In this document: in pieces, positions 1 through 64,000 of the stretch
Numbering within the stretch: the first letter of the stretch is position 1
How the letters are laid out: every line of letters starts with the position of its first letter
DNA from: Syntrophorhabdaceae bacterium
GTDB taxonomy: Bacteria; Desulfobacterota; Syntrophorhabdia; Syntrophorhabdales; Syntrophorhabdaceae
Length of the DNA stretch: 64,000 nt
Reading direction: 5' to 3'
NCBI GenBank assembly: GCA_017992765.1
Contig: JAGOOA010000001.1
Location: forward strand, 31,961 to 95,960
Program-made: the position numbers and the translations under genes
Notes under the pieces: model-generated
Told to the model about the DNA's origin: nothing
The model's input: only the letters and a program-made list of their open reading frames with translations
The model's database searches: none

Positions 1-54
1 GCAGTTATATCATAAGAATCCCTGTAAATAAAATAAATCTCTCATCCCCCCTCT

Positions 55-206
55 CCCTGACCCTCTCCCGCAAGGGGAGCGGGAACAATGATGCTGCAGT
101 GCTGCCTTTGCCCTGACCCTCTCCCGCGCGCGGGGGGAATGGCAGACCATCAAATGCATCCTTGATTTTGCCCTCTTCCCTCTCCCGCGCGCGGGGGGGA
201 TGGCAG
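55..206. repeat. GC-rich partly palindromic direct repeats
   Basis: Three related copies of a block beginning CCCTCTCCCGC occur near 60, 117 and 178. The last two share CTCTCCCGCGCGCGGGGGG and then ATGGCAG. The first carries CCCGCAAGGGGAGCGGG, which can fold on itself. The block lies directly upstream of the threonine synthase promoter and looks like an interspersed non-coding repeat. No gene is supported before position 252. Confidence 0.6.
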
Positions 207-213
207 CATTGTA

Positions 214-242
214 TTGCAAAAAAGCAGCGCATCCGGTATGCT
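214..242 (+). promoter_or_regulatory. Candidate promoter of threonine synthase
   Basis: TTGCAA (214-219), a 17-bp spacer and TATGCT (237-242) form a sigma70-like promoter. The -10 box ends 9 bases before the ATG at 252 and no Shine-Dalgarno sequence is present. The transcript would therefore be leaderless or nearly so. Confidence 0.45.
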
Positions 243-251
243 TTAACCGCC

Positions 252-1706
252 ATGGGAACGATCAGCTATTACAGCACGAACAACTACGACGAGAAGGTCA
301 ATTTTGAGACAGCCCTGCTCAAAGGGATGGCATCCAACTACGGGCTTTACATGATAGCACGGAAGGACGTGCCGGTACTTGCTCCGGAACGTATCAGGGC
401 TATGCGCCCTATGCCCTACGCACAGGTCGCCTTCGAGGTCCTCTACCCTTTTCTCGGCTCCGAAATACCCGCTGAAAAACTAAAGGGCCTCCTCGACGAT
501 GCATACCGTGAAGACAAGATCCCCACAAAAGTGCAGCTCATAACCGGCAGGACCTATATCATGTGGCTTACGCAGGGGCCTACATATTCCTTCAAGGATT
601 ATGCAGCCCGCTTTTTCGGCAGGGCGCTTAACTATTTTCTCGGCGAAAGAGGCCTCAAGAGGGTCGTGATCGTTGCCACAAGCGGCGATACGGGAGGGGC
701 CGTTGCGGATGCCCTCTATGGCCTTGACAACGTGGACAATATCGTCTTTTTCCCAAAAGGCTCCATCAGCGAGGGGCAGCGGAGGCAGATGACAACCCTG
801 GGGGGCAACATCTACGCCTTCGAGGTGAACGGCGATTTCGACGTCTGCCAGGCCCTTGCGAAAAACATCCTGGGAGATAAAAGGTTTGCCGAAGGACTTT
901 TCCATGACGGCGAACGGTTCACATCGGCAAATTCGATCAGCCTTGGAAGGCTTTTGCCTCAGGCGGTATACCCTTTTTACGCATACTCAAAGATCGATGC
1001 CGGCGATGAGCCGTTCATCGCGAGCGTCCCTTCAGGCAATTTCGGGAACATGATGGGGACGGTCGTTGCGCGGCAGATGGGCCTCCCTGTCGTAAGGCTT
1101 GTCTCCGGCGTGAACGAAAATACCGAATTCCCGGAGTTCCTCGAAACAGGGCGGTATGTCATACGGCCGTCCATCAGATCGCCCTCTTCGGCAATGATCG
1201 TTTCCCATCCAAGCAACCTGGTGCGGCTTATCGATTTTTACGGCGGCCACATGTACGACGAGCGCGATCCCGCTACGGGGAACGTAACAAGGCCCGGCAT
1301 CATTGACAGGATGCCCGACATGGATTCCATGAGAAAGGACATCATCTCAATGGGGGTCACCAATCCCCTCCACTATGAAACGATGAAGCTCGTCTTCGAG
1401 AAATACGGGATCATCCTTGATCCCCATGGCGCGGTCGGATGGAGAACGCTCGATATCTACCTCAACGGCCGGCACGACAGGCCGTCTGTGGTATACGAGA
1501 CCGCTGACCCGGGAAAGTTCCCTGAAGACGTGGCAGCGGCGGTAGGGGTCGTCCCGGCGCTCCCTGCGGGCATGATGAAGCAGGCCGTGCTCAAAGAAAG
1601 GGTTTACAGCATCGCCCACGAGCCCGAATACACGCAGGGAGGGCTGAAGCTCACCGACGGGCAGGTTAAAGAGGCAAAAGACAAGATCAGAGAGATATTC
1701 GTGTAG
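252..1706 (+). CDS. thrC: Threonine synthase
   Basis: PLP-dependent enzyme converting O-phosphohomoserine to threonine, the last step of threonine synthesis, in the cytosol. The 484 residues fit the longer E. coli/yeast-type subfamily. Visible motifs are the PLP-lysine segment SFKDYAARF (Lys115) and the phosphate-binding loop ATSGDTGG (142-149). The N-terminus reads SYYSTNN, like the usual YxSTR opening. The frame is open upstream to about 162, but that part translates the GC-rich repeat, so ATG 252 is preferred. No ribosome-binding site precedes it and a promoter -10 box lies 9 bases upstream. No other threonine-pathway genes are adjacent. Confidence 0.93.
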   Translation: MGTISYYSTNNYDEKVNFETALLKGMASNYGLYMIARKDVPVLAPERIRAMRPMPYAQVAFEVLYPFLGSEIPAEKLKGLLDDAYREDKIPTKVQLITGRTYIMWLTQGPTYSFKDYAARFFGRALNYFLGERGLKRVVIVATSGDTGGAVADALYGLDNVDNIVFFPKGSISEGQRRQMTTLGGNIYAFEVNGDFDVCQALAKNILGDKRFAEGLFHDGERFTSANSISLGRLLPQAVYPFYAYSKIDAGDEPFIASVPSGNFGNMMGTVVARQMGLPVVRLVSGVNENTEFPEFLETGRYVIRPSIRSPSSAMIVSHPSNLVRLIDFYGGHMYDERDPATGNVTRPGIIDRMPDMDSMRKDIISMGVTNPLHYETMKLVFEKYGIILDPHGAVGWRTLDIYLNGRHDRPSVVYETADPGKFPEDVAAAVGVVPALPAGMMKQAVLKERVYSIAHEPEYTQGGLKLTDGQVKEAKDKIREIFV

Positions 1707-1880
1707 ACGCGTACATGCGTGAATGTGTATAAGCGAAGACATGCTTAGGAGGTTGTGGAGCATTATCGCATATTCGCATCTACTCATATACAACTTCACC
1801 TTTAGCTTTTAGCCTTTCATTCACTTGCAGACGCCGGCGATAAATACCTTAAAAGTCTTAAAAAATCTACTGTTTCCGCG

Positions 1881-1909
1881 TTGACAACCCCATGGCCGGG
1901 CATTATATT
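1881..1909 (+). promoter_or_regulatory. Strong sigma70-type promoter of dnaK
   Basis: TTGACA (1881-1886), a 17-bp spacer and TATATT (1904-1909) are near consensus. They are followed by a leader of about 30 bases and an ideal AGGAGG (1931-1936) 8 bases before the dnaK ATG. No CIRCE-like inverted repeat (TTAGCACTC) was seen, so HrcA control is not evident. The rest of the 1707-1944 gap shows nothing else recognisable. Confidence 0.8.
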
Positions 1910-1944
1910 AACTTAGTTTTGAATACAATCAGGAGGATTAAAAA

Positions 1945-3855
1945 ATGGCTAAGAAAGTTATAGGGATAGACCTTGGAACGACGAACTCCGTCGTTGCGAT
2001 CATGGAAGGCGGCGAACCAAAGGTGATAATAAACGAAGAAGGGAGCAGGTTGACGCCAAGCGTCGTCGCTTTTACAAAGGACGGCGAGATACTGGTCGGC
2101 CAGACCGCAAAGAGGCAGGCGATCACAAACCCTGAGAACACCATATTTTCCATAAAAAGGTTCATGGGAAGGAGATTCAACGAGGTGCAGGGCGAGATCA
2201 AGACAGTGCCCTACAAAGTTGTCAGCGATCAGGACGGGAACGTGAGGGTCGATGTACGGGGGAAACAGTACACGCCGCAGGAGATTTCGGCATTTGTGCT
2301 TCAGAAGCTGAGAAAGTCTGCGGAGGCATACCTGGGCCAGGCGATCGACGACGCTGTCGTGACCGTACCTGCCTATTTTAATGATTCACAGAGGCAGGCG
2401 ACAAAAGACGCGGGCAGGATAGCAGGGCTGAACGTGCTCCGCATTATCAATGAGCCGACGGCGTCAGCTCTTGCCTACGGGCTGGACAAGAAAAAAGATG
2501 AGACCATAGCGGTCTATGACTTTGGCGGCGGCACATTTGACATTTCCATACTGGAGGTAGGGGACAACGTTGTTGAGGTCAAATCGACGAACGGCGATAC
2601 CCACCTCGGCGGCGACGATATCGATCAGAACGTTATTGACTGGATCGTCTCTGAATTCAAGAAAGACCAGGGCATTGATCTTTCCAAGGACAGGATGGCC
2701 CTCCAGAGGCTCAAGGAGGCTGCCGAAAGGGCAAAGATAGAGCTCTCGACCACGGTCGAAACAGAGATAAACCTTCCCTTTATCACTGCCGACAGCTCCG
2801 GCCCCAAGCACCTCAACCTGAAGCTGAGAAGGTCAGAGCTCGAAAAGCTTTCTGATGCCCTTATCCAAAGAACTATCGAGCCATGCAAAAGGGCCATTGA
2901 GGATGCAAAGCTGACCGCCAACAAGATAGACGAGGTCGTCCTTGTCGGCGGCTCAACAAGGATACCGAAGGTGCAGGAAGTGGTAAAAGAATTCTTTGGA
3001 AAAGAACCTCACAGAGGGGTCAACCCTGACGAGGTCGTCGCACTTGGCGCCGCGGTTCAGGCAGGGGTCCTTGCCGGCGAAGTGAAGGACGTGCTTCTTC
3101 TCGATGTTACCCCGCTGTCCCTCGGCATCGAAACGCTGGGCGGGGTGATGACCAAGATCATCGAGAGGAACACAACGATCCCGACCAAAAAAAGCCAGAT
3201 ATTTACCACCGCTGAAGACAGCCAGACAAGCGTGGAGATCCACGTGCTCCAGGGCGAACGGGAAATGGCGCGCGACAACAGGACCCTCGGGAAATTCCAC
3301 CTCATCGGCCTGCCGCCGGCGCCAAGGGGCATACCGCAGATCGAGGTCACCTTCGACATAGACGCGAACGGCATCCTCCACGTATCGGCAAAAGACCAGG
3401 CCACAGGCCAGGAGCAGAGCATAAGGATAACCGCGTCAACGGGATTGAGCGAAGAAGAGATAAAAAAGATGGTCAGAGATTCTGAAGCGCACGCCGAAGA
3501 AGACAAAAAGAAGAAAGAGGAGATCAGCCAGAAAAACCAGCTCGACAACATCATATACCAGACAGAAAAGACCATAAACGATAATAAGGACAAGGTGTCT
3601 GCGGAAGACATCAAGCCCATCGAAGACGCGTTGGGGCCTGCAAAAGACGCCCTGAAGAGCGGCGAGCCGGATCGGATAAAAAGAGCGATCGAAGACCTGA
3701 CTAAAGCTTCTCACAAGCTTGCCGAAATATTATACAAGAAGACTGCCCAGTCGACTTCGCAGGGCCCCGGGCAGGAGCAGGCAAGACAGTCTCAGGGAGG
3801 CCAGAAAAGGGATGACGACGTCGTCGATGCTGAGTTTGAGGATGTGAAAAAATAG
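1945..3855 (+). CDS. dnaK: Molecular chaperone DnaK (Hsp70)
   Basis: ATP-driven cytosolic chaperone that binds exposed hydrophobic segments of unfolded proteins. Length (636 residues) is normal. The N-terminal ATPase starts with GIDLGTTNS and holds YDFGGGTFD. The linker [13 protein letters not shown] is intact. The substrate-binding domain and helical lid follow, and the protein ends in the acidic tail [12 protein letters not shown] typical of bacterial DnaK. The start is fixed by AGGAGG at 1931. The stop codon overlaps the AGGAGG that serves lon, so the two genes are co-transcribed. grpE and dnaJ are not next to it. Confidence 0.98.
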
Positions 3856-3863
3856 GAGGATCA

Positions 3864-6218
3864 ATGGTAATTGGCTTTAAAAACGACAAGAGCATAAAAG
3901 ACAGGATCTTTATCCCTGCCGAGCTGCCCATATTGCCCCTTCGGGGCACCGTAGCCTATCCCGACCTCGTGATGCCGCTTATCGTGGGCCGGGAGAAATC
4001 TATACGCCTTGTGGATGACGCGATGAGCAGGGACAAGATGATCGCCATCATAACACAAAAAAATCCCGACATTGAAGACCCTGAGATAGAAGACCTCTAT
4101 ACAGTAGGCACGGTTGCCACGATCATGAAGATGGTCAAGATGGTCGACGGAAGCCAGAGGGTCGTCGTTCAGGGATTGTGCAGGTGCAGGCTCGTAGAAT
4201 TCACAGATAGGGAGCCGAACCTCCGGGCAAAGGTGCTCCCTATCTTCGAGGAATACATCAAGGACATAGAAGTCGACGCCATGTACATCAACCTGAAAAA
4301 CCTTTACAGGAAAGCGATCGAGATGGCGCCTTACCTCTCCTCGGAGCTAACGCAGATCGCGACGAAGGTAGAGAGCCCGGGGAACCTTGCCGACCTTATT
4401 GCCTCCACCATCAACATCAACGTCACCGAGAAGCAGGAGATCCTCGAAAAATTAGACCTCAAGGAAAGGCTCAAAAAAGTAACCATCTTCCTCAACAGGG
4501 AGGTTGAAACCCTCGAGCTGAGCAGCAAGATCCAGTCCCACGTCAAGGAAGGCATTGATAAAACGCAGAGGGAGTACTATCTCAGGGAACAGCTCAAGGC
4601 CATTCAAAAGGAGCTTGGCGACACGGATGACAGGCTCAGCGAGGTTGAGGAAGCAAGGAAAAAGATCATCGAGGCAAAGATGCCCGACGACGTCCGCAAG
4701 ATAGCTGAAAAAGAGCTCGACAGGCTCTCAAAAATGAGCACCATGTCGGCGGAATATACCGTATCGCGGACCTACCTCGACTGGCTCACGGAGCTGCCCT
4801 GGTCAAAGGCAACGGAAGACAACCTCGACATCGATGGGGCAAATACGATCCTCGACGAAGACCATTACAACCTGGTGAAGATAAAAAAGAGAATACTTGA
4901 ATATCTCGCGGTGAGGAAGTTGAAAGCCGACATGAAGGGGCCGATACTCTGTTTTGTCGGCCCTCCCGGCGTCGGCAAAACATCGCTCGGCAAGTCGATT
5001 GCGCGGGCCCTCGGAAGAAAGTTCATGAGAATGTCCCTGGGAGGCATACGGGATGAGGCAGAGATACGGGGGCACAGGAGAACCTATGTAGGGGCGCTGC
5101 CGGGGAGGATCATCCAGGGAATAAAAAAGGCCGGCTCCAACAACCCCATCTTCATGCTCGATGAGGTGGACAAGATCGGAATGGACTTCAGGGGCGACCC
5201 ATCGAGTGCGCTTCTTGAGGTGCTCGACCCTGAGCAGAACTGGTCTTTCAGCGACCATTACCTTGAAGTCCCCTTTGACCTCTCGAAGGTCATGTTCATC
5301 GCCACGGCAAATATGCTCGATCCTGTCCCGCCAGCACTGAAAGACAGGATGGAGGTGCTTGAACTGCCCGGCTACACGGAAGAAGAAAAGCTCATGATAG
5401 CGAAACAGTTTCTCATTCCCAAGGAGCGCTTTGAGCACGGCCTTAACGAAGACCTGATCGAATTTGAGGATGAGGCGCTGAAGGTGATCATCCGCGCCTA
5501 CACAAGAGAATCGGGTGTAAGGAACCTTGAGAGGGAGATTGCCGCGATCTGCAGGTCAGTGGCGAAAGATGTGGCGCAGGGCAAAACAGAAAAACAGGTC
5601 ATTACGGGAGATTCCATCCACGGCTACCTGGGCCCTATAAAATTCTTCGCTGAAGTGGCGGAAAGGACAAAGTACTCAGGCGTTGCAACGGGCCTCGCCT
5701 GGACGCCGACGGGAGGAGATATCCTGTTTATCGAATCCACCAAGATGAGAGGAAAGGGCACCCTCTCGCTCACCGGCCAGCTCGGGGATGTCATGAAAGA
5801 ATCGGCACAGGCGGCGCTGAGCTATATCCGGAGCAAGGCGAATGATTACAAGATCGCCGAAGACTTTTTTGAAAAAAACGACCTCCACGTTCACGTCCCC
5901 CAGGGCGCCATCCCCAAAGACGGCCCCTCGGCAGGGGTAACGATGCTCGTATCCCTCGTCTCCCTTCTGACAGATAAGCCGGTCAGAAACGACGTCGCAA
6001 TGACCGGCGAAATAACGCTCCGCGGGCTTGTGCTGCCCGTGGGCGGCATCAAACAAAAGGTCCTGGCCGCAAAGCGGGCAGGGATAAAAAGCGTCCTCCT
6101 GCCGAAGCTCAACGAAAAAGACCTTGAAGAGGTACCGGAAAGCATCAAAGAAAATATGGACTTCAAATTCATCGAGAGGATGGACGAGGCAGTAAATATC
6201 TGCCTTTCTGCACATTGA
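3864..6218 (+). CDS. lon: ATP-dependent protease Lon
   Basis: Homo-oligomeric AAA+ serine protease that degrades misfolded and regulatory proteins. The 784 residues show the LonN substrate domain (about 18-210), a coiled segment, and the AAA+ module with Walker A GPPGVGKTS (Lys372) and Walker B FMLDEVDKIG. The C-terminal protease domain has catalytic Ser689 in PKDGPSAG and Lys732 in GGIKQKVLAAK, i.e. a complete Ser-Lys dyad. It sits 8 bases after dnaK with AGGAGG overlapping the dnaK stop, so chaperone and protease are made together. A strong terminator follows. Confidence 0.98.
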   Translation: MVIGFKNDKSIKDRIFIPAELPILPLRGTVAYPDLVMPLIVGREKSIRLVDDAMSRDKMIAIITQKNPDIEDPEIEDLYTVGTVATIMKMVKMVDGSQRVVVQGLCRCRLVEFTDREPNLRAKVLPIFEEYIKDIEVDAMYINLKNLYRKAIEMAPYLSSELTQIATKVESPGNLADLIASTININVTEKQEILEKLDLKERLKKVTIFLNREVETLELSSKIQSHVKEGIDKTQREYYLREQLKAIQKELGDTDDRLSEVEEARKKIIEAKMPDDVRKIAEKELDRLSKMSTMSAEYTVSRTYLDWLTELPWSKATEDNLDIDGANTILDEDHYNLVKIKKRILEYLAVRKLKADMKGPILCFVGPPGVGKTSLGKSIARALGRKFMRMSLGGIRDEAEIRGHRRTYVGALPGRIIQGIKKAGSNNPIFMLDEVDKIGMDFRGDPSSALLEVLDPEQNWSFSDHYLEVPFDLSKVMFIATANMLDPVPPALKDRMEVLELPGYTEEEKLMIAKQFLIPKERFEHGLNEDLIEFEDEALKVIIRAYTRESGVRNLEREIAAICRSVAKDVAQGKTEKQVITGDSIHGYLGPIKFFAEVAERTKYSGVATGLAWTPTGGDILFIESTKMRGKGTLSLTGQLGDVMKESAQAALSYIRSKANDYKIAEDFFEKNDLHVHVPQGAIPKDGPSAGVTMLVSLVSLLTDKPVRNDVAMTGEITLRGLVLPVGGIKQKVLAAKRAGIKSVLLPKLNEKDLEEVPESIKENMDFKFIERMDEAVNICLSAH

Positions 6219-6241
6219 TTTATGTCCTTTACAGGGAACTG

Positions 6242-6273
6242 AAAGGGCAGCCTTCTGCGGCTGCCCTTTTTTG
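6242..6273 (+). terminator. Rho-independent terminator of dnaK-lon
   Basis: A perfect 11-bp stem, AAAGGGCAGCC (6242-6252) with GGCTGCCCTTT (6259-6269), has a 6-base loop and runs into a T tract. It lies 23 bases after the lon stop codon. Confidence 0.93.
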
Positions 6274-6308
6274 TTTGCATTTTTTGAGAAAGAACTTAAA
6301 AATATTGG

Positions 6309-6337
6309 TTGTAATGCATGAATCTTTTTGAGATAAT
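6309..6337 (+). promoter_or_regulatory. Candidate promoter of the kinase-phosphatase-FHA operon
   Basis: TTGTAA (6309-6314), a 17-bp spacer and GATAAT (6332-6337) fit a sigma70 promoter about 47 bases before the kinase ATG. A GAGGT ribosome site lies at 6374. The call rests on box spacing only. Confidence 0.45.
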
Positions 6338-6384
6338 GAAAACTGGGAGGGTTATAAGATATTCTTTCATAATGAGGTAATGCC

Positions 6385-8868
6385 ATGAAAAAGATCACTG
6401 ACATATTCGGCAAAGAATTCGCCATCGGGATGGTCATCATGCTTCTGGCGGTTGCAGCGTATTGGTTCAGGTGGGGCCCTATCGAAGGGCTGGAATACCG
6501 CTTTTACGATTTTGGCGCAAACCTTCGCGCAAAAACCTCCACGGCGCCGTTGGCGATCGTGGCGATCGACGACATAAGCATTGCCAAGATGGGGCGCTGG
6601 CCCTGGCCGAGAAGCTATATAGCCGAGATGATCGATACCCTTAAAAATTACGACGCCAAAGTGATCGGCGTTAACCTCCTCTATTCTGAAAGCGACGCCA
6701 ACCAGGGATTGTGGGAAGTACAGGACATCCTTAAAAAACTCGAAGGCGAGACAGGGCAACTGAAGAATAAGCAGTTTGGCGAGATCTACGGCGCCTTGAA
6801 GGAAGCTGAAAAAAGGCTCGATAATGATGCTGCCTTATCAGCTTCAATGGAAGCAAGCAAAAAGGTTGTTCTCCCCTTCTTCTTCACCCTCAGCTCCATG
6901 CCGGTGAGGGATGAGGTCAAGCTGCCCGAATATCTCAAGAACAATTCCATAGGAGTTACAAACCCGGATCATTTTCTCGGCGCCAGAGAGATCATCCCCC
7001 CGATCGCCGCCTTCGCGTCACATGCCTCTGCGATGGGCCATATCAATGTCGTTCATGACAGCGACAGGGCCGTGCGCGGCGAGCCTCTTTTTGTCAACTT
7101 CGGCAACAGGCTCTTCCCCTCTTTCGGCATGCAGCTTGCCCTCCGGTACCTCAACTATGACCTCAAAGATGCGACCATCTCGAACTCGATACGGATCAAG
7201 AACATCACTATCCCGACCTACGGAAAGAACACGATGCTTGTAAGCTTCAATAAAGGATTTCCTGTATACTCCTTCGTGGACATCATCGACAACAAGGTGC
7301 CCGGGGTGCAGTTCAAGAACAGGATCGTCATCATCGCACCCCATGCCACAGGGATGGGCACAACCTTCATTACGCCGATGGGCCCGAACATACCTTCATG
7401 GGTCCTCGTTGCCAATGTGATAGACAACATACTCCTCAACAATCATATTGTGCGCCTTTCCTGGGCCTTCTACCTTGAGCTCGCGGTCCTGATCATCTTC
7501 GGATTGTTCCTCGCCCTCGTTTTGCCAAGGATCCATGCAGGGATAACCGCCGTCATATCGGCGGCGCTTTTCCTCGGATGGTCGGCCGTCGGCTGGTTTC
7601 TTCTTGTGCAGTACGGATACTGGTTCAAGGTCATGTACCCGGCATTTCTCCTTGTCGTCGGCTACATCGTGACCGTTTCTTCCCGGTACCTCTTTACGGA
7701 AAGGGCCAAAGAGCGCGTCGAGGCGGACAGCGTTGAAACGAACAAGATGCTCGGGCTTTCTTTCCAGGGCCAGGGCATGCTCGACATGGCCTTTGAAAAA
7801 TTCAGAAAGTGCCCTGTTGAGGACGAATCGGTGAAGGAGCTCGTCTACAACCTCGGCCTCGACTTTGAGAGAAAACGGCAGTTCAACAAGGCCGTTGCCG
7901 CATATGAGCATATTATGCAGGCAGGCGAGTTCAAGGACATTGGGGAAAGGATCGGCAAGCTTAAGTCGGTCGGCCAGACGGTGATATTCGGCCCGTCAGG
8001 GGGGAGAAAGGATGCCACCGTCCTCATCGACGGGGCCGAGACAAAACCCACCCTTGGACGCTACGAGATCATGAAAGAGCTGGGGCGTGGCGCAATGGGA
8101 ACGGTCTACCTTGGCAAAGACCCCAGGATCAACAGAGAGGTGGCTATCAAGACGCTGCGATACGATGATTTCGAGGAAGACCAGGTAGCGGAGCTGAAGC
8201 AGAGGTTCTTCCGCGAGGCAGAAGCAGCGGGCAAGCTCTCGCACCCCAATATCGTTACCATATACGATGTGGGCGAGGATTACGAGATCGCCTACATGGC
8301 GATGGAGCTCCTCGACGGCTCCGACCTTGCAAAATACACGCAGAAGGATAGCCTTCTCCCCCTGAAAGAAGTCACAAGGATCATATCATCCGTCTCTTCG
8401 GCCCTCGATTATGCGCACGAGAACGGCGTTGTTCACCGGGACATCAAGCCTGCGAATATCATGATACTCAAGAACGGGGAGGTTAAGGTTGCCGATTTCG
8501 GCATTGCGAGGGTCATGGCAACATCGAGGACGCAGACAGGGGTAGTAATGGGCACGCCGAGCTACATGTCGCCGGAGCAGATTGCCGGGCAGAAGGTAGA
8601 CGGACGCTCGGACCTTTTCTCCCTCGGCGTCGTCTTCTTTGAGCTTCTTACAGGAGAAAAGCCCTTCGGCGGGGACAGCATCACAACCCTCATGTACAAT
8701 ATTACCAATTCGCCTCCTCCTCCATTGAAGGATATCGCCCCTGCCGTGCCTGAGTTCTGCGAATCCATCATCGTGCGGCTACTCGCCAAGGAAAAAGATA
8801 ACCGGTACCAGCACGGCAAAGAGCTGGCAAATGACATCGAAAGATATATGGAGAGCTTCGGGGGATAA
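6385..8868 (+). CDS. CHASE2 sensor Ser/Thr protein kinase
   Basis: Membrane receptor kinase of the Hanks type. An N-terminal membrane segment (about 13-28) precedes an extracytoplasmic CHASE2 domain (about 35-335, with the characteristic RWPWPR). Three membrane helices follow (about 350-445), then a short TPR-like stretch (about 460-525). The cytosolic kinase domain (about 555-825) has the glycine loop GRGAMG (567-572), VAIK with Lys589, catalytic HRDIK (Asp686) and DFG (704-706), so it should be active. The ligand is unknown. It is followed after 2 bases by a PP2C phosphatase and then an FHA protein, a classical phospho-Ser/Thr circuit. A second CHASE2 protein, a cyclase, lies about 4 kb downstream. 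Confidence 0.92.
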   Translation: MKKITDIFGKEFAIGMVIMLLAVAAYWFRWGPIEGLEYRFYDFGANLRAKTSTAPLAIVAIDDISIAKMGRWPWPRSYIAEMIDTLKNYDAKVIGVNLLYSESDANQGLWEVQDILKKLEGETGQLKNKQFGEIYGALKEAEKRLDNDAALSASMEASKKVVLPFFFTLSSMPVRDEVKLPEYLKNNSIGVTNPDHFLGAREIIPPIAAFASHASAMGHINVVHDSDRAVRGEPLFVNFGNRLFPSFGMQLALRYLNYDLKDATISNSIRIKNITIPTYGKNTMLVSFNKGFPVYSFVDIIDNKVPGVQFKNRIVIIAPHATGMGTTFITPMGPNIPSWVLVANVIDNILLNNHIVRLSWAFYLELAVLIIFGLFLALVLPRIHAGITAVISAALFLGWSAVGWFLLVQYGYWFKVMYPAFLLVVGYIVTVSSRYLFTERAKERVEADSVETNKMLGLSFQGQGMLDMAFEKFRKCPVEDESVKELVYNLGLDFERKRQFNKAVAAYEHIMQAGEFKDIGERIGKLKSVGQTVIFGPSGGRKDATVLIDGAETKPTLGRYEIMKELGRGAMGTVYLGKDPRINREVAIKTLRYDDFEEDQVAELKQRFFREAEAAGKLSHPNIVTIYDVGEDYEIAYMAMELLDGSDLAKYTQKDSLLPLKEVTRIISSVSSALDYAHENGVVHRDIKPANIMILKNGEVKVADFGIARVMATSRTQTGVVMGTPSYMSPEQIAGQKVDGRSDLFSLGVVFFELLTGEKPFGGDSITTLMYNITNSPPPPLKDIAPAVPEFCESIIVRLLAKEKDNRYQHGKELANDIERYMESFGG

Positions 8869-8870
8869 GA

Positions 8871-9680
8871 ATGGGATTCGTCGTAAGCGGAAAGACAGAC
8901 ATAGGTGTCGTACGCCAGAACAACGAAGATAACCTTTATATTTCCCAAGATGACGGGCTTCTGCTCGTGGCAGACGGCATGGGGGGGCATGCGTCAGGAG
9001 AGGTGGCCAGCAAGATCACCGTTGATATCATGCGGGACTATTTCAGCGGCGTGAAGGAAGGTCGTCAGCTTCAGATAGGGCCTTACCAGGAGGACCTGAC
9101 AGAGCCGACAAACAGGCTGGGCTCGGCGATACGCCTTGCCAACCAGGCGATCTATGAGGCAGCGCAAGGCAATCCCCTGTGGCACGGCATGGGCACCACG
9201 ATCGCGGCGGTCCTGATCACGGGCAACAGGCTCAGCATCGCCCACGTGGGCGACAGCCGCGTCTACCTCATCAGGGAAGGCAGCATGGAGCAGCTTACCG
9301 ACGACCACTCCTTCGTATCGGAGCAGGTAAAGCGGGAGATCATCTCAAAGGAGCAGGCAAAGGCGTCAGAGATGAAGAATGTCCTCACGAGGGCCCTCGG
9401 CGTTCATCCTGAGGTCGAGGTCGATCTTGAAGAATTGAGCCTTCTCGACGGCGACATGCTGGTCCTCTGCACTGACGGCCTTACCGGGATGGTCGATGAC
9501 GACGAGATATTTGCCATCATCAATACGCTGCGTGATCCTGCGGTTGCATGCGAGGACCTTATTGCCCGCGCCAATCAGAACGGAGGCAAGGACAACGTCA
9601 CCGTTGTTGTTGCTGAGATCGAAAAGAAAAAAGGATGGTTCTACCGCTTATTACATTTTAAAGAATGGTTCAGGAGGTGA
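8871..9680 (+). CDS. PP2C-family Ser/Thr protein phosphatase
   Basis: Metal-dependent phosphatase, 269 residues, likely reversing the upstream kinase. PP2C motifs are all present: RQNNEDN, LLVADGMGGHASGEVAS, HVGDSRVYLIR, CTDGLTGMVDDDE and GGKDNVTVVV. They supply the metal-binding aspartates. No membrane segment is present, so it is cytosolic. Its start follows the kinase stop by 2 bases and its stop overlaps the ribosome site of the FHA gene, so the three proteins are translated from one message. Confidence 0.93.
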   Translation: MGFVVSGKTDIGVVRQNNEDNLYISQDDGLLLVADGMGGHASGEVASKITVDIMRDYFSGVKEGRQLQIGPYQEDLTEPTNRLGSAIRLANQAIYEAAQGNPLWHGMGTTIAAVLITGNRLSIAHVGDSRVYLIREGSMEQLTDDHSFVSEQVKREIISKEQAKASEMKNVLTRALGVHPEVEVDLEELSLLDGDMLVLCTDGLTGMVDDDEIFAIINTLRDPAVACEDLIARANQNGGKDNVTVVVAEIEKKKGWFYRLLHFKEWFRR

Positions 9681-9683
9681 CCT

Positions 9684-10376
9684 ATGACAAAGATTCTGCT
9701 CAAATTCAAGGATGCTGTTATTAAGGAGCTAAAGCTTGAGCAGGAGACGTACACCATCGGGAGAAAGGATACGAACGATATTGTTGTTGACAACCTCGCC
9801 GTTTCCGGATCGCACGCCAGGCTGCTCAAAGAAGGCGATGCATACATCATCGAGGATCTGAACAGCACCAACGGCACGTTCGTGAACGGCAGGAAGATTG
9901 CCAAGCAGCCGCTCAAGAACGGTGATGTCGTGCTCATTGGCAGCCACACCATCGAGTTCATGACCGATGTGAAGCCGGCAGAGGGCACAAAGACTGACAT
10001 CCGCTCCCGCTCCATGGATGAGACGATACTCTTAAGCCCCAAAGACCAGGAAAAGATCATCACACAAACGGAAAAGCTGGAGGTCCTCGGAGGGCTCCTC
10101 GTCATCGAAGGTTCTTCCGAGCAAAAGGAATACCTGCTCAAGGAGAGGATCACCACCATCGGCAAGGACGACAGCGCATTGATCCGCCTGAAGGGCCTTT
10201 TTGCCCCCAAGGTGGCCGCCCTGATAAACAGGAGAAAAGAGGGATATTTCATCACCCCATCCGGCGGGAAGGAGATCAAGGTCAACGGCAGCAAGGTCGA
10301 CCAGCGGCACGACCTGAAAGATGGCGATATTATCGAGGTTGCGGGAATAAAGATGCAGTTCTTTGTGAAGGAATGA
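9684..10376 (+). CDS. Tandem FHA-domain protein
   Basis: 230-residue cytosolic phosphothreonine-binding protein. FHA domain 1 (about 20-95) has the conserved core: TIGRKDTNDI, SGSHARL and NSTNGTFVNG. A second, divergent FHA-like fold (about 130-230) keeps TIGKDD and VNGSKV but lacks the SxxH motif, so it may not bind phosphopeptide. It is probably the effector or adaptor of the upstream kinase. AGGAGGTGA overlaps the phosphatase stop and sets the start. The gene ends inside a 124-bp palindromic element that may terminate the operon. Confidence 0.9.
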   Translation: MTKILLKFKDAVIKELKLEQETYTIGRKDTNDIVVDNLAVSGSHARLLKEGDAYIIEDLNSTNGTFVNGRKIAKQPLKNGDVVLIGSHTIEFMTDVKPAEGTKTDIRSRSMDETILLSPKDQEKIITQTEKLEVLGGLLVIEGSSEQKEYLLKERITTIGKDDSALIRLKGLFAPKVAALINRRKEGYFITPSGGKEIKVNGSKVDQRHDLKDGDIIEVAGIKMQFFVKE

Positions 10377-10499
10377 TGCCAAGCTGCCTTCATTCATATA
10401 GCTTCGTTGACTGCGTCGTCATCGACTCGACGTACGAAATGTACGCCTCCGTCGCCTCCTCCTTGTCGCCTCGCTCTATTTTTGAATGCAACTTGGCAT
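10376..10499. repeat. 124-bp element with inverted-repeat ends
   Basis: The ends ATGCCAAGCTGC and GCAACTTGGCAT are near-perfect inverted repeats, and CGTAC GAAAT GTACG forms a central hairpin. The element begins at the FHA stop codon and sits between convergent genes. It contains no open frame with a ribosome site. It may act as a bidirectional terminator or be a non-autonomous mobile repeat. Confidence 0.6.
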
Positions 10500-10519
10500 A
10501 AGAAGATAGCAGCTGATCT

Positions 10520-10855
10520 TTACGGCGAGAGGAGGACCTGGTCACCGAATTTCTCTAAAAGGGCCTTTGATAGATCATCTGCGGCCCTCTTATCTTCAAG
10601 CTCGACCATTAGCTCACCATTATCTCCAACAACAAGGCGGCCGTGCCTTTTGACGATATCGGCGATATCATCGGGTTCGACGGTCCACCAGCCGCGCGTT
10701 CTGCGCAACAGCTCTTCGCCTTTCAGTTTCTGAGGGGTCACAAGGTCAATTGTACGGAACCACGCTGCCCATCCAACCTGCGCAGGAGACTTGAGCACCG
10801 GCGACACGGGGTCATGATAGATGCGGCAGCGGCCGAAGAGGCGCAAGCGGATCAT
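10520..10855 (-). CDS. Unknown protein, 111 residues
   Basis: I do not recognise this family. It is a soluble, basic protein with no signal peptide or membrane helix. The N-terminal half holds a tryptophan-rich stretch (VGWAAWFRT, RGWWTVEPDD), and the C-terminal half is a charged helix-rich segment (VELEDKRAADDLSKALLEKF). Its ATG overlaps the stop codon of the upstream gene (ATGA), so the two are translationally coupled and probably act together. The pair converges on the FHA operon. Confidence 0.7.
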   Translation of the reverse strand: MIRLRLFGRCRIYHDPVSPVLKSPAQVGWAAWFRTIDLVTPQKLKGEELLRRTRGWWTVEPDDIADIVKRHGRLVVGDNGELMVELEDKRAADDLSKALLEKFGDQVLLSP

Positions 10856-11190
10856 TTCAGGGCCTCTTCGAGAAATTTCTCTATTGCGGCATTCTTCGGC
10901 AGCATATCACCGGAAACATCGATGCCCCTCATGGACAATGCACGGGCAAGGCAGAAGATATAGATGACGGCGGCATCTTCTCCGTTCTCTGCTATGCCCC
11001 TCTGCATAGCCTTTACCCATGCCTTTTCAAAGAGCTTCAGTGCTGTTTCACGGAAGCGGCGCAGCCTCTCGTCGAGGGGATGGACAGAAAGCTTCGGCAA
11101 CAGTTCATGCTGCGCTTTTTCCATCCGGGCAAATACTTCGCGCATATACCTGACCTGCGGATCCCTTCCCCAGGTATCGACTTCTGTCAT
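10852..11190 (-). CDS. Unknown helical protein, 112 residues
   Basis: Family not recognised. The protein is mostly alpha-helical and charged, with no export signal. The start is taken at ATG 11190 because GGAGG lies just upstream. A longer frame would run into a heptad repeat array. It is the first gene of a two-gene minus-strand unit with the 111-residue protein, overlapping it by 4 bases. The tight pairing of two small genes recalls toxin-antitoxin or subunit pairs, but no known toxin motif is visible, so no function is proposed. Confidence 0.7.
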   Translation of the reverse strand: MTEVDTWGRDPQVRYMREVFARMEKAQHELLPKLSVHPLDERLRRFRETALKLFEKAWVKAMQRGIAENGEDAAVIYIFCLARALSMRGIDVSGDMLPKNAAIEKFLEEALK

Positions 11191-11205
11191 AACACCTCCC
11201 TGCAA

Positions 11206-11239
11206 GATAGTATATAGTATATCGTATACCGTATATCGA
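11206..11239. repeat. Heptad array, CGTATAT family
   Basis: AGTATAT AGTATAT CGTATAC CGTATAT CG shows four imperfect 7-bp units upstream of the minus-strand gene pair. The rest of the 11191-11507 gap holds the inverted repeat at 11292, another array at 11423 and a promoter. Confidence 0.7.
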
Positions 11240-11291
11240 AGCACTAAATAAATCCGAATGTTCTAAGACAAAATGGTTAGGGAGAATAACC

Positions 11292-11323
11292 TTGTCATTG
11301 CCACGCTCCGCTCGCGATGACAA
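11292..11323. repeat. Short inverted repeat
   Basis: TTGTCAT (11292-11298) and ATGACAA (11317-11323) bracket an 18-base loop rich in CGCTCGCG-like sequence. It resembles the small interspersed hairpin repeats of the TTGTCATTGC type common between genes in many bacteria. Confidence 0.5.
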
Positions 11324-11422
11324 CACAATAAAGCCAACTCCTTGTCTCTCGTTCCTTGTTGCTTGTCACTGGTTTAAACCTGTATCCAGCGACGAGTATC
11401 CGGTACCAGGTATTTGGTTTTG

Positions 11423-11453
11423 CGATATACGATATACGAACTACGATATACGG
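11423..11453. repeat. Heptad array, CGATATA family
   Basis: Four units, CGATATA CGATATA CGAACTA CGATATA, end in CGG. The 31-bp block is repeated without change at 39194-39224, about 28 kb away. Confidence 0.85.
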
Positions 11454-11469
11454 TATTTATTTTTCCTCT

Positions 11470-11498
11470 TTACAAAGAAAAAAGGATTGCATTATATT
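11470..11498 (+). promoter_or_regulatory. Candidate promoter of the DsbA-like gene
   Basis: TTACAA (11470-11475), a 17-bp spacer and TATATT (11493-11498) lie 9 bases before the ATG at 11508. There is no ribosome-binding site between them. A leaderless message is likely. Confidence 0.45.
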
Positions 11499-11507
11499 CT
11501 TGACAGC

Positions 11508-12089
11508 ATGGCGAGAATATCTCAAAAGACATTATTCCTGTTGGTAGTGCTATGCGGGCTGCTGCTTGGCCAGCCTCAGCCGGATTGTGCCGATGCAAAG
11601 GAGATGTCGCTTCTTGCATTCGGCAGCGGAAAGACAGATGTGAGATTGTATACCGATTATTTTTGCGGGCCCTGCGGAGCCTCCGAATCCAAGATAGAGC
11701 ATCCTATCCTCGACCTCGTCACAAAGAATGCCATCACCGTTACATTCGTTGACACGCCTTTCTACAAGTATTCTTCGCTCTATGTCCGTTATTTTCTTTA
11801 CATACTCAATGAAAAGAAGGAGCTGCACCATGCGCTTGCCGCACGGGCCGCCCTCTTCGAGGCAGCCAGGGCCAAGATTTACGAACAGGGAAAGCTTGAG
11901 GCATTCCTCCGGGCAAAGGGGATAGGATTTAGGCCGTTCGATGTGAAGCCGGTATTCAATATGCTCCAGGGTTATTTGAGAGAGGACAAGATAAACGCAA
12001 CCCCTTCCTGCGTGATACGCAACGGGGGCAAGAAGGAAGTCCATTCCGGTGGAGAAAATATCTTAAAGGCGCTTGAGGCGCTGAAGTAG
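11508..12089 (+). CDS. Exported thioredoxin-fold (DsbA-like) protein
   Basis: 193 residues with a signal peptide (hydrophobic LFLLVVLCGLLLG, then a probable cleavage near residue 30), so periplasmic. A thioredoxin fold follows. The redox motif CGPC lies in DYFCGPCGASE, and a cis-proline is likely in NATPSCV. The helical insertion between them fits the DsbA/DsbG group, so it may oxidise or isomerise disulfides. The start is ATG 11508, which begins the signal peptide and follows a promoter directly. The frame is open further upstream but runs through repeats. Substrates are unknown and no DsbB partner is seen in the window. Confidence 0.8.
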   Translation: MARISQKTLFLLVVLCGLLLGQPQPDCADAKEMSLLAFGSGKTDVRLYTDYFCGPCGASESKIEHPILDLVTKNAITVTFVDTPFYKYSSLYVRYFLYILNEKKELHHALAARAALFEAARAKIYEQGKLEAFLRAKGIGFRPFDVKPVFNMLQGYLREDKINATPSCVIRNGGKKEVHSGGENILKALEALK

Positions 12090-12093
12090 TAAA

Positions 12094-12193
12094 AGCCGTC
12101 AGGCGTGAGGGGATAGACCCCGTAAAATGTGAAAGGTAAAAGGTAAAATGTTTAAAACCTTTCACCTTTCACATTTTACCTTTCACTCTCACG
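12094..12193. repeat. Heptad arrays with inverted partner
   Basis: After a CGTCAGG CGTGAGG stretch, the units GTGAAAG GTAAAAG GTAAAAT are followed by ACCTTTC ACCTTTC ACATTTT ACCTTTC. The second set is the reverse complement of the first, so the region can form a long A/T-rich hairpin between the DsbA-like and CoA-binding genes. Confidence 0.85.
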
Positions 12194-12217
12194 GCCATGA
12201 ACTGATTTGGAGGTCCT

Positions 12218-12640
12218 ATGATACCTCAGGAAGCAAAGGAAAAAGAGGTGCTCGAACGATCAAGGGTGATTGCCGTCGTCGGCCTCTCGCCGGACGTGGA
12301 AAAACCGAGCAACATCGTTGCCCAGTACATGATCGCCCACGGTTACAGGGTAATTCCCGTCAATCCCGGCCATGAGAATATACTCGGCCTGAAGACATAC
12401 AAGGCCCTCTCCGACATCATGGAAAAGGTTGATATCGTCGACATATTCATGAAGGCCGAAACGCTCTTGCCCGTTGTCGAGGAGGCCGTCAGGATAAGAC
12501 CGAAATGCATATGGCTTCAGCTTGGGATCATCAACGAGGAAGCAAAGAAGCTCGCCGAGGACAATGGCATTACCTTCTTCATGGACAGGTGCATCAAGAT
12601 AGAGCACAACCGACTGATAGTAAATACTGAACCGGAATAA
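12218..12640 (+). CDS. CoA-binding domain protein (YccU type)
   Basis: 140-residue cytosolic protein made of one Rossmann-type CoA-binding domain. Visible features are the nucleotide-binding turn VIAVVGLSPDVEKPSN near residue 17 and YRVIPVNPG near 47. The later IWLQLGIINEEA is typical of this family, which is related to the N-terminal part of succinyl-CoA synthetase alpha. A GGAGGT site upstream fixes the start. The biochemical role of the family is poorly known and the neighbours give no clue. Confidence 0.85.
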   Translation: MIPQEAKEKEVLERSRVIAVVGLSPDVEKPSNIVAQYMIAHGYRVIPVNPGHENILGLKTYKALSDIMEKVDIVDIFMKAETLLPVVEEAVRIRPKCIWLQLGIINEEAKKLAEDNGITFFMDRCIKIEHNRLIVNTEPE

Positions 12641-12644
12641 AATT

Positions 12645-12704
12645 TCGTAAGGCGTCAGGCGTAAGGCGATTTAACCCCTTACGACTCACGATTCACGACT
12701 TACG
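12645..12704. repeat. Inverted heptad array, CGTAAGG family
   Basis: CGTAAGG CGTCAGG CGTAAGG is followed by an AT-rich turn and then CCTTACG ACTCACG ATTCACG ACTTACG. Both arms keep the 7-bp period. The hairpin lies at the 3' side of both the CoA-binding gene and the minus-strand tRNA. Confidence 0.88.
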
Positions 12705-12711
12705 GATTTTC

Positions 12712-12788
<77 letters not shown>

Positions 12789-12964
12789 ACGCGGTTGCCA
12801 GCATTATAGCATAATCATGTCAGCAGGTCATAATTTTCTTTTTATGGGGCTTGCGTCGCCCCCTCCGCAAGCAAAGCTCGCGGAGCCACCCCCTCTCGCT
12901 CGAGAACTCGCTACAGAATATAGGTCCAATAGGTCGTATAGGACCTATCACCTTTTGCTCTTTA

Positions 12965-13075
12965 CTCTCCGCTCTCTGCTCCATGCTCTCTGCTGCCTTT
13001 CTCCCCTTACGCCTTACGATTCACGACTTACGGGTTTACGCCTTTCACTCTCCGCTCTCTGCTCTCCGCTCTCCG
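12965..13075. repeat. Heptad arrays in a gene-free stretch
   Basis: The 12789-13161 gap holds no gene. It contains CTCTCCG CTCTCTG CTCCATG CTCTCTG (12965-12992), a CCTTACG/ACTTACG stretch (13003-13033), and CTCTCCG CTCTCTG CTCTCCG CTCTCCG (13048-13075). A short AGGTCC/GGACCT hairpin lies near 12924-12948. Confidence 0.85.
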
Positions 13076-13161
13076 CTACCTTTTTAGCTTTTTGTTCAAC
13101 ATTATGAAGTTTTCTTTTGCAATATTATTCGCTCTTTTGATAATATAGAGAAAGGGGTTCT

Positions 13162-15120
13162 ATGAAAAAAGTACTCGTTCCGACGCTTATCGGTATTGGA
13201 TTGACGCTTCTTTTCTCCCTGCTGGCGATCATACGGTTCGTCCCTTTTGAGCGCCTCGAACTTCTCCTCTATGACATACGGTACAGCATTCACGGCAAGA
13301 CAACACCGCCCAAGGAAGTAGTGATATTGGGCATCGACGACAGAAGCCTCGAAAAATACGGCAGATGGCCATGGGATAGAAGGAAGGTAGCCACCATCAT
13401 CGACAAGCTAAGCAGGATGGGGGCAAAGGTGGTCCTCGTAGATATCATCTTCAGCGAGCCCTCAAAGGACGACGATATCCTTGCCAAGTCGATCAAGAGG
13501 GCCGGGAACGTGATCCTCCCTGTTGTGTTTGACTTCAAGGGCGAGCCCAGGATAATACAGGACGACACCCTTTTCGATAATGCAATACCTATGATCCGGA
13601 AGATGGATAATTTCAAGATATTCCCGCCGCTGAGCGCAAGCAGCATCCTCCTGCCCGTCAAAAAGCTTTCGCAGAGCGCGAAGGCGCTTGCCTATATCAA
13701 TATGTTCCCTGATAAGGACGGCGTGCTGAGGTGGGAAGCCCTGTCCATTGAATATAACGGCGAGATGTACCCTTCCATTGACCTCCAGGCCGCAAGGCTT
13801 TATCGCGACCTCCCAAACGAGGCGCTGACCCTCCAGGCAGCGGAAGGAATACAGCTCGGCGACAACTTCATACCCACTGATTTCTGGGGAAGGATACTGA
13901 TCCACTACTATGGTCCGGAAAGGACCATCCCGTCAATCTCTGTTGCAGACCTCCTTGAGAACAAGGTGGAACCATCCATGATCAAGGACAGGGTCGTTCT
14001 TTTGGGCGCGACGGCCGTTGGCATATATGATCTCAGGGTTACCCCAACGTCGCCGGCTATGCCGGGGATCGAAAAACACGCAAACGTCGTGGCATCCATA
14101 TTGAACAACCAATTCATCTCCAAGCTCAAAAACATCTGGAACGTCTTGATCGTTCTTATATCAGGCATCCTCTTTTCTCTTATTATCGTGAGGATCAAGG
14201 CTATCGTCGGCGCGGTCTTCGCATTCGGCTTCATCGCGATACTTTACGGGATCGGCAATTACCTCTTCTTCTCGAAGGGGCTCTGGATGGACCTGAGCTA
14301 TTCAGGGAATAATATCCTCATCACCTATTTTGTTATCACCGCTTACAGGTATGCCACCGAGGAAAGGTATGCCAGGCAGATACGGGGCATGTTCTCAAGC
14401 TACGTAACAGAGAAGGTCGTCAACGAGCTCATCAAGAACCCTGAGCTTGCAAAGCTCGGCGGCGAGAGAAGAGAGGTAACCGTCCTCTTCTCCGATGTCC
14501 GGGGCTTCACGACATTCTCTGAAAAACATTCCCCGGAACAGGTCGTTGCCATCCTCAACGAGTACCTTGGAGAGATGACCCACATCATCTTTCAATGGGA
14601 CGGTACCCTCGATAAATTTGTCGGCGACGAGATCGTCGCCTTCTGGGGCGCGCCTATACCGCAGGAAAAACATGCCGAGCTTGCCATCAAGTGTGCCCTT
14701 CACATGACGCAGAGACTTACAGATCTCCAGGAAAAGTGGAGGTCAGAGGGAAAGGTGCCCCTCGCGGCAGGCTTCGGCCTCAACACGGGGGAGGTTATCG
14801 TCGGGAACATCGGCGCTGAAGGGAAGAAGATGGACTATACGGTCATCGGCGACAACGTGAACCTTGGCGCCCGCGTGGAGGGGCTCACGAGGAAGTACGA
14901 CGCCGACATCATCATCACGCAAGCAACATTGGACAAGATACGGGACCTTCTCGTTGGCGGCGACCTCGGCCATCTGAAGGTAACGGGGCTCGATATGGTG
15001 GCGGTAAAGGGAAAGGCGGAACCGGTGTGCATCTACGGCATATCATCGATGCCCCCTGGCGAGAAATCTGTAATCATCGAGTGCACGGTCACGGAAGTAA
15101 CGCAGATGACGGAAAAATAA
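13162..15120 (+). CDS. CHASE2 sensor adenylate cyclase (class III)
   Basis: Membrane cyclase making cAMP from ATP. A first membrane helix (about 6-24) is followed by an extracytoplasmic CHASE2 domain (about 35-325, with GRWPWDRR), three membrane helices (about 330-400), and a cytosolic class III cyclase domain (about 435-610). Metal-binding aspartates are Asp445 (LFSDVRGFT) and Asp489 (DKFVGDE). Transition-state residues Asn567 and Arg571 are present. Lys485 and Thr560 occupy the base-recognition positions and point to ATP rather than GTP. The catalytic set is complete, so it is predicted active as a homodimer. Its sensor half is paralogous to that of the kinase at 6385, so both may respond to related signals. 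Confidence 0.92.
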   Translation: MKKVLVPTLIGIGLTLLFSLLAIIRFVPFERLELLLYDIRYSIHGKTTPPKEVVILGIDDRSLEKYGRWPWDRRKVATIIDKLSRMGAKVVLVDIIFSEPSKDDDILAKSIKRAGNVILPVVFDFKGEPRIIQDDTLFDNAIPMIRKMDNFKIFPPLSASSILLPVKKLSQSAKALAYINMFPDKDGVLRWEALSIEYNGEMYPSIDLQAARLYRDLPNEALTLQAAEGIQLGDNFIPTDFWGRILIHYYGPERTIPSISVADLLENKVEPSMIKDRVVLLGATAVGIYDLRVTPTSPAMPGIEKHANVVASILNNQFISKLKNIWNVLIVLISGILFSLIIVRIKAIVGAVFAFGFIAILYGIGNYLFFSKGLWMDLSYSGNNILITYFVITAYRYATEERYARQIRGMFSSYVTEKVVNELIKNPELAKLGGERREVTVLFSDVRGFTTFSEKHSPEQVVAILNEYLGEMTHIIFQWDGTLDKFVGDEIVAFWGAPIPQEKHAELAIKCALHMTQRLTDLQEKWRSEGKVPLAAGFGLNTGEVIVGNIGAEGKKMDYTVIGDNVNLGARVEGLTRKYDADIIITQATLDKIRDLLVGGDLGHLKVTGLDMVAVKGKAEPVCIYGISSMPPGEKSVIIECTVTEVTQMTEK

Positions 15121-15186
15121 TAGGACGAGCTATTACCGGGCTATCCCCGCAAACACGCTCATTGCAATGCAGGGCGTAAGCATACA

Positions 15187-15297
15187 ACTGTCAGCCTTCA
15201 GCGATCAGCTGATATGGTAAAAAATGAAAACAAGTTTTATCCTCTCACGCCTGACGCCTTACGACTAACGGATTCTAATGCCTCACGACTTACGGGT
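15187..15297. repeat. Heptad arrays after the cyclase gene
   Basis: A CTGTCAG CCTTCAG CGATCAG stretch (15187-15213) is followed by CTCACGC CTGACGC CTTACGA CTAACGG and then CCTCACG ACTTACG (15244-15297). They lie between convergent cyclase and ompH genes, where they may help terminate transcription. Confidence 0.8.
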
Positions 15298-15304
15298 TCT
15301 ATTC

Positions 15305-15820
15305 CTATTTTATCTGTTGTATTATCTTATTCGTTATATCCACCGTGTCCTTAAAGTATGCAACGCCGGCGGCGCTTTTTTCGAAGATCACCGTGTAGCC
15401 TTCCTTCTCTCCTATGTTCTTTACAACCCCGCTGATCATGCCGAGGGCCTTCTGCGCGAGCTGCGTGTCAAGTTTTCGCACCTCGATCTCGAAATCTTCC
15501 CGGAGCCTTCTGATGTCTCTCGCATCGTTTGCAAGCCTTTCTTCAAGCGCCCTGCGCTCATTAACAGGGAGCTTCTCGCCTTCCTTTCTCAGCTTCTCTT
15601 CGGTCGCCTTGGCGGATTCCTCCCTGTCCCTGAGCGGTTTCCGCTTTGCCTCGATCTGCTTCATCAGGTCCTGCCTGTATCCTTCGAACGTCTTCGATTC
15701 CCGCATTACCTTCTGGACCTCGAAAACCCCGATCTTCGCCGCCTGTGCGGAGACATCCTGGATGCCCATAAAACATATAATAAAAAATACCGACACACCC
15801 AACACGAACAAACGTTTCAT
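15305..15820 (-). CDS. Periplasmic chaperone OmpH/Skp family
   Basis: 171 residues with a signal peptide (LFVLGVSVFFIICFMG, cleavage near DVSAQA). The mature protein opens with KIGVFEVQKVM, the beta-strand that starts Skp-type proteins. A long charged coiled-coil (about 45-130) forms the tentacles, and the C-terminal strand region ends the fold. It should trimerise and carry unfolded outer-membrane proteins across the periplasm. Start ATG 15820 is chosen over a more distal codon because GGAGGG lies just upstream and the signal peptide begins there. bamA and lpxD, common neighbours of this gene, are not present. Confidence 0.87.
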   Translation of the reverse strand: MKRLFVLGVSVFFIICFMGIQDVSAQAAKIGVFEVQKVMRESKTFEGYRQDLMKQIEAKRKPLRDREESAKATEEKLRKEGEKLPVNERRALEERLANDARDIRRLREDFEIEVRKLDTQLAQKALGMISGVVKNIGEKEGYTVIFEKSAAGVAYFKDTVDITNKIIQQIK

Positions 15821-15914
15821 TCGATCCCTCCGTGAAATTTTATCGCGATCTTTATACTGCTTGTTTATCATATTTGCCTGAATAATTCACGAGCTTTTTC
15901 AATCAGGCATAAAA

Positions 15915-15950
15915 GGATCGGTTTGCAGACATTCACCTGCAAACCGATCC
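15915..15950 (-). terminator. Terminator of the giant FecR-protein gene
   Basis: A perfect 14-bp inverted repeat, GGATCGGTTTGCAG with CTGCAAACCGATCC, has an 8-base loop. Read on the minus strand it is followed by TTTTAT. It lies about 60 bases after the giant gene's stop and is the best hairpin in the region. Confidence 0.85.
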
Positions 15951-15983
15951 ACGCTTGCAATCAGCTCACGCTTTTGCTTTACC

Positions 15984-16011
15984 GTGAGCTATGAGCCATG
16001 AACTATGAACT
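15984..16011. repeat. Heptad array, ATGAGCC family
   Basis: Units GTGAGCT ATGAGCC ATGAACT ATGAACT overlap the stop codon of the giant minus-strand gene. A related GTGAGCC ATGAGTT pair occurs near 39232. Confidence 0.7.
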
Positions 16012-19000
16012 ACTTCGCCACCCCTGCGGCGGTGCCTGAGATCGTGCCCGTGCCGGAGGTCGCGCCCGTGCCCGCAGCGGCGCCATTGAATGTTGTTGAG
16101 CCGTTAAAACCACCGGTGCCGCTCACGCTGCCAAGCCATTTGCCGTTGCCGCCCGGGTTCCAGTTCTTGAAAGCAAAGTCCGCACTTATTCCCGGTACAC
16201 TGCCGGTCAGCCCAATGTTGGTATTCAATGTCGGTGGCCCAGTATAGGTACCGGTCACGCTTCCTGTTGCCCAAGCCGTGGCCGGCCCACCTGCGGTAAG
16301 CGCGAAGAACTTGACATTATTCATTCCAAGGCTCGAGAAGCCATTTCCGGCCCCTGTGAGGTTCACGTTCCCCACCTCAACGCACGGTATATGCATCTGT
16401 GTGAGCTTGTTCCTTCCTGCCTCTGTCGCCGCCAGTTCAAGGAACTTGTTCGTCTCGACCCAACTGCCGATGCCGACCGCCATGTATGTGCTGGGATCGA
16501 AGGTGCCCAGTACCCTGCCGGAGAGCACGCCCGTGCCGGTGATGTCCTCTATGCTTGCCCAGTAGCCGACGGCATTGCCTTCGAACTTTTTGTTCTGCCA
16601 TGGACCACCACCGGAAATAAGAACACCCATATCATTAGTCGTCGAGGCCGCACCTTTAACCTCAAACTGCCAATTACTTGTACCGCCGGACGGGTCATAA
16701 TAGGAACCGTAGAATTTTGTCGCCCAGAGACCGGCGTATGGCACATCGGATATCCAGAAGCTCTCCGCCCATTTTGTATCGCTCGCCGACGGGGTTATGT
16801 ATCCTGAGCCGCCGAAGTTGCCTCCGCTCGTCGCGGGATTGTAATAAAAGATATGACTGTATATGCTGGAGGTAAGGTTCGCCGGCGCGATCGCCGTTGT
16901 GCCGAGCTCCACCGCGTACCATTCGCCGTCCGCCTGCCACTGCGCGTTGTTGGGGTCGAACCAGCCCCAGTCGGGGTTGTCCCCGACATCCCCGAAGTGT
17001 CCGAAGAGCCCGCTGACCTTCCCTGTGGGGCTGATAGCAAGCCCGCCCACGTATCCGCCAACGTTTTCTCCTGCAAAAACTTCATAATACCGCTGGATCC
17101 CGGACCATATACCCCAGTATGCCCCGCCGTCCAATGTGGTATTCGTGCTGTTCGTATAATTATAAGAAAAAAGCTCGCCGCTGAAGATATGGTTCTTATC
17201 TGGATACGCGGGGCCCGTGCGCACATCCGAGTTGTTCTTGTAGATACCGATCATGCTTATATCAAGGGGGTTGCTCTCGGATGATGTCCAGAGAGTGAGC
17301 GGCCCGCTGCCGTCGAAGACGCCCTTGAAATATCCATCATCCACAAGGCTTGTCCCGTTATAGTATTGCAGCTTCGTCTTGTTGGAAGAATTCGGGGTGA
17401 TCCACGACATATACCAGGAAGGAAAGAACGAGCCGGCAAATTGGCCGCCAAAGGTGCCTGACGTGGTGGCCAGGCCTGTAAACTGGCCTGCCCCGTAACC
17501 GTCCAGGTTGCCCTGGATATATGAACCGTCGACAGCGATCGCCCCCGAGCCCCAGAATTCGCCGATCCAGTTGTCTGTGCCGCTGCTGTCGCTGTGGGCT
17601 GCCTGCGCGATCCACAAGGACCCGAAGAATGTCTCCCCGGGGTTCGTGACAACGATGTTCCCGATATAATCGATCTGCTGCCCGCTGTAGGCCCCAGAGA
17701 TCGAGTTCGAGGCTGCGGTCTTGTGCGCAAACGATGTAGGAGGGGTAGCATAGGAGTAGATGTTGATCGGCAGTGTCACGTTCGTGCCCGGAAGGGACGG
17801 CTGTGAGCCGGAAAGTGTTACCGTTGTCGTTAGCTCGCTGGGGAAGCCGAGGGCTGCAAGCGCCTGCCTGCCTTCGGCTGTGCCCGCAAGGTTCATGTAT
17901 ATCGGGGTGCCGAACCAGGCGCCCATAGAGAAGGCGCTGAATGCCCCTTCGCTGTCGTTGTATGCCCCCTTCGTCTGCCCTGCCAAAAGGGCGGTGCGTC
18001 CTGAGCGCCAGTTCGCCCAGTATCCGTAGGTCTCTATGCTTTCAAGCTCGCCGTCCGACCATGTCCCGTAGCTTTCCATTTTCAGGTAGCGGGTCAGATA
18101 AAACGGCGACGCGTTCGTCCATATCTGTTTGCTGCCAAAATGATAACCGGTCGGCGAGATGGACGGATCGTACGCGCCGAGGGAGTTCGTCTTCCAGAGA
18201 CCGAAACCGTATGTCGTGTTATAGGGTTCTGTGAAGGAGAGGATCTCGGTCTTGTCCCACCTCTCGCCCATCTCCCCTAATTTCTTATAGTTCGCATCGA
18301 AGAAACCGCCCTCGCTGCTTGTGTCTCCGTAAGGAGGATAATCGCCCCAGTCCGTCGTCTTCGGCCCGGTCGACATCTGGGTGTATGCAACAAGGTCCTT
18401 TGGCGCGAAATCCACGCCTGTGCCGAGCTGTGCCCTTTTGATCGTCCCGCTCCCCTCGAAGACCATGCTCTCCGGATATCCCGTGCCGGGGATGCTGGCG
18501 TAAAGGACGCCCGTGTTGCTGCTTCCGTCGACGTACATCATATAGGACCAGAAATCTATCGCGTCCGTCGTCGCGCCGGGGATGATGGTAGCGGCTGCGA
18601 ATCCCGTGTATGCGCCGCCGTCGTATGTCGTGTTCGTGCCGTCTATGCGGTTGCTCGAAACGAACGTTCTCTGCATAGGCGTATACCATATATGATTCAG
18701 CACAGGATCGCCGGTCACGTACTCGCCTATTATAGAGGCATTGACGGACGTACTCCCGCCGAAGAGGGGATTCGTCCCGCCCATGGTGAACCACATGTGC
18801 CCGTCCTGTGTGTCGTATGTTCCATCAGGATTGCTCCCGTAATACACGTAGTTCACGAAGCCGCTCTGGAACTGGAGCGCGCTGCCGCTGGACCACGTAC
18901 CGAATGTGATCGCCTGATAGGTATCGCTGTCGATGGTGCCGAGGAAATTTCCGTCAAAGGTGCCCGTCGTGGTGTGGCCCATGTATGTCCCCGATTCGGT

Positions 19001-22000
19001 GCCGGTAACCTTTACGCCGTCCCCATCAACGGTGCCGGAGGTATCTACGATATAGAAAGCCCCCTGCCCGTTGCCGGAGCCTATACCTGTTGTGGTCCAT
19101 CCGCCGGGTACATCGGCGGCGATCGTCGTGGCAAGATCGCCTGTCCATGGGCTGGATGTGCCGCCAGTGTAATACCAGTAGCTTCTCCCGCGTCCGTAGG
19201 GATCGCCGTATGAGAAGTTTTGCTGTCCAATGTATCCATTTGCGTTATATGTCCTTTCATACCCTATACCCGTACCCGGGTTGCGGTACGAAACATATCC
19301 CAGCTGGCTTCTTCCGGTTGGATTTGTCGAGTAATCGTTAAAATAGGAATATCCGTAGTAGCCGTTGTTGGTATCGCTGTAATAACGGGTACCGGTCATG
19401 GTGTCCAGGTTGTAGAAACCGAACGTTCCCCTCCCGCCGGTCACCGCGCTCCAGGTCGTCCTGTTGTTGGGATTGCTGTACCACCCGCCTGACTTCGCCA
19501 TGTAGACGCCCCAGCCCTGACCGGGTATGTTCATAGTATCAAAATCGGTCGTGCCGCTTATATATCCTTCTCCAGGCCCAAAAGATCCGTAGACGAAGAG
19601 GTTTGTCGTGTCAGGTGCATAGTACCTCTTGCGGACGATCTCGTAGAAGTTCGTAGGCGTGATGGCGCCTACCCCGGGGATGCTGCCCACGTCGGATGTC
19701 TTCTGGGTGAGAGTCACTGTCCCATCGAGCTCGAAGGCGCCCACATACCAATAGGACGAACCTGTCCAGTCGCCCGCGAAATACCCCGCTGCGTAGGGCG
19801 ATGAGGCGGATGGCGCGATATAGACGCCGTACCAGCTCCCCAGCATGGACCGTACACCGGTGCCGCCGCAGGGGTAGAGGATGCCGCCCAGGTATGACCA
19901 GTACGCGCCGCCATCGTAGGTCCTATATTGTCCCGTTGCGGGACTTGCGCTGTACATGCGCTGGCCCCAGATATGGCCGTAGGAATTGGGCATGCCATGG
20001 ATCCCGATGGCGGTGAATGCCGGGGTTCCCCCCGCGAAGAGGGAGCCCGTGCCGCCGAACTTTGCATTCATAAAGACGTCGTCCGTCAATGCTGTGCCGT
20101 TGAAATACTCGAAGTAGGGGGCGAAGGAGCTCGCGAAATACAGTTGGGAGCCTTCCCATACGCCGATGTTCGCCGCCTGCCATTTGCCCGCCTCGGCGCC
20201 GTAGGAGCCGATGAGGTCCCCGGTCATGGGACCCATCTTCGTCCAGGTGATGAACCTGCCCGCCACGTCGCCGGAGATCGTATCACCGGTCCACGTGCCG
20301 TTGGAGATGCTCGTCAGGTAATACCCATAATCGTCATAAAAAGCTGCCTGTGGAGTGCTGTAATAGGCGCCGAAGGTGCCGGAACCGCCGACCGTGCCGG
20401 TCCATCCCGCAGGCGGCGTGCCTGAAACGGTGCCGCCGTGGCTCATCGTATAGATGCCCCATTTTTCTGCGGTATGCGCGGTCGTGTTATAGAGGGCCAT
20501 GGTGTAGTTCCATGCGTTGCCTGTGCTCATGATATTCCAGCCCGTGCCCGTGCCCCACAGCGATTTCGGCTGGGTTACATTGTTCCCTACCCACAGGGGA
20601 GGAACAGAGGACGATGATGCAGGCGGAAAGCTCCACATGGAGTATGTGAGAGATTCAGGCGCTATGCCGATATCGGTGTTCTTCGGCGTCGCAACGAGGT
20701 TCCCCGACATCTCCGCCATGTAGATATCCTCATAGGCAGTGCCGCTTAAGTTCCCCCTCAGGAACCCTGCCGTGTACTTGCCGCCCGACAGCGGGCTGAT
20801 GTAGATGGCGACTTCCCTTCCATAGAGGTCATCGCCCACAACGCGGCCCGCGAAGAATCCATTATATGAGCCGCCATCGTAAGTTGTGTATGTATTGTTC
20901 TTGTAGTTATAGCTGTAGATGTTCGCATTCCATATCTTCGGCAGCCCGTCTCCGGAGCTGTACTTGCTGATCATCGTGGTGGCCACCGGGCTTCCTGTCC
21001 AGAGCGTGCCCGTCCCGCCCATTAACCCGTACAGCCAGCCGTCGGATGTATCCCACGCGGTGGAGTAATGGAATAGCCCAACATCGACATCGCTTACAAA
21101 TGTTAGGTCCGTCCCCGTCCATGTGCCGAGGGCAACTGCCTTCCATAAACCTGTATACTCATAGGTGCCGTAGACATCGCCGTCCATGGTGCCAAGCCTC
21201 GTATAGGTAAGGTATTTTCCCGTAAGAGTACCATAGAGTATGCCCTCAGTGTCTGTGGCGCCTGCCGGTACCGTACCGGTGATGCTCGCAAGCCAGTAGC
21301 CCCAATCTCCCCATACGGTCTCTGATGCGTCCTTGTATGCCCCAAAGGTGCCCGTTGAGCCCACCGTAGCACCCCACGAGGTGGGAACCGTCGCAAGGGT
21401 ATCAAAATGGCCGAGCATGGGGAGGCCGTAGATGCCCCAAGGCTCGGTAGCGATCGCGTAGGTGGCCCCGAGATAGGAGTTGTCTTCGCCTCCGGTTATT
21501 GCCGCGCCGTTGTTGAACGTCCCGGAGAGATATGCCCCGGTGCCGTCAAGGGACCCCGTGTTGATATTGTACGCAAGTCCCGAGGCGCTGATGCCTATAT
21601 CTGTTGACTTTTCCGTCCTGTTGGCAAGTCCGCTCATCTCGAACATGCCCATTTCGTATATATCGCCGCTCAGGTATGCCTGCAAGAAGCCTGCCTTCGG
21701 CGTTGCCGAGTTGTCGATATAGAGTGCGACGAACTTGCCTTCGAGGGTCTTCGCGCTCACTATATCCTTAAAGGCGTACTCGTTCCCTCCGGCAAGGCCG
21801 TAATAGGCCCCCCCGTCATAGGTCGTATATTGTTCGGTAAGGACATTGTAGCTGACGATGGGGGTAGGGGTATACCAGAGGCAGGATTCACCCACAAAAC
21901 CCATTATTGTGATGGGGATATTGCTTCCGCTCCAGAGGCTCGCCGTCCCTCCGAGATAGCCTTCCAGGGCCGAGAGGTAACCGAAATATATGCCGTCATC

Positions 22001-24739
22001 GTTCACAGCGTCGAGCATATCCGCATAGAATTCACTAAAGAACTTAAGATCCGTGCCGTTGTAATAGCTGCCTATCACCTGGCCTATCCATTCGCCGAAG
22101 TCCCCCTCGCTCGAATTGATGCCCGAGAACCTTCCCTCTGCGTCATAGAGACGGAGCGGCGTCATCACCTTCCCCGCCGCGCTGCCCGTTATCTCCCCTG
22201 CATCGGTCCAGGTACCGCTCGCCGTGAGGAGCCAGTACCCTATCCACCCGCTGTCGTTATCAAAAACGCCGAAGCCGCCGAGCTTTGCGCTCCACGAAGG
22301 GTTTCCTGTCGGTTTGTAATCGTAGTAATTGTAGCTGTCATCGTAGCCGAACTTTATATTGAAGATGCCGAATGGCAGGGACTGCGAGGAGGTATAGAGG
22401 AACTTGACATCGCCGCCGGCCTCTCCATAGATGCTTCCCGTGCCGTTGAAGTCGCCCGATAACCCGCCCCATACGAATCCGCCGCCATAATACAGATCGT
22501 AGGGGTCGAGGACCATCGCATAAGGCGTCGGGGTGAGCGTGCCGCCCGCCCTCCACATCTTGGAGCCCGTGGAGAAGGGATAGTAGGAGCCGGAAACATC
22601 GCTTCTCATGACTCCAGTGGTCACATATCCGTTGCCGTCGGGCGTGCTTACGTATACCGCCCGCAATGTTCCGTCAGATATGGCGCCGGCGGTCGAGGCA
22701 TCTCCGCCCTTCCATATGGCGCCGACGAACCCTGCCATCGACCCCATTACTTCCGAGGGGACACTTTCTGTGGTGGTAGCATAGATATAGGTATTCATAA
22801 TATAATGGGGACTGTCGGCCGGGTCCAGGTCATATGTACCCATGGCGGTAAAGCTCGCGGGGCTTGTCCACGGGGCGGCCGTCCCGCCAAGATAACCGTA
22901 GTCCTCTCCCGCAAGCATCATCATGCCGTTATAATTGTAATAGAGGGAGTAGCCGTCGCCGGGCCCCGCGCCTCCCCATTCGCCAAAGAAGCTCGCGGGG
23001 GTGCTTACGCCGTTGCCGGCGCCGGTCATCCTGAAGTATTCACCGATAGGGCAATAGGTGCCGAGATATCTCATATCGTACCAGCCGAGGTAGGGCCCGA
23101 TCTGCGGGTCAATGCCGATGAAATCGAGGTTCGCACCCAACGTGAACTTGTAGTTTGTCGCATCATGGGTATAGGAGAGTGGCCCGATCCCGTATTGTTC
23201 CGCTCCTGCGTATCCGAGATAGGGGAGTGATGGAGTTTCCGTTGTGCCAAAGCCTCCCTTGTAGATCTCTGAGGTGAAGGCGACCTTTCTGCCTTCATTG
23301 GTGACGCGGTATCCACCTAAACCATTTCTGCTTTCAGGGTAAATCACGAGCTGTCCGTCACCGATCACAAATGGGAGAGTGTTCGGAAAGAGCTGAGGTG
23401 GTGCAAAACCCGGCGTTGTAGAGGAAAAGGCCTCAAGGAGTGTCTGTCCCTCTTCCGGTACAACGGTGATGGTTCCCACGGAGCCGCTTCTTGCAAGGCT
23501 GCCGCTAAAGGAAAAGGTGGTGCCGTCAAACGTTCCCGGCGCATCACCTGTGAGGAAGTAGAGGCTTCCGTCCTCCAGGTAAAGAAAAGAGATGCGGTTC
23601 AGCCATGAGCCCTGCACGCCCGGCGTATAGCCGATGAAGGCGCCGCCCGTGTCGGAGGTTCCTGTTGCGGTGCCCGAATGCGTTGTGCCCGTGTCTCCGG
23701 TCACTGTTCCCGATGCAGATATGGTGCCCGTACCGCTGGTAGGTATATTGGCGGTGAGGGTGGTATCCGATAGAGTTCCGCCCCCTTCAAAGGGCATCCC
23801 TCCCAATGTTCCCGTAAGGTTTATTCCTTCCTGCGGCGGCGCTGGCGGCGCTGGCGGCGGCGGAGGCGGTGGTGGCGGCGGTTCGGGAACCACCACAACC
23901 ACTACTTTCGGGGGCTCAGGCGGCGGACTCCCTTGTCCTCCGTCCCCGGTCCCCATGTCACTTGTCCCAGTGCCTGTCCCTGCGGTAGTACCGGTCCCTG
24001 TTCCTCCACCTGCGCCGGTCCCTGTTCCGGTGCCGGTGCCTGTTCCGGTGCCGGAGCCTTCTCCGGCGCCACCGCCGGTCCCTGTTGGCGTTACCTGCTG
24101 GAGGGCGTTGTTGATCTGGTTCTGGGTCACCTTCCTCGGGGCTGTCGGCGGGGTGTTCGCCGAGGGAACGGCCGAGGTGAAGCCCGCGGTAACGGCGGCA
24201 ACGATCTGCGGGAGGCTTGGGTTGTAGAGGTATCCCTGCCCGGTGACGAAGATGACCGTCGTTGCGCCGCCGATAAGGGTGACGAGCATGTTGGTGCCCC
24301 TGATCCCGGCTACGGCGTTAGGGGTATGGACCTCAAAGCGGTTGCCTTCCGCAAGGGCCGCTGCCCGCTTGATGAAGTCCTCGCCGGCCACTGCCTGCAC
24401 TCTCCCTCTGTGTAGGCGGATGACGCCGGTGCTTTTCTCTCCCTGGACCATGTACTCCTTGATCTCCACGCGGGACGACTGGCCGATCCGCAGGACGTTC
24501 TTGTTCACGAAGGTGATCTCCGCCTTACTCCTGCTCTTCGCCCGATAGATGTCGCCGATGTCGACGGGGGCGCCGAGGGAGACGGGGGTCGCGACGTTCT
24601 TCCCCGCCTTGAGGACGTCCACGCGTCCCTCGATAGCGGTAATCTTGCCTACGGGAGCGGCTAGGGCCATTCCGCCGGCGATAAAGGTTATGACGAGAAA
24701 CGACCAGAAGACCTTGTTAAGGGAGATGCGAGTCTTCAT
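16010..24739 (-). CDS. Giant secreted FecR-domain repeat protein, 2909 residues
   Basis: An N-terminal signal peptide (about 1-28, cleavage after ALA) is not a lipobox, so the protein is exported and not lipidated. A FecR domain follows (about 30-170; GKITAIEGRVDVLK, HTPNAVAGIRGTN). Next come a glycine-threonine stretch (about 220-270) and a polyproline segment (about 288-305), presumably flexible spacers. The remaining 2600 residues are beta-rich and dominated by Gly, Thr, Ser, Tyr and Trp. They contain irregular repeats of roughly 300-500 residues, each marked by a TYDGGAY-type motif (near 970, 1280, 1605, 2035 and 2533) and GTFGAY/GYW signatures. No autotransporter barrel, LPXTG or S-layer anchor was seen. 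It is probably a surface or extracellular structural or adhesive protein. It has its own strong promoter and terminator. The TPR-barrel protein encoded just upstream may export it. Confidence 0.85.
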   Translation of the reverse strand: MKTRISLNKVFWSFLVITFIAGGMALAAPVGKITAIEGRVDVLKAGKNVATPVSLGAPVDIGDIYRAKSRSKAEITFVNKNVLRIGQSSRVEIKEYMVQGEKSTGVIRLHRGRVQAVAGEDFIKRAAALAEGNRFEVHTPNAVAGIRGTNMLVTLIGGATTVIFVTGQGYLYNPSLPQIVAAVTAGFTSAVPSANTPPTAPRKVTQNQINNALQQVTPTGTGGGAGEGSGTGTGTGTGTGTGAGGGTGTGTTAGTGTGTSDMGTGDGGQGSPPPEPPKVVVVVVPEPPPPPPPPPPAPPAPPQEGINLTGTLGGMPFEGGGTLSDTTLTANIPTSGTGTISASGTVTGDTGTTHSGTATGTSDTGGAFIGYTPGVQGSWLNRISFLYLEDGSLYFLTGDAPGTFDGTTFSFSGSLARSGSVGTITVVPEEGQTLLEAFSSTTPGFAPPQLFPNTLPFVIGDGQLVIYPESRNGLGGYRVTNEGRKVAFTSEIYKGGFGTTETPSLPYLGYAGAEQYGIGPLSYTHDATNYKFTLGANLDFIGIDPQIGPYLGWYDMRYLGTYCPIGEYFRMTGAGNGVSTPASFFGEWGGAGPGDGYSLYYNYNGMMMLAGEDYGYLGGTAAPWTSPASFTAMGTYDLDPADSPHYIMNTYIYATTTESVPSEVMGSMAGFVGAIWKGGDASTAGAISDGTLRAVYVSTPDGNGYVTTGVMRSDVSGSYYPFSTGSKMWRAGGTLTPTPYAMVLDPYDLYYGGGFVWGGLSGDFNGTGSIYGEAGGDVKFLYTSSQSLPFGIFNIKFGYDDSYNYYDYKPTGNPSWSAKLGGFGVFDNDSGWIGYWLLTASGTWTDAGEITGSAAGKVMTPLRLYDAEGRFSGINSSEGDFGEWIGQVIGSYYNGTDLKFFSEFYADMLDAVNDDGIYFGYLSALEGYLGGTASLWSGSNIPITIMGFVGESCLWYTPTPIVSYNVLTEQYTTYDGGAYYGLAGGNEYAFKDIVSAKTLEGKFVALYIDNSATPKAGFLQAYLSGDIYEMGMFEMSGLANRTEKSTDIGISASGLAYNINTGSLDGTGAYLSGTFNNGAAITGGEDNSYLGATYAIATEPWGIYGLPMLGHFDTLATVPTSWGATVGSTGTFGAYKDASETVWGDWGYWLASITGTVPAGATDTEGILYGTLTGKYLTYTRLGTMDGDVYGTYEYTGLWKAVALGTWTGTDLTFVSDVDVGLFHYSTAWDTSDGWLYGLMGGTGTLWTGSPVATTMISKYSSGDGLPKIWNANIYSYNYKNNTYTTYDGGSYNGFFAGRVVGDDLYGREVAIYISPLSGGKYTAGFLRGNLSGTAYEDIYMAEMSGNLVATPKNTDIGIAPESLTYSMWSFPPASSSSVPPLWVGNNVTQPKSLWGTGTGWNIMSTGNAWNYTMALYNTTAHTAEKWGIYTMSHGGTVSGTPPAGWTGTVGGSGTFGAYYSTPQAAFYDDYGYYLTSISNGTWTGDTISGDVAGRFITWTKMGPMTGDLIGSYGAEAGKWQAANIGVWEGSQLYFASSFAPYFEYFNGTALTDDVFMNAKFGGTGSLFAGGTPAFTAIGIHGMPNSYGHIWGQRMYSASPATGQYRTYDGGAYWSYLGGILYPCGGTGVRSMLGSWYGVYIAPSASSPYAAGYFAGDWTGSSYWYVGAFELDGTVTLTQKTSDVGSIPGVGAITPTNFYEIVRKRYYAPDTTNLFVYGSFGPGEGYISGTTDFDTMNIPGQGWGVYMAKSGGWYSNPNNRTTWSAVTGGRGTFGFYNLDTMTGTRYYSDTNNGYYGYSYFNDYSTNPTGRSQLGYVSYRNPGTGIGYERTYNANGYIGQQNFSYGDPYGRGRSYWYYTGGTSSPWTGDLATTIAADVPGGWTTTGIGSGNGQGAFYIVDTSGTVDGDGVKVTGTESGTYMGHTTTGTFDGNFLGTIDSDTYQAITFGTWSSGSALQFQSGFVNYVYYGSNPDGTYDTQDGHMWFTMGGTNPLFGGSTSVNASIIGEYVTGDPVLNHIWYTPMQRTFVSSNRIDGTNTTYDGGAYTGFAAATIIPGATTDAIDFWSYMMYVDGSSNTGVLYASIPGTGYPESMVFEGSGTIKRAQLGTGVDFAPKDLVAYTQMSTGPKTTDWGDYPPYGDTSSEGGFFDANYKKLGEMGERWDKTEILSFTEPYNTTYGFGLWKTNSLGAYDPSISPTGYHFGSKQIWTNASPFYLTRYLKMESYGTWSDGELESIETYGYWANWRSGRTALLAGQTKGAYNDSEGAFSAFSMGAWFGTPIYMNLAGTAEGRQALAALGFPSELTTTVTLSGSQPSLPGTNVTLPINIYSYATPPTSFAHKTAASNSISGAYSGQQIDYIGNIVVTNPGETFFGSLWIAQAAHSDSSGTDNWIGEFWGSGAIAVDGSYIQGNLDGYGAGQFTGLATTSGTFGGQFAGSFFPSWYMSWITPNSSNKTKLQYYNGTSLVDDGYFKGVFDGSGPLTLWTSSESNPLDISMIGIYKNNSDVRTGPAYPDKNHIFSGELFSYNYTNSTNTTLDGGAYWGIWSGIQRYYEVFAGENVGGYVGGLAISPTGKVSGLFGHFGDVGDNPDWGWFDPNNAQWQADGEWYAVELGTTAIAPANLTSSIYSHIFYYNPATSGGNFGGSGYITPSASDTKWAESFWISDVPYAGLWATKFYGSYYDPSGGTSNWQFEVKGAASTTNDMGVLISGGGPWQNKKFEGNAVGYWASIEDITGTGVLSGRVLGTFDPSTYMAVGIGSWVETNKFLELAATEAGRNKLTQMHIPCVEVGNVNLTGAGNGFSSLGMNNVKFFALTAGGPATAWATGSVTGTYTGPPTLNTNIGLTGSVPGISADFAFKNWNPGGNGKWLGSVSGTGGFNGSTTFNGAAAGTGATSGTGTISGTAAGVAK

Positions 24740-24922
24740 GATTGGTACCTCTCTTTATTGAATTTTATTTTTTTCATAATAGACCTATGTGAAAAACAGC
24801 GTGGAAGCAGAGAAATTTCCAAGTGTTTGGATTTATTATCCCGGATGTGAGTCTGCAAGTGTCCCACCACTGTTGACTGCTTTTAATTTCTACAGCAAAT
24901 ACAAGGTATTACGTATTACAAT

Positions 24923-24950
24923 ATTATACCAACCATTTTTAAAATGTCAA
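24923..24950 (-). promoter_or_regulatory. Strong promoter of the giant FecR-protein gene
   Basis: On the minus strand TTGACA (24950-24945), a 16-bp spacer and a perfect TATAAT (24928-24923) predict a start near 24916. This gives an untranslated leader of about 175 bases before the GAGAGGT ribosome site and ATG at 24739. The leader is long enough for regulation, but no known riboswitch was recognised in it. Confidence 0.75.
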
Positions 24951-24995
24951 GGGTAATTAGGGGTGCCCATGAACAGATCAACCATAAACTTTTTA

Positions 24996-26546
24996 TTAAT
25001 AACGGTACTCAATCCCTAATGAGAATATCTCGCGCGTGTAGTCATAGGTCGCTATATTGCTTTTATCCCTGATATAGGTATACTGGGCCGTGATGTCGGT
25101 GCTTTTCCCCAGTTCATAGATAAGCCCGAGGGATGTGTTATAGGTGTCGTTTCTCCGCGTCATACCGTCGAATGTGGCATTAGGGAAGACATATTTCGTA
25201 AATGCCGCTTCGCTTGAGACCTGCAGCTTGAGGGGCTTCCACCAGAGGGGGTAGAGGAGGTTCATTCCCCACTTGTGTTCTTTATTCGCCCAGTTATCGC
25301 CTATCGTATTATCCTGCCCGTAGGTATATTTCAGGTTGATGAAACCCCTTCCGTCATAAAAGAAGTAGGTATACCCTATGCTCGCATTGTAAAGCCTGCC
25401 GTCTCTGTCCTCCGGGGCGGTCAAGGGCGCCACAAAATAATATTTTTCCGTGTAGCCCATCGAAAATTCCGCGATGCTGTTCTGGCTTACCATATATCTC
25501 AATGTAGGCGCAACGCTGTAGTACCGCATATATTTTGTGTCGCTGTACCAGCTCACGCTTTGGGTAAAATCGGTGCCCTTGTCGCGCTGCAGCCAGTTAT
25601 AGAGTATCGTTACCGGCATACTTAGAGAAAATTTTTCAAAGTTGTACCCGGGGATGAAGCTCAAGGTATTCGTCATGCTGTTATAGTCATCGCGCTGGAA
25701 ATATCTGTCGGCATAGACAGAGTACTGGATGGTCATATTATAAGGTTTTTTAAAAGAAAACGGGAAGGTATATGCGATCCTCGCCGTCATGTTCATTGCA
25801 TAGTCGCTCTCGTTCGAGATCACATCGGCGACGGGGCCTCCCCCCGGTTTTGCCACCAGGTTGGTATCGTATTTATAAGCAAGCCCTACGCTGAACCTCC
25901 AGGGCCTCTCCCGTTCGAATTTTTCCGCCAGCGCCTTGTCGTAATCCTTTGCCAGCGTCGCCATATCGGTTGTGGGGTCGACTCTTATCGCTGCCTTGAA
26001 GCGGTTCTGGGCTTCTCTATATTGCCCGGCCTGCATATTTGCGCTCGCTATCTGGAACTCGGCAAGCTGCGCCAATGATGGGTCGAGTTCCTTTGCCTTC
26101 TCAAAGCCCGCGATCGCCTCGGTATATTTCTTGTCTTTCAAATACACGAGCCCTTTCAGGAACTGGATGCGCGCAGGCTGGATCCCTTCCTTTTCCCCCA
26201 CCTCGAGCCACTCCTTTGCCTCTTTAATATTGTCCGTCTGGTAGAGCACATCGACGAGCTCCACGAGCGCCTCTTTTATCCGGGGGGTAAAGGTCACCGC
26301 GTCTCTCAGGTAGGGGATGGACTCCTTGTAAAGCTCCATGATCTTATAGGTGAGGCCTGTATAGAACGCCACGGTGCTCGATGTGGGCTCAGCCTTCCTG
26401 GCCTCGAGGAAATAAACAAGGGCCTCCTCGTAATTCTCATCGCGGAATTCTTTCATACCCATCTCGAATTGCGACTGGGCGCCTGCAAAACCGGCGCATA
26501 AGGTCAAGGCAAATACACCTATAAGCAATACGGCATACCATTTCAT
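24996..26546 (-). CDS. TPR plus outer-membrane beta-barrel protein, Slam-like
   Basis: 516 residues. A signal peptide (about 1-23, ending GFAGAQ) is followed by about five TPR-like helical hairpins (about 25-205). The C-terminal region (about 215-516) is an alternating beta-strand region rich in aromatic residues that ends in EYRY, as expected for an outer-membrane barrel. Length and order (periplasmic TPR, then about 300 residues of barrel) match the Slam/DUF560 surface-protein translocons, but no family signature was confirmed. Start ATG 26546 is preferred because AGGGGTGA precedes it and the signal peptide starts there. The giant secreted protein is encoded next on the same strand under its own promoter, which makes it the obvious candidate client. 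Confidence 0.8.
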   Translation of the reverse strand: MKWYAVLLIGVFALTLCAGFAGAQSQFEMGMKEFRDENYEEALVYFLEARKAEPTSSTVAFYTGLTYKIMELYKESIPYLRDAVTFTPRIKEALVELVDVLYQTDNIKEAKEWLEVGEKEGIQPARIQFLKGLVYLKDKKYTEAIAGFEKAKELDPSLAQLAEFQIASANMQAGQYREAQNRFKAAIRVDPTTDMATLAKDYDKALAEKFERERPWRFSVGLAYKYDTNLVAKPGGGPVADVISNESDYAMNMTARIAYTFPFSFKKPYNMTIQYSVYADRYFQRDDYNSMTNTLSFIPGYNFEKFSLSMPVTILYNWLQRDKGTDFTQSVSWYSDTKYMRYYSVAPTLRYMVSQNSIAEFSMGYTEKYYFVAPLTAPEDRDGRLYNASIGYTYFFYDGRGFINLKYTYGQDNTIGDNWANKEHKWGMNLLYPLWWKPLKLQVSSEAAFTKYVFPNATFDGMTRRNDTYNTSLGLIYELGKSTDITAQYTYIRDKSNIATYDYTREIFSLGIEYRY

Positions 26547-26600
26547 TTTTTGGTCACCCCTTGAATGTATTTCTCTATTAAAACTTTTTTTCATTTAAAA

Positions 26601-27365
26601 CTATACGGTTATCGTCGAACCCTGCTTGAGCAATTTAATATTGTCCCTTTTGAGGGCATCCAGCTCCTGATGTATCTCTTCGAGAAAGATAGGCTTTATA
26701 TGCGTCACATAGATCGGCATCGTACCAAGCTTATACCTGTCAATATGCTCGGCAAGCATGGCAGTTGTCATATGTCCTGATATCTTCGCCAGCCTGCTCA
26801 ACCTGTTCGGAAAGGAGACATCCGATATGATGAACTCTATGCCTTTTGTCCTGCTGGCCACCTCCCAGAACCTCTTCGTGGGTCCCGTATCAGAGGTAAA
26901 CATAAAACCCTTCTTGCCGTCCTTCACAATATAGCCTACCGTAAAAACCGTGTGCGTCATCAAGACAGGCTCCACGGTGATGCTATTGATCGAGGATACC
27001 TGCTCCATCGGTATCTCGTGAGGCTTGATAATCCCCTTGTGCTCCGATGGTATAACGGTAAAATCGGGCCATATTAAATTGTTAAGAAGGTTTTGCGATA
27101 TGATCTCAAGTATCTGCTTTACGCTGATCAGCTCAATTGAGTAGTCGCCCATCATGGCAAGCTCATCAACAAAAGGAAAAAGGCCCTTTACGTGATCGAT
27201 ATGCGTATGGGTTATCAACACCTGCCTGATCTTTTTCAAGGCTTCGTCATCAAGGGCCTCGGTAACCGTTCCCGCGTCGAGAAGTATCGTATCGTTGATG
27301 AGAAAGGATGTTGCCCGGTATTTCCCTATGTAATTACCGTAACAGCCAAGTATCTTGATCTTCAT
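26601..27365 (-). CDS. Metallo-beta-lactamase-fold hydrolase, class II cAMP phosphodiesterase-like
   Basis: 254 residues, cytosolic. The metal-binding motif THTHIDHVKG (near residue 70) matches the HxHxDH centre of class II cyclic-nucleotide phosphodiesterases. Further ligands are likely in MTHTVFTVGY, FTSDTGPT and GHMTT. Breakdown of cAMP is plausible because an adenylate cyclase is encoded in this window, but ribonuclease Z-like or other phosphodiester substrates are possible. ATG 27365 is chosen because a promoter -10 box lies 11 bases upstream and the fold starts there (MKIKILGCYGNYIG). There is no ribosome-binding site. Confidence 0.75.
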   Translation of the reverse strand: MKIKILGCYGNYIGKYRATSFLINDTILLDAGTVTEALDDEALKKIRQVLITHTHIDHVKGLFPFVDELAMMGDYSIELISVKQILEIISQNLLNNLIWPDFTVIPSEHKGIIKPHEIPMEQVSSINSITVEPVLMTHTVFTVGYIVKDGKKGFMFTSDTGPTKRFWEVASRTKGIEFIISDVSFPNRLSRLAKISGHMTTAMLAEHIDRYKLGTMPIYVTHIKPIFLEEIHQELDALKRDNIKLLKQGSTITV

Positions 27366-27376
27366 CTTTAGTATGA

Positions 27377-27406
27377 ATTGTATTAAAACATTTGCTTTTA
27401 TGTCAA
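27377..27406 (-). promoter_or_regulatory. Candidate promoter of the phosphodiesterase-like gene
   Basis: On the minus strand TTGACA (27406-27401), an 18-bp spacer and TACAAT (27382-27377) lie 11 bases before the ATG. A leader of only a few bases is predicted. Confidence 0.5.
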
Positions 27407-27458
27407 GGAGTTTTGTGCAATTTTGCATTACTTTACCTTATTGTTTCACATTAATCCC

Positions 27459-27488
27459 TTGACGAGCAAGGACCCTTGGCATTATATT
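27459..27488 (+). promoter_or_regulatory. Candidate promoter of fmdB-like gene
   Basis: TTGACG (27459-27464), an 18-bp spacer and TATATT (27483-27488) precede a GGAGG site at 27511 and the ATG at 27522. The -10 context GGCATTATATTA repeats that of the dnaK promoter. Confidence 0.6.
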
Positions 27489-27521
27489 ATTACCGTTAAA
27501 GGATCTTTTTGGAGGATTTTT

Positions 27522-27839
27522 ATGCCTATCTATGAATATGAATGCACGGAATGTGGAAAGGTATTGGAAATATTCCAAAAGATCTCTGAAGAGCCTTTGA
27601 CCGAATGCCCGATGTGCAATGGTGCAATGCAGAAGATCATATCGCCGTGCGCATTCCACCTGAAAGGCACCGGCTGGTATGTAACGGATTACAAAAAACC
27701 GGTTGACTCCGCGAACGGGAAGAACGGCAAGAACGGCGCGAAACATACAGAGAAAAAAGAAGAAAAAACAGAGACTATTTCGGAAACCAAGCCAGAGACA
27801 AAATCTGAAACAACGCATACAGAATCGGCCGGGGGATAA
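27522..27839 (+). CDS. FmdB-family zinc-ribbon protein
   Basis: 105 residues. The N-terminal FmdB domain opens with [13 protein letters not shown] and has a second CxxC (CPMCN), giving a four-cysteine zinc ribbon by about residue 30. The segment [22 protein letters not shown] is also typical. The C-terminal 40 residues are low-complexity Lys/Glu/Thr. The family is named after an amide-regulatory protein but its molecular role is unclear. GGAGG lies upstream. Its stop codon overlaps the next start (TAAATG), so a small companion protein is co-translated. Confidence 0.88.
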
Positions 27840-27992
27840 ATGAAAGCAGGAGATAAGGTCACTTTTACCTTTGCGAAGAAAGAGATGGAAGGCACCATAG
27901 AAAAGGTCTTTCAAAAAAGCGTTTATATCAAAACAGACTTTCCAAAGGACAAGGGAAAGATCGTCAAAAGGAAACTGAAAGACGTAAAGTAA
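27840..27992 (+). CDS. Small SH3-like protein, 50 residues
   Basis: The ATG directly follows the FmdB-like stop codon. The peptide starts MKAGDKVTFTFAKKEMEG, continues TIEKVFQKSVYIKTDF and ends in a lysine-rich tail. This pattern (GDxVxF, then GxIEKV, then SVxI) resembles the small beta-barrel proteins of the DUF2187 type, but the family is not certain. The strong basic charge could suit nucleic-acid binding. Coupling to the zinc-ribbon gene suggests a shared role. Confidence 0.65.
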   Translation: MKAGDKVTFTFAKKEMEGTIEKVFQKSVYIKTDFPKDKGKIVKRKLKDVK

Positions 27993-28029
27993 ACTTACAG
28001 CCGATCGAAAAACCTTAAGGACATAAAAA

Positions 28030-28085
28030 CCCGTCAGTCGTAAGTCGTAAGGGGTCAAATCGCCTAACGACTGACGCCTTACGGC
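28030..28085. repeat. Inverted heptad array between convergent genes
   Basis: CGTCAGT CGTAAGT CGTAAGG and, after an 11-base turn, CTAACGA CTGACGC CTTACGG form a long hairpin between the small SH3-like gene and carB. It is placed to act as a two-way terminator. Confidence 0.85.
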
Positions 28086-28098
28086 ATTTTATTCGGCA

Positions 28099-31000
28099 TC
28101 AGTAGTAGTCCTGCAGCGCCTTTATTGTAATAGTCCCCTTCTTCATGCTTTCAATGGCGTTGACGACTGCCTGGGCGCCTGACAGGGTCGTTGTATAGGG
28201 AATCCTGTACTGGACGGCGCTCGCCCGGATGAGCACCTCATCCATCTTCGGGTTTCTTCCGCTGGGCGTATTGATGACGAAGCGGACCTCCCCGTTCTTT
28301 ATCATATCAACTATGTGCGGCCTTCCCTCCGATACCTTGTTGATGAACCGTACTTCCATCCCGTTGTTTGCGAGGACTTTGCCTGTCCCCTTCGTCGCGC
28401 AGATCTTAAAACCGAGATCGGATAGCTTCTTCGCAATAAAAACGATGTTCCTCTTGTCCTTATTCTTCACACTTACAAATACGTTGCCTTCAGAGGGGAG
28501 GTCCTGTCCTGCACCCAGCTGCGACTTGCAGAAGGCTGCCCCGAAGGTGAGATCAATGCCCATCACCTCGCCCGTGGATTTCATCTCCGGGCCAAGGATC
28601 GTGTCAATACCGGCAAACCTGTTAAATGGAAAGACGGACTCTTTCACTGCGATATGGTTGACCTCCGGCTCGCATTCGATGCCGAGGTCCTTTAATTTCA
28701 GGCCGGTCATAAGCTTTGCGGCAACCTTCGCCCACTGAACCCCTGTGGCCTTGCTGACAAAGGGGATCGTCCTGCTCGCCCGCGGATTTACCTCCAGGAC
28801 ATAGACGACGTCATTCTTCACCGCATACTGGATGTTCATGAGGCCGATCACGTTCAGCTCTTTCGCGAGCTGATAGGTATAGAGCTTGATCTTTTCAATG
28901 GCCTCGTCGTTCAGGGAATAAGGGGGCAATGCGCAGGCGCTGTCCCCGGAATGGATGCCTGCCTCTTCAATATGCTCCATAATGCCGGCCACAATGGCCT
29001 TCTCTCCGTCGGCAACCGCGTCGACGTCGATCTCGATGGCATCTTCAAGGTATTTGTCGATAAGGATCGGGCGCTCCGGCGAGGCCTCCGCCGCCCTTTC
29101 CATGAAGGATTCAAGGTCCGGCTCCCCGTAGACGATCTCCATCGCCCTGCCGCCCAGCACGTACGACGGCCGCACGACAACAGGGTATCCTATTGTGCCG
29201 GCGATCTCCTTCGCCTCTTCGAAAGACACGGCGATCCCGTTGTCGGGCTGCATAAGGTCAAGTTTTTTTAAAAGCGTCTTGAACTTATCCCTGTCCTCGG
29301 CGACATCAATGCTCTCCGGCGTCGTCCCGATGATCCTGGCGCCTGCCTTTTTCAACTGCACGGCGAGGTTGAGCGGGGTCTGGCCGCCGAACTGAACGAT
29401 CACGCCGTCGGGCTTCTCGTTCTCGATGATATCCATCACGTTCTCAAAGGTAAGGGGCTCAAAATAGAGCTTGTCCGAGGTGTCATAGTCCGTGCTTACC
29501 GTTTCGGGGTTGCTGTTGACCATGATCGTCTCATATTCAAGTTCTTTCAGCGCGAATGCCGCGTGGACGCAGCAATAATCGAATTCGATGCCCTGCCCTA
29601 TCCTGTTGGGCCCTCCGCCAAGGATCATGATCTTCTTTTTGTCTGAGATCCTTGATTCGTCCTCCTGTTCATAGGTCGAATAGTAATAAGGCGTATAGGC
29701 CTCAAACTCGGCCGCGCAGGTATCGACGAGCTTAAAGACGCTCCTGATGCCCTTTTCCAGCCGGAGCGCCCTGACCTCTCCCTCGCCCTGTCCTGTGAGA
29801 TCGCCGATCTGCCTGTCCGAGAAGCCAAGCTTCTTTGAACGCCGCAAAAGCTCCCCGGGGATTTTCCTTTCCCATTGTCCAAGGTCGCCTTCGCATTCCA
29901 CGATCTCCTGTATATTTTTTATGAACCACCTGTCTATTCCCGAGAGCCCGTAGATATCCTCGACGCCCATGCCCGCTTTGAGGGCATGGCGTATGTAAAA
30001 GACCCGTTCGCTGTTTGGGGTGATCAGCTTCTGGCGAAGGAATTCCGGGTCCTCAATGCCCGGGAGCCTGTCGTTGACGATCCCGAACCTGCCTGTCTCA
30101 AGCGAGCGGAAACCCTTCTGCAAGGCCTCTTTGAACGTCCTCCCTATGGCCATCGCCTCCCCCACGGACTTCATGGAGATCGTCAATGTCTCGTCAGCGC
30201 CCCTGAACTTCTCAAAGGTGAACCTCGGTATCTTCACGACGCAGTAGTCGATGGTGGGCTCAAAGGATGCCGGGGTCTTTTTGGTAATATCGTTCGGGAT
30301 CTCATCGAGGGTATATCCGACGGCGAGCTTCGCCGCGATCTTGGCAATGGGGAATCCCGTTGCCTTCGATGCAAGCGCCGAGCTTCTCGATACCCTGGGG
30401 TTCATCTCTATCACGACCATCCTTCCGTTGTCAGGGTTTACGGCAAACTGGATGTTGGAGCCTCCCGTCTCTACGCCGATCTCACGGATGATCCTGATGG
30501 ACGCGTCGCGCATAGCCTGGTATTCCTTGTCGCTCAAGGTCTGCTGAGGCGCCACGGTAATGCTGTCTCCCGTATGGATCCCCATGGGGTCAAGGTTCTC
30601 GATGGAGCAGATGATCACAACATTGTCCTTTTTGTCCCGCATCACCTCGAGCTCAAATTCCTTCCAGCCTATGACCGATTCCTCAATGAGGATCTCGCTG
30701 ATCATGCTGCTTTCAAGCCCTCTCTGGGCAAGGACCTCGTACTCTTCCACGTTATACGCAACGGCACCGCCAGTCCCGCCAAGGGTGTAGCTTGGCCTGA
30801 TGATGAGGGGAAAACCGATCTCCTTTGCCACTTTTTTCGCGTCGTCCATGGTGTAGGCAAGGCCGCTTTTCGGCACCTCAAGCCCTATCTTCACCATCGC
30901 CGCCTTGAACTCTTCCCTGTCCTCGGCCTTTTTTATCGCCTTATAGTCAGCGCCGATAAGCTCAACGTTATACCTTTCCAGTATCCCCCTCTCTGCAATA

Positions 31001-31302
31001 ATAGTGGCGAGGTTAAGCCCTGTCTGGCCGCCGAGCGTCGGGAGCACCGTGTCAGGCCGTTCGATCCTGATTATCTCTTCCAGCACCTCCGGGGTGAGCG
31101 GTTCTATGTATACCCTGTCTGCCATGTCAGGATCGGTCATGATCGTGGCGGGATTGCTGTTCACGAGGACGACCCTGTACCCTTCCTCGCGGAGCGCCTT
31201 GCAGGCCTGGCTTCCGGAGTAGTCGAACTCGCATGCCTGGCCTATTACGATTGGCCCGGACCCGATGATGAGGATGCTTTTTATATCGCTGCGTTTAGGC
31301 AT
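28099..31302 (-). CDS. carB: Carbamoyl-phosphate synthase large subunit
   Basis: 1067 residues, the usual size. It makes carbamoyl phosphate from bicarbonate, ATP and ammonia channelled from CarA, feeding arginine and pyrimidine synthesis. The two homologous ATP-grasp halves are visible: SIGPIVIGQ-type nucleotide entry [18 protein letters not shown] at the N-terminus and [16 protein letters not shown] near residue 555. Each half has ATP-grasp signatures ([22 protein letters not shown]) and EMNPR/EVNPR metal sites. An MGS-like regulatory domain ends the protein. It overlaps carA by 8 bases. Confidence 0.98.
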
Positions 31303-32446
31303 AGGATCCTTTCCTGTAGCTCTCCATCATTCCTCTAAACTTCTCAAAGAGACCGTACGCATCGTGCGGCCCCGGAGACGCCTCGGGGTGGAACTGCACC
31401 GAAAAGACAGGATAGAGCTCATGCTCGATCCCTTCAACGGTATTGTCGTTGAGATTGATGTGGGTGACCCGCACCGGCTCTTTTGTGATTGATGCAACAT
31501 CTACGGCGAAGCCGTGGTTCTCGGAGGTGATATAGACCTTTCCGGTGCCCGTCTCCTTGTTCGGCTGGTTTGCTCCCCTGTGGCCGAACTTCAGCTTATA
31601 TGTCTTCCCTCCGAAGGCAAGCCCGAGAAGCTGCTGGCCGAGGCAGATCCCGAATATGGGTATTGTGCCGATCAGCTTGCGGATCTCTTCGATGGCGTAG
31701 GGAAGGCCTTCCGGATCGCCGGGGCCGTTGGAGAGCAAGATCCCGTGAGGCTTCATCGCCAGGATGTTCTCTGCCTTCTCATCCGCCGGCACCACCGTGA
31801 CATGGCAGCCGACCTTCTTCAGCATCCTCAGGATGTTCATCTTCACCCCGAAGTCCATGACAACACATCGCAGCGCCGACTCATCGGGGTTATAGTTTTT
31901 TTCCTTCGTCCCTCGTCCCTCGTCCCTCGTCCCTCGTTTTTCGTCCCACACATAAGGCGCCTTGCATGTCACCTCTTTCACCAGGTCTACGCCCACAATG
32001 CCCCGCGATGCCCTTGCCTTTCTGACAAGACTTTCCCGGTCCAGGTCAACTGTCGAGATGATTCCCTTCATAACGCCCCTGGCCCTCAGATGTTTTGTCA
32101 GGGCCCTCGTGTCCACGTCCTCGATCACAAGGATGTTGTGCATTTTAAAATAATGGAAGAGGTCGTCCGTTGCCCTGAAGTTGCTCGTTATTGTGCTCAG
32201 TTCCTTGACGATAAAGCCTTCCACCTTCGGGCCGCCCGATTCCACATCGTCATCGTTGACTCCGTAGTTGCCGATAAGCGGGTAGGTCATCGTTACGATC
32301 TGTCCCTTATAGGAGGGGTCGGTCATGATCTCCTGGTACCCGGTCATGCTCGTGTTGAAGACGATCTCCCCTTCTTTTTCGCCGTGTATCCCGCAGCCCT
32401 TCCCTTCGAATACCGTGCCGTCTTCAAGGGCGATGAACGCCTTCAT
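31295..32446 (-). CDS. carA: Carbamoyl-phosphate synthase small subunit (glutaminase)
   Basis: 383 residues. It hydrolyses glutamine and passes ammonia to CarB. The N-terminal CarA domain (about 1-150) is followed by a class I amidotransferase with nucleophile Cys in [10 protein letters not shown] and His in [12 protein letters not shown]. An insert of about 15 residues ([14 protein letters not shown]) lies in the linker between the domains. It is translated from a tandem heptad repeat and keeps the frame. ATG 32446 is chosen since GGGGGG lies upstream and it overlaps the preceding gene's stop (ATGA). The order QueG-like, carA, carB indicates one operon. Confidence 0.97.
31905..31948. repeat. 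Heptad array inside carA
   Basis: Four exact CGTCCCT units (31907-31934) and a fifth degenerate one lie within the carA coding sequence and encode the charged linker insert. The unit structure is the same as in the intergenic arrays. Confidence 0.9.
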
Positions 32447-33117
32447 CGTTCCCCCCTGCATGCCTTGATGCATAACCCGCAGATATGGTGGCCGAGATTT
32501 CTTTCCTTTCTGAATTTATTCAGCATAGCATAGCATCCCTGGTGGTCGAAGCCTTCCCTTTCCTCCTTGATCGCCCCCGCCGGGCATGCGCTGACGCAGG
32601 CCCTGCATTGGCCGCAATCGCTCCCAAGCGGCTTGCCCGTCTTAAGCGGCATGTCTGTCAGCACCGTGTTGTACCTCGCCTGCGCGCCGAAGACCGGGTG
32701 CACCAGGAGGTTGTTCCTCCCTATCCAGCCAACCCCTGCGACCTCGCCGACCTTCTTGTGGGAGATGTGCGCCCTCTGGTTCTGCCAATCCACAAGCTGC
32801 GATGCGGCAAAGGGCATTGCCTTGAAGCCCTTTCTCTCGATCTCGCGGGAAAGCAGGTATGCGATCATGTCGAGCCTGTAATTGAGCTGCCGGTAGTGGT
32901 GCAAGTAGATGAGGGTAGGCCCATCTTTCAACGTCTCCAGTATACCTTTCGACAGTACAAGGCCGAAAGATATGGCAAACGTTAACCTCTCCTTTACAGA
33001 ATCATCAATAGCAACAAGCCCTTTGTCGTAAAGCGACATATCGCCCGCCCCGAAGATATCGACGTCCTGGCCTTTGAGATATGCGGCAATAAATTCAGTG
33101 TTCCTGTCAACGTTCAT
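32443..33117 (-). CDS. QueG-like iron-sulfur protein
   Basis: 224 residues, cytosolic. The middle section (KVGEVAGVGWIGRNNLLVHPVFGA) and the cysteine pattern CGQCRACVSACPAGAI plus CGLCIKAC match the epoxyqueuosine reductase superfamily, giving two [4Fe-4S] clusters. It is much shorter than true QueG (about 350 residues or more) and lacks the C-terminal repeats, so tRNA queuosine modification is not assured. GGAG precedes ATG 33117. It heads the carAB operon with a 4-base overlap, which is unexplained by pathway. Confidence 0.8.
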   Translation of the reverse strand: MNVDRNTEFIAAYLKGQDVDIFGAGDMSLYDKGLVAIDDSVKERLTFAISFGLVLSKGILETLKDGPTLIYLHHYRQLNYRLDMIAYLLSREIERKGFKAMPFAASQLVDWQNQRAHISHKKVGEVAGVGWIGRNNLLVHPVFGAQARYNTVLTDMPLKTGKPLGSDCGQCRACVSACPAGAIKEEREGFDHQGCYAMLNKFRKERNLGHHICGLCIKACRGER

Positions 33118-33184
33118 TTACCAACTCCGTAGTATATACAGTAAATAATTTGAAATTTGAAATTATATTTGAGTAATTGGTTAT

Positions 33185-35068
33185 TCACATTATTCCTTTC
33201 TTTTTAAAATGTACCATCAGCGCCGTTATTGACGCCGGGGTAACTCCCGGAATACGGGAGGCCTGGCCGAGGGAAAGAGGGCGTATCTTCGTGAACCGCT
33301 CTATGACCTCCCGCGACAGGCCTGATACCTCTTCGTACTTCGTATCATGAGGGATCTTGCTGTTTTCAAGCCTTTTCATCTTTCTGACCACGTCCTGCTG
33401 CCTGTCCGTATAGCCGCGGTATTTTACATCCAGCTCCACCTGATAGGCGATCTCTTCTTTGATCCCGTTCAGGCTGCCCTCGATGCGCTTCAGGGTCTCG
33501 ATGGTAACGCCCGGTTTCTTCAGCAGCTCCCCGAGCGTTGCCGGGTTTTTAATGCCTTCAATGTTCAGCTCTTGCAACATCCTGATCGTTTCGCCCGTCG
33601 GCTTAAGCCTTACCGATTCCAGGATGCGCTTTGCCTCATCGACCTTCGCCTTTTTTTCAAGGACCGTCTCGTACCTCTCCCTGCATACGGCGCCGATCCG
33701 GTACCCCTTTTCGGTAAGCCTCAGGTCCGCGTTGTCCTCCCGGAGCAGCAGCCTGTATTCCGCCCTTGACGTAAACATCCTGTACGGCTCGTCAACACCT
33801 TTTGTCACAAGATCATCTATAAGGACGCCGGTGTATGCCTCATCCCTTCCCAGGCAAAAAGGGCCTTCGCCGCGAACCTTTAAGGCGGCGTTTATCCCCG
33901 CCATCAGCCCCAAAGCCCCTGCCTCCTCATACCCCGTCGTCCCGTTTATCTGGCCGGCAAGATAAAGATTTCTGACGATCTTTGTCTCAAGCGTTGGGTA
34001 TAACTGCGTAGGATAAACAAAGTCATACTCAATGGCGTATCCCGGCCTCGTTATCTCGACCTTCTCAAGGCCGTCGATGGTCCGCAGCATTCCCAGCTGG
34101 ATATCAAGGGGGAGGCTCGTTGCAAAGCCATTCGGGTAATATTCTTTCGTGTCCAATCCTTCCGGTTCTATGAAGATACGGTGCCTTGTCTTTTCGGGAA
34201 ATTTAACGACCTTGTCTTCGATCGATGGGCAGTACCTGACCCCCGTGCCTTTTATCTTCCCTGTATAAAGGGGCGACCTGTCGAGTCCTGACCTTATGAT
34301 ATCGTGCGTTGCCGCTTTTGTATAGGTAAGATAGCAGGGCACAAGCCTGTTGTTGATCCGTCCGGTAAGAAAAGAAAAAGGGGCCGGCGGATCATCGCTG
34401 TGCTGCGGCTCCAGCTTTGAAAAATCTATCGTCCTTCCGTCCAATCTGGGACAGGTTCCGGTCTTTAGCCTTCCTATAGCAAAACCGAGCTCGCTGAGGC
34501 AGCCGGAAAGCCCTACTGACGGCAGGTCGCCCATCCTGCCCGCCTCGAACCTTTCAAAACCAATGTGTATAACACCCCGTAAAAAAGTACCTGTTGTAAC
34601 GATAACCGTTGTTCCGTAAAACCTCTCGCCCCACTGCGTCTCAACCCCCGTGACGGCATCTCCCTCCACCAGCAGCCTCTCTACAATACCCTGCCGTATA
34701 GAGAGCCTTTCTTGTACTTCCAGCCTTGCCTTCATCCTGTGGGCATATCCCATCTTGTCTGCCTGGACCCGGGTTGCCCGTACGGCAGGGCCTTTCTTCA
34801 TGTTCAATATCCGGAACTGTATGCCTGTAGCATCAATATTTCTTGCCATCTCGCCATCGAGGGCGTCGATCTCTTTTACCAGGTGCCCCTTGCCGAGGCC
34901 CCCGATCGCCGGATTACAGGACATGTAGGCGATGTGGTCGAGGTTTGTTGTGACAAGAAGGGTCTTGGCCCCCATCCGTGAAGATGCCAGGGCAGCCTCG
35001 CATCCTGCGTGACCCGCGCCTATCACTATTGTATCAAAATGTTCCAACGTATAATCAACTCCGACCAA
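33185..35068 (-). CDS. mnmG: tRNA uridine-5-carboxymethylaminomethyl enzyme MnmG
   Basis: 627 residues, normal length. With MnmE it installs the cmnm5 group on the wobble uridine of several tRNAs, using FAD, NADH and methylene-THF. The FAD-binding [10 protein letters not shown] (near 17), [14 protein letters not shown] and the C-terminal helical GidA domain ending in ASIT are clear. No ATG is available at the expected start; TTG 35068 fits, with AAGGGA upstream. mnmE and rsmG, common partners, are absent here. Confidence 0.95.
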
Positions 35069-35265
35069 TTTTCTTCAAATCCCTTCATGCTATGATGGTG
35101 GGTTATTGCGTTAAAACGCTATAGTCTATCAGCTACGGCATGCGTTTTCCATTACTTCCTGACGGTCTTACAAAGTTTTGTGTTCAACTTTTTTGACGAA
35201 CATGATACCATTCTATAGCCACTTGTTACTGGTTGCTGGATGCTTGATACTGACGATCAGAACAG

Positions 35266-35330
35266 AAGATGCGAGGATGGGAAGATGCGAGGATGCGGTG
35301 CTGGTCGCTCGATACTCGATCATCGATTAT
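35266..35330. repeat. Tandem short repeats in a gene-free stretch
   Basis: Two copies of GATGCGAGGATG (8-bp rhythm) are followed by 7-bp units ending ATCG (CTCGATA CTCGATC ATCGATT ATCGGTA ATCGACG). The 35069-35391 gap holds no gene. A weak TTGACG promoter-like box is at 35193. Confidence 0.75.
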
Positions 35331-35391
35331 CGGTAATCGACGCTGAAGGCCGACTGCTGTATGCTGTCGGCTGGTTGAAAAGGAGGGGAAC

Positions 35392-35649
35392 ATGGAAGAG
35401 ATGGCTATTGGAAAGGTCGATAGGTTTTTTTCCAAGATCGGTGTTGCGGCGATCAAGATAACCGCCGGGGAGCTTAACGTTGGCGATACGATAAAGTTCA
35501 AAGGACATTCTACTGATTTTGAACAGACCGTTGAGTCTATGCAGGTTGAGCACAAAAACGTCGAAAAGGCCGTGGCAGGCGACGACGTGGGGATCAAGGT
35601 AAAGGAGAAGGTAAGGGACCACGACACGGTGTACCTTGTAAGACCCTGA
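35392..35649 (+). CDS. EF-Tu domain-2-like small protein
   Basis: 85 residues forming a single beta-barrel like domain 2 of elongation factor Tu. Motifs are IGKVDRFFSKIGVAAIKI, GELNVGDTIKFKGH and GDDVGIKVKEKVRDHDTVY. It has no GTPase domain, so it cannot act as a factor itself. Such lone domains occur beside U32 peptidases in other genomes, but none is here. GGAGGGG lies 8 bases upstream of the ATG. Function unknown; RNA or protein binding is a fair guess. Confidence 0.82.
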   Translation: MEEMAIGKVDRFFSKIGVAAIKITAGELNVGDTIKFKGHSTDFEQTVESMQVEHKNVEKAVAGDDVGIKVKEKVRDHDTVYLVRP

Positions 35650-35676
35650 TCAGCTCATAGCTGATGGCTATGGCAA

Positions 35677-35876
35677 ATCGTATATCGTCATTCGTATATC
35701 GTATATCGAAATACCAGGCAAACTCTGATGAAAGTCGTCAGCTTCACTTGTCATTGAGAGAAGTAAAGCGATATGGCGATCTGCGGATATAATCTATTGA
35801 ATGAGATCGCCGCATTATTTTTTAACTATCTTGAATTTGTTTAGTATCACGATATACGAATGACGATATACGATAT
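35677..35876. repeat. Inverted pair of CGTATAT heptad arrays
   Basis: CGTATAT CGTCATT CGTATAT CGTATAT (from 35677) is matched by its reverse complement CGATATA CGAATGA CGATATA CGATATA (from 35849). Between them a GGCGATCT/AGATCGCC hairpin at about 35775-35808 runs into a T tract. No gene is seen in the 35650-35964 gap. Confidence 0.85.
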
Positions 35877-35964
35877 ACTTGCCTTTATTCATTTGCTGAC
35901 TTCTTTTTCATATTGTGCTATATAGAAGATACAGAAGCACAATTTCATTGAACGCGGAGGAACC

Positions 35965-36549
35965 ATGGAAGAAAGAGAGCTATTACAAAGGTTTCACGAG
36001 GTCCTCGAGGTCAGCCTTCCTGTCATCGAAAATGCCTATAAAGGATTTGTCACGCAAAAGCCGGCGCTTCTGAAAGAAAGTAAGGAAAAATTCAAAACGA
36101 TCCTCGCCTCCAGGCTGTCATATGTAGAGAAGATAGTAGGAGATAAAGAAAAGGATGAATTCGAGAAAAAGTTTGTTTCCCTTCTGCCGCCCTTTCAGAT
36201 GGTCGGGATCGCAATACAGAACGTCATCAGCAATATGGAGATAAAGGTCGAGGCCAACGTGCTTTTCAGCCAGAAGGGCCTCGATGAGATCAAAGAGCTC
36301 CTCGCAATGGCCTACGATCTGATGAGGGACGTCCGGGACTACACGGTTACAAAGAACCCCCACCTCCTCGCAAAGATCAAGGAAGGCAAAGAAAAGATCA
36401 TTAAGGTAATCAACGACTTCTCGGTCGTTCATCAGAACAGGCTCATTACAGGCGTCTGCATGCCGAAGGCGTCGTACCTGTATCTCGACATAACCGAATC
36501 TATCAAAAGAATCTCAAGGGGGCTTTCGGACTTCGCTGAAAAGGTCTAA
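35965..36549 (+). CDS. PhoU-like all-helical protein
   Basis: 194 residues, nearly all alpha-helix, without export signal. The run of long amphipathic helices (EIKELLAMAYDLMRDVRDY, KEGKEKIIKVINDFSVVHQNRLI) with RISRGLSDFAEK at the end recalls the PhoU-type domain found alone or at the tail of sodium/phosphate cotransporters. No transporter is adjacent, so this is a fold-level guess. GGAGGA precedes the ATG. It is 3 bases upstream of the CCA-transferase-like gene, so the two share a message. Confidence 0.7.
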   Translation: MEERELLQRFHEVLEVSLPVIENAYKGFVTQKPALLKESKEKFKTILASRLSYVEKIVGDKEKDEFEKKFVSLLPPFQMVGIAIQNVISNMEIKVEANVLFSQKGLDEIKELLAMAYDLMRDVRDYTVTKNPHLLAKIKEGKEKIIKVINDFSVVHQNRLITGVCMPKASYLYLDITESIKRISRGLSDFAEKV

Positions 36550-36552
36550 CCT

Positions 36553-37920
36553 TTGGCACTATCGGCCGACAGGCTAAAAGAAAATATTAAAGAGCAAAAG
36601 ATCATTCGAGCACTCCTCCCGGGGGATTTTTACGGCGAGGTGTATCTTGTCGGTGGGGCGATACGGGAGCTGATGCTGGGCAATAAGCCGGGCGATTATG
36701 ATTTCGCGCTGTCGGACGCGCGGGACATCAAAACATTTGAATCTATCTTTCGCACCCCATCGTTCATACTCGGGAAAAAACCGATCCAGACGCACCGGGT
36801 CGTCATCAAAGACCAGGTGCTCGATATTACCATCTTAAAAGGCACTATCGACGAAGACCTGAAAAGAAGAGATTTTACGGTTAACGCCATTGCGTACAAC
36901 GTCAGGCACGACAGTGTTACCGACACAGTGCAGGGCATTGAGGATATCCAGCGGAGAATAATACGGTATCCCGATGAAAACTCAATAGCCAATGATCCCC
37001 TGAGGATGCTCAAGGCTGTGCGCCATTTTACCATGCTTCAGGATTTTTCGCTCCACATTGACCTGACCCGATCAATTACAGAGTTGAAGCACCTTATCAA
37101 TAACGTAGCGCCGGAGAGGGTCAAATACGAAATGGACCTGATCCTGTCATCGGCGAATGCCGCCTCCGGCATGAAGAAACTGGAAGAGCTGGGCCTCCTT
37201 GTTGAGATCTTTCCCGAGCTCTATCCGCTCAAGCTTTTAGACAAGGAAAAACAGTTCACGCTGGAGACCTTCGGGCACACAATAGACGGCTTCGGCTATC
37301 TGCACAAATATGGGAGGCGGTATAATCTCGACGTAAGAGAGATAAAAAATGTCGGCTATTCTCTTCTTTTTCACGACCTCGGCAAAGCCGGCACTTTCAC
37401 ATATGACGAGAAGAAAGATGCGGTGCATTTCTTCTATCATGAGCAATTTTCCAGGGACATTTCTCAACCCATCATGGAAAGGCTCAAGTTCAGCACACAG
37501 GAGATGAAAGCCGTCCTCTCGCTCATAGAAAATCATATGAGGATATTTCTCATCAGCAATGACGAGTCCACTGAAAAGGCGCTGAGAAGGGTCGTTTACA
37601 AGATGGGCGACCTTACCCCGTCTCTTGTTGTGCTCACCCTCTGCGATATGTATGGAAGCTCCGGCGGAGAGAACAACCCTTCAACCCAACGGGTGAAAAA
37701 GCGCTGCGCCGAGATCATCGAGATATTCGTCCAGTGGAAGAGGAAACCCCTGCCGAAGCTTGTTGCCGGGGGAGACCTCCTGCTGATGGGGTTTCCCGAA
37801 GGGCCTCTTATCGGCAAATGCCTGAGCGAGATACGCGAAAAACAGGTCGCCGGCGAGATAGCAACAAAAGAAGAGGCGATGGAATATGCGAGGGAAAGGC
37901 TGATGGCAGAGCGCCCGTAA
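36553..37920 (+). CDS. tRNA nucleotidyltransferase/poly(A) polymerase family protein with HD domain
   Basis: 455 residues. The N-terminal nucleotidyltransferase core (about 20-160) has YLVGGAIRELMLGN and the catalytic DYDFALSD aspartates, followed by RRDFTVNAIAYN, typical of class II CCA-adding enzymes and poly(A) polymerases. An HD domain follows (LLFHDLGKAGTF, about 270). It may repair tRNA CCA ends; the tRNA-Arg in this window encodes CCA, so maintenance rather than synthesis is likely. The start is TTG 36553, three bases after the preceding stop. The stop codon falls inside a heptad repeat. Confidence 0.87.
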   Translation: MALSADRLKENIKEQKIIRALLPGDFYGEVYLVGGAIRELMLGNKPGDYDFALSDARDIKTFESIFRTPSFILGKKPIQTHRVVIKDQVLDITILKGTIDEDLKRRDFTVNAIAYNVRHDSVTDTVQGIEDIQRRIIRYPDENSIANDPLRMLKAVRHFTMLQDFSLHIDLTRSITELKHLINNVAPERVKYEMDLILSSANAASGMKKLEELGLLVEIFPELYPLKLLDKEKQFTLETFGHTIDGFGYLHKYGRRYNLDVREIKNVGYSLLFHDLGKAGTFTYDEKKDAVHFFYHEQFSRDISQPIMERLKFSTQEMKAVLSLIENHMRIFLISNDESTEKALRRVVYKMGDLTPSLVVLTLCDMYGSSGGENNPSTQRVKKRCAEIIEIFVQWKRKPLPKLVAGGDLLLMGFPEGPLIGKCLSEIREKQVAGEIATKEEAMEYARERLMAERP

Positions 37921-37983
37921 GTCGTGAGGCGTCAGGCGTTAGGCGATTGAACCTCTTACCCCTTACGACTCACGCCTTACGGC
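37916..37983. repeat. Inverted heptad array overlapping a stop codon
   Basis: CGTAAGT CGTGAGG CGTCAGG CGTTAGG followed by CCTTACG ACTCACG CCTTACG. The first unit supplies the TAA stop of the nucleotidyltransferase gene. Confidence 0.88.
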
Positions 37984-38008
37984 AGTTTCGTTACGGATTT
38001 CGTATAGG

Positions 38009-39076
38009 ATGACTATGAAACGTTCCGTCACTTCACTTCCACTCCATTACGGAAAAGCCCCTCCATGGCTTTTCCAGAAGATGAAGCGCATAACCTCTGC
38101 CCTGACAGAGATCATCCTTTTTGAATTCGGGCCCCATGAATTCCTGGAACGGGTTGCAGACCCGGTCTGGTTCCAGGCGTTGGGCTGTGCGGTGGGTTTT
38201 GACTGGCACAGCAGCGGTCTTACCACAACGCTCTGCGGTGCGCTCAAAGAGGGCGCCGCCCTTCTTGGCGAAGATATCCCCCTGGCCGTTTGCGGCGGGA
38301 AGGCAAAACGTGCGATCCGTACTCCCGAGGAGATAGACCAATATGGTCAAAAATGGGGTATAGACTCTCAATACCTTAAGACGATAAGCCGCCTTTGTGC
38401 AAAGATCGACAATACGGCGGTTCAGGACGGCTACAGCCTCTACCACCACACCTTTATCTTCACGGTACATGGCGAATGGGCGATCATCCAGCAGGGGATG
38501 AACGGGGAGAAGAAAGATGCGCGGCGCTATCAGTGGCTGTCAAAGGATAACCTTGACATGACCTCCGAACCGCATACGGGCATAACCTGCGACGAGAGGG
38601 GGACGGTCCTCAACTTTGTTGCCGGCGAGAGCGCCGACGCCAGGAGCGCTGCCGTAAATTTTGCGGGTGAAAACCCCGATACCATGCTAAGGACATGGAA
38701 AGAGATCTCGCTTGCAATGCCGGAGCGACATTACATCTCCGCAAAAGATGTCAACGAGAAGCGCCTGCAAAAAATGTTCAGGCTTATTCATGAATCGCAG
38801 CCTGAGACCTTTAAAGACATTATCCAGCTGCGAGGCGTCGGGCCGAGAACTGTTGCCGCGCTTGCCCTTGTATCCGAGCTCATCTATCAAAAACCTCCAA
38901 GCTTCAGGGACCCCGCCCGTTTCAGCTTTGCTCACGGCGGGAAAGACGGGCACCCCTTCCCTGTTGATAGAAAGACCTACGAAGGCTCGATAGAATTCCT
39001 GAAAAACTGCATCGACAAGGCAAAGATGGGCGACAGGGACAAGCTGGACGCATTGAAAAGGCTCTCAAATGAATAG
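38009..39076 (+). CDS. DUF763 family protein
   Basis: 355 residues, no signal peptide. The start (SVTSLPLHYGKAPPWLFQKM) and the later LQLRGVGPRTVAALALVSELIY and DPARFSFAHGGKDGHPFPVD are hallmarks of DUF763. The GVGPRT turn is a helix-hairpin-helix type DNA-binding element, so a nucleic-acid role is likely. ATG 38009 or ATG 38015 could be used; neither has a clear ribosome site. It stands alone between repeat clusters. Confidence 0.85.
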   Translation: MTMKRSVTSLPLHYGKAPPWLFQKMKRITSALTEIILFEFGPHEFLERVADPVWFQALGCAVGFDWHSSGLTTTLCGALKEGAALLGEDIPLAVCGGKAKRAIRTPEEIDQYGQKWGIDSQYLKTISRLCAKIDNTAVQDGYSLYHHTFIFTVHGEWAIIQQGMNGEKKDARRYQWLSKDNLDMTSEPHTGITCDERGTVLNFVAGESADARSAAVNFAGENPDTMLRTWKEISLAMPERHYISAKDVNEKRLQKMFRLIHESQPETFKDIIQLRGVGPRTVAALALVSELIYQKPPSFRDPARFSFAHGGKDGHPFPVDRKTYEGSIEFLKNCIDKAKMGDRDKLDALKRLSNE

Positions 39077-39224
39077 ACAGCTGTCAGCAGTCAGCACACA
39101 GCCGTCAGCAACAAACCCATAAGTCGTAAGGCGTCAGGCGATTTAATCCCCTCACGACTTACGATTCACGCCTCACGGCCTTCTTTACGATCTCGATATA
39201 CGATATACGAACTACGATATACGG
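39077..39224. repeat. Cluster of three heptad families
   Basis: CTGTCAG CAGTCAG CACACAG CCGTCAG (39081-39108) is followed by an inverted CGTAAGG array (39119-39180) and the CGATATA array (39194-39224) identical to that at 11423. It begins right after the DUF763 stop codon. Confidence 0.88.
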
Positions 39225-39253
39225 TTTGTTGTGAGCCATGAGTTGCCTGGCTA

Positions 39254-39281
39254 TTGACAAACAGAATGGAATAGTTACACT
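39254..39281 (+). promoter_or_regulatory. Candidate promoter of the DUF362 gene
   Basis: TTGACA (39254-39259), a 16-bp spacer and TACACT (39276-39281) lie 9 bases before the ATG at 39291. No ribosome site is present. The overlapping TATAAG (39282) is an alternative but too far from the -35 box. Confidence 0.45.
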
Positions 39282-39290
39282 TATAAGACC

Positions 39291-40169
39291 ATGAAGAGAA
39301 GGGATTTCCTGAAGGTTGCCGTCGGTTCATGCCTGCTGGGCGGTATATACCCCGAAGCCTTCGCCCAGGCTCAATCTGTCGTCGCTCTCGCCGAAGGACA
39401 GGACTACGGGGCGATCACAAGGAATGTCGTCTCTGCGCTCGGTGGGATGCAGAGATTCGTAAAGCCCGGCAACACCGTTGTCGTCAAGCCGAACATCGGC
39501 TGGGACAGAAAGCCGGAATATGCTGCCAATACCCACCCCCTCGTCGTGAAGGCGATCGTCGAGGAATGTGTAAAGGCAGGGGCAAAAAGGGTCAAGGTCT
39601 TTGACATCCCCTGCAATGACCCCAGGAGGTGCTACGAAAACAGCGGCATCCAGGCGATCCTGAAAGGCCTCAGGAACGTAGAGATGAAGCACGTCGAGCG
39701 GGAACGATTTAAAAACATAAAGATCAACGGCAGCTTCCTCAAGGAATGGGAGCTCTACGACGAGGCACTGTCCGCGGATGTCCTCATCAATGTGCCCATC
39801 GCGAAACACCACGGGCTCACGAGATTGACGCTGGGATTGAAGAACATGATGGGCATAATGGGCGGAAACAGGGGGTATATCCACCGGAACATGGAAGATG
39901 CCCTCGCCGACCTGAACCAGACCGTCAGGAGCCGCCTGACGATCATCGACGCCACACGGATACTCCTCGATCATGGCCCGCAGGGCGGAAGCCTGAAAGA
40001 CGTGAAGGTCCTCAACAGGGTTATCGCCTCCACCGATATTGTCGCCGCCGATGCCTACGCAACGACCTTCTTCGGCCTCAACCCCCAGGATATATCTACC
40101 ACAGTATCTGCGCACAAAAGAGGACTGGGAGAGATGAACCTCAACAAGATCAAACTTATCAAGGCATGA
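39291..40169 (+). CDS. DUF362 protein with twin-arginine signal
   Basis: 292 residues. The N-terminus MKRRDFLKVAVGSCLLGG is a twin-arginine (Tat) export signal, so the protein should be folded before export to the periplasm. The DUF362 domain fills the rest (VVVKPNIGWDR, NVPIAKHHGLTRLTLGLKNMMG, DATRILLDHGPQGG). These proteins often sit with ferredoxins, and here a NapH/NapG-like polyferredoxin follows after 48 bases. The molecular activity of DUF362 is not established. Confidence 0.88.
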   Translation: MKRRDFLKVAVGSCLLGGIYPEAFAQAQSVVALAEGQDYGAITRNVVSALGGMQRFVKPGNTVVVKPNIGWDRKPEYAANTHPLVVKAIVEECVKAGAKRVKVFDIPCNDPRRCYENSGIQAILKGLRNVEMKHVERERFKNIKINGSFLKEWELYDEALSADVLINVPIAKHHGLTRLTLGLKNMMGIMGGNRGYIHRNMEDALADLNQTVRSRLTIIDATRILLDHGPQGGSLKDVKVLNRVIASTDIVAADAYATTFFGLNPQDISTTVSAHKRGLGEMNLNKIKLIKA

Positions 40170-40217
40170 GTATGCGATACCCCGCATTGATCGACGGGTA
40201 TATATGACAGCGCGTTT

Positions 40218-41741
40218 ATGAAGATAACCTCTTCCAGGATCTCGCAGCTTATCTTTCTGGCCATATTTATCATTCTCTTTGCCAACACCGAGTACCGGGG
40301 AAAGGATGAGATCTCTGCCGCGATCAACAGCTTCTTCAGGGCAAACCCTCTCGTAGTGATCAGCTACATCTTTGCCGTCAAGGCGGTGACCATACTTTTG
40401 ATACCGGGGATCATGATGATCCTCGCTTCGGCCATCCTCGGAAGGTTCTTCTGCGGATGGATCTGTCCCCTCGGCACGATCATCGATCTCACAACCGGCA
40501 CAATACGCAAATCGGTCCCTCTAAAATTCCTTAAGGGCCGGTTCAAATATTACCTCCTCTTCACGCTCCTCGCCGCTGCCCTCTTCAACGTCAATATCGC
40601 GGGGGTCTTTGACCCCATTGCAATACTCGTCCGCGCACTTACATTTTTCCTCTATCCCCTTCTCGGGTACACTGTGAGGAACGGCTGGGCCGGACTATAC
40701 TCGGCGCTCGGAGAAAAAAGGGATTATCTCGACCCCCTGTTCGCCTTCCTGCGCGACTACGTTTTGCCCTTCAGGGAGACATTCTACCCCCTTGCCTTCC
40801 TCTCGCTCATCTTTTTCATGGGGGTCCTCTTTCTCGAAAGGTACGAAAGGAGAAACTGGTGCAAGAACCTCTGTCCCCTCGGCACGCTGCTGGGCATCCT
40901 GGGGGGCCTTTCCCTATTCAAAAGGATCCCGGGGAAGCTCTGCGCCGACTGCGGCAAGTGCAAGGATATCTGCCCCACAGGCTTTGATGCGGACACGCTT
41001 CAAAAGAGCGACTGCATCCTGTGCATGGACTGCAAGCTTCAATGCGCGTTCAAGCGCGTGAGGTTCCCTTTTAAGGGCATCCCCTCGCTGAAAAGAGAAG
41101 ATGCGGCAGACGGAAAGCCGGTCCTGGGGCGAAGGGTATTCATGGGCAGCCTGCTGTCAGGGTTCTTCCTGTCAAGGGCATTCGCCTTCCAGACACCGGG
41201 CAGGCACGAACGGCTCCTGAGGCCCCCCGGCGTAAAAGACGAAAAGGATTTCCTTAAAAAATGCGTCCGGTGCGGCGAGTGCATCAAGGTCTGCCTCAGA
41301 AGCGCCCTCTACCCGGACTATTTTAAGGCCGGCCTATACGGGGTCTTTATGCCCGTCATCATCCCCCGGCTGGGGTATTGCGAATACAACTGCAATCTCT
41401 GCGGGCAGGTATGCCCCACGGGCGCCATCCCGAACCTCTCCCTTGAAAAAAAGAAGAAGAGCGTCATCGGGATAGCCGTTTTGGACAAAAACCATTGCCT
41501 CCCCTATGCCAAAAAGATCAACTGCATCGTCTGCGAGGAACATTGCCCCATACCTGAAAAGGCCATCCGATTTGAGGTGGTTGAAGAAAAGGACCACAAC
41601 GGCAAGCCCGTCGTCCTTAAAAGGCCCTATATTGTCGAACAATTATGCAATGGCTGCGGCATCTGCGAGAACAAATGCCCCCTTGAAGGGAAGTCCGCCA
41701 TTGAGGTCTTCGCCCAGGGAAAGCGCGCCACGAACGCATGA
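40218..41741 (+). CDS. NapH-NapG-like fused polyferredoxin membrane protein
   Basis: 507 residues. The N-terminal half has about four or five membrane helices with the NapH-type cysteine motifs CGWICPLG (near 76) and CKNLCPLGTLLG, then two ferredoxin motifs (CADCGKCKDICPTG, CILCMDCKLQC). An internal GRRVFMGSLLSGFFLSRAFA (304-323) looks like a Tat or membrane segment. The C-terminal half holds four more cluster motifs (CVRCGECIKVC, CNLCGQVCPTGAI, CIVCEEHC, CNGCGICENKCP) as in NapG/MauM. It probably carries electrons between the quinone pool and a periplasmic acceptor. It is paired with the DUF362 protein. Confidence 0.87.
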   Translation: MKITSSRISQLIFLAIFIILFANTEYRGKDEISAAINSFFRANPLVVISYIFAVKAVTILLIPGIMMILASAILGRFFCGWICPLGTIIDLTTGTIRKSVPLKFLKGRFKYYLLFTLLAAALFNVNIAGVFDPIAILVRALTFFLYPLLGYTVRNGWAGLYSALGEKRDYLDPLFAFLRDYVLPFRETFYPLAFLSLIFFMGVLFLERYERRNWCKNLCPLGTLLGILGGLSLFKRIPGKLCADCGKCKDICPTGFDADTLQKSDCILCMDCKLQCAFKRVRFPFKGIPSLKREDAADGKPVLGRRVFMGSLLSGFFLSRAFAFQTPGRHERLLRPPGVKDEKDFLKKCVRCGECIKVCLRSALYPDYFKAGLYGVFMPVIIPRLGYCEYNCNLCGQVCPTGAIPNLSLEKKKKSVIGIAVLDKNHCLPYAKKINCIVCEEHCPIPEKAIRFEVVEEKDHNGKPVVLKRPYIVEQLCNGCGICENKCPLEGKSAIEVFAQGKRATNA

Positions 41742-41836
41742 TCTTTCATTCCTTGAACCCTTCAGCCTTTTTGTGATATATCAGTATGCATTGCATAACA
41801 TGAACGCCAAATGATAGCAATGAAGACATACGACCT

Positions 41837-44800
41837 ATGCCATTGAAAACAACAAAAAAGACCACAAAGCAGAGCCTCCAGGAGGCATTGAAAGAGAGCG
41901 AGGAGCGTCTTCAGTTAGCCCTCGAAGGAAGCAACGAGGGGGTATGGGACTGGAACGTGCAGACCGGCGAGGTGTTCTTCTCGAGGCGCTGGAAAGAGAT
42001 GCTTGGCTATGAGGACCACGAGATCATGAACCATCTCGATGAATGGTCAAAACGTGTCCACCCGGACGATATGAACGGCGTCATGATCGAGATCGAAAAA
42101 CATTTTTCAGGAAAAACCCCGTTCTATGTCTCTGAACACCGCGTACAATGCAAGGACGGGGCTTTCAAGTGGATACTCGACAGGGGAAAGGTCGTGTCCT
42201 GGACGAAGGACGGCAAACCCCTGAGGATGGTGGGGACGCACGCCGACGTCACAGAACAGAAAAGGCTCCAGGAGGAACTGGACAACGAACGGAACAGGTT
42301 CCGGATCATTGCCGACAACGCGCCCTTTGGGATGATCATGATCGACAGCAACAATGAATATACCTATGTGAACCCCAAATTCACAGAGCTCTTCGGCTAT
42401 GACCTGAAAGACATACCTAACGGCAGGACATGGTTCAGGAAGGCCTTTCCCGATACGCATTACAGGCGCAGCGTTATAAAGACCTGGATCGATGATTTCT
42501 CAGAATTTAGAATGGGGGAATGCGATACAAGGACATTCACTGCGCGGTGCAAGGACGGCAAAGAGAAGATCATAGAGTTCACGTCCGTCCGCGTTGAATC
42601 CGGCAAGTTCATCATTACCTGCATGGACATTACAGGCAGGGTGCACGCCGAGAAGGCCTTAAGCGCCTCAGAATTAAGGCTCCGCGCTGTTATTGAGAGC
42701 GCCCAGGATACCATCTTCATAAAAGACAGGAACCTGAGATATATCGTGGCAAATCCTGCCATGTCAGTTGTTTTCGGGACACCTCATGAAGAGATCATAG
42801 GAAAGGACAGTGAAGCGCTCTTCGGCAAGGAAGCTGCCGCCCACTCAATCCCGATCGACAAAAGAGTGCTCGCAGGAGAAACCATAGAAGAAGAACGGTT
42901 GAAGCCTGTGAGAGGGGTCGTGCATTCTTTTCACACCATCAAGGTTCCCCTCCGGAACGAGAAGGGGGAGATAATCGGCCTCTGCGGCATTGCCCGCGAT
43001 ATTACGGACAGAAAACGCGCCGAAGAGGCGCTGAAGGAGAGCGAGGAAAAATACCGCAACATCTTTGAGAATACTATGGTCGGCATCTTTCAGAGCACGC
43101 CTTCCGGGCAGTATATCAATGTAAATCCGGCCCATGCAAAAATGCTTGGTTTTGAAACGCCCGAAGAGATGATGCGCAGCATCACCAACATCGGGCAGCA
43201 GCTCTATGTGAACCCCAAAGATCGCGTCCGGTTCGGGGAACTTCTCAAAAAACACAACATTGTCTGGAATTATGAGACGCAATTTTACCGTAAGGACAGG
43301 AGCGTGATCTGGGCCTCGATGAACGCGAGGGCAATTCGCGACGACAGCGGAAAGGTCATCTATTATGACGGGTTCGTTAACGACATCACCGAGCGGAGGA
43401 AGATCGCGCAAGACCTTAAGGAGAGCGAGGAACGGTACCGCATAGCCATCGAGCACTCGAACGACGGGGTCACTATCATCCATGAGCTCGTTCATGTCTA
43501 TGTGAACAAAAAATATGCAGAGATATACGGCTACGACAGCCCCGGCGAGATCATCGGGCGGCCCCTTCAATTCGCCATTCACCCGGACGACCGGGCGATG
43601 GTAACGCGCAATGCGACCATCAGGCAGCAGGGGGGCTACGCGCCTTCACGGTACGAATTGAGGGGCATTAAAAAGGATGGAGCGCTGATCTATGTAGAGG
43701 CATCATCCACGGCGATCACCTATCAGGGGAAAAGGTCTCTTCTTGTCTACCTCCGCGATGTGACCGACAGGAAAAACGTCGAGGAGTCCCTCCGAAAAAG
43801 CGAGGAAAAATACAGGAATATATTCGAGAATACCATGGTCGGGATCTTTCAGAGCATACCGGCCGGGAGATACATCAATGTCAATCCGGCATTGGCAAAA
43901 ATACACGGTTTTGATTCCCCCGAAGACATGATCCTCGGCATCACCAACATCGGGCAACAGCTCTATGTAAAACCTGAAGACCGCGTCAGATATATGGAAC
44001 TTCTTGAAAAAAACGACATGATACGCGGTTATGAAGCCCAGCTCTATCGTAAAGATCATAGCATTGTCTGGATTGCAATGAACGTGAGGGCAATACGTGA
44101 CGAAAATGGTGCAATCATTTACTATGAGGGATTCGTCGAGGATATTACGGCGCGGAAGCAGGGCGAAGAAGAAAAGGCAAGGCTCCAGGCGCAGTTCGTC
44201 CAGGCGCAGAAGATGGAGGCCATAGGAACGCTGGCCGGCGGAATCGCCCACGACTTCAATAACCTGCTCATGGGCATCCAGGGATATGCGTCTCTCATGC
44301 TCTACAACATGGAGATCAACCACCCGAACTATGAGAAGCTGAAAAGCATAGAAGAGATGGTAAGGAGCGGCGCCGACCTCACAAAGCAACTTCTCGGCTT
44401 CGCGCGGGGAGGGAAATACACGGTGAAGCCGGCCGATCTCAACGAGATGGTCAAAAAAACCGCCGTCATGTTCGGACGTACAAAAAAAGAGATCACCATT
44501 CACAAAAAGTTTGCTGAAGACCTTTATACCGTCGAAGTAGACCAGGGACAGTTCGAGCAGGTCCTGCTCAACCTTTATGTCAACGCATGGCAGGCCATGC
44601 CTGCAGGGGGAACCATCTATATCGAAACGGCAAATACCACCCTTGATGAAACCTTTTCAAGGTCCTATGCGATCAAACCCGGGAGATACGCAAGGATATC
44701 AATAACCGATACCGGCATCGGCATGGATGAAAAGACAAAGAGCAGGATATTCGAACCCTTTTTTACAACGAAGGAAATGGGCAGGGGCACCGGTCTCGGC

Positions 44801-45319
44801 CTTGCCTCTGCATACGGGATCGTAAAGAACCATCAAGGCATCATCGACGTTATCAGCGAGAAAGGAGGGGGGAGCACGTTCATCATTTATCTGCCTGCAT
44901 CCGGGAAACAGGCATCGAAGGAACAGAAGGCTGCAGGAAAGATCGTCCGGGGCAAGGAAACGATCCTCGTCGTCGACGACGAGGAGACCGTTTTGCGGGT
45001 CAGCGGCGAACTCCTCACCATCCTCGGCTATAAAGTGATCTCCGCACAAAGCGGAAAAGAGGCGCTTGATATATACGGAAAACACCGCAGCGGGATCGAT
45101 CTCGTCATCCTTGATATGATCATGCCCGACATGGGAGGCGGAGAGGCCTTTCGTCTATTAAAGGCAATAAGCCCCGGTGTCAGGGTGATCCTATCCAGCG
45201 GATACAGCATGGACGACCAGACAAAGAAGATCTTCGACCAGGGCTGCAAGGCGTTCCTCCAAAAGCCTTTCAACATAGACGAGCTTTCCCAAAAGATACG
45301 CCACGCACTGGAAGCGTAA
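41837..45319 (+). CDS. Multi-PAS hybrid sensor histidine kinase
   Basis: 1160 residues, no membrane helix, so a cytosolic sensor. About six PAS domains (near 20-145, 150-275, 280-400, 405-520, 530-650, 655-775) precede a histidine-kinase core with His805 in GGIAHDFNNLL. A GHKL ATPase domain (ITDTGIGMDE, GRGTGLGLASAYGIV) and a C-terminal receiver domain follow, with acceptor Asp1093 in LVILDMIMPD. PAS 4 and PAS 6 are near copies (both read EKYRNIFENTMVGIFQS), a recent internal duplication. Phosphate presumably passes from His805 to Asp1093. No separate regulator is adjacent. Confidence 0.93.
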   Translation: MPLKTTKKTTKQSLQEALKESEERLQLALEGSNEGVWDWNVQTGEVFFSRRWKEMLGYEDHEIMNHLDEWSKRVHPDDMNGVMIEIEKHFSGKTPFYVSEHRVQCKDGAFKWILDRGKVVSWTKDGKPLRMVGTHADVTEQKRLQEELDNERNRFRIIADNAPFGMIMIDSNNEYTYVNPKFTELFGYDLKDIPNGRTWFRKAFPDTHYRRSVIKTWIDDFSEFRMGECDTRTFTARCKDGKEKIIEFTSVRVESGKFIITCMDITGRVHAEKALSASELRLRAVIESAQDTIFIKDRNLRYIVANPAMSVVFGTPHEEIIGKDSEALFGKEAAAHSIPIDKRVLAGETIEEERLKPVRGVVHSFHTIKVPLRNEKGEIIGLCGIARDITDRKRAEEALKESEEKYRNIFENTMVGIFQSTPSGQYINVNPAHAKMLGFETPEEMMRSITNIGQQLYVNPKDRVRFGELLKKHNIVWNYETQFYRKDRSVIWASMNARAIRDDSGKVIYYDGFVNDITERRKIAQDLKESEERYRIAIEHSNDGVTIIHELVHVYVNKKYAEIYGYDSPGEIIGRPLQFAIHPDDRAMVTRNATIRQQGGYAPSRYELRGIKKDGALIYVEASSTAITYQGKRSLLVYLRDVTDRKNVEESLRKSEEKYRNIFENTMVGIFQSIPAGRYINVNPALAKIHGFDSPEDMILGITNIGQQLYVKPEDRVRYMELLEKNDMIRGYEAQLYRKDHSIVWIAMNVRAIRDENGAIIYYEGFVEDITARKQGEEEKARLQAQFVQAQKMEAIGTLAGGIAHDFNNLLMGIQGYASLMLYNMEINHPNYEKLKSIEEMVRSGADLTKQLLGFARGGKYTVKPADLNEMVKKTAVMFGRTKKEITIHKKFAEDLYTVEVDQGQFEQVLLNLYVNAWQAMPAGGTIYIETANTTLDETFSRSYAIKPGRYARISITDTGIGMDEKTKSRIFEPFFTTKEMGRGTGLGLASAYGIVKNHQGIIDVISEKGGGSTFIIYLPASGKQASKEQKAAGKIVRGKETILVVDDEETVLRVSGELLTILGYKVISAQSGKEALDIYGKHRSGIDLVILDMIMPDMGGGEAFRLLKAISPGVRVILSSGYSMDDQTKKIFDQGCKAFLQKPFNIDELSQKIRHALEA

Positions 45320-45322
45320 TAA

Positions 45323-45452
45323 ACAGATAGCTGTCAGCAGTCAGCACACAGCCGTTAGCTGAGACAAAAAAGGCTTTAGGCTGATAGCTGAAAGCTGATA
45401 GCTGTCGGCTTCCCGTTTTTCACCTTTTACCTTTTACCTTTCACCTTTCACT
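45323..45452. repeat. Heptad arrays after the hybrid kinase gene
   Basis: CTGTCAG CAGTCAG CACACAG CCGTTAG is followed by GCTGATA GCTGAAA GCTGATA GCTGTCG and ACCTTTT ACCTTTT ACCTTTC ACCTTTC. All keep the 7-bp period although the sequences differ. Confidence 0.88.
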
Positions 45453-45469
45453 GCCTTTATAGTATATCC

Positions 45470-45496
45470 TTGAAACTTCCCTCTGTAACTTATAAT
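45470..45496 (+). promoter_or_regulatory. Candidate promoter of the spermidine-synthase-like gene
   Basis: TTGAAA (45470-45475), a short 15-bp spacer and a perfect TATAAT (45491-45496) lie 15 bases before the ATG at 45512. No ribosome site is visible. Confidence 0.45.
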
Positions 45497-45511
45497 GTAT
45501 ACTTATCGAGC

Positions 45512-47776
45512 ATGAAACGATCTTCCTGTCTCATAACGGTATTGCTGATCGTCGGTTTCAGCGGCATCGTTGCGCAGACGATCCTGCTTCGGGAACTGCT
45601 CATCATCTTTTCCGGCAACGAACTTTCCATCGGGGTCATCATTGGCTCGTGGGTCATCTGGGAAGCGGCAGGCGCGTATCTCGGCGGACGCCGGAAGGGC
45701 AGCTACCGGAACAGCCTCAACCTCTTCCTTGCCTCCATGATCCTCTTTTCGTTCTTTTTTACGGCAACCATTTACGGCATACGCATTGCCAAGGTACTTG
45801 CGGGAATACCGCCGGAAATGGGCGCCGGCATTATACCGATCCTTTACATGTCATCTTCCATCCTTCTGCCTGCTGGCCTTCTCCACGGCTTCGTATTCAC
45901 GCTCATGTGCACGATACACGACCAGGCAACGGGTGAAGGCCCCTCATCGATCGGCAAGGTCTATTTCTATGAGATGCTGGGAACGGTTCTGGGCGGGGCC
46001 TGCGTCAATTATCTCTTCATCCCTTATCTTCAGTCATTCCAGATCGCCCTGTCAATGGCGGCCCTGAATGGAGTCGCATGCCTTTTCATCGCCCTTCCTT
46101 TTTTCGAACGAAAAAGGGCGCTGCAGATAACGGCAGGCCTTCTGTCCGCCATAATTCCCTCTGCGATGCTCATCCTGGGCAGCGCCGATACAATGCACCG
46201 GGGTGCCATAAGCCGCCAGTGGCAGGGCAAGAACGTTGTCTATTATGCAAACTCTCTTTATCAGAATATAGTCGTTATTCAGAGCGACGGCCAGTATACC
46301 TTTTTCTCCGACGGGGTACCGCTTATCACGACACCGGTACCGGATATTGCCTTTGTCGAGGAGTTCGTCCATTTCCCCATGCTGCACCATCAATCCCCGG
46401 AAAACATCCTTGTCATCCACGGCGGGGCAGGCGGCGTGGTCAATGAAATACTGAAGTACCCGACGGTAAAGCGGGTCGATTATATAGAAACCGACCCCCT
46501 GTTTCTGAAAACGATAAAAAGATTTCCAACGGATATCACGCAGAGAGAGTTCGACAACCCCCTGGTCCATTTACACTATATAGACGGCAGGATCTTTGTA
46601 AAAGAAAGGAAGGCGGAATACGATGTCATTCTGCTCGGCCTGCCTCCCCCTTCCACGCTCCGCGCAAACAGGTTCTTTACGCAGGAATTTTTTGACTCTG
46701 TAAAAGGCGTCCTGAAAGAAAAGGGGATATTCGCCCTCACTGTGGCCGGTTCGTTTACGTACTACAGCAAAGAGCTTAAAGACCTGAACGGCTGCATCCT
46801 GAACACCCTCTCCAGGGTTTTCCCGAACATCTTCGTCATCCCGGGGGATACAAACCTCGTCCTCGCCTCGCCTTCAGGGGACATCTTTCACGGCTCGCCG
46901 TCTGCCCTTCACGGCAGGATCGTGCGCTTCGGCATCACAACCAACCTCATCTCCCTTCCTCACCTTACCTACCGCCTCGACGAGGACAGGAGGAGCTGGT
47001 TCATGTCCTCCGTAAAGGCCCCGGATGTGCCGGCGAACAAGGACCTTGCCCCGGAAGGGCTTTTTCTCAACATCCTGTACCAGAACATCCTCTTCACCCC
47101 TTCGCTGAAGAAACCGCTAAACTTTTTAAGGGGCATCGACCTTCCCGCCGCAGCAATATCCGTGGCCGCCCTCTTCTTTTTTCTCTTCTTCCTGACGCGA
47201 TCTTACAAAAGATTTGTCATCCCTTTCGCAATAGGCACTACCGGCTTTACAGCCATGATCTTTGAGCTGATCCTTTTGTTCGGTTTCCAGATATTTTACG
47301 GGTATATCTTCTACGAGGTCGGCATTCTCATCACCGCGTTCCTTGGCGGCATGGCTGCGGGGGCCATAGCAATGACCACCCGCTTAAAAAACATGAAAGA
47401 CCACGCCAGGGCGCTCATGTTTATCGAGTCAGGCATGATCCTTCTTGCCGTCCTCCTTCTCCTTGTCTTTTCTTTGCTCAAGGTAAGCTCCCTCTACGGT
47501 CCGGCGCTCATGCACCTTCTCTTTATCGTCCTCCTTTTCATATCGGGCGTTGCTGCCGGCGCAGAATTCCCTCTCGCAAATGCGCTGTACCTTGAAAACA
47601 ATACCGTAGGCAGAACGGTCGGTATTATCTATGGCGCCGACCTTCTCGGCGGATGGATCGGGGGAATAGCCGGCGGTTTTATTCTCCTCCCCATCCTCGG
47701 CTTGCTGCAAGGCTGTATCCTCATTGCCATGCTGAAGGCGGCCAGCCTTCTCTTGTTGATTTGCCGGAGAAAATAG
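45512..47776 (+). CDS. Membrane-embedded spermidine-synthase-like protein
   Basis: 754 residues. Six or seven membrane helices (about 5-220) precede a spermidine-synthase-like methyltransferase fold (about 250-490), and six or seven helices follow (about 535-750). The nucleotide-binding glycine motif is VIHGGAGGVVNEIL. The region that should carry the catalytic aspartate (usually DLPDP) reads LLGLPPP, so the aminopropyl-transfer residue is missing and polyamine synthesis is doubtful. A related role with SAM-like ligands or transport is possible. ATG 45512 starts the first helix and follows the promoter. It is directly upstream of the radical SAM gene of the AmmeMemoRadiSam set. Confidence 0.8.
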   Translation: MKRSSCLITVLLIVGFSGIVAQTILLRELLIIFSGNELSIGVIIGSWVIWEAAGAYLGGRRKGSYRNSLNLFLASMILFSFFFTATIYGIRIAKVLAGIPPEMGAGIIPILYMSSSILLPAGLLHGFVFTLMCTIHDQATGEGPSSIGKVYFYEMLGTVLGGACVNYLFIPYLQSFQIALSMAALNGVACLFIALPFFERKRALQITAGLLSAIIPSAMLILGSADTMHRGAISRQWQGKNVVYYANSLYQNIVVIQSDGQYTFFSDGVPLITTPVPDIAFVEEFVHFPMLHHQSPENILVIHGGAGGVVNEILKYPTVKRVDYIETDPLFLKTIKRFPTDITQREFDNPLVHLHYIDGRIFVKERKAEYDVILLGLPPPSTLRANRFFTQEFFDSVKGVLKEKGIFALTVAGSFTYYSKELKDLNGCILNTLSRVFPNIFVIPGDTNLVLASPSGDIFHGSPSALHGRIVRFGITTNLISLPHLTYRLDEDRRSWFMSSVKAPDVPANKDLAPEGLFLNILYQNILFTPSLKKPLNFLRGIDLPAAAISVAALFFFLFFLTRSYKRFVIPFAIGTTGFTAMIFELILLFGFQIFYGYIFYEVGILITAFLGGMAAGAIAMTTRLKNMKDHARALMFIESGMILLAVLLLLVFSLLKVSSLYGPALMHLLFIVLLFISGVAAGAEFPLANALYLENNTVGRTVGIIYGADLLGGWIGGIAGGFILLPILGLLQGCILIAMLKAASLLLLICRRK

Positions 47777-47806
47777 TATAATGAAAACTTCTATACGGTT
47801 TTATCT

Positions 47807-48919
47807 ATGCTTACGCGAAGAGATTTTATCAAAATAGCCTTCTTGGCTCCTGCCGCATTACAACTTGAGGCAAAAGAACTCGCCCTGAAAGACACCCCTT
47901 ATCTGAAAGAGGCCCTCTACTACCGGGCTATCGATGCAAAAAAGGGTATGGTCGAATGCCGGCTGTGCCCGAGAGGCTGCATGATTTCCGAAGGGGAATG
48001 TGGCTTCTGCCGCGCGCGAAAAAATATAAAAGGGAAGCTCTTTTCCCTTGGCTACGCGCTGCCCTGCGCGGTTCACATAGACCCGATAGAAAAAAAACCA
48101 TTCTTCAATGTCTATCCGAGGAGCTTAAGCTTCTCTGTCGCCAGCGCAGGCTGCAACCTGCGGTGCAGATTCTGTCAGAACTGGCAGATATCCCAGGCGT
48201 CCCCTGAGGATACCGCCAACCAGCCTCTACCTCCTGAAAGGCTCGTATCCCTCGCGCAACAGAACCGATGCAGGAGCATCGCCTACACATACACGGAGCC
48301 GACGAATTTCTTCGAATATATGCTGGACACCGCGAAGATAGCCTCCGGCAAAGGGATACTTAACGTATGCCACTCCAACGGATATATCAACCCGGAGCCC
48401 CTCAAGTCGCTCTGCAAGTACCTCGACGCGGCGAATATAGACCTCAAGGGATTCAGCAGGCCTTTTTACAACAGGCTCTGTGAGGCAGAGCTTGGGCCGG
48501 TCCTGGAAACGATAAAGACCCTCAAAAGGTCAGGCGTCTGGGTGGAGATCACCAATCTCGTCATTCCGGGGCACAACGATGACGAAAAAACGATCGCAGA
48601 TATGTGCCGGTGGATTTACCAGAACGCCGGGGCCGACGTCCCGATTCACTTCTCCCGCTTCTTCCCCATGTACAGGATGACCAGTATATCTCCGACGCCG
48701 GTAAGCACCCTCGAAAAGGCGCGCGACATAGCTTTGAAGGCGGGCCTTCAATTTGCCTATATAGGCAATGTTCCGGGCCACCCGGGTGAGAACACCTATT
48801 GTCCCGCATGCAAAAAAATGGTTATCCGAAGGTCAGGGTACAATATCCTGGAATACACGCTGAAAGGGGGCGCCTGCCCGGGCTGCGGGAAAAAGATAGG
48901 AGGGATATGGGCGGCATGA
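47807..48919 (+). CDS. AmmeMemoRadiSam system radical SAM enzyme
   Basis: 370 residues. The radical SAM cysteines are Cys116, Cys120 and Cys123 in CNLRCRFCQNW, coordinating a SAM-binding [4Fe-4S] cluster. An upstream cysteine set (CRLCPRGC, CGFCRAR) and a C-terminal CPACKK/CPGCGKK pair, as in this family, may bind further metal. The reaction is not known. The N-terminus LTRRDFIKIAFLAPAALQL matches a twin-arginine signal, suggesting export of a folded enzyme. Its stop overlaps the next start (ATGA), so it is co-translated with the Memo-AMMECR1 protein. Confidence 0.92.
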   Translation: MLTRRDFIKIAFLAPAALQLEAKELALKDTPYLKEALYYRAIDAKKGMVECRLCPRGCMISEGECGFCRARKNIKGKLFSLGYALPCAVHIDPIEKKPFFNVYPRSLSFSVASAGCNLRCRFCQNWQISQASPEDTANQPLPPERLVSLAQQNRCRSIAYTYTEPTNFFEYMLDTAKIASGKGILNVCHSNGYINPEPLKSLCKYLDAANIDLKGFSRPFYNRLCEAELGPVLETIKTLKRSGVWVEITNLVIPGHNDDEKTIADMCRWIYQNAGADVPIHFSRFFPMYRMTSISPTPVSTLEKARDIALKAGLQFAYIGNVPGHPGENTYCPACKKMVIRRSGYNILEYTLKGGACPGCGKKIGGIWAA

Positions 48920-50430
48920 AAGCAGCGAAGAGCGGAGAGCTGAGAGCGGAGAGCAAATTAAAAGGCCTCGTATTCAAATGGTCGTCCATCCTTTATTTAG
49001 CCATCTGCATTGTATTCTTATGCGCTGCCGGGTTTGCGGAGGATGTCCTTGTTAAAGTGAAGAAGCCGGCGTTCGCAGGCTCTTTTTATCCCGGCGAAGG
49101 ATCTGCCCTTGCCGGGACAATAGACGGATATATGAAAGAAGCGGGATCACAAAAAGACAGGAAAAGCACGCCCGTCTTCGGCATCATTGCACCACACGCG
49201 GGATACCAGTATTCCGGACGCGTCGCGGCCTATGCCTACAACCAGGTAAAAGGAAAACCTTACACAACGGTCATCCTCATGGGCCCGACACATCGCGTGC
49301 CGCTTAACGGCGCGGCGATATACCCTGCAGGATCATGGGAGACGCCCCTGGGAAGGGTTCAGGTTGACCACGATATAGCAAAAAGGCTCGCGGGCAAGTG
49401 CACGTTCATGAAAAACTATCCCCTTGCCTTTGAGCGCGAGCACTCCCTTGAGGTACAGGTCCCTTTTCTTCAGCAGGCCCTGAAAGATTTCAAGATAGTC
49501 CCTATCGTTATGGGCATGATGGAAGGACCTGACTACAGGGCCCTCGCTGATGCGCTCTGTGAATTGCTTAAGCAGCATGCCGGAAAGATACTGATCGTCG
49601 CATCTTCCGATATGTCACATTTTCACAACTACCGGGAAGCAAACCGGATGGACAGGCTTGCCTTGAAGTTGATCGGGGATCTCGACACGGAGGCCCTCGC
49701 AGCCGGCCTCGCAAAAAATGATTATGAGCTGTGCGGATCACAGGCGGTCTTGACCCTTATGATGGTCGCCAAAAGGGCCGGCGGAGAGGCAAAGGTCCTT
49801 TACTACGCAAATTCCGGGGATGTGATAGAGGACAAAAACAGGGTCGTAGGGTACGGAGCCGTTGCCTTTTCTCTCAGGGAAACCGGCGCCGGCCTCAACA
49901 AAAGGGAGCAGAAGGCGCTTCTCGCCTGTGCCAGGAAGACCCTCGAAGAAGCGGTGGCGCTGGGAAGAATCGCTCAGGCAGAGGCGAAAGAAAAGGCGCT
50001 GCTCGAAAAACGGGGGGTCTTCGTCACCCTCACAAAGAATGGACGGCTAAGGGGGTGCATCGGATACATCACGCCGGTCATGCCATTGTACAGGGCGGTC
50101 TCCGAAATGACCGTCTCTGCGGCGAGCCGCGACCCGCGGTTCCCCCCTGTCGCAAAAGAGGAACTGAAAGATATACATATTGAGATATCCGTGCTCAGCC
50201 CGCTGAAAAATGTAGATGACCCGCATGAGATCGAGATCGGGAAGCACGGCCTGTTCATTGTGAGAGGGAACAACCAGGGGCTTCTCCTCCCCCAGGTGGC
50301 AGCCGAATATATGTGGAGCAGGGAGGAGTTTCTGAAGCAGACCTGCCTCAAAGCGGGCCTGCCGTCGAATGCCTGGCAGGACAAAGCGACAAAGATCTAC
50401 AGCTTTTCCGCCCAGATATTTTCGGAATGA
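48916..50430 (+). CDS. Memo-AMMECR1 fusion protein (AmmeMemoRadiSam B and A)
   Basis: 504 residues. A hydrophobic segment (about 20-38, SSILYLAICIVFLCAAGF) is a signal peptide or anchor, so the domains lie outside the cytosol. The Memo domain (about 50-320) has IAPHAGYQYSGR, MGPTHRVPL and SSDMSHFHNYREA, a metal-dioxygenase-like fold. The AMMECR1 domain (about 335-500) has LRGCIGYITP and SRDPRFPPV. The start is ATG 48916, 11 bases after AGGAGGG and overlapping the upstream stop. Residues 3-14 are translated from a GCGGAGA heptad array. The three proteins of the set, here two genes, are conserved together but their function is unknown. Confidence 0.9.
   Translation: MKAAKSGELRAESKLKGLVFKWSSILYLAICIVFLCAAGFAEDVLVKVKKPAFAGSFYPGEGSALAGTIDGYMKEAGSQKDRKSTPVFGIIAPHAGYQYSGRVAAYAYNQVKGKPYTTVILMGPTHRVPLNGAAIYPAGSWETPLGRVQVDHDIAKRLAGKCTFMKNYPLAFEREHSLEVQVPFLQQALKDFKIVPIVMGMMEGPDYRALADALCELLKQHAGKILIVASSDMSHFHNYREANRMDRLALKLIGDLDTEALAAGLAKNDYELCGSQAVLTLMMVAKRAGGEAKVLYYANSGDVIEDKNRVVGYGAVAFSLRETGAGLNKREQKALLACARKTLEEAVALGRIAQAEAKEKALLEKRGVFVTLTKNGRLRGCIGYITPVMPLYRAVSEMTVSAASRDPRFPPVAKEELKDIHIEISVLSPLKNVDDPHEIEIGKHGLFIVRGNNQGLLLPQVAAEYMWSREEFLKQTCLKAGLPSNAWQDKATKIYSFSAQIFSE
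48925..48952. repeat. Heptad array inside the Memo-AMMECR1 gene
   Basis: GCGAAGA GCGGAGA GCTGAGA GCGGAGA is the reverse complement of the CTCTCCG family found between 12965 and 13075. It encodes the charged N-terminal tip of the protein, before the signal segment. Confidence 0.85.
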
Positions 50431-50491
50431 ACGAATATCGGACTATTGAACCCTATTGAGATAATGATCAACGACAAAAGGAGGCAGCGAA

Positions 50492-51691
50492 ATGCTTACG
50501 GAAAAACAGCTTGCACAATACGCGGAGGTTCTTCTCTGGGGGCTGGGGACGGCCCGGAAAAAACCCTTCAAAAAGAATGACTGTATCCTTCTCCAATACG
50601 AAGCACCTGCTGTCAGGCTCGCCGAGATACTCTACGGGAGGATCCTCGACCTCGGCATGCACCCTGTTCAGCGAATGGGTCTTACCTTTGGCATGGAAAA
50701 AAGCTTCTATAAAAAATCAAACAAGGGGCAGCTTACCTTCCTTGCGCCCGGGGACAGGGAGCTCTATGCAAACCTGAACGGGAGGATATTCCTGAGGGCG
50801 CCGGAATCGCTGACCCATTTGAAAGAGATCGACCCTGTCAGGATCGGCAAGGTTCTCGTTTCGCGAAAGCCGCTCCGCGATATCCTCGACAAGAGAGAGG
50901 AAAAGGGCCTCTACAGCTGGACGCTCTGCACCTTCCCGACCAACGAACTCGCCAGGCAGGCAAAGGCAAGGCCGGAGGAATACGCGCGGCAGATCGTGCG
51001 CGCCTGCTACCTTGACAGGAAGGATCCCGTAGGCGAATGGAAGAACGTCCACCGGCAGGTGAGCGGCATAAAGCGATGGCTCAACAGCCTGGAGGTGAGC
51101 TATTTCCACGTTGAATCTGATCACGTCGACCTGAAGGTCACTCCTGGAGAGAAAAGGGTATGGAAGGGCATCTCGGGCCACAACATTCCGAGCTTCGAGG
51201 TCTTTCTCTCTCCGGACTGGCACGGCACGGAAGGGGTCTATTACGCGAACCTTCCATCTTTCCGGAGCGGAAATTACGTTGAAAAGATACGCATTACCTT
51301 CCGGAAAGGCTCTGTCGTTAAAATGGAGGCCGGGAAGGGAGAGGACTTTGCCCGCAAGCAGCTTTCCATGGATAAAGGGGCAAGCAGGGTCGGCGAATTT
51401 TCCCTGACGGACAGGCGCTTCTCGCGCATCGACCGGTTCATGGCGGACACGCTCTTTGACGAAAATTTCGGCGGGCAAAACGGGAACTGCCACATCGCCC
51501 TCGGCGCCTCCTACACCGACACGTACGACGGCAATCCTGCCGCGATGACGGGGGCGCTCAAAAAGAGGCTCGGCTTCAACGAATCCGCGCTCCACTGGGA
51601 CCTTGTCAACACGGAGGAGAAGACGGTCACCGCTCGCCTCAGATCAGGCAAAAAGGTTGTCATATATGAAAAGGGCGTCTTTAAATACTAA
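50492..51691 (+). CDS. M29-family metalloaminopeptidase
   Basis: 399 residues, cytosolic. The metal-binding and catalytic residues of the AmpS/M29 family can be placed: Glu236 (HNIPSFEVF), Glu302 (VGEFSL), His334 (GNCHIALG), and His368 with Asp370 (ALHWDL). A tyrosine in SYTDTYDG is the likely catalytic Tyr. It removes N-terminal residues from peptides using a two-metal site. GGAGG lies 9 bases upstream of the ATG. It follows the AmmeMemoRadiSam genes by 61 bases and may share their message. Confidence 0.87.
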   Translation: MLTEKQLAQYAEVLLWGLGTARKKPFKKNDCILLQYEAPAVRLAEILYGRILDLGMHPVQRMGLTFGMEKSFYKKSNKGQLTFLAPGDRELYANLNGRIFLRAPESLTHLKEIDPVRIGKVLVSRKPLRDILDKREEKGLYSWTLCTFPTNELARQAKARPEEYARQIVRACYLDRKDPVGEWKNVHRQVSGIKRWLNSLEVSYFHVESDHVDLKVTPGEKRVWKGISGHNIPSFEVFLSPDWHGTEGVYYANLPSFRSGNYVEKIRITFRKGSVVKMEAGKGEDFARKQLSMDKGASRVGEFSLTDRRFSRIDRFMADTLFDENFGGQNGNCHIALGASYTDTYDGNPAAMTGALKKRLGFNESALHWDLVNTEEKTVTARLRSGKKVVIYEKGVFKY

Positions 51692-51828
51692 GTAAAAGGT
51701 AAAAGGTGAAAGGTGAAAAACGGACGGCTGTCAGCAGTCAGCACACAGCCGTCAGCTGAAACAAAGAGGGTTTTATGCTGAAGGCTGATCGCTGATAGCT
51801 AAAAAGCTGTCAGTATAAAGCATCGAGC
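51692..51828. repeat. Heptad arrays after the aminopeptidase gene
   Basis: GTAAAAG GTAAAAG GTGAAAG GTGAAAA begins at the stop codon, followed by CTGTCAG CAGTCAG CACACAG CCGTCAG and GCTGAAG GCTGATC GCTGATA. The middle block matches those at 39081 and 45330. Confidence 0.88.
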
Positions 51829-51838
51829 GTCCAGTCTA

Positions 51839-52159
51839 TTACTTCTTCTCCGCCTTCATCGCGCTGTACACCGAATAGGCTTCCATAAAGGCCGGAAAGC
51901 CTACCGTGGGGAGCAGTAAAAGCAGCGCATGTTTTATCTCCTCGTCCGTCAGCCCTGCTTCCTTGCCTCTTATGATATGGGTCTCGAGGGATATCCTGTG
52001 GCCGCTGGCGCCTGAAACGGCGATCTTGATCAGCCAGCGTATCTTTTCGGGCAGCGGCCCTCCCTGCACGTGGATCTCTTTGCCCAGCGCCTCGTGGCCT
52101 TCATAGATTCGCGGGAACTCTTCCTTGAAATGCGTAAACATCTCGTGCACATCTTTCAT
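51839..52159 (-). CDS. Carboxymuconolactone decarboxylase (CMD) family protein
   Basis: 106 residues, all-helical. The central ISLETHIIRGKEAGLTDEEIKHAL is the CMD/AhpD-type motif, but the CxxC redox pair of AhpD is absent (GHRISLETH), so peroxidase activity is unlikely. A start at ATG 52159 is fixed by AAGGAGGT. The gene stands alone, convergent with the aminopeptidase and divergent from cysteine synthase. A ring-decarboxylase or scaffold role cannot be decided from sequence. Confidence 0.8.
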   Translation of the reverse strand: MKDVHEMFTHFKEEFPRIYEGHEALGKEIHVQGGPLPEKIRWLIKIAVSGASGHRISLETHIIRGKEAGLTDEEIKHALLLLLPTVGFPAFMEAYSVYSAMKAEKK

Positions 52160-52227
52160 GACAAACCTCCTTTCTCCCTTTTTAGTTGCAGAACGTCCCT
52201 TTGTCAAGCAGCATTATCGTCTTTCTA

Positions 52228-52315
52228 TTGTGAAAGCGCTCCAATTCTGTTAATCTTTTAAGGAGTAAATATGGAAGGGGCGATCCCGTCAAGTCGGGAC
52301 AAGCTGTTAGCCCCG
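52228..52315 (+). promoter_or_regulatory. Promoter and structured leader of cysteine synthase
   Basis: TTGTGA (52228-52233), a 17-bp spacer and TAATCT (52251-52256) suggest a promoter. The leader holds nested stems: GGGGC (52277-52281) pairs with GCCCC (52311-52315), and inside it TCCCG pairs with CGGGA (52283-52299). The ribosome site AGGAG at 52330 follows. It may be a regulatory RNA element; no known riboswitch was recognised. Confidence 0.4.
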
Positions 52316-52340
52316 GAAATAGCAATCAGGAGAAACTCTT

Positions 52341-53249
52341 ATGAACATACTGTCGGCCATCGGCAACACGCCGCTTGTAGAACTCATGAACCTCGACCTG
52401 CCCCCTGAGGTAAAGATCCTCTGCAAGCTTGAAGGGTGCAACCCCGGCGGCTCAATCAAAGACCGTCCCGCCCTCTATATGATCACAAAGGCAGAGGAAC
52501 GGGGGGATCTCACAAAAGACAAGATCATCCTCGAGCCGACATCGGGCAATACGGGAATCGCCATCGCCATGATCGGCGCCGCGAAGGGGTACCGCGTTGA
52601 CCTCTGCATGCCGGAGTGCGTCAGCACGGAAAGAAGGCTCATCCTTGAAGGGCTTGGCTCAAACGTCTTCCTCACGTCTGCGAAAGAAAATATCGACGGC
52701 GCCATCAAAAGGGCGCATCAGCTTCTCGAAGAATTCCCCGACAAGTACTATATGCCGAACCAGTACGACAACGAAGACAATATCCTCGCCCACTACGAAA
52801 CAACGGGGCCTGAGATATATGCCCAGACCAACGGCGGCGTCGACTTTTTTGTCGCCGGCATGGGCACAACGGGAACGCTCATGGGCACCGCGAGATACCT
52901 GAAGGAGAAAAAACCGGCCGTGAAGATCGTCGGCGTTGAACCCGTCATGGGCCACGCTATCCAGGGATTGAAGAACATGACCGAATCGATCGTCCCAAAG
53001 ATATACAACCCGGACATACTTGACCGGAAAGAGATGGTGGAGGATGGGGAAGCATTCGAGGCAACCCGCTTCCTTGCCCAGAAAGAAGGGATCTTCGTGG
53101 GAACATCAAGCGGCGCGGCAGTCGCGGTAGCCCTTCGCATAGCGCGCACAATAGACCACGGAACGATCGTCGTCATTCTCCCCGACCGCGGCGACCGCTA
53201 CCTGAGCACCATGCAGTTCAGGTCCATCTGCGCCAAGTGCCCGCCGTAA
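52341..53249 (+). CDS. Cysteine synthase (O-acetylserine sulfhydrylase family)
   Basis: 302 residues. It makes cysteine from O-acetylserine and sulfide with PLP, in the cytosol. The PLP lysine lies in NPGGSIKDRPA (near 43), the substrate loop is PTSGNTGIA, and the PLP-phosphate loop is GMGTTGTLMG. The C-terminal GTSSGAAVA is intact. Length and the ending with RSICAKCPP fit the CysM-like branch; whether it also accepts thiosulfate or O-phosphoserine cannot be told. A paired-stem leader lies upstream. Confidence 0.93.
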   Translation: MNILSAIGNTPLVELMNLDLPPEVKILCKLEGCNPGGSIKDRPALYMITKAEERGDLTKDKIILEPTSGNTGIAIAMIGAAKGYRVDLCMPECVSTERRLILEGLGSNVFLTSAKENIDGAIKRAHQLLEEFPDKYYMPNQYDNEDNILAHYETTGPEIYAQTNGGVDFFVAGMGTTGTLMGTARYLKEKKPAVKIVGVEPVMGHAIQGLKNMTESIVPKIYNPDILDRKEMVEDGEAFEATRFLAQKEGIFVGTSSGAAVAVALRIARTIDHGTIVVILPDRGDRYLSTMQFRSICAKCPP

Positions 53250-53350
53250 AGGCAGCAAAGGACCGGTAGAAAAGGGCATCTTCCTTTGTATCCCAGTAGG
53301 AAGCTCCAAATGGAGAGCTAAGAGGCTATTTCTCCGGGTCCTTGTTGTTG

Positions 53351-53381
53351 CAGGAATCCTTCCTGCCGGCCTGCGGGCCGG
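53351..53381. repeat. Two adjacent perfect hairpins
   Basis: CAGGAA TCC TTCCTG and CCGGCC TGCG GGCCGG lie back to back just beyond the stop of the 29-residue membrane protein gene. They sit between convergent units and may end transcription, though no T tract follows. The rest of the 53250-53385 gap shows nothing. Confidence 0.5.
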
Positions 53382-53385
53382 TCAT

Positions 53386-53475
53386 TCAGGTGCGGACCCC
53401 GAACCGTGGCAGGATGTATTTGTTCAAAATGAACCAGCCGGCAACGATCGCCAGCAGTATCAGAATGTCAGTCAT
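53386..53475 (-). CDS. 29-residue single-helix membrane protein
   Basis: Very short gene whose ATG overlaps the stop of the cytochrome b gene (ATGACTGA). The peptide starts MTDILILLAIVAGWFILNK and ends ILPRFGVRT, i.e. one membrane helix with a basic tail. Overlap and codon pattern support it as a real coupled gene. Small helices of this kind serve as accessory subunits of respiratory complexes, so it may stabilise the adjacent cytochrome b/Fe-S module. The family is not identified. Confidence 0.65.
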   Translation of the reverse strand: MTDILILLAIVAGWFILNKYILPRFGVRT

Positions 53476-54136
53476 CGATCTTCCCTTCCCTCTTCAACTC
53501 CTCATACCATATGCCGTGCCGCTCTCTTACGTACTTCTCATCTATCTTTCCCGTGAACATGCTTTTTAAGAGCGGCCAGTTGCTTTTAAAGAGAGCGACA
53601 ACGCCGACATGCATTATCAGGGCGAGCAGGAAGAGGAACGCCGCGAGGGTGTGGACGAGCGTATTGACCCCGTTCAGAAAAGGCGGCATATACACAAAGG
53701 GCAGGTTCTTGATGATCTTCACAACGCCCGTCAAGGTGAGGACTACAATGATGATCCCCATACCGAGATAGGCGATCCTCTGCTCGGGCAGGTACTTCTC
53801 GGACGGCGGCTCCTCGCCGATGCCGATCATTGCAAGAAGCACCTTTACAGATCTTCCTGTATCCCCTTTTTTTGGAACCAGCCCGTTATCCCCGCGAAGC
53901 CCGTGATAGAGGACATGAAAGATGATGGCGGCAAGGAAAAAGATCGCAAAGATATAGTGAAGGGTGAGGTGCTTGAAATAGTCTCCGGCCCAACCGAGGC
54001 CCGGTATATTCAATATGAAATAGTACCGCTTGTAGAGCGGCAGCTCGCCGATGCCGGTAAAGAGGAGCATGATGCCTGACAGGGCCACTGTCCAATGCTC
54101 CACAAGCTCTATGACGCTATGTCTCCTGATCTTCAT
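53468..54136 (-). CDS. Cytochrome b561-type membrane subunit (FdhI-like)
   Basis: 222 residues with four membrane helices. Candidate haem-ligand histidines are in VIELVEHWTVALSG, LTLHYIFAIFFLA with IIFHVLYHGLRG, and TLVHTLAAFLFLLALIMHVG. This layout matches the gamma subunits of formate dehydrogenase-N and relatives, which carry electrons between an Fe-S subunit and the quinone pool. Start ATG 54136 lies inside the end of the Fe-S gene (20-base overlap), giving translational coupling. Confidence 0.87.
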   Translation of the reverse strand: MKIRRHSVIELVEHWTVALSGIMLLFTGIGELPLYKRYYFILNIPGLGWAGDYFKHLTLHYIFAIFFLAAIIFHVLYHGLRGDNGLVPKKGDTGRSVKVLLAMIGIGEEPPSEKYLPEQRIAYLGMGIIIVVLTLTGVVKIIKNLPFVYMPPFLNGVNTLVHTLAAFLFLLALIMHVGVVALFKSNWPLLKSMFTGKIDEKYVRERHGIWYEELKREGKIDD

Positions 54137-55121
54137 CGGTTCCGTCTCTATCGATCTTTTCCTTTCTTTTCTCTTTATACAGGGCGGCAACGATCGCCGC
54201 CACGGCAGGCGCGATGGCGCCGTAAATAAAGTATTTCGCAAGGTTGTGGGCCTTCTCCAGGGGGCTTACGATATCTTTCACCATCCGGAACTTTTCCTTC
54301 CCGGAGCGCAGCCGGTCCTCGATGATACCGAAAGGGACCTGCGAGAGATAGAGGGTAGAGGTGCCCCCGTTCTGTGTATCCCCGTATATGTGGAGCCTTT
54401 CGTTCCTCACCCTTTCGGCTGCCAATGAGAAGATCGATTGCCTTTCCCCGAAGCTGAGGGCCGTTTTCTCTTTCAACCTTTGGGTGCAGGCTTCAACGCA
54501 TGCCGGCTGTCTGCCTTCCCTGATCCTGTCGTAGCAGAGGTCGCACTTGTACATAACGCCGCCGCCGGCATATTTGGGCATGATCTTGAGGTATAGCCCG
54601 ACGCCCGCCTGCCTCTGAGGGATGTGCCATGGACATACGTCCCTGCATTTGGCCCCTCCGAAACAGAGCCAGTCGACGATCACGGTGTTTCCCTCTTTTT
54701 CCTTGCTGAGCGCGCCGAAGGGGCAAAGCGACACGCAGGGCGGGTTGTCGCAATGCATGCACCTGCGGGGGATAAAGACCTCCTGCCCGCCGCCAAGGGA
54801 GGCCTTCTGGACAAAGATCCAGTTATAGGGCGTGAGGGTATTGAAGACGCCCCTCTTCTTCGACCAGTCCTCGTAGAATTTATGCGGCCAGTAAGGCTGT
54901 ATGTCCTTTACCGGCTCAGGGAACCTTCCCTTGTTCTCTTCCCTGCATGCCTTCACGCACAGGGGCATCGGCTCGCCCTTGCAGCCGTCGCACCGCGTGA
55001 GATCGATGATGGTGGCGTATCTGCCCGTGAACGACTGCGCTTCCGCTGCAGAAAGTATCTTCCCTGACACCGCCGCAGCTCCGGCAACCTTTAAAAAATC
55101 ACGCCTCGTCAATTCCATCAT
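54117..55121 (-). CDS. HybA/FdnH-like four-cluster ferredoxin with Tat signal
   Basis: 334 residues. TRRDFLKVAGAAA is a twin-arginine signal, so the protein is periplasmic, and a C-terminal helix (about 290-312) anchors it. Cysteine groups for four [4Fe-4S] clusters are visible: CDGCKG with CVKAC, CMHCDNPPCVSLCP, CFGGAKCRDVCP, and CDLCYDRIREGRQPACVEAC. It resembles the electron-transfer subunits of hydrogenase-2 and formate dehydrogenase-N. It is the first gene of a unit with cytochrome b and a mini-protein. No catalytic molybdenum or nickel subunit is encoded in the window. Confidence 0.9.
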   Translation of the reverse strand: MMELTRRDFLKVAGAAAVSGKILSAAEAQSFTGRYATIIDLTRCDGCKGEPMPLCVKACREENKGRFPEPVKDIQPYWPHKFYEDWSKKRGVFNTLTPYNWIFVQKASLGGGQEVFIPRRCMHCDNPPCVSLCPFGALSKEKEGNTVIVDWLCFGGAKCRDVCPWHIPQRQAGVGLYLKIMPKYAGGGVMYKCDLCYDRIREGRQPACVEACTQRLKEKTALSFGERQSIFSLAAERVRNERLHIYGDTQNGGTSTLYLSQVPFGIIEDRLRSGKEKFRMVKDIVSPLEKAHNLAKYFIYGAIAPAVAAIVAALYKEKRKEKIDRDGTDEDQET

Positions 55122-55195
55122 ACAATACCCGCCAATACCGCATCGCTGCCCCGCCCTATCGTTAAATCTTATCTTCTTAAAATAATAATTGCAAC

Positions 55196-55933
55196 CTATG
55201 CGGGCAGCAACCCTCCAACGATCGTCGGCAATATGTCGCCGGACTTTCCGAAGAGCGAAACGTCCGCAACGTTGGTGATCGGCGTCGGCTCCAAATTCAC
55301 CTCAATGACAAAGCCGCCGTTGCTTTTTACGTTCTCCGGGAAGGACGCCACGGGATAGACAACTCCCGATGTGCCCACTACCATCAGGGTATCGCACAGG
55401 CTCATCGCATTATAGGACATCTGCAGCGCATCGGATGGGATCGACTCCCCGAACCAGACAACGTCGGGCCGCAGCATCTCCCCGCATTCGCAGCGCGGGG
55501 GTATCGATTTTAAAGGCACATCCATGAGCATCATCGTCCTGCCGTCGCGTGGACACCGCACCCTCCACAGGTTTCCATGGATCTCGATGATGTTCTTTAT
55601 CCCTGTCCGCCCGTGAAGGCCATCCACATTCTGGGTTATCAAAAAAAAGCCCGGCAACGTCTCTTCGAGCCTCCTGATCGCATGGTGTCCCGGGTTCGGC
55701 TCTGCCTTCCCTATGATCCCCCGTCTCCAGTCGTACCACTTCCATACCGTTACGGGGTCCCGCTCGAACGCCCACGGGGTGGCAAGCTCCTCTGCCCTGT
55801 AATTTTGCCATAGCCCGTCGTCCCCCCTGAACGTGGGGATGCCGCTCTCAGCGGAGATCCCGGCACCGGTAATAACGAGAAGGGATTTCGTATTGCGCAG
55901 CCGCTCAACGGCCCGTTCCATGTCAGTGCTCAT
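55196..55933 (-). CDS. Sirtuin NAD-dependent protein deacylase
   Basis: 245 residues. It removes acyl groups from lysine using NAD. NAD-binding GAGISAESGIPTFRG, TQNVDG, catalytic His in IEIHGN and GTSGVVYPVA are present. The YDWRR segment has the Tyr-x-x-Arg pair of class III sirtuins (CobB/SIRT5), which prefer succinyl- and malonyl-lysine. The zinc site is odd: the first pair reads CPRD, so only three of four cysteines are seen. GGAGG 8 bases upstream selects ATG 55933, overlapping the previous gene by 11 bases. Confidence 0.9.
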   Translation of the reverse strand: MSTDMERAVERLRNTKSLLVITGAGISAESGIPTFRGDDGLWQNYRAEELATPWAFERDPVTVWKWYDWRRGIIGKAEPNPGHHAIRRLEETLPGFFLITQNVDGLHGRTGIKNIIEIHGNLWRVRCPRDGRTMMLMDVPLKSIPPRCECGEMLRPDVVWFGESIPSDALQMSYNAMSLCDTLMVVGTSGVVYPVASFPENVKSNGGFVIEVNLEPTPITNVADVSLFGKSGDILPTIVGGLLPA

Positions 55934-56795
55934 CTGCATTGCCTCCCAGAATGGATTCCAGCTGCCGGACCGTCTCGTCATCCAGCGCTTTTCTCTCCAC
56001 CGCCATCTTTACGGCGATCCCGGAGAGCGTTTTATACACACCTTTATACTCTTCCCTGTCGCCCATTGACATGAGATGGGCCTCTACTGTTTTCAGGTCG
56101 CCCCTTATCACCGGTCCGGTCAGGGACATGAGCGGGCCCTTGTTCTCTATATTTTTCAGTGTTGCGCGGATGATCGGGAGGAAGGGCCCAAGGTCAATAT
56201 TGATAGAATCCATGATCTTTTCGCCCGCATAGTAGAGCGCGCAGAGCAGGTTGCAGACGAACACCGCCGAAAGGTGGTAGAGCACCTTGTCGTTGCTTCC
56301 TATCATCTGCACCCTGCAGCCGACCTTTTCACCGATAGAGGCGAGGGTCTCCAATGCGCCCTTGTCGCCTTCAATGAATATATATGTATCGGGGAGTACC
56401 GAAATGGCGCTGTCGATGTCGGGGAACGTCTGCAGCGGGTGCAGCGAGCCGAGCAGGGCGCCCTTTTCATCAAGCGGCTTCAGGATCGACGACGGATCGG
56501 CGCCGCTTGTATGAAACAATACCTTGCCGTCGAGGCTTCCCGTGCCTTCATCGATCTCTTTTACAACGTCCTTTATGATCCTGTCCTGCGTTGTGATCGC
56601 TATGACATCACAGGCGCCCACGACATCTATGTTGTTTTTGGTATATGAAACACCTTCGGCGAGATATGCTCTTGCCGTGTCAAGGGAAGCGTCCAGAACG
56701 TCGGAAACGGCGTGGACCGCAATGCCGCTCTTTTCCATCATAAACCCGATCGAAATCCCCACCTTGCCTGCGCCTATGATCCCGACTTTCATCAT
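55923..56795 (-). CDS. Rossmann-fold and DUF2520 domain protein
   Basis: 290 residues. An N-terminal dinucleotide-binding domain (MKVGIIGAGKVGISIG) resembles that of 6-phosphogluconate dehydrogenase-like proteins. The motifs HTSGADPSS and GSLHPLQTF and the helical DUF2520 region identify the family, which is distantly like ketopantoate or pyrroline-5-carboxylate reductases. An NAD(P)-linked reduction is likely; the substrate is unknown. It overlaps the AsmA-like gene before it by 4 bases and the sirtuin after it by 11. Confidence 0.85.
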   Translation of the reverse strand: MMKVGIIGAGKVGISIGFMMEKSGIAVHAVSDVLDASLDTARAYLAEGVSYTKNNIDVVGACDVIAITTQDRIIKDVVKEIDEGTGSLDGKVLFHTSGADPSSILKPLDEKGALLGSLHPLQTFPDIDSAISVLPDTYIFIEGDKGALETLASIGEKVGCRVQMIGSNDKVLYHLSAVFVCNLLCALYYAGEKIMDSINIDLGPFLPIIRATLKNIENKGPLMSLTGPVIRGDLKTVEAHLMSMGDREEYKGVYKTLSGIAVKMAVERKALDDETVRQLESILGGNADEH

Positions 56796-59700
56796 TCAAA
56801 GACCTCCACCGGTAAAAAAAGCATGTTCCTCAGTATCTCCAGCGTTTTGCTTCCCACCGTGTTCGCGAAACTCACCTGCACTACAGGATCATCTATGGGG
56901 CCGGAGACATTGCAGGCCATATAGAGGAACCCGCCGCCTTTTCTTTTAAGTATATTCCGCAAAATAGGTATCTTGTCAATTGTCCTGTCGAGGGTAATAA
57001 GGGGGGCTACCTGCAGGTTGGCGTCTATCTCTCCGGAGTTAAAGTCCAGGTTCCCCTTGCCGGTAACCACCATGGACGGGCTGTCGATAAGGAAGTTGTC
57101 GGTTTGAAAAACACCGTCAGTAACGATGAAGTTGGCGCCCATCTTCTTATAGGCAAGCCCCTCCTTCGCAAAATCGATCTTTCCTTTTAAAAGATCATAG
57201 ATATTCAATGTGCCGAAGGTCTTGGCAAGGAGATTCCATCGCTTTATCACCCCGTCCCTGCTGTACAGGGAAACGTTGCCGTCTGCCTTTGAGATCAGGG
57301 ACTTCAACGTGTTGCCTACCCCGCTTATGTTTCCGTAGATAAATGAGTTGCCGTCGATCTCTTCGTTCTTTGCGCCGAAAGTTTTCAAAAAAAGACCGCT
57401 CTTGATCCTGCTTAACCTGCCGTTGACGTACAGGTGCGGCTTGTCCCCGGACAGATCGGCTATCCCGTGTACGTCGAATTGTCCGCCGAAGATATTTGCC
57501 CTGAGCCTGGCAATGCTAAGTTTTCTATCGCTCAGCACACCGGTTATCTCCAGGTCTTCGGCCTTTATGTTTTGAGCTTCCACGGCCTTTGCCCTTACAG
57601 ATATGTCACCGTTCATCTTGGCCAAAATGCTGTCTTTGCGGATCACGGGGATCTTTCCCTCGTACTCATCCCGGAAATCGCCGGAGTGAAAATGGTCCAC
57701 ATCGACTGACAGGGAAAACTGGGGGGACTGGCGGCCCTTTACGCGAAACCTGCCCTTCCGGATCACGGTCTTGCCGCAGGCGAAGCTGTTCAAGACAATA
57801 TCAAATTCATCTCCCTTAAAATCAGAAACAAGATCAATATTTCTTAGGGGCCTCTTCAGCCCGGGCAGCCTGAGAAACCCGTTGCGGACCCTCACGTGTC
57901 CGGCCATATGGGGAAATTCTTTTAAAGGAAGGCTCAGGTCCCGTATGGACATCTTAAGCGCTATGTCGCCCCGCGCGGTCTTCTCATTAAAAAAAAAGAG
58001 GTGGGCAATCTTCGCGACATTATCGACGTTCAACGCGACATCCATAGATATCTTCCTGTTGCCTTCGATCTCCCCCTTCAGATCAAGATCAATATTGTCA
58101 AGGGTATACCGGAGATCGCGAACATGGACATCCTTCCCTTTCGCAACAACATCAAAGCGGGCTTTGTTCGGTATTCCCCTTTCCTTCTTCATATAACCGA
58201 GAAGCTCATAGTAAACATCGTCCATGCCCAGGCTGCCGCCAACATTCCAGGTGCCGTCCTCCAGGCGGAGATTCATATCAAGATCCATCAACCCCGCCGT
58301 GTCAAAGGGTATCTTTATAAAAGGCATCAGATGTTCTGTGTCCAGGCCGCCTTTTATTAAAAGATCGAGCAATCCTTTTTTCCATTTCCCCTTGATCGTT
58401 ATGCTTGTATTGCCCTTGGTTATTATGAGCGGCTCGAAGGTGATCTCATCGTCCGCAAACCTGTAGGAGCCTGACGCGGATACCGAGGCCTTTTTCCAGC
58501 GAACGTCGGCCTCTCTCAATTTTCCGGCCCCGGAGATCCTGTACCCGCTCTCTTCCTTTCCGGAGACCTCCAGCGAGCCATCGGTCGTCCCGCCCATGAA
58601 CTGAAACTCGCCGACGTCCAGGAACGACGGCATGTCCCGCAGGTTAAGGGAATATTTTCCTTTCGCGTTTATGCTCCTGTCCTTTGCCACGGTACCGCTC
58701 ACGTCGTACACCTTGCTGGTTCCTGAGGAGCCGCTCATGCCGGAGAAGCTCGTCGTCCTTTCCCCCAGCGACAAAAGGCCTTTGACCCCCTTAAAATCAA
58801 AATTTTTATACCTTACCGCTACGTCCTTGATCTCGAGCTCGGCGTTGACGGCCTTTCCCCTCGTCCATGAAAGCTTCCGGATCTTCGCGCTGCCCCCATG
58901 AATAATATCCCATATCTCGGCCCCTACAGCTTGCGGACCCACCTGCTCCTCGTACGCCTCAACGCCGAGGAAGCCCGATGAAAGATGAAATTCATTGAAA
59001 TCGTAACGCTTGAACCTTAGCGTGACCGCAAAAGGAGCATCCCTGTAAAGGACGTTTTCCGTTTCGATCTCCATCGAATTCCCCGAGATGGTCGCTGCCA
59101 GGCCTCCTTTCAGCTCCTGCACAAAAAGCGGCTTTTTCATGTACTGCCCCCCGTGCAGCTCAAAATCCTTTACCCTGAACTGCCCGTTCAACGTCAGTTT
59201 CCTGTCTCGAACAACAAAATCCCCGCTTGCGTCAGCCATGCCTTTCGGGTTGCCGTCAAAGCTCGCAAGGTTAACATTGTAAGCTTTCATCGTGCCCTTG
59301 ACGCTGAACTGTTTTGATCTATATGTCCCCTCGCCCGAAACGCTGATCCTGTCAAAATAATCGCTGGGCCCGATGTCGGCCCTGAAGGTAAAGGGCTTTC
59401 CGATGTTCATGTTCTCTATTACGATCTCGGACACAGAAAATTTGTCCTTCTCATAGGTTACTTTGCCGTTCTTCACCTCGAGCAATTCTGCCGGGAACGG
59501 CGCAAAACCCTTCCCCCCTGCTGATCCGGCAACCGTTACATCAAAATTCGAGATTGCCACAGACTTGAAATATATGCCCTGCGTTACATCCACAGAGATC
59601 TTCCAATCTCTGATGCTCCCCTCTATGCCTCCCTTGATATGAATATTCTGAAGATAAAGATTGATAATGCCCTTCTCGTACCCGAGCCGCGCCTCAGCTA

Positions 59701-59830
59701 CATGGGCCGATCCGTTCAGGACCTTTCCCAGCGCGTAAGCGCTCAGCAAAGGCAGGTTGTACCTGATGAGCAGAAAGAAAAGGACGCACAGAAAAATAAG
59801 TGCGGAAATTATATAGGCGGCTTTTCTCAT
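56792..59830 (-). CDS. AsmA-like envelope protein
   Basis: 1012 residues. An N-terminal membrane helix (about 5-25) anchors a long, beta-rich periplasmic body, ending with an AsmA_2-type region (KADGNVSLYSRDGVIKR, LDFNSGEIDANLQVAPL, VSGPIDDPVVQVSFA). Proteins of this group (AsmA, TamB, YhdP) form groove-like bridges for phospholipid movement to the outer membrane. That is the likely role here. It overlaps the neighbouring genes on both sides by 4 bases, showing a tight operon. Confidence 0.85.
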   Translation of the reverse strand: MRKAAYIISALIFLCVLFFLLIRYNLPLLSAYALGKVLNGSAHVAEARLGYEKGIINLYLQNIHIKGGIEGSIRDWKISVDVTQGIYFKSVAISNFDVTVAGSAGGKGFAPFPAELLEVKNGKVTYEKDKFSVSEIVIENMNIGKPFTFRADIGPSDYFDRISVSGEGTYRSKQFSVKGTMKAYNVNLASFDGNPKGMADASGDFVVRDRKLTLNGQFRVKDFELHGGQYMKKPLFVQELKGGLAATISGNSMEIETENVLYRDAPFAVTLRFKRYDFNEFHLSSGFLGVEAYEEQVGPQAVGAEIWDIIHGGSAKIRKLSWTRGKAVNAELEIKDVAVRYKNFDFKGVKGLLSLGERTTSFSGMSGSSGTSKVYDVSGTVAKDRSINAKGKYSLNLRDMPSFLDVGEFQFMGGTTDGSLEVSGKEESGYRISGAGKLREADVRWKKASVSASGSYRFADDEITFEPLIITKGNTSITIKGKWKKGLLDLLIKGGLDTEHLMPFIKIPFDTAGLMDLDMNLRLEDGTWNVGGSLGMDDVYYELLGYMKKERGIPNKARFDVVAKGKDVHVRDLRYTLDNIDLDLKGEIEGNRKISMDVALNVDNVAKIAHLFFFNEKTARGDIALKMSIRDLSLPLKEFPHMAGHVRVRNGFLRLPGLKRPLRNIDLVSDFKGDEFDIVLNSFACGKTVIRKGRFRVKGRQSPQFSLSVDVDHFHSGDFRDEYEGKIPVIRKDSILAKMNGDISVRAKAVEAQNIKAEDLEITGVLSDRKLSIARLRANIFGGQFDVHGIADLSGDKPHLYVNGRLSRIKSGLFLKTFGAKNEEIDGNSFIYGNISGVGNTLKSLISKADGNVSLYSRDGVIKRWNLLAKTFGTLNIYDLLKGKIDFAKEGLAYKKMGANFIVTDGVFQTDNFLIDSPSMVVTGKGNLDFNSGEIDANLQVAPLITLDRTIDKIPILRNILKRKGGGFLYMACNVSGPIDDPVVQVSFANTVGSKTLEILRNMLFLPVEVFE

Positions 59831-60522
59831 GAAGGAGTCCGTGCGAGGGCAAAGAACCTGACCTCCCCCGCATGAGACCGCAGTAGCGCCACCGCTGCTT
59901 CATGGGCGGTATATCCCGTAGTGAAGAGGTCGTCAACGAGCAGCACCCTTTTCCCCTTGACCCTGCCTTTGTCCTTTACGGCAAAAACCCCCCTGACATT
60001 CCTTTTGCGCTCTTCTCTGGTAAGGGAGTACTGGTCCTGTGTGTTTTTTTGCTTCAACAGGACGCTGTGCCCTATTTCTTTGCCCGTTATTTTAGCTATC
60101 TCTTCTGCGATGATAAAGGACTGGTTGAATCCCCTCTCTTTTAATCTTTTCTCGGTGACAGGGATCGGAACAAGGCAATCAAATGTTTCGGCAAAGGAGA
60201 GGATCTTCTCTTTTGATAAAGATACCAGGCGCCGGCCGATATCTTTCCTGCCGCTGAACTTAAAGGCATGCATGGCGTTCCTCAGCCTTCCTTCGAAATA
60301 AAAACCATAATGGCCTTTCTGAAATCCCCTGTCTTCTTCAAGGCACGCGCCGCAGACAATGCTCTTGCCGACCCATCTGCCGCAGATCGGGCACGACGAT
60401 GCCTCATCAACAACCCGGAACGACCCAATGCAGTCCCTGCAAATGGCGCTGCCGCGCTCGCCGCATCCCCCGCAGCGCAAAGGGTAGAAAATGTCCAATA
60501 CAGTTTTTAAGAGGTCATGCAC
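59827..60522 (-). CDS. ComF-family phosphoribosyltransferase-like protein
   Basis: 231 residues. N-terminal zinc-finger cysteines (CGGCGERG, CRDC, CPICGR, CGAC) precede a phosphoribosyltransferase fold with the PRPP motif VLLVDDLFTTGYTAHEA near 195. ComF proteins are linked to DNA uptake in competent bacteria and to recombination, though their precise activity is uncertain. The gene overlaps the AsmA-like gene by 4 bases. No other competence gene is seen. Confidence 0.9.
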   Translation of the reverse strand: MHDLLKTVLDIFYPLRCGGCGERGSAICRDCIGSFRVVDEASSCPICGRWVGKSIVCGACLEEDRGFQKGHYGFYFEGRLRNAMHAFKFSGRKDIGRRLVSLSKEKILSFAETFDCLVPIPVTEKRLKERGFNQSFIIAEEIAKITGKEIGHSVLLKQKNTQDQYSLTREERKRNVRGVFAVKDKGRVKGKRVLLVDDLFTTGYTAHEAAVALLRSHAGEVRFFALARTPS

Positions 60523-60538
60523 AGGTCGTCATCGATCA

Positions 60539-61906
60539 TCAATATCCCGCCCGCGTCCAGTCTTCCCGTTCGTAGAGCGTTCTCAACTCTTCAGAGTCCG
60601 TATGCATAAACTCTTCTTTTTTTACATTGATCGTGTTCCAGCTATAGCAGCTTTCACAGAAGTCCGCCCACTCTTCCTTTATCGCCTGGCATTTTGTACA
60701 GACGAAAGGTATGTAGGCCTGTTCTATCGGGAAGGCGCTCCTGAACTCTTCCACCGCGTTTTCCATCTCTCCCCTGTGTATGTATGCCTCGGCCATGGCC
60801 CTGTGCAGCCCTTTAAAATCCTCTCCCTCGGCGATCAATGAATCAAGGGTATCAATTGCCTCATCGATCATCTCGAGCCTAAGGCACAGCCTCGCATAGA
60901 GGAAGGATGTAAGGTGGTTTTTTGGCGATATGTCGAGGATCCTCGTGTAGATCTTCAATATAACCTCCGGGGTTCCCCGGTCAATATAGAGGTCTTCCAT
61001 CTTGAGGAGAAAGATGATATGGCCCGTCTTTGAATATCCCCTGCCGTAGACCCTGCCGGCCTCGTTCAGCTTATCTTTTCTTTTATATACCTCGGCAAGG
61101 AGGATGTATGCGGGAATAAATCTCTTGTCGTCGCCGATGATGTCCTTAAGCTCGTCGATGACCTTATCTTCATTCGCCTCAAACTTCTTATGATACAGAT
61201 CATAGATCCGCTCATACCGTATCCCTACAAACCTCCTTTTCTCCTCCTCGGTCTTGATAAATTTTCCTATCCTCTTCTCCAACTCATATGCCTCATCCCA
61301 GTCTTTCTTCCATATATAAAAATCCCGCAGCATCGCCAGGGCTTCCATGTTTGATTCGTTCAGGCTCAGGACATCCTTGAGGACGGCCTCTGTCTTTTGA
61401 AAATCCTTCGTTGACCGGAATACTTCCACCTTTTTCAGCAAGACAGCCTCCCTCTTGCCAAGGTTCTTTTCGGCTTCGTTAAGGGTTTCCAGGGCTTTCC
61501 CGTACTCCTCCATGGAGGTATACATATCTGCGAGCACAATGGAGGGCTCCTCTATGTCGGGAAACCTGCGGATGATTCGCTCAAGGCTCTCGATCGCCTT
61601 TTCCCTGTCCCCCTTCAGGTCATAGGATTTCGCCTTTTCGAAGACCTCCCTGAACTCTTCGGTCTTCTTCTCTTTTCTCCCTGTCCTCCAGCTTATAACA
61701 GCATTTTTCATGTCGTAGAAAAAGCTTACGATGATGGAAAAGATGACCCCGAGGACGAAGGCAACAACAACAAAGTCGGCCGCAGACATCTCGAAAAATC
61801 TTCCGCCTCCGTAATAAAGCTTAACGTTCTCCGAATTTAAATTCGAAATATAGAGATAAAAAAGGAGGAAGATGAAAAAGAGGAAGAAAAAAACCTTATA
61901 TCTCAT
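60539..61906 (-). CDS. LapA-LapB-like fusion, TPR protein with rubredoxin-like zinc ribbon
   Basis: 455 residues. Two N-terminal membrane helices (about 4-22 and 43-66) around an SENVKLYYGGG hairpin match the LapA domain. About nine TPR-like repeats follow (about 85-400). The protein closes with a rubredoxin-like site, CTKCQ and CESC (about 405-430), as in LapB/YciM. In E. coli lapA and lapB are separate genes controlling LPS synthesis with the protease FtsH. Here they appear fused. Stop and start spacing place it in the comF/asmA-like operon. Confidence 0.82.
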   Translation of the reverse strand: MRYKVFFFLFFIFLLFYLYISNLNSENVKLYYGGGRFFEMSAADFVVVAFVLGVIFSIIVSFFYDMKNAVISWRTGRKEKKTEEFREVFEKAKSYDLKGDREKAIESLERIIRRFPDIEEPSIVLADMYTSMEEYGKALETLNEAEKNLGKREAVLLKKVEVFRSTKDFQKTEAVLKDVLSLNESNMEALAMLRDFYIWKKDWDEAYELEKRIGKFIKTEEEKRRFVGIRYERIYDLYHKKFEANEDKVIDELKDIIGDDKRFIPAYILLAEVYKRKDKLNEAGRVYGRGYSKTGHIIFLLKMEDLYIDRGTPEVILKIYTRILDISPKNHLTSFLYARLCLRLEMIDEAIDTLDSLIAEGEDFKGLHRAMAEAYIHRGEMENAVEEFRSAFPIEQAYIPFVCTKCQAIKEEWADFCESCYSWNTINVKKEEFMHTDSEELRTLYEREDWTRAGY

Positions 61907-61910
61907 TCTG

Positions 61911-62264
61911 TTAGATTCCCTTCTCTTCCATTAATCGCTTACATGTAATACAATACCGTGCGACGGGGTTTGCTTCAAGTCTTTTTTCGCTGATCTTTTC
62001 TTCACATTCTTCACAAATACCATAGGTCCCTTTTACTATCTTATCGAGGGAGCTGTCGATATCCTTCAACAGCTTCAGGTCGTTATCGCTGATGCTCATC
62101 AGTATATCCGCATTATAAGAGTTGCTTGCCGCATCGGCCATATCCTGGATGCCATCTGTGCCAAGGCTGTAGGAATCTTCCTTCAGCTTTTTCGCCTTGC
62201 TCAGTATGGCCTCTCTCATCTTCAGCAGCCTCTTCTTGTAATGCTCACGTTCTTGTTTTTTCAT
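61911..62264 (-). CDS. DksA/TraR-family zinc-finger regulator
   Basis: 117 residues. An N-terminal coiled coil (about 1-75) is followed by a four-cysteine zinc finger, CEEC and CITC (about 84-108). These proteins enter the RNA polymerase secondary channel and alter promoter kinetics, often with ppGpp. The DxxDxA tip is only partly matched (DMADAA), so activity like DksA itself is plausible but unproved. The start overlaps the rsfS stop by 20 bases. Confidence 0.88.
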   Translation of the reverse strand: MKKQEREHYKKRLLKMREAILSKAKKLKEDSYSLGTDGIQDMADAASNSYNADILMSISDNDLKLLKDIDSSLDKIVKGTYGICEECEEKISEKRLEANPVARYCITCKRLMEEKGI

Positions 62265-62631
62265 TCTCCACCTCTAACTCCTTATTTTCTTTGTTTAATC
62301 TATATCTCTCCGCCTCGATCCACAGACTTTCGAGATCGTACAGCTCGCGGAGGTTCTCGAGAAATACATGGACGATAACGCTCTGATAATCGATCACCGC
62401 CCAGCGCCCCTCGTAATACCCCTCAATCGTATTGGGCCTTATGCCCTCCTCTTTCATACCCTTCGTCACGGAATCCACAACGGTCTTTATGTGCCGTTCG
62501 CTTGTTCCGCTTGCCAGGACAAAGTAATCCGTAATATCGGTAAGCCCGCCGAGTTTGAGGATCAGGATATCTTTTCCTTTTTTTTCATCTGCAAGCCTGG
62601 CGCATGCGGTCGCTTTGTCAATGGTTTCCAA
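62245..62631 (-). CDS. rsfS: Ribosomal silencing factor RsfS
   Basis: 128 residues from TTG 62631, one base after the nadD stop. The RsfS fold shows KGKDILILKLGGLTDITDYFVLASGTS and YYEGRWAVIDYQSVIVHVF, matching the family (binds L14 and blocks 30S joining when nutrients are low). A second TTG 42 bases further upstream would add 14 residues overlapping nadD. The nadD-rsfS pairing is common in many bacteria. The C-terminal 20 residues are charged and variable. Confidence 0.92.
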   Translation of the reverse strand: METIDKATACARLADEKKGKDILILKLGGLTDITDYFVLASGTSERHIKTVVDSVTKGMKEEGIRPNTIEGYYEGRWAVIDYQSVIVHVFLENLRELYDLESLWIEAERYRLNKENKELEVENEKTRT

Positions 62632-62632
62632 A

Positions 62633-63268
62633 TTATGCCCTATATAACCTCTTTTGATAAATATACCTCTCAACCGAACCGGGAACGAGGTATCTTACTG
62701 ACCTTCCGCTTTTCAGCAGCTTCTTTATCTTTGTTGAAGAGATATCAAGCTGCGTTATCTCGTGAAGATATATTCTCCTGCCGGAGGCATGCTCGAGGGT
62801 AGCCTCATCAAGGACCTTCACCTCGCCCCGCACATCATCAGGCAGCACGTCAAAAAGGGGGGATTGTGTATGGGCCGGCCTCGTCATGACAATGAAATTC
62901 GCGTGGGAGAATAATTCCCTGTAGGCATGCCATGTATGTATATCAGAAAAGGCGTCGATGCCGATCAGGAAATATACCTCCCCGAACCGTTTCTCGAAAA
63001 CCTTCAGCGTATCGAGCGTATAGGAGATCCCTCCCCTTTGGATCTCGATCTCCGATGTCCGGAAAAACCTGTTGCCCCTCGTTCCGGCCTTCAGCATGTA
63101 AAGCCTGTCATCGGCGCCGGTGATCCTGCAGTTTCTTTTATGGGGGGGCACAAAGACAGGGACAAAAACGATCCTTTCAAGGGAAAATGCTTCGCGGATC
63201 TCCTCCGCGACCCTCAGGTGGCCGATGTGGACAGGATCAAATGTCCCCCCGAAAATGCCGATCTTCAT
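62633..63268 (-). CDS. nadD: Nicotinate-nucleotide adenylyltransferase
   Basis: 211 residues. It joins ATP and nicotinate mononucleotide in NAD synthesis. The nucleotidyltransferase motif GIFGGTFDPVHIGHL opens the protein, and LDISSTKIKKLL is the ISSTxIR-type signature near the end. ATG 63268 shares its A with the proA stop codon (TGATG), so translation is coupled; an in-frame GTG one codon earlier is less likely. Confidence 0.96.
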   Translation of the reverse strand: MKIGIFGGTFDPVHIGHLRVAEEIREAFSLERIVFVPVFVPPHKRNCRITGADDRLYMLKAGTRGNRFFRTSEIEIQRGGISYTLDTLKVFEKRFGEVYFLIGIDAFSDIHTWHAYRELFSHANFIVMTRPAHTQSPLFDVLPDDVRGEVKVLDEATLEHASGRRIYLHEITQLDISSTKIKKLLKSGRSVRYLVPGSVERYIYQKRLYRA

Positions 63269-64000
63269 CACGTCCTCAATTGTCCGTCGCCGAATGCGAT
63301 AAATTTTGTCACTGTCAGCTCTTCAAGGCCCATGGGGCCGAAGGCATGAAGCCTCGTGGTGCTGATCCCCATCTCTGCCCCGAGGCCGAGCTGGTACCCA
63401 TCGTTGAGCCTCGTTGATGCATTCACCAGCGTTAATGATGAGTTCACCTCACGGACGAACCTCCACGCATTATCATAATTTGCCGTAATAATTGCATCGG
63501 TGTGGCCGGAGCCATACTGCCTTATATGGGCGATCGCCTCGTCGATGTCCTTTACTATCCGTATAGAAAGTATCAGGTCGAGATATTCTTCATACCAGTC
63601 CGCCTCATTGGCCTTCCCGACCGCCTTCAGTATCCTCGACGTTTTTTCGCAGCCACGCAGAAGGACCCCCTGTTCCCTGAAGATCTTTTCCATACCGGGA
63701 AGGAATGCCTTCGCAACCGCCTCGTGCACAAGGAGCGTCTCCATGGCATTGCATGTCGCAGGCTTCTGCGCCTTTGCGTTCAGGCAGATCGCATGGGCCA
63801 TCTCCATCGGCGCCGACTCGTCGACAAATATGTGGCATACCCCCTTGTAGTGTTTGAGCACGGGGATCCTCGACTGTTCCACGATGCTCCTTATAAGAGC
63901 CTCGCCGCCCCTCGGTATGATGAGGTCTATGCAGTCGTCCATCGTCAGAAGCTCATATATGTATGACCTGTCGGCGGTATCTATGAACTGGGCCACATCA
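63268..64000 (-). CDS. proA: Gamma-glutamyl phosphate reductase, 5' end beyond window
   Basis: The visible 243 codons are the C-terminal part of ProA, the aldehyde-dehydrogenase-fold enzyme that reduces gamma-glutamyl phosphate in proline synthesis. The catalytic cysteine lies in [47 protein letters not shown] is the family hallmark region. The gene continues off the right edge of the window and heads the nadD-rsfS-dksA-like unit. Confidence 0.95.

Follow-up and report, generated by a model that had tools for sequence, protein, structure and literature searches.

Slam proteins of the DUF560 family (PF04575, SlipAM), the outer-membrane proteins of type XI secretion (T11SS), combine a signal peptide, periplasmic TPRs, and a C-terminal barrel of about 300 residues. 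Their cargo, including TbpB, fHbp, hemophilins, and Pls-like proteins, is encoded beside the outer-membrane protein and joins a variable N-terminus to a conserved C-terminal beta domain, and the TbpB_B_D domain marks such cargo (PMC8406197, PMC12282271). The periplasmic chaperone Skp is required for Slam-dependent translocation of TbpB (PMC9090332). Soluble and repeat-rich cargo is also known (PMC12282271), and an earlier sequence-only reading of the DNA discussed here was too narrow in taking known Slam clients to be small lipoproteins or hemophilins. For most DUF560/T11SS outer-membrane proteins no cargo is known; 9 of the 10 published clusters, mainly environmental, are uncharacterized (PMC8406197, PMC12282271). 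An outer-membrane barrel and an exported FecR-domain protein also occur together in FecA-FecR-FecI surface signaling. Elsewhere, exported proteins adjoin CHASE2 signaling proteins: a LysM-FecR protein and a CHASE2 histidine kinase share an operon that regulates biofilm (PMC5192318), and MtxA is clustered with a CHASE2 cyclase (PMC4439547).

The window, a 64,000-nucleotide stretch of DNA from a Syntrophorhabdaceae bacterium, holds an operon that resembles each of these systems in part. Its close relatives with names are Deltaproteobacteria MAGs and a Syntrophorhabdus MAG, in keeping with a probable origin in the Syntrophorhabdia. A TPR-barrel gene lies just upstream of the gene for a giant FecR exoprotein. 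Our best reading is that the two proteins form a divergent T11SS-like pair, for export or display, with a link to cyclic-nucleotide signaling. We give a probability of roughly 55% to its core, namely that a divergent member of the DUF560/SlipAM (Slam, type XI secretion) family, or a close sister, exports or displays the adjoining FecR exoprotein. A literature search found no paper joining DUF560 with FecR.

The operon and its neighbors

The two proteins that the sequence-only reading had described are both present as stated (Table 1). The barrel open reading frame is taken from the ATG common to its orthologues; the mechanical frame begins 16 codons upstream, at 26594. In the window, the MBL-fold hydrolase, barrel protein, FecR giant, and Skp are encoded consecutively, and convergent with them runs the CHASE2 cyclase gene. 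RNA elements were absent near the operon besides one tRNA.

Table 1. Coordinates of the operon, its protein domains, and neighboring genes in the window
Feature	Position	Strand	Evidence or remark
CHASE2 + class III nucleotide cyclase	13162..15120	+	PF05226 214 bits, PF00211 78 bits; convergent
Skp/OmpH periplasmic chaperone	15305..15871	-	PF03938 79 bits
Giant FecR exoprotein, 2,909 aa	16010..24739	-	Sec-type signal peptide, without lipobox cysteine
Conserved C-terminal domain, giant residues 2600-2909	16013..16942	-	Repeat-unit homologue, ends SGTAAGVAK
Diverged ~360-aa beta repeat array, giant residues about 311-2599	16943..23809	-	Profile matches; TYDGGAY marks
G/T- then P-rich linker, giant residues about 206-310	23810..24124	-	Composition in 200-aa blocks and sequence
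FecR domain, giant residues 63-166	24242..24553	-	PF04773 36.5 bits (cut-off 24)
TPR + outer-membrane barrel protein, 516 aa	24996..26546	-	Signal peptide
Barrel domain, residues 208-516	24999..25925	-	Related to SlipAM/DUF560-positive barrels
MBL-fold hydrolase	26601..27428	-	PF12706 50.6 bits, PF02112 30.1 bits (cut-off 23.7)

The barrel protein and its family

A Pfam scan found TPRs and a C-terminal barrel in the barrel protein, and its N-terminus is hydrophobic by eye. The sequence-only reading had assigned it to Slam. Taken alone, the window copy gives a different family: its best Pfam match is PF10082 (BBP2_2, 30 bits), EpsL and BcsC match weakly and partially, and PF04575 gives no match at E<=1. 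The family as a whole tells otherwise. TPR families occur in all 24 members scanned, 10 of the 24 match PF04575 at E<=1, and the best orthologue scores 45.1 bits (cut-off 22) over positions 2-288 of 288. When profiles are compared with hhalign, the barrel family aligns with SlipAM-positive barrels at E 8e-26 over 281 columns, against 3.8e-7 over 149 columns for genuine BBP2_2 and 5e-4 for DUF2860, and an unrelated beta profile used as a control gives no match. The SlipAM-type set was partly chosen by the same synteny, which makes this comparison a test of family relation and not an independent discovery. By this comparison the barrel family is related to SlipAM/DUF560 barrels over the whole domain, and the Slam idea is right at the family level and unproven for the window copy. 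The T11SS barrel has 14 strands; a model of the barrel discussed here, built from five sequences and of low confidence (pLDDT 60), puts its number loosely at about 14-15, and almost all Foldseek matches of this model are to TPRs. In one related locus (L009:2440-4002), stops and runs of N interrupt both the barrel gene and the FecR N-terminus, from either decay or assembly error.

Pairing across the phylum

Barrel orthologues are found in 35 of 60 relatives, where the FecR gene nearly always adjoins, and barrel profile matches occur in 83 of 395 genomes of the phylum. At 46 of 56 barrel loci, the next gene downstream, in the same orientation and usually less than 100 bases away, encodes a FecR domain, repeat unit, or C-terminal domain; these counts describe the barrel family and are not independent trials because the loci are kin by descent and were picked by search rank. 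The remaining loci comprise two with Skp and a second gene in between, two at a contig edge, and six that do not fit. The pairing that the sequence-only reading had proposed to survey is therefore real, and the arrangement agrees with the T11SS trait of cargo encoded beside its outer-membrane protein. The gene found between besides Skp is a lytic transglycosylase in the one locus scanned with Pfam (SLT, L190:9626-11059), and a lytic transglycosylase likewise stands between Skp and the FecR giant at L191:4345-5775; these enzymes may open the wall for export. Many partners of the barrel are plain FecR proteins of 270-300 residues without an obvious cargo domain (L202, L204, L208). Short pairs with longer FecR proteins occur too, of 753 residues at L077 and 898 at L189. 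One locus has a Crp-family cyclic-nucleotide-binding regulator directly after the barrel in place of FecR (L084:13402-14082). An apparent FecR-CHASE2-cyclase fusion (L250) was discarded since it spans a run of N.

Three of the strongest PF04575 matches in the phylum (L222, L223, L224) lie in sister operons with the order barrel, FecR protein, CHASE2 cyclase, and their FecR proteins, 869-939 residues long, end in PF01298 (TbpB_B_D) at 26.8-35.5 bits, above the Pfam cut-off. Local profiles add TbpB_B_D endings on FecR proteins at five further loci (L243, L245, L251, L255, L229). A search of the phylum placed PF01298 over the cut-off in 13 genomes, and most of these places are beside a barrel match. 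In the sister operons, a FecR protein next to a DUF560 barrel thus has the architecture of cargo.

The FecR exoprotein

The giant consists of a signal peptide, a FecR domain, a G/P-rich linker, and beta repeats that include a conserved C-terminal copy. FecR is the sole Pfam domain in it, and the same scan did not turn up domains of autotransporters, TpsB, or type I secretion. Read from the sequence, neither the giant nor the barrel protein has a convincing lipobox at its N-terminus, which supports the proposal of a non-lipidated giant as partner of a Slam-related barrel. Compared with a congener, the giant has a dN/dS of 0.24 overall and 0.12-0.28 by segment; it is under purifying selection along its whole length, and the barrel protein, at 0.07-0.08, is under stronger purifying selection.

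About five TYDGGAY-marked repeats had been described. There are indeed five T[YL]DGG[AS]Y-type marks, four found by pattern and one as RTYDGGAY, but the number of repeats is higher. A profile grown from one repeat matches seven stretches plus the C-terminal copy at a spacing of about 300-370 residues, and a more permissive count gives nine units with the C-terminus included. Local self-similarity scores reach 254, against about 70-100 in shuffled controls. The copies are old, as a repeat was looked for at the DNA level and is absent, and positional orthologues of a unit are 86-89% identical whereas different units within one protein are 19-33% identical. Across genomes, longer proteins have more units: a 753-residue protein has 2, and the giant, with 2,909 residues, has as many as 9. 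The predicted model of one unit is all-beta (pLDDT 77, pTM 0.80) and fairly confident, and it matches no PDB structure, so the unit is a candidate, though unproven, new fold. A TbpB-like fold for the unit found no support, with TM scores of about 0.1 and an hhalign probability of 0.6%.

The C-terminal domain is a copy of the repeat unit (profile comparison, probability 99.6%). It is well conserved, including the SGTAAGVAK at its end, and has no Pfam match. A TbpB-like identity for it is unsupported, with an hhalign probability of 0.4% to TbpB-type endings. The giant resembles T11SS cargo in layout and differs from it in this repeat-derived ending, its FecR N-terminus, and not being a lipoprotein. 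The window type of C-terminal domain occurs in 22 of the 395 phylum genomes, all 22 of which also have the barrel (hypergeometric P 1e-16, not corrected for relatedness). At L082:3023-8100, a second barrel paralogue adjoins a 1,135-residue protein with lipase/esterase, Lipase_C, and beta-propeller domains that bears the window's C-terminal domain and no FecR. L188 encodes the FecR protein and the repeat/C-terminal-domain protein separately, in two genes of a single cluster. From these arrangements, the domain behaves like a partner-defining, exchangeable module, and it is possibly a second type of C-terminal export domain. Some proteins with this domain are encoded away from any barrel gene (L090, L093, L094). 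The first of these loci lies in the window's own genome (contig C41, L090:6994-9762) and holds a paralogue with FecR and the C-terminal domain that appears as two open frames of 688 and 923 residues; the other two are related to it and have other neighbor genes in common. At L198:6977-11221, a 1,414-residue SBBP beta-propeller/FG-GAP protein is encoded directly 3' of a short gene for FecR and the C-terminal domain.

Signaling neighbors

The operon departs from both Slam/T11SS and FecA-FecR-FecI in often including a CHASE2 cyclase. Near the 56 barrel loci, a CHASE2 cyclase lies within five genes at 23, an MBL-fold gene at 13, and Skp at 10; the MBL-fold gene is kept upstream of the barrel gene in relatives, and at one locus (L071) a joint duplication has copied the FecR gene along with Skp. 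No FecI-type sigma factor or TonB receptor was found among the neighbors scanned or readable from the list of open reading frames. The sequence-only reading had likewise seen no sigma factor or FecI nearby, but because Skp, the CHASE2 cyclase, and the MBL-fold hydrolase recur, it missed the likely signaling partner and drew the module too small in confining it to a pair. Unlike FecA-FecR-FecI, the pair lacks a TonB receptor, a plug domain, and the architecture of a transmembrane anti-sigma factor, and the output gene would be the CHASE2 cyclase. The recurrence of this cyclase together with the FecR domain suggests signaling, and the MBL-fold hydrolase is a possible class-II cyclic-nucleotide phosphodiesterase. 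The LysM-FecR/CHASE2 and MtxA/CHASE2 systems differ in that neither a Slam-related barrel nor a giant repeat protein is reported in them (PMC5192318, PMC4439547). A second CHASE2 signaling unit lies near the operon on the forward strand (6385-10376), with CHASE2 and a Ser/Thr kinase identified by Pfam and, 3' of the kinase gene, PP2C-type phosphatase-like and FHA-like genes recognized by reading the sequence.

Proposed mechanism and alternatives

We infer from sequence the direction of export, the part of the giant that is recognized, and the coupling of FecR to CHASE2. The giant would cross the inner membrane by Sec export, the neighboring Skp would hold its unfolded chain, and the periplasmic TPRs and barrel would recognize its C-terminal beta domain, so that the repeat array would come to lie in the outer membrane region or outside it. 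As for the N-terminal FecR domain, it would either stay periplasmic as a reporter or leave with the rest of the giant, and it would work with the inner-membrane CHASE2 nucleotide cyclase. The state of the exoprotein would then set the cyclic-nucleotide level, which the MBL-fold enzyme may lower. The barrel homology, the cargo-type endings of the sister FecR proteins, the lipase-propeller swap, and the adjacency of Skp are most simply read as export aided by Skp and the TPR-barrel. Against an export pair stand the missing PF04575 match of the window barrel, a C-terminal domain that is not detectably TbpB-like, a repeat unit with no PDB match, the poor barrel model, small FecR partners with no cargo domain, and C-terminal-domain proteins encoded away from a barrel.

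The system may instead be an envelope sensor in which no protein is exported: the TPR-barrel would be an outer-membrane receptor or scaffold, the FecR protein, having grown larger in this lineage, would relay the signal in the periplasm, and the CHASE2 cyclase would give the output. The frequent cyclase, the tiny FecR proteins that pair with the barrel equally well, the Crp-type regulator that follows one barrel, and the LysM-FecR/CHASE2 kinase system, which regulates biofilm with no such barrel (PMC5192318), all fit this account. Many barrel loci have no CHASE2, however, and the SlipAM kinship, TbpB_B_D endings, lipase-propeller swap, Skp adjacency, and the selective maintenance of a 2,900-residue array would go unexplained, so we regard a pure sensor as on balance unlikely. 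An exopolysaccharide or small-solute porin (EpsL/BcsC/PgaA or BBP2 type) with a wall-associated FecR neighbor is improbable. The BBP2_2, EpsL, and BcsC matches of the window copy speak for it, as does the earlier capture of PgaA homologues by PF04575 (PMC8406197), but BBP2_2 and EpsL align to no more than the C-terminal portion of the barrel, BcsC, PgaA, and EpsL give no full-length match, and the profile comparison favors SlipAM-type barrels. Nor was a polysaccharide synthase found among the annotated window neighbors or the conserved neighbors examined, and the genes in synteny are FecR, Skp, and CHASE2. That the giant surfaces by another route, such as BAM-assisted self-insertion or another secretion system, with the barrel unrelated, we consider very improbable: the C-terminal-domain proteins encoded away from a barrel would suit it, but the giant has none of the secretion domains sought, and among the sampled genomes of the phylum the C-terminal domain never occurs in one that lacks the barrel.

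The T11SS-like export or display pair that we prefer could have arisen with signaling as the older function and the export of large passengers as a later addition, for which the FecR partners of 270-300 residues are the strongest argument. A tentative fuller version would make the operon a secretion-coupled signaling system: the translocon would be type XI-like, the FecR exoprotein would be its cargo, and the FecR domain would be read by the CHASE2 cyclase, turning export or surface engagement into a cyclic-nucleotide signal; the cargo of the window lineage would have grown to nearly 3,000 residues with a new C-terminal export domain. The recurrence of the barrel-FecR pair as an operon across the phylum, often with the cyclase, suggests that protein export has a new branch with ties to signaling. 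It would offer FecR proteins as cognate partners for an environmental DUF560/T11SS branch and, in the literature searched, a first hint of such a system wired to cyclic nucleotides. Small family members of 750-900 residues exist and are well suited to testing.
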